A stretch of 58,027 nucleotides of DNA from Opitutales bacterium (GTDB lineage Bacteria > Verrucomicrobiota > Verrucomicrobiia > Opitutales > UBA953): contig JAGBIL010000034.1 of NCBI GenBank assembly GCA_017935025.1, positions 1 through 58,027 of the forward strand, written 5' to 3'. Shown here one piece after another: positions 1-58,027 of the stretch. Each line of letters starts with the position of its first letter. Positions within the stretch are counted from its first letter, which is position 1. Position numbers and translations under genes: made by a program. Below the pieces are notes generated by a model. It did not search any database, was not told where the DNA came from, and saw nothing but the letters and a program-made list of their open reading frames with translations.

Positions 1-185
1 TACTTCTCAGAGCTCGCGAAAACCCAATCGCCCCGCGCTCCTGACCTATATGCCAAACCCTAAAAACACAAAACGCAAGCAACGAAATATAAATTTTTGT
101 TTATAATTCCAACGCCCTTTATAAACAAATATTTATACTTCACGCATTGATTTCTTCCGAAAAAATCCCCTATCTTGGAGTTCGT
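1..185. other. Intergenic start of window, no gene seen
   Basis: No open reading frame with coding character lies here. The stretch becomes very A+T rich from about base 60 and contains the long inverted repeat listed separately at 88-137. It is the only visible upstream region for the two-component operon that begins at 186. I could not place a convincing -35/-10 pair: a TTGATT-18-TATCTT match at 147-176 would start transcription only a few bases before the start codon and downstream of the ribosome binding site. Confidence 0.6.
88..137. promoter_or_regulatory. Long inverted repeat upstream of two-component operon (candidate operator)
   Basis: Two 19-base arms (88-106 and 119-137) are inverted copies with one mismatch, separated by a 12-base spacer (107-118). 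The arms are almost pure A/T around a GTTTATA / TATAAAC core. The repeat sits 49 bases before the first start codon of the operon. It could be an operator, for example for autoregulation by the OmpR-type regulator of this operon, or a terminator of a gene outside the window; it lacks the G+C-rich stem of a typical terminator. The repeat is seen directly; the operator role is inference. Confidence 0.5.
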
Positions 186-722
186 ATGTATCTTTTTTTC
201 AAAAGAACGTTACCCATAGCCTCTCTTGCCACAATTTGCCTCGGCGCGGGAACGGGAACATTTGCGGCTCTCGACACTCTTGCGCAGGAGCGTGAAAATC
301 CGGGAATGCTCGTTTCCAGAAACGGGCTTTTCCGAAAAATCCCCGGAGGCAATGCCCTTTTTCTCAAAGAAAACCTTTCCCCGGAAAACCGGAGAGCAGT
401 TCTTATGCTTACCCGCGAACCCCGGAATAAAAAGGAACTTGATGAGGCGCACGAGACGCTGAATCGCTTTTCGGAGGTCCTTCCGGAAGGCAATCTTCTC
501 TTTTTGATCGACGATACCGGAAGCATCCTGCTTCAACGCGAAATCCGGAAAACACGAAAAATTTTTGAGCTCGCCGACGAACTCCGTATTTTGCACGCCC
601 GACTCCAAAGCGTTCCCGTAACCTATTTCCCGACAGATTCGCTACGCGGGAAAATCCGGACCGATATTTTTGAGGGAAATTCAGAATTTCCCGTTCCCGA
701 AAAAGACGGAGGTGCACGATGA
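186..722 (+). CDS. Exported hypothetical protein, first gene of a two-component operon
   Basis: A 178-residue protein I do not recognise as a family. Its N-terminus (MYLFFKRTLPIASLATICLG...) is a plausible signal peptide with a basic start, a hydrophobic core and small residues before a likely cut near residue 27. The rest is soluble, rich in charged residues and probably alpha-helical. I chose the ATG at 186 because GGAG stands about 5 bases before it; an in-frame ATG at 147 would destroy the signal peptide. Its stop overlaps the kinase start in an ATGA arrangement at 719-722, so it is translationally coupled to the kinase. An accessory periplasmic protein tuning the sensor is the natural guess, but that is inference from position only. 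Confidence 0.75.
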   Translation: MYLFFKRTLPIASLATICLGAGTGTFAALDTLAQERENPGMLVSRNGLFRKIPGGNALFLKENLSPENRRAVLMLTREPRNKKELDEAHETLNRFSEVLPEGNLLFLIDDTGSILLQREIRKTRKIFELADELRILHARLQSVPVTYFPTDSLRGKIRTDIFEGNSEFPVPEKDGGAR

Positions 723-2086
723 GATTCCGCTCGTGGATGCTTTATGCAGCACTCTCCGTTTGTGTCTGCGTAGCAACTTCTGCCATCATTTGGCTCGGGA
801 AAAACGTCTTTGAAACCTACGCCGTCCGCGATTCCGAAATTCGCGCAGCGCGCATCGCAGAACTCACTCACGCATGGGAAACCGCAATCTTCAAAGATTG
901 GACAGAATGTATTGAAAAACTGAATGCAATTTTGCCGGAAGATTTTTCCGAATCAAGCGTCCGCACAATCACGAAAAAAACGCGATTCCGTTTCCCTGCC
1001 AGAGTCGAAACGGGAACGTATGACGGTCCCGCCACTCCGCCCGGTGAAAAATTTTCGCTCTCCCGTGAAAACGGACTCTACGTTTTGCGGAGAAAAACAC
1101 CAAGTCACGGGATTCAAAGTGTCGTATTTGAGCAGTCCGATCTGTTTAAGTCTATCGGCGAACTCGCAACGAAAACAATTTCTCTCTCGGAACAAGCCGC
1201 GCTCCGCATCGTTCCCGTCGGGGAAGAACGCGGATTCGGCATCGTCCGCGAACTTCCCGGTGCGAAGCTGGAATTCGACTTAGCAACGCGGGAAAACGCG
1301 GACTCCGTCGCCGCCAAGCACGCGATTTGGTTTGCCGGGGTCTGCGTTTTCGCCATGCTCGCCGCGATCGTTGTGCTCGCCCTGCGCGTATTTTCGTTGA
1401 GTGAAAAACGCTATTTGTTCGCCTCCGCAGTTTCTCATGAGTTAAAAACGCCGATCGCAGAACTACAGGTGTGCACGGAAACCGCGCTCAATATTTGTCG
1501 CGAAAAAAATACATACAGCGAATTGGAAGCGATTAACCGTAGCTCACGGGAACTGAGTGTCATCGTCGAAAATCTCTTGTTTTTCTCCCGCATGAAAAAC
1601 AGGAATCTTCATTTTTCCGCACCGGAGTTTTCCGTAGAGACGTTGTTTTCGAGAATTTTCGACCGTCTCGGCGAACATCTGCTTTCCGGAAATGCAGATG
1701 CCGTTTTCGATATTGCTCCGGATGCCCGGGAACGACGCCTGCGGACATCCGTCGAGATGCTGGGACGCATTTTGTTCAATCTCACCGACAACGCCGTAAA
1801 GTACGCTTTTCGCGAATACGATGATAACACGCTAATCTTCCGTGTACGCGCCGTGCGGAAGCAACTCTGCATCGAGGTGGAGGATAACGGACCGGGAATT
1901 CCTCAAAAATATCATGCCGATATTTTTAAGCCCTTCGAACGCGCAACCGCACAAAGGCACACACGCGGACTCGGTCTCGGGCTCCCCGTTTCCGCAGAAG
2001 CCGCAAAAATACTCGGAGGAAAACTTTTTCTTCTGAAATCCGACGCATCGGGAACAACTTTCCGCCTCGAACTTCCGCTCCTTTAA
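719..2086 (+). CDS. Membrane sensor histidine kinase
   Basis: A 455-residue classical sensor kinase. A first membrane segment covers about residues 5-27, a periplasmic sensor of about 170 residues follows, and a second membrane segment lies at about 201-223. The dimerisation box is SHELKTP with the phospho-accepting His at residue 240. The ATPase domain shows the N box NLTDNAVKYA (about 352-361), the G1 box DNGPGIP (about 390) and the G2 box GLGLGLPVS (about 418). It would autophosphorylate on His240 and pass the phosphate to the regulator encoded 3 bases downstream. There is no obvious HAMP domain between membrane segment 2 and the His box. The sensed signal is unknown. Confidence 0.95.
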   Translation: MRFRSWMLYAALSVCVCVATSAIIWLGKNVFETYAVRDSEIRAARIAELTHAWETAIFKDWTECIEKLNAILPEDFSESSVRTITKKTRFRFPARVETGTYDGPATPPGEKFSLSRENGLYVLRRKTPSHGIQSVVFEQSDLFKSIGELATKTISLSEQAALRIVPVGEERGFGIVRELPGAKLEFDLATRENADSVAAKHAIWFAGVCVFAMLAAIVVLALRVFSLSEKRYLFASAVSHELKTPIAELQVCTETALNICREKNTYSELEAINRSSRELSVIVENLLFFSRMKNRNLHFSAPEFSVETLFSRIFDRLGEHLLSGNADAVFDIAPDARERRLRTSVEMLGRILFNLTDNAVKYAFREYDDNTLIFRVRAVRKQLCIEVEDNGPGIPQKYHADIFKPFERATAQRHTRGLGLGLPVSAEAAKILGGKLFLLKSDASGTTFRLELPLL

Positions 2087-2089
2087 ATC

Positions 2090-2803
2090 ATGACAACCTC
2101 CACAACGAACTTACGCCTGATTTACGTCGAAGACAACGCCACCATCCGGCAGCGCGTAGCAGAAGTACTACGCGCAAACGGGTTTTCCGTAGAAGAAGTG
2201 GCAACGGCAGCAGATGCACAACGCATTTTCTCCGGAGAAGATTTTGACTTAGTCTTGCTTGATATTCTTTTGCCCGACGGGAACGGTATCGACCTTCTGC
2301 GGAAACTGCGACAAGGAAAAAATACGGACGTTCCCGTCATCATACTCTCCGCGCTCGGCGAACAAATCGACCACCGCATCTCCGGATTGGAGGCCGGCGC
2401 GAACGATTACCTCGCGAAACCGTTCAGTACGCGGGAGCTGATCGCCCGCATTCGAGCCGTCATTCGCAACATTCCCCCGCGTGCAGGAACGACATCCAAC
2501 GTTCCGGAGACCATTCGGCTCAACGGCGCATTTCTGGATTTACAGCAACCCTGGCTTTGTCGCGACGACGGGACACAAATTCTGCTGAGCATGAAAGAGT
2601 TTTGCCTGCTTCGCTATTTCGCAGAACATCCGATGCAAACCGTTTCCGTTGATGAAATTTTAACTCAAGTATGGAAAGTCGATCCGTCCTCAATCAAAAC
2701 AGCCAGCCCCGTCGTCATCATTTCCCGGCTCCGCAAAAAAACAGAAGGGCTTTGCCTCATTGAGTCCGTTCGCGGGAACGGGTATCGCTTTTCAGTCCCA
2801 TAA
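2090..2803 (+). CDS. OmpR/PhoB-family response regulator
   Basis: A 237-residue two-domain regulator. The receiver domain (residues 1 to about 125) has the acidic pair ED at 14-15, the phospho-acceptor Asp58 in LVLLDILLPDGNG and the conserved Lys in YLAKPF. The C-terminal part is a winged-helix DNA-binding domain that ends with the typical VRGNGYRF strand. It starts 3 bases after the kinase stop codon, so the two form one operon with the exported protein at 186. Targets are unknown; the inverted repeat at 88-137 is a candidate autoregulatory site. Confidence 0.95.
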   Translation: MTTSTTNLRLIYVEDNATIRQRVAEVLRANGFSVEEVATAADAQRIFSGEDFDLVLLDILLPDGNGIDLLRKLRQGKNTDVPVIILSALGEQIDHRISGLEAGANDYLAKPFSTRELIARIRAVIRNIPPRAGTTSNVPETIRLNGAFLDLQQPWLCRDDGTQILLSMKEFCLLRYFAEHPMQTVSVDEILTQVWKVDPSSIKTASPVVIISRLRKKTEGLCLIESVRGNGYRFSVP

Positions 2804-2834
2804 AAAAAAACGCACCCGAATTCGGATGCGTTCG
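2802..2834 (-). terminator. Rho-independent terminator behind the CAT-anticodon tRNA
   Basis: A hairpin with arms at about 2809-2820 and 2821-2832 (AACGCA plus CCGAA pairing with TTCGG plus TGCGTT, one wobble position) is followed on the minus strand by nine T. It lies 7 bases after the tRNA end. The same hairpin may also stop the regulator mRNA on the plus strand, although no T run follows there. Confidence 0.75.
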
Positions 2835-2840
2835 TGAAAG

Positions 2841-2916
2841 TGGTGCCAAGGGGCGGATTCGAACCGCCGACCTTAGGCTTATGAGTCCCGCGCTCTACCG
2901 GCTGAGCTACCCTGGC
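2841..2916 (-). tRNA. tRNA with CAT anticodon (Met elongator or lysidine-type Ile)
   Basis: A 76-base cloverleaf on the minus strand. The acceptor stem GCCAGGG pairs with CCTTGGC, the D stem is GCTC/GAGC, the anticodon loop is CTCATAA, the T arm is GGCGG-TTCGAAT-CCGCC, and CCA is encoded. The anticodon stem is irregular: A31-G39 and C27-A43 are mismatched. The CTCATAA loop is shared by elongator tRNA-Met and by tRNA-Ile2, whose C34 becomes lysidine, so the identity cannot be settled by eye. It is not an initiator tRNA, since the anticodon stem lacks the three G-C pairs. Confidence 0.92.
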
Positions 2917-2956
2917 ACAAAAGAGACGGCAATAGTGCGCTTTTTCGCGAACGCGG

Positions 2957-4012
2957 TCAAGCGGAAATTTTCAAAAGATCCCGCAACCACTTCCGGTGCG
3001 GACCGGAAAGCGTGAGTTTTTCCAATTCCACCGTTCCCGCGCGGAAAAGCTCTGCCTGCTTCGACGAAAATGTTTCTTCCAAATGCCGGGCAAACTTTTC
3101 GGGAACATACAGAAACCTCTCCGTGATCGACTCGTCCGCAATGCCGCGCTTGCCTTCAAAAACCTGTTTCCACTTCGCCGAAGTTTTTGCGGGAACGGCA
3201 AAATCCTCCAACCGGGGGAACTCGCACAAGTTTTTCAGCCGCCGCGTTCCCGCCGCGTTGCGCACGAGTAAAACTTCGTTCCCGACCCGGCACCACAGCC
3301 GCACGACTTCCACCTTTTTCATTTTCTTCGGCGGAAATTTCGGCAGAGATTCTTCGATTCCGCGTGCACGCGCTACACAAAAATTTTTCACCGGGCAAAT
3401 TTCGCAACGCGGCGAACGACGCGAACAGACCAGCGCACCGAGCTCCATCATCGCTTCGTTGTGGTCTCCCGGATTTTTCCCGTCAAGCACAGAGTTCGCA
3501 AGCTCTGTAAACTCCGTCGCGGCGGAAGCACTGTCTCGAAACTCGCGCTCATCGCCGCTCAGACGCGCGAGAATGCGCACGACATTGCCGTCGACCACAG
3601 CGGCGGGAACACCCTGCGAAATGCTCGCAATCGCCGCCGCCGTGTACGCGCCGATCCCGCGAAACTCGCGCCACGCGTCAACACTCGCGGGAACGCGTTT
3701 TTCCTCGGCAATGCGCCGAGCGACACTGAGCAAATTTTTCGCTCGGGAATAATAACCGAGCCCTTCCCACGCGCGGAGCACGTCCGCCTCGTCCGCCGCC
3801 GCGAGCTCGTCAAAATTTTTCCAATTCCGTATCCAATTTTCAAAATACGGAATAACGGTATCGACCTGCGTTTGCTGCAACATGAACTCCGAAACAACGG
3901 TGCGGTAAACCGAGCGTTCCCGCCGCCACGGCAAATCTCTCCGCACACGCAAAAACCACGCGTGCAAAGCGGCGCGAAATTCATCTGAACAGAGCGGAAG
4001 CGGCAAAATCAT
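2957..4012 (-). CDS. mutY: A/G-specific adenine glycosylase MutY
   Basis: Base-excision repair enzyme that removes adenine mispaired with 8-oxoguanine. The 351-residue protein has the N-terminal catalytic domain with EFMLQQTQV, the helix-hairpin-helix region ending in VDGNVVRIL (catalytic Asp region), and a perfect iron-sulfur loop C-x6-C-x2-C-x5-C at about residues 195-211 (CSRRSPRCEICPVKNFC). A NUDIX-like 8-oxoG recognition domain forms the C-terminus. I chose the ATG at 4012 because a strong GGAGGAAT stands directly before it; the open frame runs 50 codons further upstream without family similarity. It lies 92 bases behind the CNNM/CorC gene on the same strand and may be co-transcribed with it. 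Confidence 0.95.
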   Translation of the reverse strand: MILPLPLCSDEFRAALHAWFLRVRRDLPWRRERSVYRTVVSEFMLQQTQVDTVIPYFENWIRNWKNFDELAAADEADVLRAWEGLGYYSRAKNLLSVARRIAEEKRVPASVDAWREFRGIGAYTAAAIASISQGVPAAVVDGNVVRILARLSGDEREFRDSASAATEFTELANSVLDGKNPGDHNEAMMELGALVCSRRSPRCEICPVKNFCVARARGIEESLPKFPPKKMKKVEVVRLWCRVGNEVLLVRNAAGTRRLKNLCEFPRLEDFAVPAKTSAKWKQVFEGKRGIADESITERFLYVPEKFARHLEETFSSKQAELFRAGTVELEKLTLSGPHRKWLRDLLKISA

Positions 4013-4104
4013 TATTCCTCCCACGAAACCGGATATGACGATAATTTGTTTCAGTACACATGAGCGAAGCCCCGGAGTCGAAAAGCGTGTCGCTTCTTCC
4101 GTTT

Positions 4105-5472
4105 TTATTCGTCGGCTTCTTCGTCTTCCTGCGTCGGGGCGACCGGATGTTCCGACTCCCACTTACGCGTGATGAGCAAGCGTTTCAGCGAACCCGCCGG
4201 CGTGGCAAGCGGAATGATTTCGTAATCGGCGATGCGCAGTTTTTCGCCACGCTTCGGAACGCGAAACCCGTGGTCGTACTTCACCCACTCGGCAACGGTG
4301 CGCGTGCTGTTGCCCTCCCACTCAAACGTCCAGCCCGTTTCCGCTTCGAGTTCGTGCATCGAAAGCGTTCCCGCGACGACGATAGAGTCGGGAGTCTGTT
4401 CAAAAATTTCTTTTTGGTCTGTGTCAAACTCGTCTCGAATGTCGCCGACAATTTCTTCGAGAACATCTTCAAAACTGATGAGTCCGAGCGTCCGACCTTC
4501 GTCGTTGACGACAAGCGCGAGGTGATTTTGAGAAAGACGCAAACGCTCCAGCACGTCCGGAATCGGCATATCCGGCGGGAACGTAAGCATTTCGCGCAAA
4601 AGCGGTTTTATCGGCGTATCGTTGCCGAGCGCCTGGATTTGCCAAAGCCATTCCCGCATCATCAAAATGCCGACCGGCTTGTCAAGGTCGCCTTCAAAAA
4701 CGGGGTAACGCGAGTGCCCGGTGCTTTGTGCGATTCGCAAATTTTCCTGCGCGGGAACGCCCAGCCAAAGCGCGTTAATTTCGTCTCGCGGAAGCATAAT
4801 CTCCGAAACGCGGGTATCCCGCATCCGCAGAGAGCGCAACATGAGGCGGTTAACGAGAACGTCCGCAGAATGTGTGTGACGCGAGTGAGAAAGCACATAT
4901 TCCATTTCCTCCGGAGAAAAGCCATGCGCCCCCTCGCCCGCCGGATGGATGCCGACTTTTCTCAGGAAAAAATTCGCCGTACCGTTAAGAGCCCAAATGA
5001 ACGGCAACAGCAGTTTGTGAAAAAGCATCAGCGGAAGCGCAATTGCCAGCGACGTTTTTTTCGGATACTGAATCGCGAGTGATTTCGGAGCCAACTCGCC
5101 GAGAACGATGTGGAGAAATGTGATTAACCCGAAGGCGACAGCAAACGAAATCGTGGAGATTTCCGTCTGGTCCGTTATTCCGATTTTTTCCAGAATCGGA
5201 GCCAGTCGATGAGCAACAAACGGCTCGCCGACCCAACCCAGTCCGAGCGACGCAAGCGTGATCCCGAGCTGTGTCGCAGAAAGCATTGAGTCCAAGTGCT
5301 CCGTCGCCCGAATTGCAGTGCGCACGCGGATCCCGCCCTCTTTTTCCAGAGGATAGAGTTGGCTTGTGCGCACTTTTACGAGTGCAAATTCCGCCGCAAC
5401 GAAGAAACCGTTGGCAAAAACGAGGAAAAAAACAATTAACGCTTCGACGATAATCTCTAAAAATTCCGGCAT
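4105..5472 (-). CDS. CNNM/CorC (HlyC) family membrane protein
   Basis: A 455-residue membrane protein of the CNNM/CorC family, linked to magnesium or cobalt efflux. The N-terminal DUF21 region (about residues 1-190) has several hydrophobic segments including VFFLVFANGFFVAAEFALV. It is followed by a CBS-domain pair (about 200-330) with DVLEEIVGDIRDE and a C-terminal CorC/HlyC domain. The acidic tail ends in EDEEADE. I place the start at the ATG at 5472, directly before the first membrane segment; a further in-frame ATG lies at 5544. Neither has a clear ribosome binding site. Ion specificity cannot be read from the sequence. Confidence 0.9.
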   Translation of the reverse strand: MPEFLEIIVEALIVFFLVFANGFFVAAEFALVKVRTSQLYPLEKEGGIRVRTAIRATEHLDSMLSATQLGITLASLGLGWVGEPFVAHRLAPILEKIGITDQTEISTISFAVAFGLITFLHIVLGELAPKSLAIQYPKKTSLAIALPLMLFHKLLLPFIWALNGTANFFLRKVGIHPAGEGAHGFSPEEMEYVLSHSRHTHSADVLVNRLMLRSLRMRDTRVSEIMLPRDEINALWLGVPAQENLRIAQSTGHSRYPVFEGDLDKPVGILMMREWLWQIQALGNDTPIKPLLREMLTFPPDMPIPDVLERLRLSQNHLALVVNDEGRTLGLISFEDVLEEIVGDIRDEFDTDQKEIFEQTPDSIVVAGTLSMHELEAETGWTFEWEGNSTRTVAEWVKYDHGFRVPKRGEKLRIADYEIIPLATPAGSLKRLLITRKWESEHPVAPTQEDEEADE

Positions 5473-5656
5473 AAATAGAGGGAAAAGACTTACTGTTCCC
5501 GCCCCAAACGTCAAGCGATCTTTGATAAAACCACGGGAACGCACATGAGTATTCGGGCATTGTTTTTAGCCGGAAGTGAGAAGGCTTCCATAAAAAATTT
5601 GCCTATCTTAAAACTTTGAGAGAAGATTTTTCCGTAGAAGAAAAAGAAATCCCGAT

Positions 5657-6634
5657 ATGTTCGTGTCGTTTGAGCAGCGCTACAAAATACTGCAACTTCG
5701 CGGAGCTCGCGCCGCTGCGGCCGCGCTGGTTACGCTTCTCGCGGGAACGTGGTTTTGGGCGTGCATCGTGTTGCCGGACCGAGAGAACTTCACGCTCTAT
5801 TTTGCATCCGCCGTTCACGGACTTTCCGTCGGCGCACCCGTGCAAATTGACGGACAAACCGTCGGGCAAGTCGACGAAATCCGCATTGTATCCGTTCCCG
5901 CCAACGATGTCCGCCACCGCTACTACGCCGCCGTCACGATTTCAATTGACACCGATGCGCTCGATGCCCCCCGAGGTGTTCTCCTGAAAACCGACTCGCA
6001 GGAACGCCTTCAAGAACTCATTCGTCTCGGTTTGCGCGGGCAACTTCGGATGCCGTCTCTCCTCGCCAACGGGCTTTGCGTCAGCCTCTACTTTGCTCCC
6101 GGTCAACCCGTCAATTACATTAATCCGCCCGACGCGCGCTACCCGGAAATCCCGACGAATTACAAATCGACTTCAGATTTGGTCGACCAAGTCAACGCGT
6201 TTATAGAAACGAAGAATCTTTACGCACTTGCAGAAGAAATCCGCGCCGTACGCACGAAGGAGATGGCCATTTCCGCGGTAACGGAAAACATCGACGCACG
6301 CAACGCCAACCGGAAAATCATCGACTTTCTCGAAGAAACCAATCGAGCGCTCGCAGAAACAGAATTCCGCACGACGCTTGCGAAAATCAACCTCGAACTT
6401 TCCGCTTTTTGCGAAATCCTCGAGCAGCAGAAAAACGTTTCCGAAGTGCAGACGGAAGAGCTTCGCAAAAACCTAAAAAAACTCTCAAACATTCTCCTCG
6501 AAATCCGCACACACGCACGCGAAATCCGAAAGCATCTCTCCGACGAATCCGCCTTGCCCGGACTCCGCCAACTGCGGGAACTGCGCGAACGTTGCGCCCC
6601 GCTCATCGACATCGGGAAATTCGTATTTTTCTAA
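5657..6634 (+). CDS. MCE/MlaD-family membrane-anchored lipid transport protein
   Basis: A 325-residue protein with one N-terminal membrane anchor (about residues 18-40) followed by an MCE domain, recognisable from VHGLSVGAPVQIDGQTVGQV and the later LIRLGLRGQL. The C-terminal half (about 190-300) is charged and helical, probably coiled coil. MCE proteins form hexameric rings or tubes that move lipids between inner and outer membrane, normally with an MlaE permease and MlaF ATPase. Neither is encoded next door, so the partner is elsewhere or absent. The gene stands alone between divergent and convergent neighbours; its 3' end is 4 bases from the end of the RluA-like gene on the other strand. 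Confidence 0.85.
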   Translation: MFVSFEQRYKILQLRGARAAAAALVTLLAGTWFWACIVLPDRENFTLYFASAVHGLSVGAPVQIDGQTVGQVDEIRIVSVPANDVRHRYYAAVTISIDTDALDAPRGVLLKTDSQERLQELIRLGLRGQLRMPSLLANGLCVSLYFAPGQPVNYINPPDARYPEIPTNYKSTSDLVDQVNAFIETKNLYALAEEIRAVRTKEMAISAVTENIDARNANRKIIDFLEETNRALAETEFRTTLAKINLELSAFCEILEQQKNVSEVQTEELRKNLKKLSNILLEIRTHAREIRKHLSDESALPGLRQLRELRERCAPLIDIGKFVFF

Positions 6635-6638
6635 AAAC

Positions 6639-7439
6639 CTACGGACGGGAACGCAGTTTTTTCAACAGTGCAGAAAAACCGTCCGGCAAATCGGAAGAAA
6701 TCTCAAATGCCTCGCCCGAAGGTGCCGCCGCCGAAACACAAACGCGTTCCAAATGCACGCACGGCGGCGCATAAAGCGGGCGCACTTCGCCCTTGTTCAA
6801 GCGGCCTTTGCGCCCGAACTCCGCATTGGAAATCGCGGGAACGCCGCCGTAGAGCGTTTCGCCGACAATCGGCAGACCGCTTTCCTGCGCGTGAAGCCGA
6901 ATCTGGTGTAGTCGCGGGAACGCGGTTTCCGCACGCCAAAGCTCGTAATTTCCGAAAGTCTCCGCACGCACAAAGCGCGTTTCGGATTTTTTTCCGGTCT
7001 TGTGAGAAATTAACGCCCTCGGCTCCGAAAAATGAGCGGCAACCGGCAATGTGCAGGTAAATTCATCCGGAAGCGGCGTTCCCGCGACTTTTTTGGCAAG
7101 AAAAAGGAAAACAAACCGAAGCTGTTCCGAGCCGACGGCATTGCGCCACGCATCCGAAATACCGTTTTCTCGGTCGGCAAGCAACACGGCGCCGGAGATT
7201 TCCGCATCCGTTAAAATCACCGCAACAGGACGCACCAAGCCGAGTTTTTGCGCGGAAGACTGACCTTGCGCAAGCCGCGTGCGCAGCTCGCCGCAAAGCG
7301 ATGCCCGCCCTTCGTGCCACGGATGCTCATCAATCGGCACGCCCGAAGGCTTTCCCAGCGCGACAAAACCGTTCCCTCGGAAAAGGACGGGAAGAATCGT
7401 CGACATCGGGCCAAAAGTTTTCGGAGGAAACGTCAGCAT
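6639..7439 (-). CDS. Divergent RluA-like pseudouridine synthase
   Basis: A 266-residue protein that follows the RluA fold: an early GNGFVALGKPSGVPI strand, the catalytic-loop region, PRLHQIRLHA corresponding to the usual GRTHQIRVH, and GETLYGG. The odd feature is the catalytic motif. Where the family has HRLDxxTSG this protein reads ILTDAEISG, keeping the Asp and the SG but losing His, Arg and Leu. It could be an active enzyme with altered substrate handling or a non-catalytic RNA-binding relative. The start is uncertain: ATG at 7439 or 7406 (MSTILP), neither with a ribosome binding site. The rpsT terminator lies directly upstream. Confidence 0.8.
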   Translation of the reverse strand: MLTFPPKTFGPMSTILPVLFRGNGFVALGKPSGVPIDEHPWHEGRASLCGELRTRLAQGQSSAQKLGLVRPVAVILTDAEISGAVLLADRENGISDAWRNAVGSEQLRFVFLFLAKKVAGTPLPDEFTCTLPVAAHFSEPRALISHKTGKKSETRFVRAETFGNYELWRAETAFPRLHQIRLHAQESGLPIVGETLYGGVPAISNAEFGRKGRLNKGEVRPLYAPPCVHLERVCVSAAAPSGEAFEISSDLPDGFSALLKKLRSRP

Positions 7440-7441
7440 CG

Positions 7442-7492
7442 AAAAAAAAAGAAAACGTTCCCGCGCAAATCAATCCGCAACGGGAACGTTTT
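7442..7492 (-). terminator. rpsT terminator built from two inverted copies of the GCGGGAACG motif
   Basis: Perfect 12-base arms (7452-7463 and 7481-7492, AAAACGTTCCCG and its complement) enclose a 17-base loop, with nine consecutive A just outside on the plus strand, which give a T run after the hairpin on the minus strand. It lies about 30 bases past the rpsT stop. Both arms carry the window-wide repeated heptamer. Confidence 0.9.
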
Positions 7493-7520
7493 TCGAAGAA
7501 GAGAAAAAACCGGTCGATGA

Positions 7521-7793
7521 TTACGCAGCCGCTTTTGCCTTATTCGCCGCCTTAGCGAGGCGGGACTTCATGCGCGCAGCTTTGTTCGGATGGATAACGC
7601 CGGACTTCGTCGCCTTGTCAAAAACGGAAGCGCAGGTCGGTGTCACGGATGCGATGGCAGCGGCATCACCGGAAGCGCAAGCCGCTTTCGCGGATTTGGC
7701 GATGGTTTTCAAGCGGCTCTTCACGGAGCGATTGCGCTTCGCGTTCGTCGCGGATTTACGAATATTCTTCTGTGCTGACTTGATGTTGGCCAT
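7521..7793 (-). CDS. rpsT: 30S ribosomal protein S20
   Basis: A 90-residue, Lys/Arg/Ala-rich protein beginning MANIKSAQKNIRKS with KSRLK and HPNKAARMKSRLAK, which are characteristic for S20. It binds 16S rRNA early in assembly of the small subunit. It is a single-gene transcription unit with its own terminator and a TTGACA box about 59 bases before the start codon. Confidence 0.97.
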   Translation of the reverse strand: MANIKSAQKNIRKSATNAKRNRSVKSRLKTIAKSAKAACASGDAAAIASVTPTCASVFDKATKSGVIHPNKAARMKSRLAKAANKAKAAA

Positions 7794-7829
7794 TTCGGTC
7801 TGTCTCTAAATAAAGTTGAAAGCTCACAA

Positions 7830-7857
7830 GGGAATAAAAAATTGTAAAGGCTGTCAA
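7830..7857 (-). promoter_or_regulatory. Possible rpsT promoter
   Basis: On the minus strand a perfect TTGACA (plus-strand 7852-7857) is followed 15 bases later by TATTCC, a weak -10, about 35 bases before the start codon of rpsT. The -35 is clear, the -10 is not, and promoter consensus in this phylum is not known to me. Confidence 0.35.
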
Positions 7858-7970
7858 CGAAGAAAAGGCAAAAAAGGAAATTAACAAGCAGGTACAGGAT
7901 TGCGGGAACGGGAAGACACGTACCCCTTGCACAGAGCAACAACGACCAGATTGGCACTTTTTTTTACATA

Positions 7971-8007
7971 AAAAATCTCCCCGCACGAAAATTGCGGGGA
8001 GATTTTT
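7971..8007 (-). terminator. Terminator of the acidic-tailed lipoprotein gene
   Basis: A perfect 15-base stem (7971-7985 with 7993-8007, core TCTCCCCGCA) and a 7-base loop, with A runs on the left giving a T tract on the minus strand. It begins 23 bases past the stop codon at 8030. It does not contain the GCGGGAACG motif, although GCGGGGA resembles it. Confidence 0.9.
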
Positions 8008-8029
8008 GCGGGAGTCTATCCCGAACGGA

Positions 8030-8785
8030 TTACCACTCTTCGTCTTCGGAAAATTCCTCATCTTCGGAAACTTCTTCGTCGGAACTTTCTTCCTCGACGA
8101 CTTCTTCTTCCTCTTCAACTTCCTCCTCAGCGTCCGCTTGGGCGGCGGCGCGGGCGGCAGCGAGAGCTTCACGCTGAGCCTTACGCTGCTCGGCAGCGAT
8201 TTTTTCGAGCTCTTCAATCGTGCGGTAAACATCACAAAGAACGTGGTCCGCAGCTTTCAGAACCGGAGCGCCCTTGACCCCCGGAACAACATCCGCAACG
8301 ATGCGATTGCCGTCAACAGCGATAACGGTAACGAGAGCCGCCTTATTTTCCTTTGTCAAAACAACGTGCTCGCCGACCGCATATGTGTTCGGTGTAAGAA
8401 ATTCGATAACCCCGACCTGTTCGTTGTAGCGCGTGATGCGCGCATTACCCTTGTCCGGCATCGGAAGTTCTTCAACGGCAGCAGCGGCTTTAAGAGCTTT
8501 CAAGGCTTTTTCGAGGTTCGCCTGACGAATCGCCGGGAACTCCGCGAGCAAGTCTTCATTCGGCGCTCCTTCTTCACCCGCTACGGCGGGGGCCTCCTCA
8601 AAAACGGTCTCCTCGGTAAAAAGCGCATCGCTCGGCGTTGCCGTTTCCGCTGCGGCGGGAACGGACGGTTGCGCCTTCGGAATCGGCTTAGAATCCGGTG
8701 TTGCCCAAGGATTGTTGGACGACGATGCGCAACCGGAAAACGCGACCGTAGCGAGGGAGGCAATAACAAGGAGAGCTTTTTTCAT
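8030..8785 (-). CDS. Lipoprotein with a glutamate-rich C-terminal tail
   Basis: A 251-residue secreted lipoprotein. The signal peptide ends in the lipobox FSGC with the lipidated Cys at residue 19. A proline-rich linker, an Ala/Glu helix and a compact middle domain of about 80 residues (from about 110) follow; the middle domain is rich in Val and Gly and probably beta-stranded. The last 40 residues are almost entirely Glu, Asp, Ser and Val. The tail could bind divalent cations or basic surfaces. I do not recognise the family and give no function. It forms its own transcription unit, divergent from hisG. Confidence 0.8.
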   Translation of the reverse strand: MKKALLVIASLATVAFSGCASSSNNPWATPDSKPIPKAQPSVPAAAETATPSDALFTEETVFEEAPAVAGEEGAPNEDLLAEFPAIRQANLEKALKALKAAAAVEELPMPDKGNARITRYNEQVGVIEFLTPNTYAVGEHVVLTKENKAALVTVIAVDGNRIVADVVPGVKGAPVLKAADHVLCDVYRTIEELEKIAAEQRKAQREALAAARAAAQADAEEEVEEEEEVVEEESSDEEVSEDEEFSEDEEW

Positions 8786-8960
8786 AGCTTAAAACCTGTA
8801 AAAGAGTGGGTATTTTTTATTAATGGAGGAATAACGAAGAGATCGCGTCATGCAACCTCTGGGAAAAAGACTTTCATCTTGGGTTTGCCTTGTCAATCAA
8901 AATTCGGACGGAAGTCCCCCTCCCACAACCCTCCGCAAGAACAAAAACCGGTCTCCGGTC

Positions 8961-8989
8961 TTGACAAGCTCCCGCGCGGTATAGATTCT
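8961..8989 (+). promoter_or_regulatory. Possible hisG promoter
   Basis: TTGACA at 8961-8966 followed after 17 bases by GATTCT at 8984-8989; a better -10 string, TATAGA at 8980-8985, would have only 13 bases of spacing. The start codon of hisG lies at 9021. Position and -35 box argue for a promoter; the exact -10 is unsure. Confidence 0.4.
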
Positions 8990-9020
8990 CTTTGCCTTTA
9001 TTTTTTGACATTTGACAACC

Positions 9021-9905
9021 ATGGCAAACACCACACCGCTTCTGATGCTCGGCATGCCCAAGGGCAGCCTTGAAGAATCCACGCTCGCGCTCTTTGCAAA
9101 AGCCGGCTATCCCGTCGTGAAAAGCTCGCGCTCGTACCGCCCGTCTTTCGACGATCCCGCGCTCGACGGTCGTTTCGTTCGCGCGCAGGAAATCGCACGC
9201 TACGTCGAACACGGATTTTTTGACTGCGGCTTGACCGGCTACGACTGGGTGGTGGAAAATAACGCCGACGTCGTCGAAGTTTGCGACCTCGTCTACTCCC
9301 GTGCGTCCAATGTCCAAAGCCGCTGGGTCATCTGTGTTCCCGAAGCCTCCGACATCAAAACGGTGAAAGATTTGCAGGGCAAACGCATCGCGACGGAACT
9401 CGTCGGCACGACGCGCCGCTTCCTCGAAAGCCACGGCGTAACCGCTCAGGTCGAATTCTCCTGGGGAGCGACGGAAGTCAAAGTTCCCGATCTCGCCGAC
9501 GCGATCGTCGACCTGACGGAAACGGGAAGCTCCATCAAGGCGAACAAACTCCGCATCGTCGACACGATTTTGAAGACCAACACCAAGCTCATCGCCAACA
9601 AAGACGCTTGGGCAAATCCGGAAAAGCGCGCCAAAATCGAATCCATCGCCATGATGCTTCAATCCGCGCTCACGGCGAAACACCTCGTCGGTCTGAAATT
9701 CAATCTTCCGCGCGAAAAGCTCGACGAAGTCGTCGAAAAACTTCCCGCGATGCGCAACCCGACAATTTCCCCGCTCTCGAACGAAGCGTGGATCGCCGTC
9801 GAAACCATCATCGACAGCAAGCTCACGCGCGACATCATTCCCGCGCTCAAAGCCTGCAAAGCGGAAGGCATCATCGAATATCCGCTCAATAAAGTCGTTT
9901 ATTAA
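9021..9905 (+). CDS. hisG: ATP phosphoribosyltransferase
   Basis: Catalyses the first step of histidine synthesis, joining ATP and PRPP. The 294-residue length is that of the long form with a C-terminal ACT-like regulatory domain for histidine feedback. Visible motifs are the start MLGMPKGSLEESTL, the DCGLTGYDWV region, the PRPP-binding DLTETGSSIKAN and the C-terminal MRNPTISPLSN. I chose the ATG at 9021; a TTG three codons upstream is in frame. No other his gene is nearby, so the pathway is scattered. The stop is followed after 9 bases by the heptad element at 9915. Confidence 0.96.
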   Translation: MANTTPLLMLGMPKGSLEESTLALFAKAGYPVVKSSRSYRPSFDDPALDGRFVRAQEIARYVEHGFFDCGLTGYDWVVENNADVVEVCDLVYSRASNVQSRWVICVPEASDIKTVKDLQGKRIATELVGTTRRFLESHGVTAQVEFSWGATEVKVPDLADAIVDLTETGSSIKANKLRIVDTILKTNTKLIANKDAWANPEKRAKIESIAMMLQSALTAKHLVGLKFNLPREKLDEVVEKLPAMRNPTISPLSNEAWIAVETIIDSKLTRDIIPALKACKAEGIIEYPLNKVVY

Positions 9906-9914
9906 AAAGCGAGA

Positions 9915-9977
9915 AGTATCAAGCATCAGACGAAAAATACATTAAACGCCTGATACCTGGTATTTGACGTTTGGAAC
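9915..9977. repeat. Heptad-period palindromic element A, 3' of hisG
   Basis: Nine consecutive 7-base words can be written from 9915 to 9977: AGTATCA, AGCATCA, GACGAAA, AATACAT, TAAACGC, CTGATAC, CTGGTAT, TTGACGT, TTGGAAC. The left and right halves are imperfect inverted repeats (GTATCAAGCATCAG against CTGATACCTGGTAT). It begins 9 bases after the hisG stop and ends just before the terminator at 9981. It is one of six such elements in the window. Confidence 0.6.
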
Positions 9978-9980
9978 TAT

Positions 9981-10017
9981 AAAAAAATCCGTTCCCGCGA
10001 AGGAACGGATTTTTTTT
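9981..10017. terminator. Bidirectional terminator between hisG and the HAD gene
   Basis: A stem with arms AAATCCGTTCC and GGAACGGATTT and a 6-base loop, flanked by A on the left and T on the right, so it can end both convergent transcripts. The left arm and loop contain the GTTCCCGCG form of the repeated motif. Confidence 0.9.
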
Positions 10018-10657
10018 ATTCGAACAAATCGAGTATCGATTCTTTTCCGGGAACGAGATGATACGCGTGCCATCCGCATTCCCGCGCCGCCGCAACGTTT
10101 TTCGCGTTGTCGTCAATAAAAAGCGTTTCTGCGGGAACGAGCTTCGCAAGTTTTTCCGTTTTCTCGAAAATCCCGTGCGAAGGCTTCACCGCGCCCAACA
10201 AATCCGAATAAAAAGCCTGCTCGAAAAGCGCGTTCATATCGCCGCCGATTTGTTCGGAAAAACGCCTCAAAAACGTTTCGCGATGCGCTTCGTTGGTGTT
10301 GCTCAGCAAAAACGTGCGATAACTTTTCCGCAAATCACGCAACAGCTCAATGCGCGCGGGAACAAAATCTCCGAGCAACTCGTCCCACGCAGCGTGCAAT
10401 TCGGCATCGCTCCGCAACACGAGCTCCGGCGCGCGTTCCCGCAACTTTTGCCAAAACTCCGCACGCGAAAATTCTCCGCGTTCGTTTGCTTCAAAAAACG
10501 TACCCGACCCGACCTGTGTTTCCGCTGCGCTCAAATTCTTCACGCCGAGACGCTCAAACGCACGCTCCGTTTTTGACAAATCGACATCGAGAATCACGCC
10601 GCCGAAATCAAAAACAATCGCGGAAATATTCTCCGGAAATATATTTTTCAGTTTCAT
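10016..10657 (-). CDS. HAD-superfamily hydrolase (phosphatase-like)
   Basis: A 213-residue HAD protein. Motif I is VFDFGGVILDVD near residue 20 (nucleophile Asp and second acid), motif II is around FLLSNTNEAH, motif III is the Lys in GAVKPSHGIFE, and motif IV is TLFIDDNAKN. The inserted alpha-helical cap between motif I and II fits the subgroup that contains small phosphatases such as YihX-type enzymes acting on sugar phosphates or nucleotides. I chose the ATG at 10657; the open frame continues 22 codons upstream through the upstream terminator hairpin. The substrate is unknown. Confidence 0.88.
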   Translation of the reverse strand: MKLKNIFPENISAIVFDFGGVILDVDLSKTERAFERLGVKNLSAAETQVGSGTFFEANERGEFSRAEFWQKLRERAPELVLRSDAELHAAWDELLGDFVPARIELLRDLRKSYRTFLLSNTNEAHRETFLRRFSEQIGGDMNALFEQAFYSDLLGAVKPSHGIFEKTEKLAKLVPAETLFIDDNAKNVAAARECGWHAYHLVPGKESILDLFE

Positions 10658-10660
10658 GCA

Positions 10661-10711
10661 AAAAAAAAGAAACCGCGAACGGGCACAAAGCCGTTCCCGC
10701 GCGCGGTTTCG
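10661..10711 (-). terminator. Terminator of the LpoB-like operon
   Basis: GAAACCGCG at 10669-10677 pairs with CGCGGTTTC at 10702-10710, with an inner AACGG/CCGTT pairing, and an A run at 10660-10668 gives T residues on the minus strand. The inner 3' arm carries GTTCCCGCG. It ends the lipoprotein pair encoded at 10724-12826. Confidence 0.85.
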
Positions 10712-10723
10712 ACAAATTTTCAA

Positions 10724-11302
10724 TTACCAGCCGACGGCGTTCTTTTCGCCCTGCTTCGTGAGCGTTTTTTCTCCCATCCAAATCACGTCGCCCGTGCGCG
10801 CATCCGCAAGGCGCAACGAGAAAACGTAGCTGACCTGCTTCGTCGAACTTGCGCGCGCCTGCACTTCGGCGATTTTTCCGATCAGCGTCAAATCCGGCAA
10901 AACCGTTTCCGTCGCGCCCATGCCCGCCATTTCCCGGCGCACCACATCCTGATTGCGTTCCGTGCTCATCGACATCGAAACCGTCGCCTTTCCGGATTCC
11001 AAAATGCGCTGCTGCACTTTGTCCGTAAGCAACGAAACGTCAAAATTCTGCGTCGTGTCATTTTTGACAAGGCTGAGCGCGATACGCGGTTTTTTCGTTC
11101 CGGAAAAAGCGTCGCGCGCAAGCATTTGCTCAACAAGCGCATTCGACGCCATCGTGAAATCCTGAATATCCACGGCGTTCAGCGAGACAACGGTTTCCTG
11201 TCCGTCGGGATCAATGTAGTGCGCCGGCGTTGCGCAACCGGCGAAAACGGCGACGGCAAGCGCCGCGGGAACAAACGTTTTCGTAAGCATATTTTTCATC
11301 AT
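10724..11302 (-). CDS. LpoB-like lipoprotein (penicillin-binding protein activator family)
   Basis: A 192-residue lipoprotein with signal peptide and lipobox VFAGC. The body matches the LpoB/YcfM pattern: a short start, DIQDFTMASNALVEQML, a Rossmann-like alternation of strands and helices, and a C-terminal VSYVFSLRLADARTGDVIWMGEKTLTK. In enterobacteria LpoB reaches from the outer membrane to stimulate PBP1b. The ATG at 11302 is chosen because GAGGAAAAAG precedes it; the in-frame TTG at 11317 would include that ribosome binding site. It is the second gene after the COG3014-like lipoprotein, 45 bases downstream. Confidence 0.85.
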   Translation of the reverse strand: MMKNMLTKTFVPAALAVAVFAGCATPAHYIDPDGQETVVSLNAVDIQDFTMASNALVEQMLARDAFSGTKKPRIALSLVKNDTTQNFDVSLLTDKVQQRILESGKATVSMSMSTERNQDVVRREMAGMGATETVLPDLTLIGKIAEVQARASSTKQVSYVFSLRLADARTGDVIWMGEKTLTKQGEKNAVGW

Positions 11303-11347
11303 CTTTTTCCTCTTCAATTAATTTGTTCTATTTTTTTTCTAAAAAAT

Positions 11348-12826
11348 CTATTTCAAAACCGCCTGTGAAACCACGAGCGGGCCGTATTCGTGCGTTGTTT
11401 TTACGATGACGAGATTGACTTCTCCCGGCAAAAGTTCGACTTCGCGGGAACGCCCGCCGACATTCACCGTAACGCGGCGGGAAGACGGCGTTGCCATGCG
11501 CACAATCGAAAAATTCTGCGGCAACGTCTGCCAGCAACGCACATCCGCATCCGTTGACGCGTAAGTGTAAACGGCGCTTCCGATCATCGTCGCCAGCGAA
11601 ATAAGCGCGCTTCCCGTGCTGCCGTCGCGTTGCGCGTATTCCTGACTTGCGGCGTTGAGCGCCGCCGCGGCGGCGGACTTCAAAAACGCCGTAATCAGCG
11701 TACGCGTCAAAATCGCGGGATACGCGTTGTCAAAATCCGTCCGCACCACGCTGTTCATGTCGCAAATTTCACTCGCGGGAACGCCGTTTGCGGAAAGAGC
11801 GGGCACGCTCGACGGCATCGCGTCGCCGGTAACATAAGCGCCTGAAGCAAAAAACGGGAGATTCCAATATTTTTGTTCGGCGGAAAGCACGAGCTTCGGA
11901 AGCGCGATGCTAATGGGCATGAGCGTCCAATATCCGCGCCCGGTCGGCACGGGAATCGCCGTATCCACGCGCGTCGTTCCGATAATCGGGGCGCAACCGC
12001 TTTCAAAAACGACGTACGTCAGCGGATTTTCGTCAGGCGCGTTTTTCCCGGCAAGTTTTTCATCCTGAGCGACGTAGGGATTTTCCGGATACATTTTTGC
12101 AACGCGCGAAAGTGAAACGCGCGCCCGCTCAAAATCAGCCCCGTCCGTTCCCGTATGAAAAAAATAGATACCGTGAAGCCACGTCGCAAACGGATTAACG
12201 TAATCAGCGAGCACGCGAACACTCGCGAGCTCCGCTTTTTCCGCGTCGAGCGTATTATCCAATCCGCTCTGTTGAAGAATCGCTTCCACATCCACGGCAT
12301 TCTCTTTCGCCTCCGCCTGCGCGTTTTCGATTTCTTTCGCATTGCGGTCAACCGCATCGCGTTGCGCCTGATATGCGGCATTGAGCGCCACACGGGCGGA
12401 AGCGATATTTCCCGCTTCCAAAAACGCAAGTGCGCGGTAAGTATGCAACATAATCACGTCGCTGCTACGTCCGCGATACGGAAGAGCGGAAAGATTGGTC
12501 AGCGTGGCAAGCGTTTCGCTCGAAAGTAAAACATCCGGCGTTTCCTCCCAGCGGGCAACGGTCTCTGCGGCCTTTTCGTATTCATCAGAGGCCGCCGCCG
12601 CGTTCCCGCAGGCAAGAAGCGTGTTCCCGCGCTCAAGTTGCCACAAAAGCAATTCGTTTTCCCCGGCAGCCTGAAGCGCCGTTCCCGCGACGGTGTTTGC
12701 CTCGGCGAAACGTCCGCTCGTCCAATGTCCGCGCAAATCCCGAGCATTATCTTCGTAGCTCGCGCAGCCGGAAAGAGCCGCGACGGCGAGCAACGCAAAC
12801 ACAAATCTGACCGGAGCTTTTTTCAT
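11348..12826 (-). CDS. COG3014-like TPR lipoprotein
   Basis: A 492-residue lipoprotein: signal peptide, lipobox ALSGC with Cys near residue 21, then an alpha-helical TPR-like half (about 25-200) with RGNTLLACGNAAAASDEYEKA and MLHTYRALAFLEAGNIASARV. The C-terminal half is mixed and ends in a small beta domain (SSRRVTVNVGGRSREVELLPGEV). This organisation is that of COG3014 proteins, which are commonly encoded next to an LpoB-type lipoprotein, as here. A joint role at the outer membrane or in peptidoglycan synthesis is inferred from that pairing. Confidence 0.8.
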   Translation of the reverse strand: MKKAPVRFVFALLAVAALSGCASYEDNARDLRGHWTSGRFAEANTVAGTALQAAGENELLLWQLERGNTLLACGNAAAASDEYEKAAETVARWEETPDVLLSSETLATLTNLSALPYRGRSSDVIMLHTYRALAFLEAGNIASARVALNAAYQAQRDAVDRNAKEIENAQAEAKENAVDVEAILQQSGLDNTLDAEKAELASVRVLADYVNPFATWLHGIYFFHTGTDGADFERARVSLSRVAKMYPENPYVAQDEKLAGKNAPDENPLTYVVFESGCAPIIGTTRVDTAIPVPTGRGYWTLMPISIALPKLVLSAEQKYWNLPFFASGAYVTGDAMPSSVPALSANGVPASEICDMNSVVRTDFDNAYPAILTRTLITAFLKSAAAAALNAASQEYAQRDGSTGSALISLATMIGSAVYTYASTDADVRCWQTLPQNFSIVRMATPSSRRVTVNVGGRSREVELLPGEVNLVIVKTTHEYGPLVVSQAVLK

Positions 12827-12859
12827 TTTTTTACCGGAGACGACAGCGAAAAAAAGAAC

Positions 12860-13504
12860 CTACGGAGCGAGGCGCTCAATCGTCCACACCGAAGCGGTTT
12901 CTCCCTCGCGCGTATAGCAAAAACGGTCGTGTAATCGATTCGGGCGCCCCTGCCAAAACTCAATGCGCGCGGGAACGACTCGATAACCGCCCCAAAAATC
13001 CGGAAGAGGCACCTTACCTTCCGTAAATTTTCGTTTCATCTCATCGAGCTTTTTCAAAAGAATTGAACGCGAGGAAATCACGGTGCTCTGATGCGAAACC
13101 CACGCTCCGAGTTGACTCCCGAACGGTCGGCTCAAAAAATATTTCAGCGATTCCGCCGTCGAAATTTTCTCCACACGCCCTTCTATCTCCACCTGTCTCT
13201 CCAACGCGATCCACGGGAACAACAACGCCGCACGCGGATTTTCTTCAAGCTGTTTTGCCTTGCGTCCCGTATAGTTCGTAAAAAATACAAATCCTCGCTC
13301 GTCGTAGGCTTTAAGCAAAACGGTGCGCGCCGAAGGATGCCCGTCGGCACCGACCGTGCAAACCGTCATCGCGTTCGGCTCGGTGAGTTTCGCGGCGCAC
13401 GCCTGCTCAAACCAAACGCGAAACTGTGCGAAAGGGTTGTCGTTGAGGTCGTCGCGATCCAAGCCGCCGTGTGTGTATTCTTCTCGAAATGCGGACAAGT
13501 CCAT
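12860..13504 (-). CDS. pdxH: Pyridoxamine 5'-phosphate oxidase
   Basis: FMN-dependent oxidation of pyridoxine or pyridoxamine phosphate to pyridoxal phosphate. The 214-residue protein has the flavin-binding core [32 protein letters not shown] (shown here only as a family hallmark), the [16 protein letters not shown] segment, [11 protein letters not shown], and the C-terminal [11 protein letters not shown]...WTIERLAP signature that contacts PLP. I chose the ATG at 13504 ([10 protein letters not shown]); the frame is open 14 codons further. It is separated by 33 bases from the lipoprotein gene downstream. Confidence 0.95.
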
Positions 13505-13602
13505 AACGCCCCGATTATCTCGCGGGAACGTCGCCGCGTAAAGCATGGAAAAAAGGACTTGCGCGGCGGCGGGAACGCGCGTAGCGTCCTGCTCAGTTTT
13601 CA

Positions 13603-13690
13603 GTAAGGGGTGCCCGCGGGAATGTTTCCCGTCGGCTGAGATTATACCCGCGAACCTGATCCGGATAATGCCGGCGTAGGAAGTGCTGAG
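13603..13690 (+). ncRNA. TPP (THI-box) riboswitch
   Basis: The plus strand shows the THI-box landmarks in order: AGGGGTGCCC at about 13606, GGCTGAGATTATACCCG at 13634-13650, and GAACCTGATCCGGATAATG with CCGGCGTAGGAAG to about 13683. These are the conserved P2/P3 and P4/P5 elements that bind thiamine pyrophosphate. It precedes thi4 by about 90 bases, so thiazole synthesis is expected to fall when TPP is abundant. The expression platform is not clear by eye; either translational masking or termination could apply. Confidence 0.93.
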
Positions 13691-13779
13691 GAACTTTTTG
13701 ACCGTGTTGCGCGAACGAGTGTTCCCGCTCCGGGCGCTCTTGTTGGAAACTAAAAAAAAACAACAGAAAGAGTAAAAAC

Positions 13780-14553
13780 ATGGTCATGGAAGAACAAATC
13801 TCGGGCGCAATCGTGCGCGCGTTTTTCAAAAAACTCGAAAGCCGCCTTGCGGTGGACGTCGCAATCGTCGGTGCCGGACCGAGCGGACTCGTCGCTGCGC
13901 GCGATCTCGCGAAAGCCGGCTACAACGTTGCCGTTTACGAAAGCAAACTCGCGCCGGGCGGTGGTGTTTGGGGCGGCGGAATGTTGATGAACGAGGTCGT
14001 CGTGCAAGACGATGCGGCGGAAATTCTCCGCGATTTCGACATCACAACCGTTCCGCTCGGGAACGGTTTTCACACGCTGGATTCCGTCGAAATGGCCTCC
14101 GGGCTGATTTTCGGTGCGCGCAAGGCGGGAGCGGTGATTTTTAACACGGTTTGCGTAGAAGATATCGTGATTCACGATGGCGTGATTTCCGGCGTTGTCA
14201 TCAACTGGAATCCCGTACGCCGCCTCGATATGCACGTAGACCCGATTGTCGTAACCGCACGCGCCGTGGTTGACGGCACCGGGCATCCGAGCGAGATCGT
14301 CAAGAAAGCCGTCAACAAAGCCGGCGTTCAGATTGATTCGCCAACGGGGGGCATTCTTGGAGAAAAACCGATGTGGATGGCGGACGGAGAACGCACGACC
14401 GTCGAAAACACCAAGCGGCTTTTCCCCGGGCTTTACGCTTCCGGTATGGCGGCGAACAACGTACAAGGCGGCTTCCGCATGGGCCCGATTTTCGGCGGAA
14501 TGCTCAAAAGCGGACGTAAACTTGCGCAAATTATCGCCGAAGATTTGAAGTAA
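13780..14553 (+). CDS. thi4: Thiazole synthase Thi4, sulfide-dependent type
   Basis: Makes the ADP-thiazole precursor from NAD and glycine. The 257-residue protein has the dinucleotide fold [16 protein letters not shown] at about residues 25-40, [29 protein letters not shown] and the C-terminal [20 protein letters not shown]. Eukaryotic Thi4 donates the sulfur of an active-site Cys located 8 residues after the conserved TGH; here that place is Ala and the only Cys of the protein (in NTVCVED) lies elsewhere. It should therefore use free sulfide and turn over more than once, as described for archaeal homologues. It lies behind a TPP riboswitch and ahead of thiE. The start at 13780 has AGAAAGAG before it. 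Confidence 0.93.
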
Positions 14554-14558
14554 AAAAA

Positions 14559-14800
14559 GGAACCACGGAATGCACGAAATATTGCAGAAGGCAAGCTCTA
14601 TAAATTCGTTTTTGAGGAAACCGATGAGAGCCCGGGGCTGAGAGATTAGAGGTAAATGCGTTCCCGCAAGCGGGGAAAAGGACTTTAAAAACCTCTTTCG
14701 CGAAGCGAAATGCAAATACCTATCATCTCTATCCTCTCCCCTATCATCGAAAACTCTATTTATAGAGGCTCCCAGAAGATTTCCTGTCTTCCGTGGTTCC
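14559..14800. repeat. Element B: 242-base imperfect palindrome between thi4 and thiE
   Basis: The ends are perfect 12-base inverted repeats (GGAACCACGGAA at 14559-14570 and its complement at 14789-14800). Inside, CTCTATAAAT near 14596 pairs with ATTTATAGAG near 14757-14766, and GAGAGATTAGAGGTA pairs imperfectly with TACCTATCATCTCT. The right half reads as 7-base words (CATCTCT, ATCCTCT, CCCCTAT, CATCGAA). A small inner hairpin TTTCGCGAAGCGAAA and one copy of GCGTTCCCGC lie near the centre. The element starts 5 bases after the thi4 stop and fills nearly the whole gap to thiE. No open frame is present. Confidence 0.65.
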
Positions 14801-14819
14801 TCTCTCCTCTTTTTGAAAC

Positions 14820-15440
14820 ATGAAAAATTCTTTTGGACTTTATCTCGTCATTACCGATCCCGCGACGAGCTACGAAACCTGCGCAGACGCCGCGGTGCGC
14901 GCAGGATTGCGCGTCATTCAGCTTCGTATGAAACACGTTTCGCGGGAACGCATCGTCGCCACGGCGAAAAGCCTGCGAGCAATCACGGCGGGAACGAGTA
15001 CGCTTTTCATCGTTAACGACGATCCCGCGATCGCCGCCGAAGTCGGAGCCGACGGCGTTCATCTCGGGCAAACAGACCTTCCGATTCCCGTCGCGCGGGA
15101 ACGGTTTCCGTCTCTGAAAATCTTCGGGCTCTCCACGCATTCACTCGAGCAAGTCGAAGCCGCACGGGAACTCACGCCCGACTACATCGGCATCGGTCCT
15201 GTTTACGCCACGCCGACGAAAGAAATCCCCGATGCCACGCTCGGCTTGGAAACGATGCGAAAGATGCTCTCCGCCGCACCCGTTCCTGCCGTCGCCATCG
15301 GCGGAATCGATGCCGAACGTCTTCCTGATGTTCTGCGCGCGGGAGCGCAAAATTTCGCCGTCGTCCGCGCCGTTTGCGGAAGCCCCGATCCTTACGCCGC
15401 CATTCGCCGTTTAAAGGATACGTACAAAACGCTTGTTTGA
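14820..15440 (+). CDS. thiE: Thiamine-phosphate synthase
   Basis: Couples the thiazole and HMP-pyrophosphate moieties to thiamine phosphate. The 206-residue TIM barrel shows QLRMKHVSRE (substrate Arg/Lys), FIVNDDPAIAAEVGADGVHLGQTDL with the metal-binding acids, GLSTHS, DYIGIGPVYATPTK and AIGGI. All are family hallmarks. It is downstream of thi4 and the riboswitch, separated by the palindromic element B, so read-through from the thi4 promoter would make both enzymes TPP-controlled. The enzymes for HMP synthesis are not in the window. Confidence 0.95.
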   Translation: MKNSFGLYLVITDPATSYETCADAAVRAGLRVIQLRMKHVSRERIVATAKSLRAITAGTSTLFIVNDDPAIAAEVGADGVHLGQTDLPIPVARERFPSLKIFGLSTHSLEQVEAARELTPDYIGIGPVYATPTKEIPDATLGLETMRKMLSAAPVPAVAIGGIDAERLPDVLRAGAQNFAVVRAVCGSPDPYAAIRRLKDTYKTLV

Positions 15441-15475
15441 ACTTTGCGAGTCCGATTGCGACAGAAAATCTCGTC

Positions 15476-15503
15476 TTGCAACACGTTTTTTTTTTAATAA
15501 AAT
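15476..15503 (+). promoter_or_regulatory. Possible promoter of the PEP-CTERM gene
   Basis: TTGCAA at 15476-15481 and TAAAAT at 15498-15503 are 16 bases apart, with a run of ten T between them, about 80 bases before the start codon at 15582. The T run may alternatively mark the end of the thiE transcript, although no hairpin precedes it. Confidence 0.35.
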
Positions 15504-15581
15504 AGGAGTCTCCAATAAAGAGAGGGAGGCAAAAAAAATCTGCCGACTACCTTCTAAAAACTTTTAACAACTTACGAGACT

Positions 15582-16256
15582 ATGACTAAATACATCACAA
15601 TTGCGGCACTTCTTGCCGCCGGAACAACCCTCTCAAATGCCGAGACAATAACGTTTGACAAAACGACATGGACGACGGGAACCAACACGATTTCGTTAGT
15701 ATCACCGACAACCGTTTCTACAACCGCGATTGAAAATCTCGAAAGCTGGGAAATCTCCTTTGACTGGACTTATACGGCAGGAGACGCTTCCAACGAATGG
15801 GGATCGACAATTTTTGCAACGGGAACAGATCCGTTTGCGAGCAATGGATACAACGGCGGATTCCAAATTCGTTGGAACAACGGAACAAAGAATAGTGATG
15901 GCAAGATGTTTGTTGTCTCAAACGGAAATACAAGTGGAGGCTCCTCCCTCGACTTGGGGACTGTTGCTGATTTTGCGAGCGAAAATTACAGTTTCAACTT
16001 TACCGTTTCTTATGATGTCGAAACCAGGGATTTGAATTTTGTTGTTAAATACGGAGATAAGACCTTGGATGAAACATTAACGTCAACCCAAGAAGTCGCG
16101 CTCTCTTCGTTTTCGACAGGACGTTCAGACTATGGAACAATTGGTACATACTCCAACTTGCAAGGTTCTTACACGATTCCCGAGCCTTCGGCGTTCGGGT
16201 TGCTTGCTGGCTTGGGGGCGTTGGCACTCGTCGCCACGCGTCGGCGACGCAAATAA
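15582..16256 (+). CDS. PEP-CTERM sorted exported protein
   Basis: A 224-residue exported protein: signal peptide MTKYITIAALLAAGTTLSNA, a beta-rich Thr/Ser/Gly/Asn-rich body without Cys and with few charged residues, and the C-terminal tripartite sorting signal, namely IPEPSAFGLL, a hydrophobic helix LAGLGALALVA, then TRRRRK. PEP-CTERM proteins are cleaved by an exosortase and are usually part of extracellular matrix or surface layers. No exosortase gene is in the window. It is a single-gene unit with its own terminator. The concanavalin-like or jelly-roll fold of many family members would suit the composition, but that is a guess. Confidence 0.88.
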   Translation: MTKYITIAALLAAGTTLSNAETITFDKTTWTTGTNTISLVSPTTVSTTAIENLESWEISFDWTYTAGDASNEWGSTIFATGTDPFASNGYNGGFQIRWNNGTKNSDGKMFVVSNGNTSGGSSLDLGTVADFASENYSFNFTVSYDVETRDLNFVVKYGDKTLDETLTSTQEVALSSFSTGRSDYGTIGTYSNLQGSYTIPEPSAFGLLAGLGALALVATRRRRK

Positions 16257-16270
16257 ATCCTAAAAGCGAC

Positions 16271-16309
16271 AAAAAAAAAGCGTTCTCTTGCGGGAACGCT
16301 TTTTTTTTG
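16271..16309 (+). terminator. Terminator of the PEP-CTERM gene
   Basis: AAAAAAAGCGTTC and GAACGCTTTTTTT form a perfect stem with a short loop, followed by a T run; it begins about 15 bases after the stop. The right arm is GCGGGAACGC, a full copy of the repeated motif. Confidence 0.92.
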
Positions 16310-16467
16310 CAATTTCGCGCCAAACAACTTTTTGACGAGACAGAGGAAAAATAATACTTCTCCGCCTTCAGGAAATTTTTTCCGATAGCTAAACATTCTC
16401 TTTTCCCCGACAAGTCGTTACCGATTTACAATTTACTTTCAGGGAGAAGGCGCGCATTTTCTGAGGT

Positions 16468-17715
16468 ATGCAGTGGTATTTAGAAAAACTCACGGAATTT
16501 TGTAACGGTATGAACCTACCTCCTCAATACACGCAAATTGCGGTTTCTCTGGTTTTGGCGTGCGGATTTATTCTCGTTCTTTTCTTCCTACAACGCTTGT
16601 CGCGTTTTGTTCTGGTCACGGGAGCACATCTTTGGGCAAAACGTTCCAGTAATACTTGGGACGACGCGCTCTGCGAAGCGAAGCTTCCCGAACGGATATC
16701 ACACCTGCTCATTGCAGTCTTATCACTTCACGCCTATACAATCGTCTTTGCTCAAAATCCCGGGTTTTCGGAGATTTTTAAAGCGGGAACGGGAATTTAC
16801 TTTGCCATCGCCATCGCGGGAACGGCGTACGCGCTCGTTGACGCAATGATGATCATCGGAACAAATAACGAACGTCTCAAAGACATTCCGATTAAGGGAT
16901 TTTTCCAGGCAATAAAAATCGTTCTCGCTCTCAGTGTCGCGATTTGGGTCCTTTCGATTTTATCGGATAAATCCCCGGCGTATTTCCTGTCCGGACTCGG
17001 TGCTCTGATGGCGATTTTACTGATCATCTTCAAAGATACGCTGCTCGGATTCACGGCAGGAATACTGATATCGGCAAACGATCTCGTGCGTAACAAAGAC
17101 TGGATAGAAATTCCGGGAACGAATGTGGACGGCGAAGTCTTCGATGTCTCGCTGACCACCGTTAAAGTTCGCAACTGGGACAACACCATCGCCAACGTTC
17201 CCGCCTACACGCTCATTTCAGGTGCATTTAAAAATTGGAGAGGCATGGAAAAATCCGGAGGACGCCGCATCAAGCGTGCCATCCGCATTGATATGCAAAC
17301 AATTCATTTCGCATCGGAGCGGGAAATCGCACGCTGGCAAAAAATCGAACTTCTCAAGCCCTACCTCACGCAAAAACTTGAAGAAATACGCAACGACAAC
17401 GCTCGCGTTCCCGAAACGGCAGACCTTAGTGTCCCCGCTAACACGCGCAACCTGACAAATATTGGCACATTCCGGGCCTACTGCGCCGCTTACCTGAAAG
17501 CGAATCGAAAAATCCACCAAGGGATGACGATGCTTGTTCGCCAATTAGACCCAACCGCGACGGGGTTGCCGCTCGAAATCTACGTTTTCACCAACGACAC
17601 ACGCTGGGCCGTTTACGAAAACATTCAGTCCGACATTTTTGACCACCTCTTTGCCATCATGCCGGAATTCGGACTCGCACCCTTCCAAGAACCGAGCGGA
17701 CGCAATTTTTCGTAA
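16468..17715 (+). CDS. YbdG-like mechanosensitive channel (MscS superfamily)
   Basis: A 415-residue MscS-family channel, the same length as E. coli YbdG/MscM. Hydrophobic segments lie at about 22-42, 77-93, 108-128, 147-165 and 172-200; the last is the pore helix, continuing into LGFTAGILISANDLVRNKDWIEI. The beta domain follows with VDGEVFDVSLTTVKVRNWDNTIANVPAYTLISGAFKNWRGM, typical for the family, and a long C-terminal cytoplasmic domain. It would open on membrane tension during mild osmotic downshift. It stands alone on the plus strand and is convergent with the small membrane gene at 17849. Confidence 0.92.
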   Translation: MQWYLEKLTEFCNGMNLPPQYTQIAVSLVLACGFILVLFFLQRLSRFVLVTGAHLWAKRSSNTWDDALCEAKLPERISHLLIAVLSLHAYTIVFAQNPGFSEIFKAGTGIYFAIAIAGTAYALVDAMMIIGTNNERLKDIPIKGFFQAIKIVLALSVAIWVLSILSDKSPAYFLSGLGALMAILLIIFKDTLLGFTAGILISANDLVRNKDWIEIPGTNVDGEVFDVSLTTVKVRNWDNTIANVPAYTLISGAFKNWRGMEKSGGRRIKRAIRIDMQTIHFASEREIARWQKIELLKPYLTQKLEEIRNDNARVPETADLSVPANTRNLTNIGTFRAYCAAYLKANRKIHQGMTMLVRQLDPTATGLPLEIYVFTNDTRWAVYENIQSDIFDHLFAIMPEFGLAPFQEPSGRNFS

Positions 17716-17732
17716 AAAAGAACTTTATAAGG

Positions 17733-17851
17733 CAAAAATGGGAAACGGATAATTGATAATGGATAGTGAATAGTTTTGCCCTAATGTTTTTGCCGCAGGC
17801 AAAAACAACGCTGAGCATTATCAACTACCAACCATCAATTATCCATTTTTA
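17733..17851. repeat. Heptad-period palindromic element C between convergent genes
   Basis: The left arm reads as words GGATAAT, TGATAAT, GGATAGT, GAATAGT (17748-17775) and the right arm as CATTATC, AACTACC, AACCATC, AATTATC (17816-17843). The two arms pair imperfectly (AAAAATGG...ATAATTGAT against ATCAATTATCCATTTTT). A perfect inner hairpin GTTTTTGCC-gca-GGCAAAAAC occupies 17786-17806. The right end supplies the stop codon of the small membrane gene. No coding potential. Confidence 0.65.
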
Positions 17852-18040
17852 TTCCGTGTTCTTGGAGATTCCCCGCGCAATAAGAAAAATCCCGGCAAAC
17901 GCGACAAGGTGCCCAAGTGTTTTTACGACAATATAAACGCTGTGCGAATCTTTTAGTTCCGGAGCCACGACACGGGCCGCGACCACCCCGGCGATAGCGA
18001 TTGCCGTTCCCGTAATCCAATAACGAGGAATTTTCTTCAT
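17849..18040 (-). CDS. Small two-helix membrane protein
   Basis: A 63-residue protein, MKKIPRYWITGTAIAIAG..., with two hydrophobic helices at about residues 8-25 and 36-56 and a short polar loop (APELKDSHS) between them. I recognise no family. The frame is open far upstream, but that part is antisense to the oadB-like gene and lacks its own signals, so the ATG at 18040 before the basic MKK is chosen; there is no good ribosome binding site. It follows the terminator of the decarboxylase operon, so it needs its own promoter or read-through. Its stop codon lies inside repeat element C. Confidence 0.55.
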   Translation of the reverse strand: MKKIPRYWITGTAIAIAGVVAARVVAPELKDSHSVYIVVKTLGHLVAFAGIFLIARGISKNTE

Positions 18041-18080
18041 GTGCTCTACAAAGGAGAAATTCCGGCATTCCCGCAAAACA

Positions 18081-18112
18081 AAAAAACGGATACCTGAAAG
18101 TATCCGTTTTTT
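18081..18112 (-). terminator. Terminator of the sodium-pump decarboxylase operon
   Basis: A perfect 13-base stem (AAAAAACGGATAC with GTATCCGTTTTTT) around a 6-base loop, about 24 bases past the stop of the beta-subunit gene. It lacks the repeated GGGAACG motif. Confidence 0.92.
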
Positions 18113-18135
18113 TTTGTTTTTAGAATCCGGTCTTT

Positions 18136-19599
18136 TTACGCTCCGATCATCGGAACAAGCGCGATATAGACGCCGGTAAAAATCGCAGAGGTAATCACGC
18201 CGGAGATATTGATTCCGAGCGCGTCCGGAAGGACGATTACATCCGGTGCCACACGGGAAATTTCCTTCTGGGCAATTTTTGCACAAGTCGGGACACAGGA
18301 AATACCCGCGATGCCGCAAACCGGATTGAAGCGACGCCCTGTCAGCATATACATGATGTAGCCGCCGATAATCCCGCCAACCGCAGAAACCGTAAGCGCA
18401 AAAATCCCGAGAACGAGGAGTATCAGCACTTTCTCGTCAAGCAACGTACGGGCACTGCAAAGCAAGCCGAGAATGAGCCCGAGGAAGAACGTTCCGCCGT
18501 AGAGGAAAACCTGATCAATCAGGCGAGTAAACGACTGAATGCCTGCTTCTCGAACCGCGATGCCGACAAAGAGTGAGCAGAACAACGGCGCACCGACCGG
18601 GAACAGCAAACAGAGCACCGCGCAGGTTACAACCGTAAACGCAATCTTTTCGTTGGCCGTAACCTTAATCGGCTTTTTCGTCGGTTTATTGCGCACCTTG
18701 CGCAGCGCTTCCGGAATAAGGAATCGAATCAGGAACGGATACGCACCGTAGGTGATTCCAAGGTAGAGGTACGCAACCACGGTCACGGGAACAAAAAGGT
18801 CTTTCGCCAATTTCAGCGCCGTGAAAAGCACCATCGGTCCGTCCGCCCCTCCGACGATGGCAATCGAGGCCGCTTCCCCGTAGTTCAGTCCGCAGGCAAT
18901 AGCTACCGGGAACGTAACAATCGTTCCGAGTTCCGCACAAAACGCGACAAACACGCTCTGAAACGGTCTCGCCATCAGGAAGCCGACATCCAAAAGCACG
19001 CCGATCCCCATAAAGATAAAGCAGGCAATCAGATTATTGCTGAACGCGTAGTTGTAAATCGGCTGAATCCAGTCTTTCTGCATCAGCGCAACAAGGTTTT
19101 TCTCGCCTTGTACGAGCGGTTCGACATTCAAGTCACCTTGGAGCAACACGCGACCGTTGATTTTCTGCTGCGTCTTTGCGTCGATGATTTCGAGCTCTCC
19201 GGCTTTGAGAAATCCGGCAATGGCATCCGTACTTTTGACGTGGATGTACTTATCTGTCTGCTTGGATTCTTCCGCAAAATCGGGGGTTCCCTGAATCGTG
19301 AAATAACGCACGTCGGTGCGGTCCTCACTATTAATCCATCGCGCTTCGGCAATGCGTTCTGATTCGATCGCCGTCGTCGGATCAAGGTAAAGATTCCCTG
19401 CATTCGCGACAATCATACCCAAGCCCATCGGAATCATCAGCAACGGCTCAAGAATCCCGCGTTTGCCGAGAAAAACGAGCACCGCGCCGAAAATGATCAG
19501 CCCGACACCTGTCCAACACAGAACAGGGGGAGAGTCGGCAAGTGTCGTAATCCCTTCAAAAAGCCGACGAATGATATCTATAAAATCGATATTGTTCAT
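18136..19599 (-). CDS. Sodium-translocating decarboxylase, beta (membrane) subunit
   Basis: A 487-residue polytopic membrane protein of the OadB/GcdB/MmdB family. It has about ten hydrophobic segments and the hallmark SIAIVGGADGPMVLFTA segment, in which the Asp takes part in sodium transport; IACFIFMGIGVLLDVGFLMARP and the GISCVPTCAKIA region near the C-terminus also fit. This subunit decarboxylates carboxybiotin and pumps sodium outward. It is about 50-80 residues longer than typical OadB because of an insert of about 100 residues after the first two helices (about 65-160, charged, probably outside the membrane). It is the last gene of the five-gene operon. Confidence 0.93.
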   Translation of the reverse strand: MNNIDFIDIIRRLFEGITTLADSPPVLCWTGVGLIIFGAVLVFLGKRGILEPLLMIPMGLGMIVANAGNLYLDPTTAIESERIAEARWINSEDRTDVRYFTIQGTPDFAEESKQTDKYIHVKSTDAIAGFLKAGELEIIDAKTQQKINGRVLLQGDLNVEPLVQGEKNLVALMQKDWIQPIYNYAFSNNLIACFIFMGIGVLLDVGFLMARPFQSVFVAFCAELGTIVTFPVAIACGLNYGEAASIAIVGGADGPMVLFTALKLAKDLFVPVTVVAYLYLGITYGAYPFLIRFLIPEALRKVRNKPTKKPIKVTANEKIAFTVVTCAVLCLLFPVGAPLFCSLFVGIAVREAGIQSFTRLIDQVFLYGGTFFLGLILGLLCSARTLLDEKVLILLVLGIFALTVSAVGGIIGGYIMYMLTGRRFNPVCGIAGISCVPTCAKIAQKEISRVAPDVIVLPDALGINISGVITSAIFTGVYIALVPMIGA

Positions 19600-19617
19600 T
19601 GAGGTTTCTTACGGTTC

Positions 19618-19637
19618 GCGGGAATTTCAGTTCCCGC
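19618..19637. repeat. Converging pair of the repeated motif inside the decarboxylase operon
   Basis: GCGGGAA at 19618-19624 and TTCCCGC at 19631-19637 form a 7-base hairpin with a 6-base loop between the 58-residue gene and the beta-subunit gene. No T run follows, so it is not a standard terminator; it may stabilise or process the mRNA, or may only reflect the motif's abundance. Confidence 0.6.
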
Positions 19638-19649
19638 ACGTGCTCCACA

Positions 19650-19826
19650 TCAGCCCTTTTTACTGAAAATATGCAAAAACAGATAAATTCCCTTCACGAG
19701 AACCGCTAACACGACGGCGACCGCAGACGCAATCAGCACAATCCACGGAAGCCACTCAAGCGCCACGCTAAGCGACGCTTCCGTAGAAGCGGCAACCGCA
19801 GACGCATCTGCAAGCAGTGAAAACAT
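19650..19826 (-). CDS. 58-residue membrane protein of the decarboxylase operon
   Basis: A small open frame of 58 codons. It reads MFSLLADASAVAASTEASLS and then VALEWLPWIVLIASAVAVVL, AVLVKGIYLFLHIFSKKG: a short N-terminal part, a single hydrophobic helix (about residues 27-44) and a basic end. It starts 17 bases after the biotin-carrier stop and ends 50 bases before the beta-subunit start, on the same strand. By position it resembles the tiny epsilon-type subunit of Veillonella-like methylmalonyl-CoA decarboxylase, which also lies between the carrier and other subunits; I see no clear sequence match. No strong ribosome binding site is visible. It is easy to miss because of its size. Confidence 0.65.
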   Translation of the reverse strand: MFSLLADASAVAASTEASLSVALEWLPWIVLIASAVAVVLAVLVKGIYLFLHIFSKKG

Positions 19827-19843
19827 GATGACGTTCGGAAAAA

Positions 19844-20257
19844 TTATGCGATAACCGCAAGAACCTGACCTTCTTCAACGCCGTCTCCGACATTGACGTT
19901 GATCGCGGAAACCGTTCCCGCCTTATTCGCGTAGATGTAGGTGTTCATCTTCATCGCTTCAATCGTCAGAATCTGGTCACCGTCCTTAACAGTCGCTCCG
20001 ACTTTAGTGTCGATAGAAACCACTTTACCCGCAAGCGGAGACGGAACTCCGGAAGCTCCGGCGGGAACAGCTGCGGGCGCGGCGGCAGGAGCGGGAGCCG
20101 CAACCGGAGCGGGCGCTACGGGTGCAGGCGCAATCGGGGCGGATACCACGGGAGCGGGAGCGACAGGTGCCGGGGCGACAGTAGCTGCGGCTTCGCCTTC
20201 GATTTCAACGGAGACTTCGTAAACTTTTCCGTCAACGGTAACTTTAAGTTTTTTCAT
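19844..20257 (-). CDS. Biotin carrier subunit of the decarboxylase
   Basis: A 137-residue protein with a short N-terminal beta region (MKKLKVTVDGKVYEVSVE), a long Ala/Pro/Val linker of about 50 residues and a C-terminal biotinyl domain. The biotin site is EAMKMN with Lys103; GDGVEEGQVLAVIA ends the domain. The flexible linker lets the carboxybiotin swing from the carboxyltransferase to the membrane beta subunit. It lies 52 bases after the OadG-like gene. Confidence 0.94.
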   Translation of the reverse strand: MKKLKVTVDGKVYEVSVEIEGEAAATVAPAPVAPAPVVSAPIAPAPVAPAPVAAPAPAAAPAAVPAGASGVPSPLAGKVVSIDTKVGATVKDGDQILTIEAMKMNTYIYANKAGTVSAINVNVGDGVEEGQVLAVIA

Positions 20258-20309
20258 GATGGGAATTTCTTCTATTTTTCGATGTTAAATGAATAAAAAC
20301 GGATAAAAA

Positions 20310-20741
20310 TCAGCGAGGAAGCGAATGCGAGGAATACACCTGACGGCGTCCTTCGAGAGACCACAGTGACATTAAGCGCTCAATGTCTGCGGCTTTCTGA
20401 GCAGGCTCAACTCCGGTGATGGAAAAGCGCTGCCCGCGCAGAACCACCGCAACGGAAGCTGCGATTACCGCCATCACTTCCGGAGGGATTGTACCAACAG
20501 CGGGGGGCACCGCACGCACGGGTGCCGGAGCTGAGGGCGCGGTCACGACAGGAGCCACGGGAACGGGAGTCGGTGTCACCACCGGTTTTCGGAATGACGA
20601 AACGTGCTCCGGATTCGGCGGGAACGCGGCTGCAATCGCACGTCCGACCGCAGCGACGATGACGAGAAGCGCGATTGTTCCGACCAAAACCCAGCCGATG
20701 ACGCCCCAGTTTACCGCACACAAAAAAGGTTGAATGACCAT
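20310..20741 (-). CDS. OadG-like gamma/delta subunit
   Basis: A 143-residue protein with one N-terminal membrane helix (about residues 12-37, WGVIGWVLVGTIALLVIVAAV), a Pro/Val/Ala linker and a C-terminal helix with EVMAVIAASVAVVLRGQRFSI, which resembles the OadG/MmdD pattern where the C-terminus contacts the carboxyltransferase. It would anchor and assemble the complex. It starts 53 bases after the alpha-subunit stop. Confidence 0.85.
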   Translation of the reverse strand: MVIQPFLCAVNWGVIGWVLVGTIALLVIVAAVGRAIAAAFPPNPEHVSSFRKPVVTPTPVPVAPVVTAPSAPAPVRAVPPAVGTIPPEVMAVIAASVAVVLRGQRFSITGVEPAQKAADIERLMSLWSLEGRRQVYSSHSLPR

Positions 20742-20794
20742 ATTTATTTTCTCTTTTTTCTAAATTCTCGATTTTTCTCGGGAACGCAAAGAAA

Positions 20795-22411
20795 TTACAG
20801 CGGCATATTGCCGTGTTTTTTCGGCGGACGCGTCGCACGCTTGGAGAGCGAGTTGCGGAGAGCTTGCGAAAGCACCGCACGAGACTGTGCCGGAGTGATC
20901 ACGTCATCCACAACACCGTTGGCGGCAGCGCGGTACGGTGTCGCAAACTGCGCACTGTATTCGTCCGCATAAACGGCAGCACGAGTACGCGCCGCTTCCT
21001 TGCCGATGCGTTCCGCTTCTTCTTCAGATTTCCCTTGCGCAAGCGCATCGGCTTTCGCCTTTTCGCCGGCGGCGCTGATGTCCTTTTTGAAAACGATATT
21101 GGCGGCACCTGCCGGGCCCATTACGGCGATTTCCGCCGTCGGCCATGCGTAAACCGCATCGGCGCCGAGGGATTTCGAGCACATGGCAATGTACGCTCCG
21201 CCGTAAGCTTTACGGAGAACGAGCGTAACTTTCGGAACCGTCGTCGCAGAGTAAGCGTGGAGCATTTTCGCGCCGTGGCGAATGATTCCCCCGCGTTCCT
21301 GCGCCTTGCCCGGCAAGAATCCGGGAACATCAACGAGCGTTACCAGCGGAATATTGAATGCATTGCAGAAACGAATGAAACGCGCGCACTTATCGGCGGC
21401 GTCAATATCGAGAACGCCGGCCTTCATCGTCGGCTGGTTGGCAACGATACCGCAAACGATACCCTGTAAACGCGCGAAGCCGATAACTGCGTTTTTCGCA
21501 AAATCCGCCATCACTTCGAAGAACGAATTTTCGTCGAAGAGTCGGGAAATAACCTTCTTCATGTCGATCGGCAATTTCGGATCTTCGGGAACGAGCTCCG
21601 CCATGCCCGGATCTTCCTGCATCGAAACGATCGGTGTCGGCTGATGCGGCGGGTCCATCATGTTGTTCGCCGGGAGATAGCTGAGTAAGCGGCGGGCAAT
21701 GACGAGCGCGTGAGCATCGTCTTCTGCAACGAAATGAATATTTCCGCTGATGGACGCGTGCGCAGCCGCACCGCCGATTTCGTCCATGGTGCATTGTTCA
21801 CCCGTAACCGCTTTAATCACTTCCGGTCCCGTGATAAACATTTGCGCATTGGACTTTTTCATGATGATAAAGTCCGTCAGTGCGGGGGAATACGCGGCAC
21901 CGCCCGCGCACGGACCTGCGATAATCGAAATCTGCGGAACCACGCCGGAGGCCTGAACGTTACGGTAAAAAATATCGCCGAAGCCTTTGAGCGCCATTTC
22001 TCCTTCCGGAATACGGGCACCTCCCGAGTCGTTGATTCCGATAATCGGCATCCCCATTTTGAGTGCATATTCCTGCATTTTGCAGATTTTCTGCGCGTGT
22101 TCGTGCCCGAGAGAACCGCCCTGAACGGTAAAGTCCTGAGAATAAATTGCAACCGAGCGACCGTCAACATTCCCGACACCGGTAACAACACCGTCGCACG
22201 GCAAGTCCTTACCTTTCATACCGAAATCCTGACAATGGTGCTTGATATGCATTCCGAATTCCATGAATGAACCCGGCTGAACCAATCCGGCAATACGATC
22301 ACGGGCGGTCATCAGACCTTTTTTGCGACGCGCGTCGAGTTTGTCTTCTCCGCCGCCGGCGAGGGCTTTTTTGCGGAGTGCTTCCAGATTTTCGATCAAC
22401 TCTTTTTTCAT
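20795..22411 (-). CDS. mmdA: Carboxyltransferase (alpha) subunit, methylmalonyl-CoA decarboxylase type
   Basis: A 538-residue acyl-CoA carboxyltransferase with two crotonase-like halves. Signature parts are ARDRIAGLVQPGSFMEFG, GINDSGGARIPEG, the oxyanion GPCAGGAAYSPALTDFI, VDVPGFLPGKAQERGGIIRHGAK and LRKAYGGAYIAMCS. It moves the carboxyl group from methylmalonyl-CoA (or a related acyl-CoA such as glutaconyl- or malonyl-CoA) to biotin. With the four downstream genes it forms a sodium-pumping decarboxylase, the energy-conserving end of succinate-to-propionate fermentation. The exact substrate is inferred from the MmdA/PccB-like sequence and from the frdCAB genes nearby; glutaconyl-CoA decarboxylases are usually longer. 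Confidence 0.92.
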   Translation of the reverse strand: MKKELIENLEALRKKALAGGGEDKLDARRKKGLMTARDRIAGLVQPGSFMEFGMHIKHHCQDFGMKGKDLPCDGVVTGVGNVDGRSVAIYSQDFTVQGGSLGHEHAQKICKMQEYALKMGMPIIGINDSGGARIPEGEMALKGFGDIFYRNVQASGVVPQISIIAGPCAGGAAYSPALTDFIIMKKSNAQMFITGPEVIKAVTGEQCTMDEIGGAAAHASISGNIHFVAEDDAHALVIARRLLSYLPANNMMDPPHQPTPIVSMQEDPGMAELVPEDPKLPIDMKKVISRLFDENSFFEVMADFAKNAVIGFARLQGIVCGIVANQPTMKAGVLDIDAADKCARFIRFCNAFNIPLVTLVDVPGFLPGKAQERGGIIRHGAKMLHAYSATTVPKVTLVLRKAYGGAYIAMCSKSLGADAVYAWPTAEIAVMGPAGAANIVFKKDISAAGEKAKADALAQGKSEEEAERIGKEAARTRAAVYADEYSAQFATPYRAAANGVVDDVITPAQSRAVLSQALRNSLSKRATRPPKKHGNMPL

Positions 22412-22532
22412 AAAAATTGCCTTAGATGAGTAAATAAAAAACGTGATTATATCCTATCCGCGGGGACGTCTTTTTTAAAGCAAAAAGTTCTCCGAACCGC
22501 ATTCCCGCAAGACGCGTCCACAGCACACTGCA

Positions 22533-23507
22533 CTACAAATCTGAAACGGAAACACGGAAAAAACCGCCCTGCTCCGACGCAATCAGCAACACATCCTCTC
22601 CGATAAACGCAATGCCTTCCAGCTGCCATTGCTCTTTCGGCGGAGCAAGGCGTCTGAATTTTGCGGGAGAATGCGTAAAAAATTTCGCTTCGTCGATTTT
22701 TCCGTTCCCGCCGCGCCCGGGAAGCTCGAAAACCCAAACGCAATGATACGTCAGCACGGCAAGCCGCTTACGGGAGGGCGAAAGCGCGGCATCCGTCACC
22801 ATACCGTTCGCATCGAAACGCGACACGGGAACGGCAGCCTGATACGTTTCCACGGAAGGATCAACGCGCCAAAGCACGGTTTCCGTATCACTCCAATGTT
22901 TGGTAAAAAAATAAATTTGCCCGTTCAGCGCGAAACAGGACTCACAATCATAATTTCGCGAAACGGCGGGAAACTCGTTTTGAGACGGGTAGTAAAACGA
23001 AATTTTTTTCCGCGGAGGCGTCACGACATCGCGCGCCGGATTCGGCTCGGGAACAATATAAAAACAAAGGTTCCGACGATTGCTCAAATTGTTCCCGACA
23101 TCTCCGATGATGAGATTTCCCTTCTCGTCGAGCGCAACGCACTCCCAATCAAGATTGCGCGTTCCCGTGACGCGGATTCCGGCGTATTTTTTCCTCGCGG
23201 CAGCGGGGATGACAACATCCCCCGACTCGCGCAGCGCAAACACGACGGGAGCGCTTCCGCTATCGGAAACAGTCCAAATCGTATCCGCATAACGTACGCT
23301 TTTTTCCAAGCCCGAACATTCCTTAACGCGCTCCGTGTTAAACATCGCGCAAGGTTTAAGCGAAAGCGGCTCCTTTTCTGCGGGAACGGCAATCGCTGTC
23401 AGGGGTGGAAGCTCGGCAAAAACCGTGTGATTTTTCGGACGCGACGCACCCCAAAACGTTCCCGCAATGCCGAGAACCGCACCGACAACCGCAAGCGTTT
23501 TTCTCAT
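22533..23507 (-). CDS. Exported beta-propeller-like hypothetical protein
   Basis: A 324-residue protein with an N-terminal signal or anchor (RKTLAVVGAVLGIAGTFWG) and several repeated strand blades with GNLIIGDVGNN, NGQIYFFTKHW, RKRLAVLTYHCVWVFEL and GEDVLLIASEQGGFFRV. Together they look like a six- or seven-bladed propeller of the esterase-like/SdiA-regulated kind. GLEKS...DTIWTVSDSG near residue 70 fits that group. No catalytic motif is recognised. It overlaps the upstream OB/HD nuclease gene by 4 bases (ATGA at 23504-23507), so the two are coupled even though one is exported and the other cytoplasmic. Confidence 0.75.
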   Translation of the reverse strand: MRKTLAVVGAVLGIAGTFWGASRPKNHTVFAELPPLTAIAVPAEKEPLSLKPCAMFNTERVKECSGLEKSVRYADTIWTVSDSGSAPVVFALRESGDVVIPAAARKKYAGIRVTGTRNLDWECVALDEKGNLIIGDVGNNLSNRRNLCFYIVPEPNPARDVVTPPRKKISFYYPSQNEFPAVSRNYDCESCFALNGQIYFFTKHWSDTETVLWRVDPSVETYQAAVPVSRFDANGMVTDAALSPSRKRLAVLTYHCVWVFELPGRGGNGKIDEAKFFTHSPAKFRRLAPPKEQWQLEGIAFIGEDVLLIASEQGGFFRVSVSDL

Positions 23508-24550
23508 TCGAAAAGACCTCCGAACGAACTTTCGCCGAGCAAGGAATTTTCCGGAGCCGGAGCGGATCTTTTCGCCGACGGGAACGGCGGTGTCACGAGT
23601 ACCGCAGATTTCAGCCCGGGGAAAAACTCCGAAAACTCATCGCCCGCCGGAGTGTTTCTCAACGCCGCCTGGACCATGCCCATTTTTGCATCCAAATTGT
23701 CAATCATCGAAACAAAAACTGCTTCGGGTGTCGCCGCAAGCACCGCCGCGCCCCATTCCAATTCTCCCTGATGGCTCAAAATAATGTGCTCCAAGCGCTC
23801 CAAAATTTCCGGCGCAAGGCGGCTTTTCAGCCCGTGTTTGCGTACGCAACGGTAGCCCAAAACAACGTGCCCCTGTAAAATTCCCGTGCGGGTCTTCCGC
23901 GTTGCCAAGCCCTGTGTGTATTCGACGGTTTTTCCGATGTCGTGCAAAAGCGTTCCCGCGATGGCGAGGCTCGGATCCACCTGCGGATACAGCGGAAGCA
24001 ACGCGCGTGCGGCCCGCGCAAGATGGCAGGAATGCTCCAAAAGCCCATGCCGATACGCATGGTGCATGGAAATCGCCGCCGAAGATTTTTTGAAAACCTC
24101 TCCGGATTCCTCCAACACCGCGCGCGTCGTTCGGCGTAAAGTCTCGTCCGGAATCGCCTCAATGTGCGATTCGAGTTCCGAACAAAGCTCGTCAAAATTC
24201 TCCGGAGAAACCTCCACGAGCAAATCCGCCAAGCCGTCACGCTCGATTTCCTCGTCGTCCAACGCGTAAACATCGTCCAACTTCGGGGAAAAACGCCCCT
24301 GATACGTTCCCGTAACGCCTTCGACGCGGACCACAGCGCCTTCCGACAAATTCCTGAGCGTTCCCGCAACGGGACTGTCCGAAAAAACCGTGCAGGAAAA
24401 CGTTCCCGTGCGGTCGCCCAAATCTAACATATAAAACGGCGCACCGTTGCGAGCCGTCCGCGTCGAGATTTTTTTCAAAATAAACGCACCGGAAAAACAA
24501 TTGCTCGGCGGGAGCGTTTTCAATTCGGAAACAGTTGCGGCGCTTGACAT
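23504..24550 (-). CDS. OB-fold plus HD-domain 3'-5' exoribonuclease, YhaM-like
   Basis: A 348-residue protein. The N-terminal OB fold (about residues 15-110; FILKKISTRTARNGAPFYMLDLGDRTGTFSC) binds nucleic acid, and the HD domain (about 150-320) has HAYRHGLLEHSCHLARAA, LLHDIGKTVEY, LQGHVVLG and HIILSHQGELEWGA as metal ligands. The arrangement is that of YhaM/CBF1, a 3'-5' exoribonuclease that trims RNA ends. I chose the ATG at 24550 with GGGGAT just before it; the open frame extends 12 codons upstream. It is the first gene of a two-gene unit. Confidence 0.88.
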   Translation of the reverse strand: MSSAATVSELKTLPPSNCFSGAFILKKISTRTARNGAPFYMLDLGDRTGTFSCTVFSDSPVAGTLRNLSEGAVVRVEGVTGTYQGRFSPKLDDVYALDDEEIERDGLADLLVEVSPENFDELCSELESHIEAIPDETLRRTTRAVLEESGEVFKKSSAAISMHHAYRHGLLEHSCHLARAARALLPLYPQVDPSLAIAGTLLHDIGKTVEYTQGLATRKTRTGILQGHVVLGYRCVRKHGLKSRLAPEILERLEHIILSHQGELEWGAAVLAATPEAVFVSMIDNLDAKMGMVQAALRNTPAGDEFSEFFPGLKSAVLVTPPFPSAKRSAPAPENSLLGESSFGGLFE

Positions 24551-24692
24551 ATCCCCGATTTTTAACGAGACGACACGGGAACGCAAAGATTTTATTCGCG
24601 GGAACGCAAACGAATCGGAGTTTTATTCGAAATTCGCAAGTTGAGGTAAAAAATCCGAGAGAGACCGGACAAATCCGACCTTCGCCCGTAAA

Positions 24693-24740
24693 AAAAAACA
24701 AACGTTCCCGCGACCGAAGTCACGGGAACGTTTGTTTTTT
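24693..24740 (-). terminator. Terminator of frdCAB made of two inverted GCGGGAACG copies
   Basis: The strongest hairpin of this type: perfect 18-base arms at 24693-24710 and 24723-24740 with a 12-base loop. Each arm has the ACGTTCCCG / CGGGAACGT core extended by A/T. It lies 13 bases after the sdhB/frdB stop and can end transcription in both directions. Confidence 0.95.
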
Positions 24741-24753
24741 GGCTCTACGCTTC

Positions 24754-25542
24754 TTACTTGCGCTTGCCGGTGGTCTTGAAGAGTTTCTTGACCGAAGCGA
24801 CGGCGTAGTCGCGATTCATCTTGGCGATGAAGTCGAGTGTTTGTCCCTTCGGGCAAACCGCCTGACACTCGCCGAGGTTGGAGCAGTTTCCGAATCCGGC
24901 GTCGTCCATCGCCTTAACCATGGCGAGCACGCGTTTGTCCTTTTCGGGCTTGCCCTGCGGGAGCGAATTGAGCTGCGTTACCTTCGAGGAGACGAAGAGC
25001 ATAGCGGAAGCGTTTTTACACGCCGCGACGCAAGCGCCGCAGCCGATGCATTCCGCAGCGTCCATCGCCGTGTCGGCAACTTCCTTCGGAATCGGCATGA
25101 TGTTGGCGTCAATTGCGGAACCGGTGCGCACGGAAACGAAGCCGCCCGCCTGAATGATTTTGTCGAACGAGGTGCGGTCGACAATCAGGTCGCGAATCAC
25201 CGGGAACGGTTTCGCGCGGAAGGGTTCGATCGTGACGGTTTCGCCGTCCTTGAAGTGGCGCATATGGAGCTGGCAAGTCGTCACGCCCGGGAGCGGACCG
25301 TGCGGCATACCGTTGATCGTCATCGAGCACATCCCGCAAATACCTTCGCGGCAATCGTGGTCGAATGCGATGGGTTCTTTGCCCTGAGCGACGAGGTCTT
25401 CGTTGAGGATGTCGAGCATTTCAAGGAAGGACGAACCCGTAGAAACGTCGGAAACCTTGTAAGTTTCGAAATGACCGTCAGCGCTGCCGCTTTTCTGGCG
25501 CCAAACTTTGAGCGTGAGTGAAATCGTTTTTTCTTCGGACAT
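24754..25542 (-). CDS. sdhB: Succinate dehydrogenase/fumarate reductase iron-sulfur subunit
   Basis: A 262-residue electron-transfer subunit with three cluster motifs in order: the plant-type 2Fe-2S site [11 protein letters not shown], the 4Fe-4S site [11 protein letters not shown] and the 3Fe-4S site [14 protein letters not shown]. It carries electrons between the flavoprotein and the membrane haem or quinone subunit. The third gene of the C-A-B operon, it is separated from sdhA by the 47-base gap that holds heptad element D. Confidence 0.96.
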
Positions 25543-25559
25543 GATTTATTCCTTATCTT

Positions 25560-25592
25560 TAAGCATTAAGCTCTAAACTTTAAGCTCTCTTA
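25560..25592. repeat. Heptad words at the sdhA stop codon (element D)
   Basis: Read on the plus strand, five 7-base words run in a row: TTTAAGC, ATTAAGC, TCTAAAC, TTTAAGC, TCTCTTA. The last word holds the complement of the sdhA stop codon. It lies inside the 47-base gap between sdhA and sdhB, so it does not block transcription of the operon. Confidence 0.55.
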
Positions 25593-27602
25593 TTTGTAAG
25601 AACGCGTCGCGAGGTGAACGTTTTCGTAAACGAGCGGTTCCTGCACGCGAACGGGCTCCTCGCCGTCGCCCCGGAATTCCCAAACGCCGACGTGGTGGAA
25701 CTTTTCGTCAACGCGTTGAGCTTCGCCTTCGTCGGTCGCGTATTCGGAGCGGAAGTGTCCGCCGCAGGATTCGTCGCGTTCCCGTGCGTCAAGGCAAAGG
25801 AGTTCGGCAAATTCGAGGAAGTCCGCCACGCGAGCGGCGCGTTCGAGTTCAATATTGAGCGTGTCCTTGTCGCCGACAACGCGAACGTTTTTCCAGAAGT
25901 CATCGCGGAGCGCCTTGATTTCGGCAATCGCTTCGGTGAGACCTTCCTTCGTGCGCGCCATACCGCATTTTTCCCAGATGATGTGCCCGAGTTTCTGATG
26001 GAAGAAACGCGGAGACTTGTCGCCCTTGACCGCCATCAGTTTTTCGATGCGTTCGCGGACAGCCGTTTCCGCCGCCGCGTATTCCGGATGGTCTTCCTTC
26101 TTCGGAGCGCCCTTGAGACCGCACTTCGCGAGGTAGTCCGGAATCGCCGCCGGGAGCACGAAATAACCGTCGGAAAGCCCCTGCATGAGCGCGGAAGCGC
26201 CGAGGCGGTTCGCACCGTGGTCGGAGAAGTTGGCTTCGCCGCCGACGAACAGGCCCGGGATCGTGGACATCAAGTTGTAGTCCACCCAGAGACCGCCCAT
26301 CGTGTAGTGAGACGCCGGATAAATCTGCATCGGGTTTTTGTACGGATTCACGCCCGTGATGTTTTCATACATATCGAACAGGTTTCCGTAGCGGTCGCGA
26401 ATCACGTCTTCGCCGAGGCGATTGATCGCATCGCGAAAGTCGAGGAACACGCCGAAGCCCGTCGGCGCAACGCCGCGACCGTCGTCGCAGGCTTCCTTCG
26501 CGGCGCGGGAAGAAATATCGCGCGGAGCAAGGTTCCCGAAGCTCGGGTACTTGCGTTCCAGATAGTAGTCGCGATCTTCGTCCTTGACGTCGTTCGGGTT
26601 GAGTTTGCCTTCGCGGATCAGTTTTGCCTGTTCGCGGGATTTCGGCACCCAAACGCGGCCGTCGTTGCGGAGCGATTCCGACATGAGCGTGAGTTTGGAC
26701 TGCTGTTCGCCGTGAACCGGGATGCAGGTCGGGTGAATCTGTGTGTAGCACGGATTCGCGAAACCGGCGCCGTGCTTGTAGGCTCGGAAAGCTGCCGTGA
26801 CGTTGCAACCCTGCGCATTCGTCGAAAGATAAAACACGTTCCCGTAGCCGCCCGTGCAGAGCACCACGCAGTCCGCGTTCCACGATTTGACTTCGCCCGT
26901 AACCATGTTGCGGGTAACGATGCCCTTCGCTTCGCCGTTGACGACGACGAGGTCCATCATTTCGTGGCGGTTGTACATTTTAACCGTGCCGAGACCGATT
27001 TGCTTCGAGAGCGCGGAATACGCGCCGAGGAGAAGCTGCTGCCCGGTCTGACCGCGAGCGTAAAACGTACGGGAAACCTGCGCGCCGCCGAAAGAGCGGT
27101 TCGCAAGCGTTCCTCCGTATTCGCGGGCGAACGGAACGCCCTGCGCTACGCACTGGTCGATAATCGCGTTGGAAACTTCCGCCAAGCGGTAAACGTTGCC
27201 TTCGCGGGCGCGGAAGTCGCCGCCCTTAATCGTATCGTAGAAAAGACGATAAACGGAGTCGCCGTCGTTCTGGTAATTCTTCGCTGCGTTGATCCCTCCC
27301 TGAGCAGCGATCGAGTGCGCGCGGCGCGGGCTGTCCTGATAGCAGAAGCAGCTCACGTTAAAACCCATTTCGCCAAGGGAAGCGGCTGCGGCTCCTCCGG
27401 CGAGTCCGGAGCCGACCACGATGACGTGGTACTTGCGGCGGTTCGCAGGATTGACGAGCTTGTATTCAAACTTGCGCTTGCCCCATTTTCCGGCGATCGG
27501 ACCATCCGGAATCTGAGAAATCTTCGCGGCGAACTCTTTCGGATCCGTAACCGCCTGCCATTTCGAAGCGAATTGGACTTCGGGAGTAACGTTGGAACTC
27601 AT
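25590..27602 (-). CDS. sdhA: Succinate dehydrogenase/fumarate reductase flavoprotein subunit
   Basis: A 670-residue flavoprotein interconverting fumarate and succinate. The dinucleotide fold [14 protein letters not shown] starts at about residue 60; the covalent FAD site is [11 protein letters not shown] with His96; the active-site region includes [20 protein letters not shown] and [13 protein letters not shown], and the C-terminus has an Arg-rich helical domain. The length and the separate N-terminal 55-residue extension match the Bacteroidetes/epsilon-type enzymes rather than the 590-residue E. coli type. Direction in the cell is probably fumarate reduction, judged from the adjacent propionate-type decarboxylase. 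Confidence 0.96.
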
Positions 27603-27629
27603 TTTTTAAATTCTCCTTAAAATTCGGGG

Positions 27630-28532
27630 TTATTTCGCGGGAACGGGAGCGACAACCGCTTCCGTCTCGACCGTTTCTTCAACAGCGACGGGAACGTCAC
27701 AGCTCTTTTCACAACAGGACATCGGGCAACGCACCTCAACCACCGGAGCCGTCGTGTTCGGATTCGGCTTAATGATTCCCGTAAGCACACCGACGGGAAC
27801 GGCGATCAGACCGCCGCAAACCGCGATGCAGTAAACAACGGCAACGCCGCGGAAGATCGGACGCATTTTTTCGTTGCGCAGACCGACCGACTGAAACATC
27901 GAGTGCACGCCGTGCGAAAGGTGCGAGAAGAGGCAAAGCATACTCACGACATAAACAAGCGAAATCCACGGGTTCGCAAACGCGTTGTAAACCATTTGGT
28001 AAACGTCAAAAACCTTGTAGGAAAGCGTCGCTTCCGCGTTCCCGTGCTGGCCGAGGTAACCGAAAATCCCTTCGCCGCCGACAACCGTAATCGATGTCGC
28101 AGCATCATACGCCGCCATCCCGCAGAGACCGGCTTCTTTGAAAACCGTGAACTGCAAAATATGGAAAACGACAAACGCAAGAATAATGATCCCGGAGAGA
28201 ATCATTACACGAGCCGACCACGCCGCATAGCGAGTCGCGTTCGCCGCGTATTTTTCCGGACCTCGGGCCGCGAGATTTTCCATTTTCAGGTTGATCGCCA
28301 AGCCGAAGTGCACGACAAAGCACAACAGCATGAACAGGCGGAATCCCCACAGGGCAACCGGCGGCAGGCTATGCAACAGATGCGCATAGGTGTTAATCTT
28401 TTCCGGTGCCTGGAACATCTGTAAATTGCCCACAACGTGGACAATCAGAAACAGCACGAGAACCAGACCGGAGACCGCCATCAGGTACTTTTTAACGACC
28501 GACGGCACACGGCAACAGCATTTTTCGCTCAT
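27630..28532 (-). CDS. sdhC: Succinate dehydrogenase/fumarate reductase cytochrome b subunit with Cys-rich tail
   Basis: A 300-residue di-haem membrane subunit (type B, single polypeptide). Five hydrophobic helices carry candidate haem ligands in LIVHVVGNLQM, VVHFGLAI, VVFHILQFT and HLSHGVHSMF. It anchors SdhAB and exchanges electrons with quinone. Unusually it has an extra C-terminal stretch after the last helix with CPMSCCEKSCD followed by an acidic tail, as well as CCC near the N-terminus (EKCCCRV). Both ends could bind metal. First gene of the operon, with a Fur-like site 120 bases upstream. Confidence 0.93.
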   Translation of the reverse strand: MSEKCCCRVPSVVKKYLMAVSGLVLVLFLIVHVVGNLQMFQAPEKINTYAHLLHSLPPVALWGFRLFMLLCFVVHFGLAINLKMENLAARGPEKYAANATRYAAWSARVMILSGIIILAFVVFHILQFTVFKEAGLCGMAAYDAATSITVVGGEGIFGYLGQHGNAEATLSYKVFDVYQMVYNAFANPWISLVYVVSMLCLFSHLSHGVHSMFQSVGLRNEKMRPIFRGVAVVYCIAVCGGLIAVPVGVLTGIIKPNPNTTAPVVEVRCPMSCCEKSCDVPVAVEETVETEAVVAPVPAK

Positions 28533-28650
28533 AAGTTTTGATAAGTTTTTGGTAAATGAAAGGATTTGAGGTCGCCCCGCAACCTTCGCGGAGACACTTC
28601 AGAATCTGACTTTTCCCGGGCGTTTTTTCAACTTCTTTTTCACCGCCAAT

Positions 28651-28671
28651 ATTAATGAGAATGAGTATTAA
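28651..28671 (-). promoter_or_regulatory. Fur-box-like palindrome upstream of sdhC
   Basis: ATTAATGAGAATGAGTATTA is a near-palindrome with three NATNAT-type hexamers, resembling the 19-base Fur consensus. It lies about 120 bases before the sdhC start and 60 bases after the GH2 stop. Iron control of an iron-sulfur and haem enzyme would make sense; the match is by eye only. Confidence 0.35.
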
Positions 28672-28693
28672 AAAGACTTCCACGACGATTCAC

Positions 28694-28729
28694 AAAAAAA
28701 AGAGCGAAGTTTTCACTTCACTCTTTTTC
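28694..28729 (-). terminator. Terminator of the GH2 gene
   Basis: AAAAGAGCGAAGT and ACTTCACTCTTTT form a stem with one mismatch and a 4-base loop, with A on the left giving T on the minus strand, directly after the stop codon at 28732. No copy of the repeated motif. Confidence 0.85.
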
Positions 28730-28731
28730 GG

Positions 28732-31428
28732 TTAATTCCGGAGTTGGCGCGCCGTCGGTTTTGAGATTTTTATTTCGACGGTTTGCGCAGGAAGTTTCGC
28801 GCCGGTAACCTTCAGCGTTGCCTTACCGGAGGAATCGCGCTTGGAGCGCAAAATCACCTGCGCCATGCCGGAAAAGGCCCTGATTGTATCGCCTTTCATG
28901 GAATCATGGTCCGTCGGATCGCCGTTGCACACACCGACGATTTCGGCGTTCCCGCTGACGGAGAATTTCAGGCGATTGTCGGCGGTCGGCACCTTGCGTC
29001 CTTTTTTGTCCTGAACGACAATCGTGACGTAGGCGAGATCACGCCCGTCGCCGAGAATCGTATCGCGGTCAACGGAAACCGCCATTTGTGCGGGAGCGTC
29101 GGTAGTTTCGACAACATCTTCCGCCCATTTTTTTCCGTTTTTGTAAGCGACGACTTTGAGCGTTCCCGGCTCGTATTTCACGTCCATCCAAGTCAGGCGA
29201 AAGCGTTCCCGCATATCGCCGTTCATATCTTTTCCCGTGAGTCCGGCTCCTTTGTTTTTCTTGCGCTTCCCGAGCGATTTCCCGTTGAGGAAAAGCTCTG
29301 CGGAATCTCCGCTCGTGTAAACGAAAACGGGCGTAATTTTGCCTTCGCGCTGCCCTTTCCAATTCCAATGCGGGAGAATGTGCGCCATCGGCACATCCGG
29401 CATCCAGTGCGATTGGTAAAGATACGTACGGTCTTTCCAAAAACCGCAAAGGTCGACGATGCCGAAATACGAACTGCGGGAAGGCGTGCCTTGCGCAAGG
29501 ATTTTCGCCATTTCCTCCTTCAGTTTCTTAATTTCGGCTTCGGAAGCGCCGCGAAAATCGTTTTCCGGCTTTCGTCCGAGATTCCACGGTGTCGGCTCGC
29601 CGAGATAGTCAAAACCCGTCCAAACATATTCGCCCGCGCAGCGCGGCTCGTCTTCGAGCGCGCCAAATTCCACATCGGGAGCATACGCCCAGCCCGGCGC
29701 GTAAAGCCCGTAATCGCTGACTTGGCAAATTGCGAGATTGTCGCAGAAATTGCGTCGCCAGAACGGCGCGTAATCCTTGTCGTTTTCCGGGAACGAGTAA
29801 AATCCGCGCGTGCTCACGCAAGACGACGTCTCCGAGGCGACAAACGGCATTTTCGGATTTTTCCCCGCAAAATTTTTGTAATCGTTCGGCTTGTAGTTAA
29901 AGCCGTAAACGTCAAATTCCTTCCCGAAACCGTTCCACGAAGCGCTCAAGTCGTTGCAACCGACGGTTACCGGACGCGTCGTGTCGTATTTTTTGAAAAG
30001 CGAAACGAGATCCCTGGCAATCGCGATTCCGTCGGCCGCGCCCTGCTCCGCAATTTCGTTTCCGGCGGACCAGGCGATAACGCAGGCGTGGTTACGGTCG
30101 CGCATGACAAAGTTGCGCACATCGCGTTCCCGCCAATCGTCCCAGAAAAGGTTGTAGCCGTTCGCCTTGCCTTCCTTGAGGTGTTTCCAACAGTCGAAAA
30201 GTTCGTTATCGACGAGAATGCCCATGCGGTCGCAAAGCTCGAGCAACTCCGGTGCGGGCGGATTGTGCGACGTGCGAATCGAATTCACGCCGAAGCTCTT
30301 CAAAATCTCAATCTGGCGCTCGATTGCGCGCTTGTGGACGGCGCCGCCGAGCGGCCCCAAATCGTGGTGCTGACAAACGCCCTTAATCTGCACGCGGCGA
30401 TTGTTCAGGTAAAATCCGTCGGGTTTCCACTCCGCCTTACGCACGCCGAAAATCGTGTCTTTGCGGTCGGTCGTCTTCGTTTTCCCGTCGCTTCCGACAA
30501 TTTTTACCGTCGTACGCAGGACGTAAAGCGACGGCGAAAGCACGTCCCAAAGTTTCGGAGAATTGAGCGTAAATACCGCGTCGATTGTTTTTTCCGTTCC
30601 CGCGGGAACGCTCGTCGAATCGACAGTGCGCGTCGCCAACGGCTTGTCTTTTTTTCCGACAAGCGGATAAACAGCTTGCGAGACTTCGACGTTCACGGGA
30701 GCGTCGTCTGTGTTGGCAACCGTCGTCGCGACGGAAATTTTCGCGCTCGATGCTTTGATTTCCTTCGGCGGTTTTCTGTCGTTGATTTTCTTGATTCCCT
30801 TGATTTCGGGAACCGTCACGAAAACGCCCCAATGTGCGATGTGAACGGGATTTGCCTCCGTAATCCAAACGTGGCGATAAATTCCCGCGCCCGGATACCA
30901 GCGCGTCGAGTTCTGCTTGTTTTCCGCACGAACGGCGACAACGTTTTTCCCGCCGAATTTCAGATATTTTGTGATATCGACGCGGAACGAATTGTAACCG
31001 TACTTCCACTCGCCGGCGAGCTGCCCGTTGACGTAAACCTGCGGTGTCATCATCACGCCGTCAAAATCGAGGAAAAAGCGATTACCCTTGGACGCGGCGG
31101 GAACGGAAAAATCCTTGCGGTACCAGCCGACGGCATCCCACGGGAGCGACGCGGTTTGGTTCGGTTTATGCGGCAAAAAGCGGCTTTCCACGCCCCAGTC
31201 GTGCGGCAAATCGAGCTTGCGCCATTTCCCGTCGGGATAACCGGGCTTTGCAGCTTCCGGACCGGGATCGCTCGAAGCGAAGCATTGTTCGTCCCCGCCG
31301 AACTTCGCAAAACGCCAATCGAAATCAAACGTCTGGCGCTGGGAATACTTCACGGGAGCGGCAAAAAGCGTTCCCGCAAAGATCGTAGAGGCAAATGCAA
31401 TGAGAGCAAGCGGTTTCGTTGAAATCAT
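28732..31428 (-). CDS. Secreted glycoside hydrolase family 2 (beta-galactosidase-like)
   Basis: An 898-residue exported enzyme. The signal peptide MISTKPLALIAFASTIFAGTLFA is followed by the GH2 sugar-binding jelly roll (DFDWRFAKFGGDEQ..., VGWYRKDFSV, VYVNGQLAGEW), an immunoglobulin-like domain, and the TIM barrel (about 340-620). The barrel has NSIRTSHNPP, the acid/base in SAGNEIAEQG and the nucleophile in FVASETSS. The C-terminus adds two beta domains (DUF4982-like and Ig-like). I chose the ATG at 31428 because the signal peptide starts there. It removes terminal galactose or a related sugar from polysaccharide or host glycan outside the cytoplasm; the precise linkage cannot be read. Confidence 0.92.
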   Translation of the reverse strand: MISTKPLALIAFASTIFAGTLFAAPVKYSQRQTFDFDWRFAKFGGDEQCFASSDPGPEAAKPGYPDGKWRKLDLPHDWGVESRFLPHKPNQTASLPWDAVGWYRKDFSVPAASKGNRFFLDFDGVMMTPQVYVNGQLAGEWKYGYNSFRVDITKYLKFGGKNVVAVRAENKQNSTRWYPGAGIYRHVWITEANPVHIAHWGVFVTVPEIKGIKKINDRKPPKEIKASSAKISVATTVANTDDAPVNVEVSQAVYPLVGKKDKPLATRTVDSTSVPAGTEKTIDAVFTLNSPKLWDVLSPSLYVLRTTVKIVGSDGKTKTTDRKDTIFGVRKAEWKPDGFYLNNRRVQIKGVCQHHDLGPLGGAVHKRAIERQIEILKSFGVNSIRTSHNPPAPELLELCDRMGILVDNELFDCWKHLKEGKANGYNLFWDDWRERDVRNFVMRDRNHACVIAWSAGNEIAEQGAADGIAIARDLVSLFKKYDTTRPVTVGCNDLSASWNGFGKEFDVYGFNYKPNDYKNFAGKNPKMPFVASETSSCVSTRGFYSFPENDKDYAPFWRRNFCDNLAICQVSDYGLYAPGWAYAPDVEFGALEDEPRCAGEYVWTGFDYLGEPTPWNLGRKPENDFRGASEAEIKKLKEEMAKILAQGTPSRSSYFGIVDLCGFWKDRTYLYQSHWMPDVPMAHILPHWNWKGQREGKITPVFVYTSGDSAELFLNGKSLGKRKKNKGAGLTGKDMNGDMRERFRLTWMDVKYEPGTLKVVAYKNGKKWAEDVVETTDAPAQMAVSVDRDTILGDGRDLAYVTIVVQDKKGRKVPTADNRLKFSVSGNAEIVGVCNGDPTDHDSMKGDTIRAFSGMAQVILRSKRDSSGKATLKVTGAKLPAQTVEIKISKPTARQLRN
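30595..30610. repeat. 16-base perfect palindrome of the repeated motif inside the GH2 gene
   Basis: CGTTCCCGCGGGAACG is two GCGGGAACG copies fused head to head, sharing the central CGCG. It lies in coding sequence, so it is not a terminator. Confidence 0.9.
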
Positions 31429-31479
31429 GCGGGCAAATCTATCCCTTGCACCAAACCGCGAAAACAAAAAAAAGGAAGA

Positions 31480-31540
31480 AGTATTAGGAATGAGCAATTA
31501 GGAGGCTTACTCATTCCTAAATTCTAATTCCTAATTTTCC
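31480..31540. repeat. Heptad-period palindromic element E at the sufC stop codon
   Basis: Left words ATTAGGA, ATGAGCA, ATTAGGA (31484-31504) face right words TACTCAT, TCCTAAA, TTCTAAT, TCCTAAT (31508-31535). TTAGGAATGAG and CTCATTCCTAA are perfect inverted repeats. The sufC stop codon, TAG at 31531-31533 on the minus strand, lies inside the last word. Confidence 0.65.
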
Positions 31541-32295
31541 ACCGAAAATCTCTCCTTCACCCACGCGTAGCCTTTTTGTTCAAGCTCGAGCGCAAGCTCC
31601 TTGCCGCCGGTAAGAACAATGCGCCCACCGTCCATGATGTGAACTTTGTCCGGAACAATGTAGTCGAGCAAACGCTGATAGTGCGTGATAACGAGCGCGC
31701 CGAATGCGTTCCCGCGCATACGGTTCACACCTTCGGAAACAATGCGCAACGCGTCGATATCCAGACCGGAATCCGTTTCGTCCAAAATCGCGTAAGCCGG
31801 TTGCGCCATCATCATCTGCAAAACATCGCAACGCTTTTTTTCCCCTCCGGAAAAACCTTCGTTGACAGCGCGTGCCGTAAATTTACGGTCCATCGCCAGC
31901 GCATCCATTTTCTCATAAAGTTTCGCGTAAAATTCCTTCGCGTTAAACGGCGAGCCCGCCGGCTGACGCGCCACCATCATGGCACGGATGAAATTCGCAA
32001 TCGTCACGCCGGGAATTTCCACCGGATATTGAAACGCGACAAACAAGCCGAGACGTGCGATTTCGTCGGGCGATTTTCCGATGATCTGCACGCCGTCAAG
32101 ATACGCCTCTCCGCTCGTTACCGTGTAATCCGGATGTCCCGCAAGCGCTTTCGCAAGCGTTGATTTTCCCGTTCCGTTCGGTCCCATAATCGCGTGAACT
32201 TCGCCCTTCGGAAGCACCAAAGAAAAGTTTTTCAAAATTTCACGCTCCCCAATCGAAACGCACAAGTCGCGAATTTCTAAAAGATTACTGTTCAT
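31531..32295 (-). CDS. sufC: Fe-S cluster assembly ATPase SufC (orphan copy)
   Basis: A 254-residue ABC ATPase that powers the SufBCD scaffold. It shows Walker [10 protein letters not shown], the Q loop [12 protein letters not shown] (the YPVEIPG string is typical for SufC), the signature FSGGEKKR and Walker [13 protein letters not shown], which distinguishes SufC from transporters. The ATG at 32295 ([10 protein letters not shown]) fits the family start; 16 codons upstream are open but are unlike SufC. No sufB, sufD or sufS is in the window, which is unusual because sufC normally sits in the suf operon. Repeat elements E and F flank it on both sides. Confidence 0.93.
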
Positions 32296-32339
32296 GTGTA
32301 AATTATTGCAGGCAATCCTAAGAACTCGCGTTCCCGCGT

Positions 32340-32549
32340 GCAAATTGAAATTTAGCGAAGCGCGCCGACTTTGTCGGCGCAGTGACGGGTGACCTGTGAC
32401 ATGAGACCGGTTAATACTTCAAAGTGGCTCCTTCGTCGGTATTTGCTGGAAGCAAAAACCTTAGCACTTAACTAGTCACTCGTCTCCGTTCACCATTCAC
32501 CAAATTGAAATTTAGCGCACGCGTTCGCGTGCGCTAAATTTCAATTTGC
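32340..32549. repeat. Element F: 210-base region bounded by 18-base inverted repeats, overlapping the uvrA stop
   Basis: GCAAATTGAAATTTAGCG at 32340-32357 and its exact complement at 32532-32549 bound the region. Its right end is a perfect palindrome with 23-base arms (32501-32523, 32526-32548) and a 2-base spacer. Inside are the hairpin GCGCCGAC-ttt-GTCGGCGC, heptad words GTGACGG, GTGACCT, GTGACAT, GAGACCG (32382-32409) and facing words CTAGTCA, CTCGTCT, CCGTTCA, CCATTCA (32472-32499). The last 12 codons of uvrA and its stop are encoded by the palindrome. It looks like a miniature inverted-repeat element or a nested hairpin cluster. No target duplication is obvious. Confidence 0.65.
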
Positions 32550-33746
32550 TTAGAACGCTGCGCAAAAACGCGGCGGTCGGAGATTTTTCCCCGGAAAGTT
32601 TCTCCAAGCCGGAAACATCGCCCTGATAAAGCACGCGTCCGCCCGCGTTCCCGCCGTCGGGACCGATTTCGATAATGCGATCCGCCTCCGCAAGCACATC
32701 AAGATGGTGCTCGACGACGATGACCGTGTGCCCTTCGTCCGCCAGACGATGCAACAGCAAAAGCAATTTTTCACAATCCGACTGGTGGAGTCCGATTGTC
32801 GGCTCCTCGAGAATGTAGCAGTTCTTCTGCGGCGTTCCCGCGCGCGTTTTCCCCATGCGTTCCTTCCACGACGGGAGCGCGGTAACAAGTTCGCTGACGA
32901 GTTTCAGCCGCTGCGATTCGCCGCCGGAAAGCGTCGGAGAACTTTGCCCGAGCGTCAGATAGCCCAACCCGCATTCCACCATCAACGCGCAAATTTCCTG
33001 CAATTTTTTATGGAACGAGAAAAATTCCGCCGCCTCGGCAAACGTCATGGCGAGCACTTCCGCGATGTTTTTCCCGTTCCAGCGAATGTCTGCGACCGCC
33101 GGCGAATAACGCGTTTCCGCGCAATCTTCGCAAACGACGCTCGTATCGGGCATAAAATTCATTTCGAGTTTCACGCGCCCCGCTCCCGCGCAGGTTTCGC
33201 AACGCCCGCCCTTCGTGTTGAACGAGAAAAATCCCGCCGAGTGTCCGCGCATCCGCGCCTCGGGAAGCGCAGCGAAAACCTGACGAATGATGTCGAACGC
33301 GCCGATGTAGGTCGCCGGAGTCGAACGCGAGGTTTTTCCGATCGGTTCCTGATCCACGACGATGAGCTTGCGGAAGGCGTTCCCGCCGCGCAATTCGTCA
33401 AAAACGATTTTTCCGGAGTCGTCGTCGATAAGCCGTTCCCGCAATGCCCTTGTTCCCGTCAGCGTATCTGATTTTTTCGATACGGCAAACGCAAGTGCGG
33501 GAGCGAGCAAATCGGAAACCAGCGTCGATTTTCCCGCGCCGGAAACGCCGCAAACCGCGTTGAGCCGCCCGACGGCGAATTTTACGTCAATGTTTTTCAA
33601 ATTCCGCAAGCGCGCCCCGCGCAGAGTAACAAATTCCGCGTTGCGCGGAACTTTGCGCCACGCGCCGCGCATCGGATGCGCAATTCCCGAGGACAAAATT
33701 TTGCCGTCCGTGAATTTTTCGCCTTCGCGCTCTTTTCCAAATTTTT
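32512..33746 (-). CDS. uvrA: UvrA double protein, C-terminal part (after the frameshift)
   Basis: The last ABC module of the tandem UvrA, in a different frame from the rest. It contains Walker A GVSGAGKST, the zinc module CETCAGAG...CEDC, signature LSGGESQR and Walker B CYILEEPTIGLH, with Glu in place of the usual first Asp. The reading frame meets the upstream part near 33733-33746, where the minus strand has A4 and A5 runs; adding one A would fuse both parts without loss. As the sequence stands, this part could only be made by frameshifting or from an internal TTG (33696). The C-terminal residues KLKFSARERVR come from palindromic element F. Confidence 0.85.
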
Positions 33747-36700
33747 CGGCGTGCCGGAAAAAAGAATTTCGCCGCCCTGCGTGCCAGAACCCGGACCGAG
33801 GTCGACCACGTTGTCCGCCGCGCGCATGGTATCTTCATCGTGCTCAACGACGAGCACCGTGTTCCCGCGATCGCGCAGATTTTTCAGCGATTCGATGAGG
33901 CGTGTGTTGTCGCGCGGATGCAGGCCGATACTCGGCTCGTCCAAAACGTAAAGCGCGCCGGAAAGGTTCGAGCCGAGCTGCGCCGCGAGGCGAATGCGCT
34001 GGGCTTCGCCGCCGGAAAGCGTGTTGCTGGCACGTTCGAGTGTAAGGTATCCGAGCCCGACGCCGTCGAGAAATTTCAGGCGTGCGCGCACCTCGGGAAC
34101 GATGCGCGCAGCGACTGCCTTGTCGCGCGCATTGAGTTTCAGATGGTCCAACACGTCGAGCAGGCGCGCAGGCGGGAGCGCAAGCAACTGCGGCAAGGAA
34201 AACGCCGTTCCCGCAGAACATTTTTCGTCGGCAAAAATTTTCACGGCGCGCGCGATCGGATTCAATCGTTCGCCGCCGCATACCGGGCAGATTTTCCGCG
34301 AAACACGGTCGGACAACGCATCGTCGTTGAGCGCATCTTCCTCCGCGCCCCATGCTTCGACAACGCGCCCGTGCCCGTGGCACGCCTCGCACCAACCGCG
34401 CGGAGAGTTCCACGAAAAGTTTTTCGGATCCGGCTCCGGAAACGCCTCTCCGGTTGTCGGATCAATGCGTTCCCGCGAAAGCCATTCGACGGCGTTCCCG
34501 CGAGCATCGAGCAAAACCGCCACGCCTTTTCCGAGGCGAAGCGCTTCCGCGGCGGATTTTTTCAAACCGTGCTCGCCGGCATTTCCGGACGCAAGCTCGG
34601 CGACGACGACTTCTATGTCATGCTCCTTGTAGCGATCAAGAGGCTTGAAATTTTTCAAATCCGTAATGATTCCGTCGATACGCAGTTTTTCAAAACCGTG
34701 TTCGATTGCCCAAGTCGCAAGCGGCTGGTGGTGTCCTTTCCGGTTGCGGATGAGCGGTGCGGCAAGAAAAAGTTTCTCGTTTTTTTTACGTTTCTTCAAA
34801 ACGGAACCGATGCGCTCGACGACCTGTTCCTGCGTTCCCGCGACAAGCGGCGTTCCCGTGCGCGGATTGTGCATCACGCCGATGCGCGCAAACAGCAAGC
34901 GTAAGTATTGCGCGACTTCGGTAACCGTCGCGACCGTCGATTTTGCGCTCCCGCGCGTAATGCGTTGTTCGATGGCAACCGTCGGCGGCAACCCTTCCAG
35001 GATATCGACATCGGGACGCGGCATTTGCTCCACGAACTGACGCGCGTAAGCGCTCATACATTCCATGAAGCGGCGTTGTCCTTCCGCAAAAATCACGTCG
35101 AACGCCAGCGAAGATTTCCCCGAGCCGGAAACACCCGTAAACACCGTTAGCGCGTGATGCGGGATTTTGAGCGAAACGTTTTTCAAATTGTGTTCCCGCA
35201 CTCCGTCGAGGACGATTTGTGCGTTTTTCCCGCGCCCGGAATACGGAGGCGCAGCATCTTCGCGGACGCACGCAAGCGTGCTTTCCCCCGCAGCATCGGA
35301 AAGTGCGTTTTTCAGAAACGGAGCTGTCGCCGTGTTCCCGCGAGCGAGTTGCCCCGGTGTTCCCGCCGCAACGAGTTTTCCGCCCGCTGCGCCCGCTTCC
35401 GGCCCGAGTTCTAGCAACCAATCGCAGGCGAGCAAAACGTCCGTCTGGTGCTCGACGACAACGACCGTGTTTCCCGCCGAGACAAGTTTTTTCAAAATTT
35501 TGATGAGCAGAGAAATATCTTCGCGGTGAAGTCCCGTTGTCGGTTCATCGAGCAAAATCAACAATCCGTCACTTGTTTCGCCGCCGGATTTCCCCGGTTT
35601 TGCGGTTTCGATTCCCGTGAGAAATTTTACGAGTTTGAGGCGTTGAGCTTCGCCGCCGGAAAGCGTGTTGAGCGGCTGTCCGAGCGAAAGATAACCCAGA
35701 CCGATGCTTTCGAGTAAATTGAGCTTTTCGATGATTTGCCGCGTTCCCGCGAAAAAAGTTTTCGCCTCGGAAACGGTCATATCCAAAATTTCCGCCACGT
35801 TTTTTTCCGCGTAGCGGAATCCCAAAACTTCTTTGCGAAAGCGCCTGCCTTCGCAAACCGGACACGGCACATGCACGTCGGAGAGGAACTGCATTTCGAC
35901 GGCTTCCCAACCCGCGCCGCCGCAATGCGGGCATCGCCCGTCGCCGCTATTGAAGGAAAAATGCGCCGTCGTCAGCCCGAGGCGTTGCGCTTCTTCCGTT
36001 CCCGCGAGCAGCTTTCGCACATACTCCCAAATGCCTGCGTAGAGCGCCGTATTGGAGCGCGGTGTTTTGGAGACAGGCGACTGGTCCACGAGAACGACTT
36101 CGCGGATGGCTTCGTCGGTTTCAAACGTAAACGGCGGCAACTCAAAATCGTCTTCTGCGGGAACGCCGGATTTGTCTTCCGCAAAATGCGCGAGCACGTT
36201 GTTCAGCAAAGTCGATTTTCCGGAGCCGGAAACGCCGCAAAGCCCGACGAGTGCGCGCATCGGAAATTCCGCAGAAAAATCGTGCAGATTGTGTGCAAAA
36301 ACGTTGGCAATTCGAACTTTCGGTACGTTTTTCTTCGCCAAAGAGTCGGATTTTTCTTTGAAAATCTGCGGATTGCGCGCGCCGCTCAACCACGCTCCCG
36401 TGACGGAATCTTTGCATTTCAAAATCCCTGCGGGAGCGCCCGCGTAAACGAGCTGCCCTCCTTCCGCTCCGGGACGCGGCCCGATTTCTATCAGCCAATC
36501 CGCCGCGCGCATAACGGATTCGTCGTGTTCGACAACGACAACCGTGTTCCCGCCGTCAACAAGCCGCCGCAGAATCGCAACCATTTTTCCGAGGTCGCGT
36601 GCGTGCAAACCGACACTCGGTTCATCGAGAATAAAAAGCGTATTCGCGAGAGATGCGCCGAGGCACGCTGTCAGATTTACGCGCTGAGTTTCGCCGCCGG

Positions 36701-38165
36701 AAAGCGTGCGCGACTGTCGGTCCAATGTGAGATAGCCGAGCCCGACTTCGCGCAAATACGACAGGCGATTTCGCGTTTCGGCGAGGGCGATATCTTCCGG
36801 GGCGGACGACTCGGAGCGCGTTCCGGAATCGGCGGGAACGTCCAAAAGCGCGAGTAATTCGTCCACCGTTTTTGAATACAATTCCGGAAGCGTGTTCCCG
36901 CGCCACTTCCAGCACAGGGATTCTTCGCGGAATCGCGTTCCCGCGCATTCCGGGCATTTGGTGTACGCGCGGAAACGCGAAAGGAACACGCGCACGTGCA
37001 TTTTGTAAGACGTACTTTCAAGCCAAGTAAAAAAGCGGCGCACGCCGTACCAGCGTTTATCCCAGCTTTCCTCGCTCCAATCGTCGTCTCCCGCCAAAAC
37101 GTATTCGCGGATTTCGTCGGAGAGCTCGCTCCACGGAACGTTAGTCGGAATTTTTTTGCGGCGGCACGCTCGAAGCAAATCGGTTTGGGACGTGCCGTAA
37201 ACCTCTCCGGAAAACGGGGCGAAAACACCTTCAGCGAGCGTTTTCGAATCGTCGGGAATAACTTTTTTCCAATCAATTTCAATAACGCGACCGAAACCGC
37301 GACAGCGCGGACACGCCCCGATCGGAGAATTGAACGAAAACAGCGCAGGCGTCGGCTCGCGGAAGCGCCGCCGCGTTTTCGGCGAAACAAGTTTGTCCGC
37401 AAAGGCTCCGATTTCCTCGTATCTTCCCGCCGCTTCGCCTTTTTGAAAAAGAGAAAGCATCCCGCCGCCGAGCGACATCGCAGACGCGGCGGCTTCGATA
37501 AAGCGGGAACGTTCCGTATCCGCAATTTTTATACGATCGGAAACGATAAAAATCTTCCCGGGATTTCGGGGGTCGGGCTCGCGGAGAAAATCTTCGATTT
37601 CAAAAAGTTCGCCGTCCGCGATAAGTTTGGTAAATCCGCGCGAAACAAACTCCGGCAAAATTTCCGTCCACGCGATTTTCTTCGGGCGCTCCAACAAAAA
37701 AGCAACGACGAGCGGCGTTCCCGCGAACCGTTCCCGCGCGTGCGCCCAAAGCGTTGCCGGCGACCACGCGTGCAAGGCTTCTCCGGTGGCAGGATCAATC
37801 AGCTCGGAGTGGTGCGCGAACCAGATTTTCATCCAATCGCAGAGCTCCGTCATTGTACCGACGGTCGAGCGCGAAGTTTTTACGGAATTTCCCTGCTTTA
37901 TCGCAATGGACGGGCGCACGTTTTCCACGGCGTCCACGTCTGCCTCCGGCAAAAGTTCGAGAAATTGCCGCGTGTAAGGCGAAAATGTTTCGACGTAGCG
38001 GCGTTGCCCCTCCGCGTGAAGCGTTTCAAAAACAAGTGAGGATTTTCCCGCGCCGGAGAGCCCCGTAACGACGACGAGTTTCCCGACGGGAATGTCCGCA
38101 TCGATTCCCTTCAAATTGTTTTGGCGCACGCCGCGCAAGCGAATGAATTCCGGCGATTTTTTCAT
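33597..38165 (-). CDS. uvrA: Tandem UvrA (excinuclease ABC subunit A, double-length), frameshifted near its 3' end
   Basis: An open frame of 1522 residues holding a complete UvrA (about residues 1-950) followed by most of a second one. ABC signatures appear in order: GLSGAGKSS, LSGGETQR, LFILDEPSVGLH; GVSGSGKST, LSGGEAQR, LLDEPTTGLH; GVSGSGKSS, LSGGEAQR, VLDEPSIGLH. Zinc modules CPRC...CPEC, CPHCGGAG...CPVC and CEAC...CPVC lie between them. The fourth ATPase module is in another frame (see 32512-33746); the last about 35 residues here are out-of-frame readthrough. With one base restored the protein has about 1880 residues, like the duplicated UvrA of chlamydiae. It acts in nucleotide excision repair damage recognition. 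ATG at 38165, no ribosome binding site seen. Confidence 0.9.
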   Translation of the reverse strand: MKKSPEFIRLRGVRQNNLKGIDADIPVGKLVVVTGLSGAGKSSLVFETLHAEGQRRYVETFSPYTRQFLELLPEADVDAVENVRPSIAIKQGNSVKTSRSTVGTMTELCDWMKIWFAHHSELIDPATGEALHAWSPATLWAHARERFAGTPLVVAFLLERPKKIAWTEILPEFVSRGFTKLIADGELFEIEDFLREPDPRNPGKIFIVSDRIKIADTERSRFIEAAASAMSLGGGMLSLFQKGEAAGRYEEIGAFADKLVSPKTRRRFREPTPALFSFNSPIGACPRCRGFGRVIEIDWKKVIPDDSKTLAEGVFAPFSGEVYGTSQTDLLRACRRKKIPTNVPWSELSDEIREYVLAGDDDWSEESWDKRWYGVRRFFTWLESTSYKMHVRVFLSRFRAYTKCPECAGTRFREESLCWKWRGNTLPELYSKTVDELLALLDVPADSGTRSESSAPEDIALAETRNRLSYLREVGLGYLTLDRQSRTLSGGETQRVNLTACLGASLANTLFILDEPSVGLHARDLGKMVAILRRLVDGGNTVVVVEHDESVMRAADWLIEIGPRPGAEGGQLVYAGAPAGILKCKDSVTGAWLSGARNPQIFKEKSDSLAKKNVPKVRIANVFAHNLHDFSAEFPMRALVGLCGVSGSGKSTLLNNVLAHFAEDKSGVPAEDDFELPPFTFETDEAIREVVLVDQSPVSKTPRSNTALYAGIWEYVRKLLAGTEEAQRLGLTTAHFSFNSGDGRCPHCGGAGWEAVEMQFLSDVHVPCPVCEGRRFRKEVLGFRYAEKNVAEILDMTVSEAKTFFAGTRQIIEKLNLLESIGLGYLSLGQPLNTLSGGEAQRLKLVKFLTGIETAKPGKSGGETSDGLLILLDEPTTGLHREDISLLIKILKKLVSAGNTVVVVEHQTDVLLACDWLLELGPEAGAAGGKLVAAGTPGQLARGNTATAPFLKNALSDAAGESTLACVREDAAPPYSGRGKNAQIVLDGVREHNLKNVSLKIPHHALTVFTGVSGSGKSSLAFDVIFAEGQRRFMECMSAYARQFVEQMPRPDVDILEGLPPTVAIEQRITRGSAKSTVATVTEVAQYLRLLFARIGVMHNPRTGTPLVAGTQEQVVERIGSVLKKRKKNEKLFLAAPLIRNRKGHHQPLATWAIEHGFEKLRIDGIITDLKNFKPLDRYKEHDIEVVVAELASGNAGEHGLKKSAAEALRLGKGVAVLLDARGNAVEWLSRERIDPTTGEAFPEPDPKNFSWNSPRGWCEACHGHGRVVEAWGAEEDALNDDALSDRVSRKICPVCGGERLNPIARAVKIFADEKCSAGTAFSLPQLLALPPARLLDVLDHLKLNARDKAVAARIVPEVRARLKFLDGVGLGYLTLERASNTLSGGEAQRIRLAAQLGSNLSGALYVLDEPSIGLHPRDNTRLIESLKNLRDRGNTVLVVEHDEDTMRAADNVVDLGPGSGTQGGEILFSGTPKNLEKSAKAKNSRTAKFCPRELRIRCAARGAKFRATRNLLLCAGRACGI

Positions 38166-38240
38166 GGTTTTAATCTTTTGGAATCATTGCATTTACGATG
38201 CCGAAACGCAAACGCATCATAGGAATTTTGCCCGTGCCCG

Positions 38241-38275
38241 AAAAAAAACGTTCCCGCGACAACCGTGCGGGAACG
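38241..38275 (-). terminator. Terminator of the NUDIX gene made of two inverted motif copies
   Basis: CGTTCCCGC at 38249-38257 and GCGGGAACG at 38267-38275 form a perfect 9-base stem with a 9-base loop; eight A at 38241-38248 give the T run on the minus strand. It lies 9 bases after the NUDIX stop. Both arms are exact copies of the repeated nonamer. Confidence 0.92.
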
Positions 38276-38284
38276 AAGCAAAAT

Positions 38285-38842
38285 TTATTTCCAAATATCC
38301 GGTCGCAAGAGCAAGGCTTTTGCAAGCGCGGTGAGCATGAGCGCGTGTTTCATTTGTCCGTTGCGTGCGAGTTCCAAAACTTCGCCCGGAGTCGCAAGTT
38401 TCATTTCGATTTCTTCGTTGGCATCGAAATTAGTTGATTCCGTTTTCCGGCAATTTTCGATGAGAACAAAATGGCAGCGATTGTTAAAAATTGCGGGATT
38501 CGATGCGGCACTTCCGAGAACCGTCGGCGGGTCGCCCCGATATCCGGTTTCCTCCGCCACTTCACGCACCGCTGCGTGGAGAAAATCTTCGCCCTTGTCG
38601 ATAACGCCGCCCGGAAATTCCCACGAAAGCTCACGAATCCCGAAACGGAACTGGTTTACGAGGAGAATTTTCCCGTCGCTCGTCACGGGAACGACCGTCA
38701 CCCAATCCGGCGCGTGCGCAACGTAAAAATCCCCGTGACGACCATCCGTCGGATGAGCAAAATGTTCCTTGTAAACATCAAACACAACGCACGCCGCGTG
38801 AAGATTTTCCCTGGTAAGATTCCAATAAGCGGGAGGATTCAT
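38285..38842 (-). CDS. NUDIX hydrolase, ADP-ribose pyrophosphatase-like
   Basis: A 185-residue NUDIX protein with a full box GVIDKGEDFLHAAVREVAEETGY (G-x5-E-x7-REVAEE-x-G) near residues 95-118. It is preceded by ILLVNQFRFGIRELSWEFPGG, the arrangement typical of enzymes that split ADP-ribose or related nucleotide sugars. It would clear toxic ADP-ribose. It forms its own unit between the uvrA start and the LysM gene. Confidence 0.9.
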   Translation of the reverse strand: MNPPAYWNLTRENLHAACVVFDVYKEHFAHPTDGRHGDFYVAHAPDWVTVVPVTSDGKILLVNQFRFGIRELSWEFPGGVIDKGEDFLHAAVREVAEETGYRGDPPTVLGSAASNPAIFNNRCHFVLIENCRKTESTNFDANEEIEMKLATPGEVLELARNGQMKHALMLTALAKALLLRPDIWK

Positions 38843-38874
38843 CGTTTTTTGAGAGAAAAAGAAATATCGAAAAA

Positions 38875-38910
38875 AAAATATACGCCCGCGGGAACACGGG
38901 CGTATATTTT
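38875..38910 (-). terminator. Terminator of the LysM gene
   Basis: AAAATATACGCCCG and CGGGCGTATATTTT form a perfect 14-base stem; the 8-base loop is CGGGAACA, so the repeated motif sits in the loop rather than in the arms. A-rich sequence on the left gives T on the minus strand. Confidence 0.9.
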
Positions 38911-38924
38911 CGGGTGTGTCAGTT

Positions 38925-39521
38925 TTATTGATTCGCGGGAACGTTGATTTCCTGCCCGATTTGAAGTTTTTTCGGATCGAGACCGGGATTTGCGTCCATC
39001 AGCGCTTTCGTCGAGACTCCGAGTTCCTTCGCGATTTTTGCCGGATAATCGCCTTTTTTCACCTTGTACTTGCCGTTCGCAACCACCGGAGCGGCAGAAG
39101 CCGGCTCGGAAGGTCCTCCCGCAGAGGCGGAGGAACCCGAAGTGTCGCCGCCTTCGAGACGGGCGAGGCGCTGCTGCGTTTGCTTCGCGTGTTCCACGAG
39201 CTGCTTAACGCTTTCGCGGAGCTGCGTGTAGCCGGTTGCCAACTTGGCTTCCATTTCTTCAAAATCCGTTTTGAGCGAGGCGACCCCGTCGCTGCTCACG
39301 CCGCCGTTACGCGCGTCCGCAGCAGCCTGCTTGGCGACTTCGACTGCATCATTCACTTCCTTGATAATGCTGTCCTTGTGACGAGTGAGATTGCTCTTCG
39401 TGTTCCATGCAAACACAAAAGAAAGCCCGCCGAGCACAAAAGCGGCGATGGCAAGAATCATCGGAATTTTGGATTCCGTGGCTACGGGTTCGATGGATCC
39501 GTCGATTGCAGAATTTTCCAT
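38925..39521 (-). CDS. Membrane-anchored LysM-domain protein
   Basis: A 198-residue protein: a short cytoplasmic N-terminus, one membrane helix at about residues 20-40 (IPMILAIAAFVLGGLSFVFAW), a coiled-coil helix of about 80 residues, a Ser/Gly/Ala linker and a C-terminal LysM domain (YKVKKGDYPAKIAKELGV... to QIGQEINVPANQ). LysM binds peptidoglycan, so the protein bridges inner membrane and cell wall. The ATG at 39521 is chosen; upstream codons are open but unlike a protein. Divergent from the tRNA-Pro gene. Confidence 0.88.
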   Translation of the reverse strand: MENSAIDGSIEPVATESKIPMILAIAAFVLGGLSFVFAWNTKSNLTRHKDSIIKEVNDAVEVAKQAAADARNGGVSSDGVASLKTDFEEMEAKLATGYTQLRESVKQLVEHAKQTQQRLARLEGGDTSGSSASAGGPSEPASAAPVVANGKYKVKKGDYPAKIAKELGVSTKALMDANPGLDPKKLQIGQEINVPANQ

Positions 39522-39625
39522 AATATGTCTAAAAAAAATTTTGTCGTAAAAATTAAATCGGGAAGCGCTAATGGAATATTGTGTTGACAACAAGAGCAAT
39601 AAAAAACGATCCTCATTACAAAAAT

Positions 39626-39703
39626 CGGACGTTAGCGCAGTCTGGCTAGCGCATCTGCTTTGGGAGCAGAGGGTCGGGGGTTCGAATCCCTCACGTCCGA
39701 CCA
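39626..39703 (+). tRNA. tRNA-Pro (TGG anticodon)
   Basis: A 78-base cloverleaf: acceptor CGGACGT with ACGTCCG, D stem GCGC/GCGC, anticodon stem TCTGC/GCAGA with loop TTTGGGA (anticodon TGG), T arm GGGGG-TTCGAAT-CCCTC, and an encoded CCA. The C1-G72 first pair and the TGG anticodon identify proline. Confidence 0.96.
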
Positions 39704-39726
39704 GCTTTTCCCCTTCTGATTAAAAA

Positions 39727-40734
39727 ATGAAAAAAATTCCTCTTTTGACGGCGACCGTCGGAGCGATTCTGACTTTTTTTGCAAGTACACTGTTCTCCGA
39801 AACCAAAATCGCCTGCATCGGCGATTCCATCACGTTCGGATATCTCATTCCCTCCCGTGATGCCGACAGTTATCCTAAACAGCTCGGAAAGCTACTCGGC
39901 GACGAATTTGAAGTCCGCAATTTCGGAAATCCCGGAAAAACCTGCGGAGACTATCCGAGTCAAAAAAACCGCCGCCGCTGGCTCGGCGACAACGAGGAAC
40001 ACAAGAACGGAACGGATTGGCAGGCGGATGTCTACATTTGCAATCTCGGCATCAACGATACCGGGGCATGGTGGGACGAAAAACTTTTCGTTTCCGGTTA
40101 CGAGCGGCTTATCGAAGATTGGTTCGGCGGGCGCAAAGGCGTGTCGTTGCTGATGTGGACAAAACTTGCACCCGACTTCCGCGGTCCCGACGGCAAAGCA
40201 ACGTTCCCGGGCAACGTGTTTCTGCCCAAATTTTCGTTCCCGAAGCAGGACAACGGCTCGGCAAAAAATCGCCCGGTAGCGGAAAAACTTTTGGCTAAAA
40301 TCGCGAAAAAATACAAAGCGCACGAAATTGATGCCTACACTCCGCTCGCAGCGCATCCCGAGTTCTATTTGCCGGACGGGCTCCACCCGAATGCGCTCGG
40401 AGCAAAGCGCATTGCCGAAATCACGTTTGCCGGGCTCGTCAAAGCGGATTTGCCGAAAGTAAAAATCCCGCAGTCCAAACCGCAACTCGTTCCCGCAAAA
40501 GACGGGAAAAGCATTGCGCTAAGAAACAAAAGCGACATCGCAGTTTTGCTCGACGGAGCATCGTTGCGCCACGGGAAAACGACGTTCGTCTTTGAAAATG
40601 CGACCGTTATTCCGCCGCGGGGAGAAGTCGTCGTCGCTCTCGGGGGAAAGCAGGATCAGAAAGACCCGGCAAAACCGCTTGTTTCCTCAAAGCTGAAGCG
40701 TGCGACGGGTGTAAAATACGTTCCCGCGAATTAG
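39727..40734 (+). CDS. Exported SGNH/GDSL esterase
   Basis: A 335-residue exported hydrolase. The signal peptide ends near residue 24 (FFASTLFSE). SGNH blocks are visible: IACIGDSITFGY (Ser nucleophile), FGNPGKT (Gly), NLGINDTG (Asn) and LPDGLHPNALG (Asp-x-x-His). The C-terminal 80 residues form an extra small domain with a beta pattern (KDGKSIALRNKSDIAVLLDGASLR). Such enzymes deacetylate sugars, for example sialic acid or xylan, which fits the GH2 gene in the window. It begins 24 bases after tRNA-Pro and converges on the next SGNH gene, 15 bases away. Confidence 0.88.
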   Translation: MKKIPLLTATVGAILTFFASTLFSETKIACIGDSITFGYLIPSRDADSYPKQLGKLLGDEFEVRNFGNPGKTCGDYPSQKNRRRWLGDNEEHKNGTDWQADVYICNLGINDTGAWWDEKLFVSGYERLIEDWFGGRKGVSLLMWTKLAPDFRGPDGKATFPGNVFLPKFSFPKQDNGSAKNRPVAEKLLAKIAKKYKAHEIDAYTPLAAHPEFYLPDGLHPNALGAKRIAEITFAGLVKADLPKVKIPQSKPQLVPAKDGKSIALRNKSDIAVLLDGASLRHGKTTFVFENATVIPPRGEVVVALGGKQDQKDPAKPLVSSKLKRATGVKYVPAN

Positions 40735-40749
40735 ACGGGAACGTCGCAA

Positions 40750-41523
40750 CTATCGGGAAAGCCGCTTAAGCGTCGGGAGAATTGCGTTCGCCCAACGGCG
40801 GTAGCCTTCTTCATTCGGATGAAGAAGATCCGGCATGACCGTACGCGAAAGGGTCTGAGCTTCGTCTTTTTCGAGAAAAACTTTATTGATGTCGAGCCAG
40901 TAGACGAAACGATTATCCGCAAATTTTTTAATTATTCCGTTTATCTTTTCGTTGGTTTGACGCCGTACGTCATTTTTATCGGCCCCTCGCGGGAACACGG
41001 CGAGCAAAAGCACTTTTGTTTTCGGATGCGCTGCACGAATCTTTTCCAAAATTGCCTTCACGCCCAGGGCCGTATCTTGCGGACGGTTTTTCCAATTGTT
41101 CGTCCCTATCATGAGAACAACGAGTTTCGGCGACATTTTTCCGGAAAGATTTCCGCTGTCTAAGCGCCACAAAATATTTTCCGTCTTATCGCCGGAAATC
41201 CCGAAATTCACGGCTCCGAGCGGCTCTATTCGCGCGTCCCAAATTGCTTTTCCGCCGCGAGCCGACGGAGCGCGCCTCCACAAATCCGTAATGGAATCAC
41301 CGAGAAAAACGATCTTCGCGTTCCGTTCCCGCGCAATAGCGTTGAAACTGTCATTCATGTTTTTCCACCAGCCGAGATTTTCCCGGCTTGCGGGAATACA
41401 GGTTACGGGAACTTTTTGTTCCGCTCCTTCCGCGGCGGCAAAAACGGACGTTCCCGCAACCGGACACGCAACAAAAACAGAAAGAAGCACAAAGCTTTTG
41501 AAAACAGTTTTAACGAGATTCAT
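40750..41523 (-). CDS. Exported SGNH esterase, PAF-acetylhydrolase-like
   Basis: A 257-residue exported hydrolase with a signal peptide (KSFVLLSVFVACPVAGTSVFA). The SGNH blocks are IVFLGDSITDLW, NFGISGDKTENILWRL, VVLMIGTNNWKNRP and MPDLLHPNEEGYRRW, and the order matches the group that contains the catalytic subunit of platelet-activating-factor acetylhydrolase and bacterial acetyl esterases. I chose the ATG at 41523; 16 open codons precede it. It is convergent with the other SGNH gene but only distantly related to it. Confidence 0.88.
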   Translation of the reverse strand: MNLVKTVFKSFVLLSVFVACPVAGTSVFAAAEGAEQKVPVTCIPASRENLGWWKNMNDSFNAIARERNAKIVFLGDSITDLWRRAPSARGGKAIWDARIEPLGAVNFGISGDKTENILWRLDSGNLSGKMSPKLVVLMIGTNNWKNRPQDTALGVKAILEKIRAAHPKTKVLLLAVFPRGADKNDVRRQTNEKINGIIKKFADNRFVYWLDINKVFLEKDEAQTLSRTVMPDLLHPNEEGYRRWANAILPTLKRLSR

Positions 41524-41580
41524 TTCAGAAACGGTAACCCCTTTCCCCTCACGTTGAAAATATATTTTCAAATATTCCGC

Positions 41581-41617
41581 AAAAAAAAAACGCCCCTAAG
41601 GCAACGCTTAGAGGCGA
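41581..41617 (-). terminator. Terminator of the HPr gene
   Basis: CGCCcCTAAG and CTTAGaGGCG pair with one internal mismatch; ten A on the left give a T run on the minus strand. About 45 bases past the ptsH stop. Confidence 0.75.
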
Positions 41618-41661
41618 AAATCCGGAAGTTCCGGAAAAAAATCAAATCGGCGAAACCGGAA

Positions 41662-41952
41662 TTACGCCTCCTCGTCGAATTTGCGCTCAAAAAGTTCCTG
41701 AAGATTGTCGAGCATACGGAGCGCGTCCGCAGAAACGCCTGACGCAATAAAACTCAACTTTGCGCCGCACCCGGCTGCCAGCATCATCAGCCCCATAATG
41801 CTCTTTCCATTGACCTGTTCGTCATCTTTCACGACGTCGAGCCCGACGGTCGGAAATTTATTGGCGATGCGAACAATCATTGCAGCGGGGCGAGCGTGAA
41901 TCCCCATCTTGTTTTGAACGATAAGTTCTCTGGTGTGCGTATTGTCAGGCAT
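41662..41952 (-). CDS. ptsH: Phosphocarrier protein HPr (PTS)
   Basis: A 96-residue HPr. The active-site His19 lies in MGIHARPAA and is phosphorylated by enzyme I. The regulatory serine region is GKSIMGLMML with Ser51, so regulation by HPr kinase/phosphatase is possible. I chose the ATG at 41952; the frame is open 14 codons upstream. No enzyme I or sugar-specific PTS gene is adjacent, so the protein may serve a regulatory rather than a transport PTS. Confidence 0.93.
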   Translation of the reverse strand: MPDNTHTRELIVQNKMGIHARPAAMIVRIANKFPTVGLDVVKDDEQVNGKSIMGLMMLAAGCGAKLSFIASGVSADALRMLDNLQELFERKFDEEA

Positions 41953-42056
41953 GTCTAAAGGCAAAATGGAAATAACTGCACGGGAACGCGGCAAGACAAA
42001 AATAAAAATTAAGCCAAATCGGACGTTTCGGGCAGAGGATTTTTTCTGTTTTCACG

Positions 42057-42096
42057 AAAAAAAGGGCGGCGAAGCTGAAGCCCCGTCGCCCCTTTC
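42057..42096 (-). terminator. Probable terminator behind the 2441-residue autotransporter
   Basis: AAAGGGCGGCGA near 42060-42072 pairs with TCGCCCCTTT near 42086-42096 with a small bulge, and A residues to its left give T on the minus strand. It lies about 20 bases past the stop, and a GTTCCCGCGCG copy lies between the hairpin and the stop codon. Confidence 0.65.
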
Positions 42097-42115
42097 CCTT
42101 TCGTTCCCGCGCGTT

Positions 42116-45100
42116 TTAGAAGCGGGAACGGAAGCCGAGATTTACGGAATGAGCCGTATCGGAATCCGTGGAAAACTCGAAACGATAGCCGCCGTAAATG
42201 CTGTTATTGCGGTCAAGGTCGTAGCTAAAGCGCGGTCCGACGGAGAACGTGTCTTCCGCAAACGTTTTCGCCGAAGCCGTATACTTTTCACCGCCGAGAG
42301 CCGGCATTCCGTAGTCGATATCGACTTCCGAATCCATCAATTCGCGCGTATAAGCAATGTCGAGATTCGTACGGGTGTTTTTCCCGAGGAACGGCGTAAC
42401 AAGTGCCAGCGAAGCGCCGACCGTCGCACGCAGGCTACTCGCGCCGAACGAATCCGTATCGAGCGCTGTTTCCGCCCCGGATTCGTCAAACGCGCCGATT
42501 CCGTAATAGGAATATGCCAAGCCGACGTAGGGCATGAGGTTCAAACTCGTTTTTTCGTCTTCGCTCATGGAAAGCGGAATCAGCATCCCGAGGTTGGCGA
42601 ACGCGCCTGCATGCCATCCGGAGGTGTCACCGTCAACACCGCCGAGGAGCGTGTTGCGCTTGACATCGAACATCGCAAAACCCGCCTGAGCCCCCGCGTC
42701 GAGATAGAAGCGCTCCGCAAAGAGTTTTCCGACAAACGCCGTTGCGCGGATATCGTGAGATTCGATATCGCCTCCGCCGTTGTGAATATCCGCCTTGCCG
42801 TAATCGTATGCGAGCGAGAACCCGACCACCGTCGTTGCGTCAATTTTCGCATCCATCCCTGCGATTGCTCCGTAGGTGTTCATGTCAAACGTACGCGTAT
42901 CCGAACTTTCATCCGCTTCGGAGAGCGCGCCTTGCGCTTGGGCAAAGAATTCCCAGTCGTTGTGAATTTCCCACGTAAACGTTGTGTAGCTGTCGTAGCG
43001 ACGCTGTTCGATGCGTGAGGAGATCGCGGAAATATCGCTGATGAACCCGCTTTGCGGGAGCGCAAGCATCGCACCGTAACTGAGCGGGGAAAGATTGTTC
43101 ATCGTTCCTGCGAGCGAGCTGTTCGGCGTTTTGATAATCGCTTCCGCGAGGAGTTTTTCCGCATCGGAGAGAGTCGCTTTCAATGCGCCGCCTTCCGGGG
43201 TCGCAATTCCGCTCAAATACGCGATGTATTCCGGGCTCAAACCTTCGTGGAGCTTCACCCCCGGGATCGATGACAAATCCTCCGTCGCAACGTAGATCAC
43301 GAGTGCATCCGTTCCCGTCGTTGCTTTCAGGTATTTTACGCCCGTTGTCGAGTCGTCGATGAAGAGGTTTCCGAGACCGGTTTGAGGATCATACCACGAA
43401 ATTTTGTTGAGCGCATTTTCGCCGAGACCTTCGATGAGAGCGACGGGAACGCCGCGAGAGTCAAGCGAATCGGGATCAAGCGTAACGTTAATCTTGCCGG
43501 TCGCCGTTGCCGTTCCCGTGAAGCGGATCGCCTCGCCCGTAAAGGCGAAATTACTTCCTTCTTCAAAGGTAACATTGGAACCGCTCGCGACCAAATCCAC
43601 ACCGCCGATGAGCGTGCTGCCGCGTTCCACCGTCAGCGAGGACGATTGCGAAACCGTTCCCGCTGCGTATTCCAACGCGGAATTTCCGGAAACGACAGTC
43701 GCACCTGTGTAAGAAAGCGTTCCCGCAGTAAGTTTCAGGTTCGCACCGTTTGTTACGGTAACATCGCCCGAGCCGGAAATGTCTCTCCCCCACTCTGTTT
43801 GCGGAGCCGCCGGAAGCGCGCGGAGCGAGTAGCTTCCCGCAACCGGAGTTCCGTCGAAGACGAGACCTCCGCCGACGTTGGTTTTCAGGTTAAAGACTTC
43901 GGCATTGAGTTCTCCGAGATTACGGAGCGTCAACGCGCTTCCCGCAACGTTTGAGAGTGTAACATCCAGAGTGCCGTCGAGGACAATTGTATCTCCGTCG
44001 ACATTTTTCAACTTAAACGCAGTAGCGACGGCGGCGGCTCCCAAGTCAAGCGTTCCCGAGCAGGAAAGCGAAAGCGATTTAACGGACTGCTGTACTTCTA
44101 CAGAGGTTCCGGTTCCGGAGAACTTCGAGCCTCCGTCAATCAAAACGGACGAAGAAGCGCCGACCGCAACGATCGAGCCGTTCCAATCGGACGAGACTCC
44201 GACTCCTCCGTTTTCGGTAGCCGTTCCGACGTAGATCGTCGAAACGGGAATTGAACTGTTTCCTGAAGGATCCTTTCCGAAAACCAACGCCCCGTTACCG
44301 ACAACCGTCAACGAGGTCAGTGCGCCCTCAATTTTCCCGACGAACTTTTCCGCTCCATCGGCGTTCCCGTCGACACGCACCGTCAGGTTCTGTGCCGCGA
44401 CTGTAACTGTCCCTTCGCCGGAGAACGCGGCGAACTCCGTAACGTTGCCCCCGAGAGCCAGAGTCGTATCTTTCGAAAGACTTACGACACCACTGAAGTC
44501 CGACGCATTGAAGTCGGAGACGTTCACGGTCGTTGCTGTCGTCAAATCAAACGCGAGCGTTCCCGTACCGGCAAGTTCTCCGAGGTTACCGAGGTCAAAA
44601 TTCGTTCCCGCGAAATTTTCGCAGAATGTAAATTTTGCACCGTCCGCAATGGAAATGGATTTCGGCAACGAGCCGCCGTTTTCCGCAAACATATCGCCGC
44701 TGACGGCGAGTTCTCCCGCGCGCACATCTATCGCCAAATCGGAAACGGAAATACTGTTCGTTGTGCTCCCGTCACGCAGGATATTCACCGTCCCCTCGCC
44801 GTCTTTGACAATCGTCCGACCGTCAAGCCCCACAGCGCTTCCGCTAATCTTCAAGCCGTCATAGGAAACTTCCTGATCCTTCCCGGCGGCAAAAACGATG
44901 GTTCCGCCGTTAAATTCAATTTCGCCGCCGAATGCCGTCTTTTCGCGGACGTAATCGGTGTTCCCGAGCGTAAGCGTCGAATCCTTGTCGCCGTTGAAGA
45001 TAAATTTCCCGGAGCCGGCGAGTGTTCCCGCGATTGTGCCGGAACCTTCCAACGCCACAGTACGATCAGCGCCGATATTCAGAACGGTTTGAGCCTCCGC

Positions 45101-48100
45101 GTTCAGAGATGTCAGAACCACGTCTTCTGCAGAGGTCGATGCCGGACTCCCGTTGAGGACAAGTGTTGCCCCGCCGCTAAGCTCCAACGAAGAAACGCCG
45201 GCAAGAGAACCGTTCGTTACCGTAAGCGTTTTCGCGACATAGACATCGTTGATATTGGTTTCAGAGGAAGAAACAATGAGCGTCCCGTTGCCGCCGGCGA
45301 TTGTCGCATCCGTCAGTGCTGCGTCCGCGTCCAAGTCAAAACTCAATGCTGCCTTTTCGCCGAGGTTGACCGTCTTAAACCAAGATTGCGTTCCGTTTCC
45401 GGAAACCGAAAGGTTGAGCGTACCGCTTTTGATATCAACGGCTGAAACGCTGATTTTTTCGGAAGCAACCGTCAAAATATTGTTCACGGAAGCAACATCC
45501 GAATTCGGACGAGAAACTCCGGCATCAAGAACGAAAGTTCCTTCCCCGTCAATCACTCCCGTGAAATCCAACACGGAAGGTTGCGTTCCGACGATGTAGC
45601 CGAATCCGCCCGTCCGCACGAACGAGAGCTCAAAGCTCGGAGTCGCGACAGGATTTCCAGCCGTTTCCGTATCTTTCGAGAAATAGATGTTAAACGCGAG
45701 CGGCGTTTGAGCCGCCGTACGGGCGACGGAGTCGACCTCCGCTTTCAATGTACCGTTTGCAACGAGGAAACTCCCGGTAAAGTCGGACGCGTTTTCGGCG
45801 ACATCCGCCAATGCACTTCCGAGGTCCACCTTGCCGTTGCCGAGCTTGAGGACCGTGCCGAGCCCGGAAAGACGCGCATAATCCGCATTACTTCCGGAAA
45901 ACAGCGAGCCGTAGCCTTTATTGTTTTCGTAGCCGGTATCTTTTCCCGTTTCAGGGTCCGTGTAGGCTTCACGAATATCCGCATCCGTTCCGGAAATCGT
46001 AAGAAGCGCGCCTTCGTCGACAGTGATTCCGACCGTGCGTTGAATCGCGTTCCAATCAACGAATAATTCCCCCGATTTGACCAATGTCGTTCCCGTGTAG
46101 GAATTTTGCCCCGTCAATCTCAGCGTTTCCGCTCCGGTTTTAATGAGCGAACCGGTACCGGTGAGCGTTCCCGCGAAATCCGGGGAAGCGACACCGAATG
46201 ATTCGACAAACTTTCCGTAATTGGCAGTGTTCCCGCTCATCCATGCGGAACTGTCAACCCCGTAAATTTGCCCGATTTGCGTCGCAACATCCTGCGTCAG
46301 GACAAATTCATAATCAGAGTAAAACTCAGTGATAAACGAGTACAACGAATCGTCCGCCATCCCGACGAGAAACCAATCATACTTGGATTTCAGGTATTCG
46401 AGTCCTCCGGCTGCTACAATCGCGTTCCACCCGTTCGTGTTTAAGTTTCCTTGCGAATCAAGGTATCCTCTCACGCCGTCCGAGCGCTCCGTAATCGTTT
46501 GCGCCAGTACCGTCAGGCTCTGTTTTTGAGACGCGGAAAGCGCGCTTCCGTCATTGGAGATAAAGTTGATGATTTTTTCCGTGGTAAATTCTTTGCGCAA
46601 CCAATCAGCAATCGTTGCGGCATCACCAAAGACGATATTCCCGTAAAAAGCTTCCTTCATTTTCGCAAACACATCGTTCCCGTGCTGGTCGACACCCGTC
46701 GAGGTAAAGAGCGATGCGAACGCGCCGTCGAGGACGTTGCTGTCGGTTTTGTAAGCCAACTTCGCCGGATTTTTCAAATACGTCAACGTGTCTTCCGTGG
46801 TCTCGGGAATAGAAGACGTCGCAGACCCCGGCTGGTATAAGCGGGCATTTTCCGCCGCCGTTTTGAGGTTTTGCTGCACAGACGCAACGCCCGTTCCCGA
46901 AAACAGATTGTCGTATGCACCGTAGTTCGATGTCGCAAAATACGAACCGTCGCTTGCGCCGGACGGTTTCGAGTTCCCGCCGACCGTCAGCGAACCGTTC
47001 ACGGAAACAGCGGACATCGCTTCGCCGACAAGGGCTCCGACACGAGCATCAGAAGCAAGCGTCGCCGAGGTTCCCGCCTTCAACACGAGACCGGAAGCGC
47101 CCACGCTTGATGCGCCCTGATTAACGGAGACGGAACCGGAAAGCACGGAAAGCGAACCGACGAGTTCCCCGTATTTATTGGAGGAAATGATTTGATTCGA
47201 CTTGCCGAGTTTTACCAGGTTCCCCTCTCCGGCAAAGCCACCGGCATAGGAATTGTCCGTATTCGTCAGAACCAATGTTCCTCCTTCCGAAATTCGCACG
47301 GCGGACGAACCGGTCGCCCCCTTCAGATTGCGGACAAGTTGCGTTCCCGTGATCATGAGCACGGAGGCTTCCCACAGCCCGGCATCGGGGTAATCCGAAC
47401 CAATTAATTCGATCGAAGAGGCACCGGAGAACACACTCTCAGAGCTCGTCTCCGCGCCCAAATGCAAAGTTACGCCCTCCTCAACGAGGACTTTCCCGTA
47501 AAACAACGTCTGCTGTTCCGTGATTTGAATCCCTCGTGCGTTGTCGGCACCTCCCTGCTGAGACCACCGGCTTTTGCGGTAAAGGAGATCGCTTTCCGTG
47601 TATTCTCCGGACCTGACGGCTTCCAAAGAAGCTGCCGTCAGATCATTTTCGACAAAGTAGCTGGAGCACAAACGCAACACAGAAGTGGGATCAATCGCCT
47701 GAACCGTGAACGTCGCCGCATCCGGTTCTCCGACACTAATCGTCAGTTTTCCTTCCTTGGCTATCGTTACTGCTGTCGAAAACGCGCCGCTGAAAAGCCA
47801 CTCACCATCTTCGATTCGGAGATTGTCAATCCGGTCTCCTCCCCAGTAAATAAAACGTCCGGCACCGGTTTTCACAACAAGCCCGCCCGTGCCGGAGACG
47901 ATATTTCCGTTGTAAATCCCATCGCGTCCTTTATCCTGCTTAATGGTCAGAACTGCATTTCCTTCCAAAAATACACTCGTTCCGCTTCCGACACTGATTT
48001 TATCGGAAGTCGATCCTGCGGAAAACGCAACCGGTTCGTACTTCTGTGCGACAGGGCTATCGAGCGCGGGATCGCTGAGCAATGCCGACCGCTCAGCCCA

Positions 48101-49441
48101 AAGTGATTGGAAATTGTTGAAAACCTGGTTTCCGTAAACGGTAATCCTCACAGGATCAAGAACCGCCCCCGCAAAACCTTCAACATAGAGCGATCCCGCG
48201 TTGACAATATTCCCGCCCGAGGCGACGTTTGCCAAATCGTCCCCCGCCTTTGAGTCAAAATGGAGATTGACCCCGGCGAAGTCTGCGCCGGAAACCAAAT
48301 GCACCGCCGTCGCATTCGCAAAAACATTGTCGACAACAGCGAGCCTCCCGTCGGTACCAACCGTTCCCGTGCTCCCGACATTTACGGCTTTCGTCCCGAG
48401 AATGATGTCGGCAAGCTTATTTCCGCTAATCCATGTGTTCCCGGAGGTGTCCGCGTTCCCGTTGGCGTCAACATTCGAGCCGGGATCCAGCTCGGACTCT
48501 CCGATGAACGAAATCGTTCCGTTCCCCGTCGTGTAAATGCGCCCGTTTCCGGAGAGGCGACCGACCGTAGATTCCTTTCCGGTATAGGTGTTAAAAAAGA
48601 TACGATTGATCGACGCGGCATCACTTCCGATAACGATACGGGAATCCGATGTTGAAGTGATGTTGTTGACGAAATTCAACGAGAGCACTTCCTTCGGATT
48701 GTAATTTTTCTGCGGATCCAGATCCGTCAACGTCGGTCGCCTATCGACCATGTTTTTGGCGGAACCGGCAAAGGAAAGCGTCGCCCCGTCTTTCAGTTCA
48801 ATCGCCTGAACACCGAGATGCCCGGAAAGCACTCTGGCATAAAGATTTTGATCCTTCGTTCCCGTCGGTTTTACAAACGTGACGAATTGAGAAAGCTGCC
48901 CCTGAACGTTGAGCGTCGTTTCGCCATCAACAACAAGTTTCCCGGTAAAGTTCCCGGCGGACCAAAAGCTGTCCATCCCTTCCCATGCGTCCCAGACATT
49001 GGGCGCATCCGTGGGGGAAATTACGGCGTAGCTATTGCGGTTCATCTGATACGTGCTCGTGTAATAGCCGGAACCTAAGCTTCCGCCCGTGTACGTCAAC
49101 GAACCGCCACCTGTAATTGTAATCGTTTGCTCGTCCGTACGCTCTACAATGCCGGTTATATTGCCTTGCTCGTCTCTCTGGGTGCTATACCAGACTAACG
49201 GGTTTTCAACGTTGGCCTCGTAGCGTGCCGCAGTCTGTTCCGCCATCGAACCGTTCGCTGAAACGAAAGCTCCGTTGAGCGTTATCGTTCCGCCGCCGAG
49301 GTCAATCGTGAAATCATTTTCCACCACGATGTTTCCGGAAATATCCCGCGTCGGAGCGAGGTCCTCGGAAACGGCGGAAACGACGAGCGCAGAGCTCGCG
49401 AACAACGCCGCAGCAAACAATGTCTTTTTTGAAAAATTCAT
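42116..49441 (-). CDS. Giant autotransporter (2441 residues)
   Basis: A type V secreted surface protein. The N-terminal signal peptide is MNFSKKTLFAAALFASSALVVSA. The passenger is a long beta helix with many autotransporter-associated strand repeats, such as LTGTGSLIKTGAETLRLTG and NSYTGTTLVKSGEL. At about residues 827-1087 it is interrupted by a roughly 260-residue segment rich in helix formers (TEDTLTYLKNPAKLAYK..., KMKEAFYGN, DWLRKEF). The last about 290 residues form the outer-membrane beta barrel, ending in the insertion signal GFRSRF. Thr/Ser/Gly/Asp-rich with no Cys in the passenger, as usual. Probably an adhesin; no enzymatic motif seen. It follows the larger paralogue by 50 bases. 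Confidence 0.93.
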   Translation of the reverse strand: MNFSKKTLFAAALFASSALVVSAVSEDLAPTRDISGNIVVENDFTIDLGGGTITLNGAFVSANGSMAEQTAARYEANVENPLVWYSTQRDEQGNITGIVERTDEQTITITGGGSLTYTGGSLGSGYYTSTYQMNRNSYAVISPTDAPNVWDAWEGMDSFWSAGNFTGKLVVDGETTLNVQGQLSQFVTFVKPTGTKDQNLYARVLSGHLGVQAIELKDGATLSFAGSAKNMVDRRPTLTDLDPQKNYNPKEVLSLNFVNNITSTSDSRIVIGSDAASINRIFFNTYTGKESTVGRLSGNGRIYTTGNGTISFIGESELDPGSNVDANGNADTSGNTWISGNKLADIILGTKAVNVGSTGTVGTDGRLAVVDNVFANATAVHLVSGADFAGVNLHFDSKAGDDLANVASGGNIVNAGSLYVEGFAGAVLDPVRITVYGNQVFNNFQSLWAERSALLSDPALDSPVAQKYEPVAFSAGSTSDKISVGSGTSVFLEGNAVLTIKQDKGRDGIYNGNIVSGTGGLVVKTGAGRFIYWGGDRIDNLRIEDGEWLFSGAFSTAVTIAKEGKLTISVGEPDAATFTVQAIDPTSVLRLCSSYFVENDLTAASLEAVRSGEYTESDLLYRKSRWSQQGGADNARGIQITEQQTLFYGKVLVEEGVTLHLGAETSSESVFSGASSIELIGSDYPDAGLWEASVLMITGTQLVRNLKGATGSSAVRISEGGTLVLTNTDNSYAGGFAGEGNLVKLGKSNQIISSNKYGELVGSLSVLSGSVSVNQGASSVGASGLVLKAGTSATLASDARVGALVGEAMSAVSVNGSLTVGGNSKPSGASDGSYFATSNYGAYDNLFSGTGVASVQQNLKTAAENARLYQPGSATSSIPETTEDTLTYLKNPAKLAYKTDSNVLDGAFASLFTSTGVDQHGNDVFAKMKEAFYGNIVFGDAATIADWLRKEFTTEKIINFISNDGSALSASQKQSLTVLAQTITERSDGVRGYLDSQGNLNTNGWNAIVAAGGLEYLKSKYDWFLVGMADDSLYSFITEFYSDYEFVLTQDVATQIGQIYGVDSSAWMSGNTANYGKFVESFGVASPDFAGTLTGTGSLIKTGAETLRLTGQNSYTGTTLVKSGELFVDWNAIQRTVGITVDEGALLTISGTDADIREAYTDPETGKDTGYENNKGYGSLFSGSNADYARLSGLGTVLKLGNGKVDLGSALADVAENASDFTGSFLVANGTLKAEVDSVARTAAQTPLAFNIYFSKDTETAGNPVATPSFELSFVRTGGFGYIVGTQPSVLDFTGVIDGEGTFVLDAGVSRPNSDVASVNNILTVASEKISVSAVDIKSGTLNLSVSGNGTQSWFKTVNLGEKAALSFDLDADAALTDATIAGGNGTLIVSSSETNINDVYVAKTLTVTNGSLAGVSSLELSGGATLVLNGSPASTSAEDVVLTSLNAEAQTVLNIGADRTVALEGSGTIAGTLAGSGKFIFNGDKDSTLTLGNTDYVREKTAFGGEIEFNGGTIVFAAGKDQEVSYDGLKISGSAVGLDGRTIVKDGEGTVNILRDGSTTNSISVSDLAIDVRAGELAVSGDMFAENGGSLPKSISIADGAKFTFCENFAGTNFDLGNLGELAGTGTLAFDLTTATTVNVSDFNASDFSGVVSLSKDTTLALGGNVTEFAAFSGEGTVTVAAQNLTVRVDGNADGAEKFVGKIEGALTSLTVVGNGALVFGKDPSGNSSIPVSTIYVGTATENGGVGVSSDWNGSIVAVGASSSVLIDGGSKFSGTGTSVEVQQSVKSLSLSCSGTLDLGAAAVATAFKLKNVDGDTIVLDGTLDVTLSNVAGSALTLRNLGELNAEVFNLKTNVGGGLVFDGTPVAGSYSLRALPAAPQTEWGRDISGSGDVTVTNGANLKLTAGTLSYTGATVVSGNSALEYAAGTVSQSSSLTVERGSTLIGGVDLVASGSNVTFEEGSNFAFTGEAIRFTGTATATGKINVTLDPDSLDSRGVPVALIEGLGENALNKISWYDPQTGLGNLFIDDSTTGVKYLKATTGTDALVIYVATEDLSSIPGVKLHEGLSPEYIAYLSGIATPEGGALKATLSDAEKLLAEAIIKTPNSSLAGTMNNLSPLSYGAMLALPQSGFISDISAISSRIEQRRYDSYTTFTWEIHNDWEFFAQAQGALSEADESSDTRTFDMNTYGAIAGMDAKIDATTVVGFSLAYDYGKADIHNGGGDIESHDIRATAFVGKLFAERFYLDAGAQAGFAMFDVKRNTLLGGVDGDTSGWHAGAFANLGMLIPLSMSEDEKTSLNLMPYVGLAYSYYGIGAFDESGAETALDTDSFGASSLRATVGASLALVTPFLGKNTRTNLDIAYTRELMDSEVDIDYGMPALGGEKYTASAKTFAEDTFSVGPRFSYDLDRNNSIYGGYRFEFSTDSDTAHSVNLGFRSRF

Positions 49442-49451
49442 TAGAAAACCG

Positions 49452-49460
49452 ATATTGGGG
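49452..49460 (-). promoter_or_regulatory. Leader motif CCCCAATAT before autotransporter gene
   Basis: On the minus strand CCCCAATAT ends 10 bases before the start codon at 49441. The same nonamer ends 8 bases before the start codon of the other autotransporter (57756-57764). There is no Shine-Dalgarno sequence at either start. Shared position suggests a common leader function or recent shared origin. Confidence 0.4.
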
Positions 49461-49491
49461 TTAATTTTTTAGAATTCGTTAAATTGCCTGA

Positions 49492-52400
49492 TCAGAAGCG
49501 ATGCCGGAATCCGGCGTTGATATTTTGCGAAACACCGGAATCCGTGTCCACATCGATCCCGTAGCCGAAGTAAAGACTACTACGCTCGGAAACCATAATG
49601 TCCACCGTCGGTCCGAAAGAGAAAATATCTGTCGGCAACGCCTTCCCGGAGGTGCTGAACTTCGAGCCGTCAACCGCTGCAAAACGCCCGGTCATATCCA
49701 GTTCCTCTCCGAGGAAATCATGCGAATACGCCACTTCAACACCGAGGCGCACCTGCCAACTGTCGAGCGGGAACGCCCACTGCAAGGCGGCGGCGATCCG
49801 CGCGCGGAGGCTGTCGCCGTCCGTGTCATCCATATTCAGCCCGGACGTTCCGCTTTCGGTAAATCCGTCAATTTCGGTGTGCAAGTAACTCAAACCGACG
49901 CTCGGAGTAAAGTAAAGCCCGCTGCCGTCCTTCTTGTCCTGCCAGATTGAAAACACGGATCCGACGGTAACAAACGTTCCCGCGAAGACAGAATCCGTAT
50001 CTCCGGAAACCGATCCGGCAAACGTCTGCCGACGCGTGTCAAACGTCGCCGTTCCCGCCTGAACGCCGACATCCACGTAGGAATTTCCGAAGAGTCGGCT
50101 GGCGAACGCCGTTGCGCGCATATCGTCCATATTAATTTTTCCGCCGCCGTTCTGAATTTTTGCCTTCCCGTAAGTGTAGCCGAGGGCAAATCCGAGCGTG
50201 GTTTCGTAGTTCGGCTTCCAGTCGAATCCGGCAGTAACCCCATAAAGGTTGTAGTCGAAATTCGGTGCATCCGAAGCCGTACCGTTTTCAGCAAAATCGC
50301 TTTGAGCGAGGGCAAAGAATTCGTACTCGCCGCTGTCGCGGAGCGGATCTGCGCCATCGTAACGGCGTTGGTCGAGGCGACCGTGAATGCGCGCCACGTC
50401 GGAATTAAATGCCGCAGTCGGCATAGCCAACATCGACGCAAAAGAAATCGGAGAAAGTTTTTCAACTTCTTCTGCCAAACGCGACGCAGGCAGGCTGTTC
50501 AACGCGAAGAACAAATCCTTTGCTACTCCCGTCAGCGTCGGGTTACTGTCGACATCAATGATGTTTGCACCGTTCCACGAAGCGATTTCGGAAAGAGCTC
50601 CAAGGAAGCTGTCGGAAACACCTTCGTTGTAATCCGCACCGAGCCCCGAGAAATTATCAATAATCATCCTGGCGCAAACGTCGCCGTTCGCATCCGTGTA
50701 AACCGCTAACTTCATCTTTTCGGCATCCGGACGACCCTCATTTGCCTTGCGAAGCGCGGCGACCACCGAGCCGTCAACCGTTCCCGCGCTGACGAGTTTC
50801 AGCGTCTTTCCGAGTGTTTCCGTGCCGAGATTTTCAACGTAAATCGAGCTTCCGCCCTTAATCGTAACCCTTCCTGCGCCGACGGAAATGCTGTCGCCCT
50901 CCGTTGCATTAAGGACCACTCCGGAAGAGCTTTCCAAAATCACATTTCCGGCGACCGTAGTTTTCCCCGCGATGCTTGAGCCTTCGCCGACCATCCCCGG
51001 GAGCGCTCCCGTGTTAACGGAAATCGCGTAGCTTTCGTTTAACCCGGAATCTGTCGCAGTAAGCGTCAGCACTCCGTCCTCAAGTTTCAGCGAAGCCGGA
51101 TCAATCGTAACGCCCGCCGGCGGGGTTCCGAGGATTTCCCACGTCGCCGTGTCGAGGGTGCCGTTCGCACGGACCTTAACCTGTGCCTTGATGTCGGATG
51201 CCAAACGTGCGTCGGAAAGCGCAATCGTGAGCGTCGTCGTTCCCGCCGCGCCCGTATCGTCCGCATTACGCACCGCGCTCACGGAGTAGCTGACATCTCG
51301 ACCTGTCATGTTGACGCCTCCGTGAAGCGTCGAATCACCTGCGACCGTGAGCTGAGAAGACGCGTTGTGGCGACCTGCTCCGGAAAATTCGACATTTCCG
51401 ACGATTTCCGTCTGTCCCAAATATTCCTGCTTCGCGGAAACGATCAAGCCATTTCCGGTCGTTCCGTCGAACATCACATTCCCGCCGCCGCGAACGGTTT
51501 CGGCAAAAACCTGAGTTCCCGCCGCGAGTGCTCGCGAGGACGATGCCGTCGACTTAATCGTCAGCGTCCCGGAATTGCCCGAAGCGGCATCGCGCAACGT
51601 AACGAGGTCGACATTGACGCCGTTTGCCGTCGTGAGCGTTTCACTGTCGTCGTTCCATTCGACAACCATGTTGCCTTCGCCGACGCCGAGATTCAGCAAG
51701 CCGTTGTTGTCTTCAAGGACCGAGTAAACATCTCTCGAAATACCGAAAACGCTGTCGCGTGGCGTGTTTGAGCGCCCCAAATCATTGGCGATTGTCGCCG
51801 CGGAAATCGTAAACGTTGCGTTCTCTCCCGTTTTGATGACGGAAAGTTCCTTGAGCGCGGAAGCCGCTTCCGCGTCATTAATTTTGGCATCCACATCAAT
51901 TGTCGTTCCCGCCGCAACCAACGTCCCGGAATCTTGAGCGAGATCAACGATAAACGCATTAGCGATAGAAGATTTGTCGATTACGACAGCCATGTCGGCT
52001 TCGGTACTCTTGAAGCCGAATCCGATGTTTGCCATTTTAAATTCCGAATTGCCGTGCGTGTAGTCTCCGGAAACCGTCAACGTCCGGAACTCCGACGAAA
52101 GCACGCGACCGGAATTTCCGTTTTTCGCATCAAGACCCTGCACCGTCACCGTTCCGCTGACTTCCAAGTCGCCCGCAATCTCGGAATTTTGAGATTGGAT
52201 AAACGTAACGTCCTCGACGCTGAGCGAAACGCCGCTACTCGTACCGACAGCGACCATCTGCGACGTGTTCGTTCCCTTGGCAAGTGTTACCTTGTACCCC
52301 GTTCCCGACGAAGTGAAACGAATTTCTCCGTTAAAGAAATCTCCGCTTCCGGAAACGTTAACCTTGTCCGGCGACAGCGTAACATCCTTCGTCGCCGTCA

Positions 52401-55400
52401 ACTCGAGCGTACCGCTCCCGTAAACCGTCGAGAAATCCGGTTCCGTATCGCCGACCGTCATCGAAAGTGTCGCACCGGAGGCGATGGTCTTCTTCGCACC
52501 GACCCAACCGGAAATGTTCAACGTGCCGTCATAGACGGAAACCGCGTTACAATTTGCAAAGTCGTTATGGGAAACGGACAGCGTCCCGTTTCCTACCTTG
52601 CCGAATTTGCCTCCGTTTGAGGTGAAGACTATCGCGCCCGTGCTAAGATTCGCCGTTCCCGCGTCGGAAACGAGGAAAACGACTTCGGAATCCGCACCGT
52701 CAACCGTAACCTTTGAAGTCTTATCTGGCGTGTTGTTTCCGCCGAAATTTACAGCGTTCAAAACGACTTGGCCGCCGTTCCTGACCGAAACATTCGCATC
52801 AACCGCGCCGGAGAAGCTTGATGCCCCCCCGACGACACTCAGCGTTCCCGCGCCCGCCACAGAGCCCGAGAAATCAGGGACCGCCAACAAAGATTCTTCA
52901 CTGAACGTATAGAAGCCCGCAGTTTGCGCCATTCCGATACGGGATTCGGAACTGCTAAGTTCCAGCGTCGAACCCGCGCCGAGGGAAAGCGTTCCCGTGC
53001 CGGCGATTGCAGTCAGAAGCTGCGTGGAATTTTCTTTAATCGAAAGTGTTGCGCCCGTGTTTACCGTCATGAGCTTCGCATCCGAGAAAACGGACATTCC
53101 GCCGAGCGACAGCGAGCCGCCGTTCAAAACTGTAACCGCGCCGACGAATTTTTCGTTATCGTCCGCGATAGAGGAACCGTCCAACGAGATTTCCCCCGCG
53201 ATGCGCAACGCACCTTCTCCCGAAAAACGGACAGAGCCGCCTACGGAGCTTTTCCCGAGCGAAAGAGCCGCGCCCTTGCCTATTTTAACGTTCGAATTTT
53301 GTCCGAAAGTAATACTCGAAAGATTCAACGTGCCTTCGTCCACCGAAATCGTTGCGAGCGTCCCAAGAGCGACATCCCCGCCGATCGTCAATTCACCGTC
53401 GCCGATTTTGGAAAGCGCCGCCCCCGTAACTCCGTTAGAGGCTTTAATTTCACCCGCCCATACGACATCTTCCGTCTGGTTCAGAATAAGCGCCGTATCG
53501 TTGCCGGAGAACGTAATGTGGCTCTGAGGCAAAATTGTTTTGGAAACACCGTCAACGACCGTCGTTTTCGCTTCGCGCAATGTCATTTCGAGCGTGCCGC
53601 CCGCAATCGTTGTCGTTCCCGTGTAAAGAACGTCCTTCCCGAGCGTAAGTTTACCGTCGCCGGTTTTGACAAAATTACCGTCGCCGGAAACACTTTGGTT
53701 AAACACGATTCCGACATTTTCGGTGTCTTCCGGATCCGCATTAACATTAACGGATAGTTCTGCATTGCGGCTAACGGAAATTCCGCCCGAGACCGGAGCC
53801 GCCAAGGACGAGCCCTCAATACTGAGCAGTCCGCTTTCGACAATGAGTGAATTTACGAAGAGCTTTCCGGTCAAATCAACCGTACTGTCTCCGGTTTTAA
53901 CCAATGTTCCGGTCGTTAAGGTTCCCGCAAAAGACGGCTCGGATATCCAACTCGTATCTGTAAGATTTCCGCCAACCGTTACTTGTGCGGCAAATGCTCC
54001 GGGAACGGAGATTCCCGCAAAAAGTTTTTTATTCTGAATCGCTTCGTACGCCGTACTCCACTTTTCGTATGCGGCTTTAATCGCAACGGTATCGGGATTT
54101 TCGGCATTGAGTAAAGCGTCGACAGCCGCGATATCGGCAACGCTCATAAGCGGCGTTCCCGCGAGGTTTTTCGCAGTTTTAAACTCGGCAAACATTGCCT
54201 CCGGATTCGCCGCGAGCTTCGCGTCCAACTGTGCCGACGAAAGCGTTTCGTACTTCGTACGGAGGACCTTGAACAGAGCTTGATTGATTGCGTTCTTTTC
54301 CGCCGATGTCGGCATCGCCGGAATCGATTTTCCGTATTCCGCTTCGACCTCCGCCTTCAGCTGTTCACTCACATACAACTTGTAATCGCGGTCCGACATG
54401 AGCGATTTCAATCCCGCCGGAGAATACCACTCATATTCGCCGACCGTTCCCGTGGGGGCAAAAATTTTCAGATAATTGGCTTCCGTTGCGAGCGTCGCGT
54501 ATTTTTCCGCAAGGTCCGCAAGTAAGGTTGATTGTGCGACCCCGTTAACCGCCGTTCCCGTGCCTCCGTTTTCGGCAAATGCTTTCAGGGCATCGTAGTC
54601 GGCTTGGGAGAGGAGTTCTCTTCCGTCGTAATCGTCGACTCCGACAAATTTTTCCAGAGCGGAAGCATCGAAGCCGGAATAAGCGAGCTTCGCCGTAGCC
54701 GTCAGGTATTTTTCCGTCGCATCCTTTTGCGAAGCAAGAGTGCCGATCGCATTGCCTTTCAAAACCAAATTGCCTTCGAGATCGAAGCAATTTTTGAAAC
54801 GAGCAAAAGAAGCATCTGTCGCGCCTGCGGCGACAGAGCCGAGACCGAGATTGTTCGTGACCAAAGCACGATTTTCGCCCGCAGCCGGCGTGATATTCGC
54901 TCCGAGCGTCAATTTCCCGTCCACGGTAACGGACGTTCCCGCAGAACCGTAGAGGGTGCGGATTTTTTGGTCGCCGATCATTTCGGCAACGGTGCCTTCG
55001 TTGAAGATAACGGCGGACGTTCCCGTAAGGCTGTTCTTCCGCGTAACAGAAAGTTTCCCGACGGCAATCTCCGTCGTTCCCGTGAAATTGCGATTATTTT
55101 CGCCGCCGCTGAGCGTAAACGTTCCCGCTCCGTCCTTAATAATACTACCGGATCCGATAATTTTACCCGCGTACGAACCGCGCGAGAGTCCGGAATAGAG
55201 GTCGACACCGTTGTCCGAAACGACAGTCGTGAGAATTCCGTTTCCGAGGAGAATTTCCGCCGAGGAGTCCCCGGTGAGATCGTTCACGACTTGGCTTGCA
55301 AAAACGCTTCCTTTCGGGAAGAGCGTCAGCGTCGGTGCCGCATTTTCCTGCTTCCACGCCTTGCCTTTCCAAAGCGTAACGGTATCCGCATTTGCAAACA

Positions 55401-57747
55401 CAGACTCATTTCCGGAAAGGTTCAACCCGATACCGGATTCGATGAAAATATCGCCGTAGATGCCGTCCTGAATTTGAGCAAATCCGATGTCAGCCTGCCG
55501 ATTGCCGCCGACGGAAACGACACCGCTAACCGTTTGAACCGTATCTTCCGTCGCGAAAACGAGTTGCGACCCTTTAACAAATCCGCTCAGTTTCACGTTC
55601 AACGTGCTACCCTGCGTAGCGACGAAGGATACAATCCCGCGTCCTCCCAAAGAAACCGTCGAGCCCGGCAATGAATTAACGGTAGAGACATTCAGCACCG
55701 TCTTCCCCGTGCGATTCGGGTCGATGTAAATCCCGCTGTAGTTTGCCGTTTCCAGAAGCAACGCCAGATCGCCGGCACCTTCGAGAACGAGCAAGCCGCC
55801 GGTAACGGTATCGTCCGCTTTGTAGTCAACGTAATACGCATTGTCGAGCGTTGTTTGCTTATAGTAGTTGACGACTTTCCACGCAACGGGATTATCCAGC
55901 GCGAACGAGCCGTCTGCTCCGATATTGAGTGCCGCGAGGTCGGCATCCGAAAGCCCGAGATCCGTTTTAATCGTATTCTTGGCAACCAATGCGGCTTTAA
56001 GGCGATCCGCGTTGCTGAGTGATGCTGTCGTTTGATCGTTTTCCGTGTTCGTCTCGAACGTGTTCTTGTTATAAATTGAAACGCGAGCCCCAACAACAGA
56101 GCCTTGGTAGACACCGCCCATTCCCGCCGCCTGATTGACGACCAAAACGCCGCCCTGCATATAGCCGTTGGCATCAACGTTTTGCACGAAATTTCCGTCC
56201 TTCAACGTGTAGTTCCCGCCCGGAATAACGATTTTGGACCCGATACCCGTTCCCGCGATAATCGGAGCATCCGAAGTGCCGCGTTCCGCTGTCGTAGTAT
56301 TTCCTTTAGGGGCCAAAACGCCTTCGTTGACGGAGGCATTCAGCACCGCGTCCGCCGCGGACGTTCCCGCGTTAACGGCAAGCCCGGCGTTAAAATACGA
56401 TTGCAAATTCTTAATGGTCTGATTTTCCGCAATAACGAGCGTTCCCGCTTCCGGAGTAGTAAAGAACGCCTCTTTAACGGCGGTAACGACGAGTTCTTCG
56501 CCCAAATCGGCATTCGTCGTTTTCGTGTAAATGCTGTAAACGCTCGAGCCGATAGCCGCCCCTTGCATAGACCCGCCGCTCGCCTCCTTGCCCGTGTTCA
56601 TCGTTCCCGCGATATTGACGGAAGCTGCATTCCCGACAGAGGAAGAGAGACGGACGCGAACGTTATTTCCGAAGCCGTCCGTAAACGTCTTCGTTTTTGC
56701 GCCGGTATCGTTCCCGGCGAGCACAAGCGATCCGCCCGCAGCATAAAGACTTCCGGAGAAAGCTTCACTGGAGTTCAAAATCGTAAACGTTCCCTTCCCC
56801 GTTTTGTAAATACTTCCCGCCCCGCTGATGCGCCCGATGGAACCGCCGAACGCCAACTGCGTGTCAAAGTATGTGCTCGTGAGGTTTCCGGAGAGTGTTA
56901 CTCCGGTGTCTACGCGAGTATTTTCCTCCCAACCGCCGACATTTAAATTGACGTGATAGGCCGAAGCGGATCCGAGCACGAGTTCCGAATTCAAGTCCGT
57001 TCCCAAATCCCCCGCCTGCAGGTTATTCAGGAATTGGAGCGTGGTAAGCGAATTGCTTGCCACCATTCCTTTTAACGCAGTCCATTCTCCGCTGACAAAG
57101 CTGTTATTTGCAGAAATATCAAGAGTCGCTCCGTTGCGAACCGTAATGCGGGAAACACCGACCATTTTCCCCGTCGCCTGTCCGATTTCTCGCGGGTTAA
57201 TGATGTTGCCGAAATCGTACCACATATTCACGAACCCGCCTAAAGCCAAGGTTCCCCGGTCGACGACAATTTCCCCGCTCTGCCAACCCTCAAGAATATT
57301 TTCCGTCTGCCCCGCCGTATAGTACTCAATTTCGTACTCCGCATCCGCCGGCACGGAGCCGTCCCTGCGCGTTACTTTGTAAACGGGACCGTCATTGTCA
57401 TCCTTATTATCGTCGCTGTAGCCGAAAAGATGCTGATTATACAAATATCCTTCGGCACCCAAATTCATTTGAGCCGTCCCCGAACCGGTCTTGACAAACG
57501 TCAGCCATGCAGGGGTATTTCCGACGATAAAATCCTTCGGATTCCACCAGCTCGTCTGCAAATAGGTGTTTTTAAGGATGTAGACGTTGTAGTGTCGGTA
57601 ATTCTCATAAAACCCGTCGTACACGATCCCGCCGGCCTTATCCACCTCGTCCTCAAAGAGATAGGCGTGCGCGGGAACGGCGGCGGCAAGACCGAGAGCC
57701 GCTGCGGCGAAAAACGTTTTTTTGGAAATTCGAGATGCGATAGACAT
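49492..57747 (-). CDS. Giant autotransporter (2751 residues)
   Basis: A paralogue of the downstream autotransporter. It has a signal peptide with RISKKTFFAAAALGLAAAVPAHA, and a beta-helical passenger with many repeats of the GAGTFTLSGGENNRNFTGTTEI and GNGTLSVSHNDFANC kind. At about residues 969-1242 a helix-rich segment (LEKFVGVDDYDGRELLSQADY..., LKAEVEAEYGKSIP, NAINQALFKVLRTKYE) interrupts the helix at the same relative place as in the paralogue. The C-terminal barrel (about residues 2470-2751) ends in AGFRHRF. The barrel starts with LSPISFASMLAMPTAAF, matching LSPLSYGAMLALPQSGF in the paralogue. Surface adhesin is the likely role; the ligand is unknown. Confidence 0.93.
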   Translation of the reverse strand: MSIASRISKKTFFAAAALGLAAAVPAHAYLFEDEVDKAGGIVYDGFYENYRHYNVYILKNTYLQTSWWNPKDFIVGNTPAWLTFVKTGSGTAQMNLGAEGYLYNQHLFGYSDDNKDDNDGPVYKVTRRDGSVPADAEYEIEYYTAGQTENILEGWQSGEIVVDRGTLALGGFVNMWYDFGNIINPREIGQATGKMVGVSRITVRNGATLDISANNSFVSGEWTALKGMVASNSLTTLQFLNNLQAGDLGTDLNSELVLGSASAYHVNLNVGGWEENTRVDTGVTLSGNLTSTYFDTQLAFGGSIGRISGAGSIYKTGKGTFTILNSSEAFSGSLYAAGGSLVLAGNDTGAKTKTFTDGFGNNVRVRLSSSVGNAASVNIAGTMNTGKEASGGSMQGAAIGSSVYSIYTKTTNADLGEELVVTAVKEAFFTTPEAGTLVIAENQTIKNLQSYFNAGLAVNAGTSAADAVLNASVNEGVLAPKGNTTTAERGTSDAPIIAGTGIGSKIVIPGGNYTLKDGNFVQNVDANGYMQGGVLVVNQAAGMGGVYQGSVVGARVSIYNKNTFETNTENDQTTASLSNADRLKAALVAKNTIKTDLGLSDADLAALNIGADGSFALDNPVAWKVVNYYKQTTLDNAYYVDYKADDTVTGGLLVLEGAGDLALLLETANYSGIYIDPNRTGKTVLNVSTVNSLPGSTVSLGGRGIVSFVATQGSTLNVKLSGFVKGSQLVFATEDTVQTVSGVVSVGGNRQADIGFAQIQDGIYGDIFIESGIGLNLSGNESVFANADTVTLWKGKAWKQENAAPTLTLFPKGSVFASQVVNDLTGDSSAEILLGNGILTTVVSDNGVDLYSGLSRGSYAGKIIGSGSIIKDGAGTFTLSGGENNRNFTGTTEIAVGKLSVTRKNSLTGTSAVIFNEGTVAEMIGDQKIRTLYGSAGTSVTVDGKLTLGANITPAAGENRALVTNNLGLGSVAAGATDASFARFKNCFDLEGNLVLKGNAIGTLASQKDATEKYLTATAKLAYSGFDASALEKFVGVDDYDGRELLSQADYDALKAFAENGGTGTAVNGVAQSTLLADLAEKYATLATEANYLKIFAPTGTVGEYEWYSPAGLKSLMSDRDYKLYVSEQLKAEVEAEYGKSIPAMPTSAEKNAINQALFKVLRTKYETLSSAQLDAKLAANPEAMFAEFKTAKNLAGTPLMSVADIAAVDALLNAENPDTVAIKAAYEKWSTAYEAIQNKKLFAGISVPGAFAAQVTVGGNLTDTSWISEPSFAGTLTTGTLVKTGDSTVDLTGKLFVNSLIVESGLLSIEGSSLAAPVSGGISVSRNAELSVNVNADPEDTENVGIVFNQSVSGDGNFVKTGDGKLTLGKDVLYTGTTTIAGGTLEMTLREAKTTVVDGVSKTILPQSHITFSGNDTALILNQTEDVVWAGEIKASNGVTGAALSKIGDGELTIGGDVALGTLATISVDEGTLNLSSITFGQNSNVKIGKGAALSLGKSSVGGSVRFSGEGALRIAGEISLDGSSIADDNEKFVGAVTVLNGGSLSLGGMSVFSDAKLMTVNTGATLSIKENSTQLLTAIAGTGTLSLGAGSTLELSSSESRIGMAQTAGFYTFSEESLLAVPDFSGSVAGAGTLSVVGGASSFSGAVDANVSVRNGGQVVLNAVNFGGNNTPDKTSKVTVDGADSEVVFLVSDAGTANLSTGAIVFTSNGGKFGKVGNGTLSVSHNDFANCNAVSVYDGTLNISGWVGAKKTIASGATLSMTVGDTEPDFSTVYGSGTLELTATKDVTLSPDKVNVSGSGDFFNGEIRFTSSGTGYKVTLAKGTNTSQMVAVGTSSGVSLSVEDVTFIQSQNSEIAGDLEVSGTVTVQGLDAKNGNSGRVLSSEFRTLTVSGDYTHGNSEFKMANIGFGFKSTEADMAVVIDKSSIANAFIVDLAQDSGTLVAAGTTIDVDAKINDAEAASALKELSVIKTGENATFTISAATIANDLGRSNTPRDSVFGISRDVYSVLEDNNGLLNLGVGEGNMVVEWNDDSETLTTANGVNVDLVTLRDAASGNSGTLTIKSTASSSRALAAGTQVFAETVRGGGNVMFDGTTGNGLIVSAKQEYLGQTEIVGNVEFSGAGRHNASSQLTVAGDSTLHGGVNMTGRDVSYSVSAVRNADDTGAAGTTTLTIALSDARLASDIKAQVKVRANGTLDTATWEILGTPPAGVTIDPASLKLEDGVLTLTATDSGLNESYAISVNTGALPGMVGEGSSIAGKTTVAGNVILESSSGVVLNATEGDSISVGAGRVTIKGGSSIYVENLGTETLGKTLKLVSAGTVDGSVVAALRKANEGRPDAEKMKLAVYTDANGDVCARMIIDNFSGLGADYNEGVSDSFLGALSEIASWNGANIIDVDSNPTLTGVAKDLFFALNSLPASRLAEEVEKLSPISFASMLAMPTAAFNSDVARIHGRLDQRRYDGADPLRDSGEYEFFALAQSDFAENGTASDAPNFDYNLYGVTAGFDWKPNYETTLGFALGYTYGKAKIQNGGGKINMDDMRATAFASRLFGNSYVDVGVQAGTATFDTRRQTFAGSVSGDTDSVFAGTFVTVGSVFSIWQDKKDGSGLYFTPSVGLSYLHTEIDGFTESGTSGLNMDDTDGDSLRARIAAALQWAFPLDSWQVRLGVEVAYSHDFLGEELDMTGRFAAVDGSKFSTSGKALPTDIFSFGPTVDIMVSERSSLYFGYGIDVDTDSGVSQNINAGFRHRF

Positions 57748-57755
57748 ATCCGGAA

Positions 57756-57764
57756 ATATTGGGG
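57756..57764 (-). promoter_or_regulatory. Leader motif CCCCAATAT before the second autotransporter gene
   Basis: Second copy of the nonamer described at 49452, ending 8 bases before the start codon at 57747, within the 53-base gap to the upstream gene. Confidence 0.4.
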
Positions 57765-57800
57765 AAATGGGTTAGAAAAGTAAAAAAAATGAATTAAAAC

Positions 57801-58027
57801 TTACGAACGGGGCTCTGAGGATTCGACAATACGACAGACATCTCCGTCATTCGGTACGGGAGCGCCGTCCGGCAAAGTGAGAATAGCCTGATCGGGTGTC
57901 ACGCCGGAAACGGAAACGCTCACCGGAGCCTTCGATTCGCCGAAACAGACGAAAACGGATTCTCCGTCTTTCAGCCCGAGGAGCGCCCCCATGGAAACGG
58001 TCACATTTTTGCCGATAACAAAAAGCA
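57801..58027 (-). CDS. C-terminal part of an unidentified protein, 5' end outside the window
   Basis: At least 75 residues, reading into the window edge as ...LFVIGKNVTVSMGALLGLKDGESVFVCFG... and ending in DVCRIVESSEPRS. The stretch is beta-rich with Val, Gly and Ser and short turns. A GTG at 58004 could be a start, but the frame stays open to the edge, so I treat it as partial. It ends 53 bases before the 2751-residue autotransporter on the same strand and may be the first known gene of that operon. No family recognised. Confidence 0.55.
   Translation of the reverse strand, partial: LFVIGKNVTVSMGALLGLKDGESVFVCFGESKAPVSVSVSGVTPDQAILTLPDGAPVPNDGDVCRIVESSEPRS

Follow-up and report, generated by a model that had tools for sequence, protein, structure and literature searches.

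An old side-domain site in a tandem pair of autotransporters, probably enlarged differently by lineage within one Verrucomicrobiota family

Two adjacent genes in the window, the whole stretch of 58,027 nucleotides analysed here, encode giant autotransporters whose passengers are each interrupted by a helix-rich insert at the same site. Five of the family's genera have this site, and what fills it differs from one genus to another. It is fairly probable that the paired autotransporters carry an old side-domain site, where one ancestral element was enlarged differently lineage by lineage. Side domains as such are already known; what is new is a conserved gene pair with a single lineage-customised site.

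The gene pair and its helix-rich inserts

The host is a Verrucomicrobiota genome of ∼2.03 Mb with seven PF03797 matches genome-wide; its nearest named relatives are metagenome-assembled genomes labelled "Opitutales bacterium" (goat and sheep rectum) and Candidatus Spyradosoma merdigallinarum. Gene B (P0002, 2751 aa, 49492-57747, minus strand) is the first of the pair and is followed on the same strand, after a gap of 50 bases, by gene A (P0001, 2441 aa, 42116-49441, minus strand). Both reading frames are intact. A Pfam scan places C-terminal PF03797 beta-barrels above cut-off at 42185-42949 in gene A (E 1e-35) and at 49558-50301 in gene B (E 1.4e-43), and the C-terminal 386 residues of the two proteins are 38% identical (BLASTP). 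Both proteins have a C-terminal phenylalanine, and by eye their N-termini are signal-peptide-like. PATR repeats (PF12951) over cut-off are located after the inserts in both; the scan gave no Pfam domain over cut-off in either gene besides PF03797 and PATR, and no peptidase domain in either whole protein at E up to 1. Genes A and B are tandem type Va autotransporters with beta-helix passengers. The pair is adjoined by two genes for GDSL-like hydrolases (39727-40734, plus strand, and 40750-41571, minus strand), and the window also encodes a UvrA-like protein of 1522 aa (33597-38165, minus strand), longer than the usual UvrA and with two stretches of the UvrA interaction domain.

The helix-rich inserts interrupt the beta-helix 34-35% of the way along. 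Insert A comprises residues 824-1085 (46187-46972, this and all following features on the minus strand) and insert B residues 952-1272 (53932-54894). Each is preceded by a conserved flank, which in gene A is a PATR-like module ending in VSVNGSLTVGGN (46973-47272) and in gene B ends in VTVDGKLTLGAN (54895-55194). Downstream, both genes restart with F-A-G-T-L...K-T-G modules: in gene A the beta-helix resumes with a PATR module beginning FAGTLTGTGSLIKTG (46052-46180; PF12951 matches best at residues 1099-1126, and modelled strands run from fragment residue 413), and in gene B there is a PATR-like module beginning FAGTLTTGTLVKTG (53812-53931). GC content falls at the inserts from ∼54% to ∼51%, a small drop only. 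Direct DNA repeats of at least 18 bases were found within neither insert, and insert A did not stand out in a simple composition scan.

AlphaFold2 was run with orthologues on fragments of 581 residues (gene A) and 621 residues (gene B); the alignments were shallow, with five and four sequences respectively. Both models show strands, then helices, then strands. In gene A the helices occupy fragment residues 235-375 (∼residues 914-1054, 46280-46702), with pLDDT mostly 76-91 up to fragment residue 340 and 50-67 thereafter. The helices of gene B, at fragment residues 168-403, are modelled less confidently: pLDDT is mostly below 55 before fragment residue 271 and ∼58-89 from there on, and the best-predicted part is fragment 280-400 (∼residues 1119-1239, 54031-54393). 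At the start of each insert, across most of its first 80-90 residues, pLDDT is below 50, and the models resolve no structure there.

In structural comparison (VIA-align) the alignment of the gene A fragment spans the insert for both IgA1 protease (Z 14.1, rmsd 4.9, 238 residues) and EtpA (Z 10.8, rmsd 3.8, 237 residues). As these are continuous beta-helices, the gene A stem very probably resumes past the insert. Matches of the gene B fragment to PDB chains are limited to the downstream stem. Fold searches of the PDB gave nothing convincing for the helices, the results being dominated by the beta-helix flanks; a new fold is not implied. According to the models, both genes have a non-beta-helix segment between beta-helix turns, with the stem resuming afterwards. 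The sequence-only reading, which had described a helix-rich break about one third of the way along each beta-helical passenger, is thus borne out, since helices were predicted between strands rather than the uninterrupted beta-helix that it had named as contrary evidence. Its coordinates for the breaks, 46180-46960 and 54010-54840, are essentially those of the refined insert A and lie within the refined insert B.

Comparison of the two inserts

The 100 residues that precede the insert align between genes A and B, and a single 99-position profile of them (A8) scores 104 bits in gene A and 116 bits in gene B. By sequence comparison the insertion site is homologous in the two genes, in agreement with the earlier proposal that the breaks lie at the same place.

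The similarity does not stop at the insert boundary. In the BLASTP alignment of A against B the flank segment (E 2e-14 as a whole) runs ∼70 residues into the inserts, ending at TLTYLKNPAKLAY in A and TEKYLTATAKLAY in B. The alignable start comprises ∼82 residues in gene A (46727-46972), where it includes YFAT, and ∼81 residues in gene B (54652-54894), where it includes NNLG. When the inserts were shuffled, the gain in alignment score from extension into them was matched in 4 of 2000 trials. Together these results make the first ∼70-80 residues of inserts A and B probably homologous. The same shuffle test across pairs of gene A and gene B orthologues gave p <0.05 in 12 of 64 pairs, which are not independent of one another. 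An insert-only profile comparison (hhalign) of A with B was not significant, the score of the A-B comparison was reached in 5 of 591 column shuffles, and the best pairwise local alignment of inserts alone among 64 pairs had a weak z of 3.2. Over the remaining 180-240 residues similarity between A and B is undetectable (best match 19 residues, P 0.11). The description of the two inserts as unlike each other therefore stands for the greater part of their length and fails for the beginning.

The site within the genus and the family

Within the genus, sampled as one genome from each of eight species, both genes are present in all eight. Insert A and insert B are likewise found in every species, and each gene retains its own orthologous insert. 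Insert B varies in length: it is as short as 111-137 residues in three species and reaches 359 in two. Comparison of the window with its closest relative gives a dN/dS of 0.07 in insert A and 0.13-0.15 in the rest of the gene A passenger; the corresponding values for gene B are 0.13 and 0.12-0.14. dS in the inserts is similar to dS in the flanks. Both inserts are constrained by purifying selection, and neither is decaying or diversifying fast. Invariant residues are few in insert A, all of them hydrophobic, aromatic, Gly, Pro or Thr. A search of 273 genomes of the order found neither insert in other genera. The sole match to insert A beyond the genus (G012, E 0.0098) belongs to an unrelated protein and was set aside, and a 42-residue match in Aminicenantes (L084) looks like chance. 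One observation on the gene A orthologue of G006 (L049:559-10686, minus strand, 3376 aa) is that ∼800 residues of D-x-DGYLVD-type repeats directly follow the insert site; Pfam DUF3659 covers part of this run.

The flank profile detects the site in five of the family's genera, and many of the genomes have it in two neighbouring frames of ∼2000-3000 aa; at E 1e-14 it has no match in other families of the order. Measured in 31 relative proteins from the flank to the next PATR module, the content of the site ranges over the five genera from 65 to 677 residues, and no empty site was found among these relatives. There are at least four kinds of filler: compact elements, TGTGIPAGTTI-type repeats, LPAGT-type repeats and the helices of the window genus. 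In genus g4 the site is compact (67-105 residues), and in g5 it holds 98-144 residues with stretches that by eye are EF-hand-like, such as DRDGDGSISAGEE (L141, L142). Of the two genes in genus g3, one has 65 residues at the site and the other 405, which include LPAGT-type repeats. In g2 both genes carry TGTGIPAGTTI-type repeats, over 167-677 residues.

Two short motifs, both picked after looking at the sequences, recur in the segment. Motif 1, Y-[LF]-x-T, occurs in the first 50 residues of 30 of the 31 relatives (∼3 expected), in nearly all of them ∼19-27 residues into the segment; in 27 of the 31 it is followed by motif 2, T-x-x-[YF]-L (0.3 expected). Among the gene A inserts of the genus, seven of eight have motif 1 in the first 50 residues (0.9 expected). 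Only three of the eight gene B inserts have it, and orthologues of gene B show N-N-L-G-T where it would sit. In the window itself, gene A has both motifs and gene B motif 2. Insert-only hhalign comparisons of the genus inserts with the elements of other genera were not significant, and a profile built from the compact elements did not detect the genus inserts. Since the motifs were chosen post hoc and the profile comparisons across genera are not significant, a single origin of the site elements is likely, not demonstrated.

The barrel tree groups sequences mostly by genus, with some neighbours nearly identical and a few rows from incomplete frames, and for these reasons it is unable to date the duplication. 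The near-identity of the barrels of neighbouring autotransporters within G032 and G023 (L140, L141) suggests homogenisation of tandem copies.

The reading given the most weight begins with a short element at the site, Y-[LF]-x-T followed by T-x-x-[YF]-L, that probably predates the split of the five genera and was probably also present in the common ancestor of genes A and B. Lineages would then have enlarged it differently, with helical domains in the window genus, other repeats in two genera and little elsewhere. The first ∼80 residues common to the inserts point to one such element, since diverged. The main competitor supposes a tolerant loop into which unrelated helical domains entered separately in A and B, at one hot spot. 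The lack of detectable similarity past residue ∼80, the quite different material at the site in other genera and the non-significant comparisons across genera are all compatible with it. It is nevertheless the less probable account, and we regard it as doubtful, because the alignment of the flanks continues into both inserts to an extent that shuffling seldom reproduces, because Y-[LF]-x-T lies near the start in nearly all relatives, and because no relative with an empty site was found, the shortest segment being 65 residues.

Exchange of whole domains by recombination at the site, by which cells would alter a surface function, is improbable. It would accord with the different types of sequence at the site in different genera, and the nearly identical neighbouring barrels in G032 and G023 indicate that copies may recombine. 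Against it, the insert of a given gene is the same in all eight species of the genus, insert dS is close to flank dS with low dN/dS, neither insert has a homologue elsewhere in the order, and GC content changes little. Of the domain swapping at a fixed site put forward in the sequence-only reading, the fixed site with different material is borne out on the scale of genera, the orthologous site being differently filled in the five of them. Exchange between strains or between the two genes is unsupported, as is recent swapping: across the eight species the insert of each gene is orthologous and constrained, and the two inserts share their start. Growth of one ancestral element, with the enlarged segments projecting at the surface, is inferred here in preference to repeated independent insertion. 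A wider form of this reading, in which the site serves the whole family for customisation and the shared short element is the starting point for a different surface domain in each lineage, with matching filler across the pair in some genera, is possible and is offered tentatively.

Putative function and relation to known systems

Passengers in type Va secretion are exported by the barrel, the beta-helix folds outside the cell, and segments between its turns form side domains. The helical inserts would be such side domains, extra segments between two beta-helix modules, and would stand out from the beta-stem on the cell surface after export of the passenger by the barrel. The inserts have no consistent match in Pfam and no match among PDB sequences. 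These results, together with the structural-looking invariant residues of insert A, make binding or adhesion likelier than catalysis, and the inserts probably display a module of this kind. That they are enzymatic or toxin-like effector domains on the stem is very unlikely; the side domains of the hemoglobin protease Hbp do carry its functionality (PMC3521207), but the database searches and the non-catalytic types of the invariant residues argue against such a role here.

To our knowledge, most side domains described on beta-helical stems belong to a small number of pathogen proteins. Compact content in some genera, and helices or repeats in others, make the site a natural series for studying how side domains arise, and the same series could inform on the insert sizes that the secretion pathway tolerates. 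The site also marks a likely outward-facing part of uncharacterised proteins of gut Verrucomicrobiota.

Among known systems, the passenger of Hbp has a stem that acts as a scaffold and side domains d1-d5 that carry functionality and are dispensable for secretion (PMC3521207). Genes A and B resemble it in having extra domains on a beta-helical stem, and by this analogy the inserts may be displayed side domains. They differ from Hbp in that the inserts are helix-rich and of 260-320 residues, that no protease domain was found, and that across a Verrucomicrobiota family the site is kept in a tandem gene pair and has content specific to the lineage. The N-terminal serine protease domain of the SPATE and IgA1 protease autotransporters was likewise not found in genes A and B. 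The PF03797 barrel, the PATR modules (PF12951) adjoining the insert and the C-terminal phenylalanine are shared with type Va autotransporters of the PATR type; the two proteins differ in having very long passengers with one fixed site of variable length.
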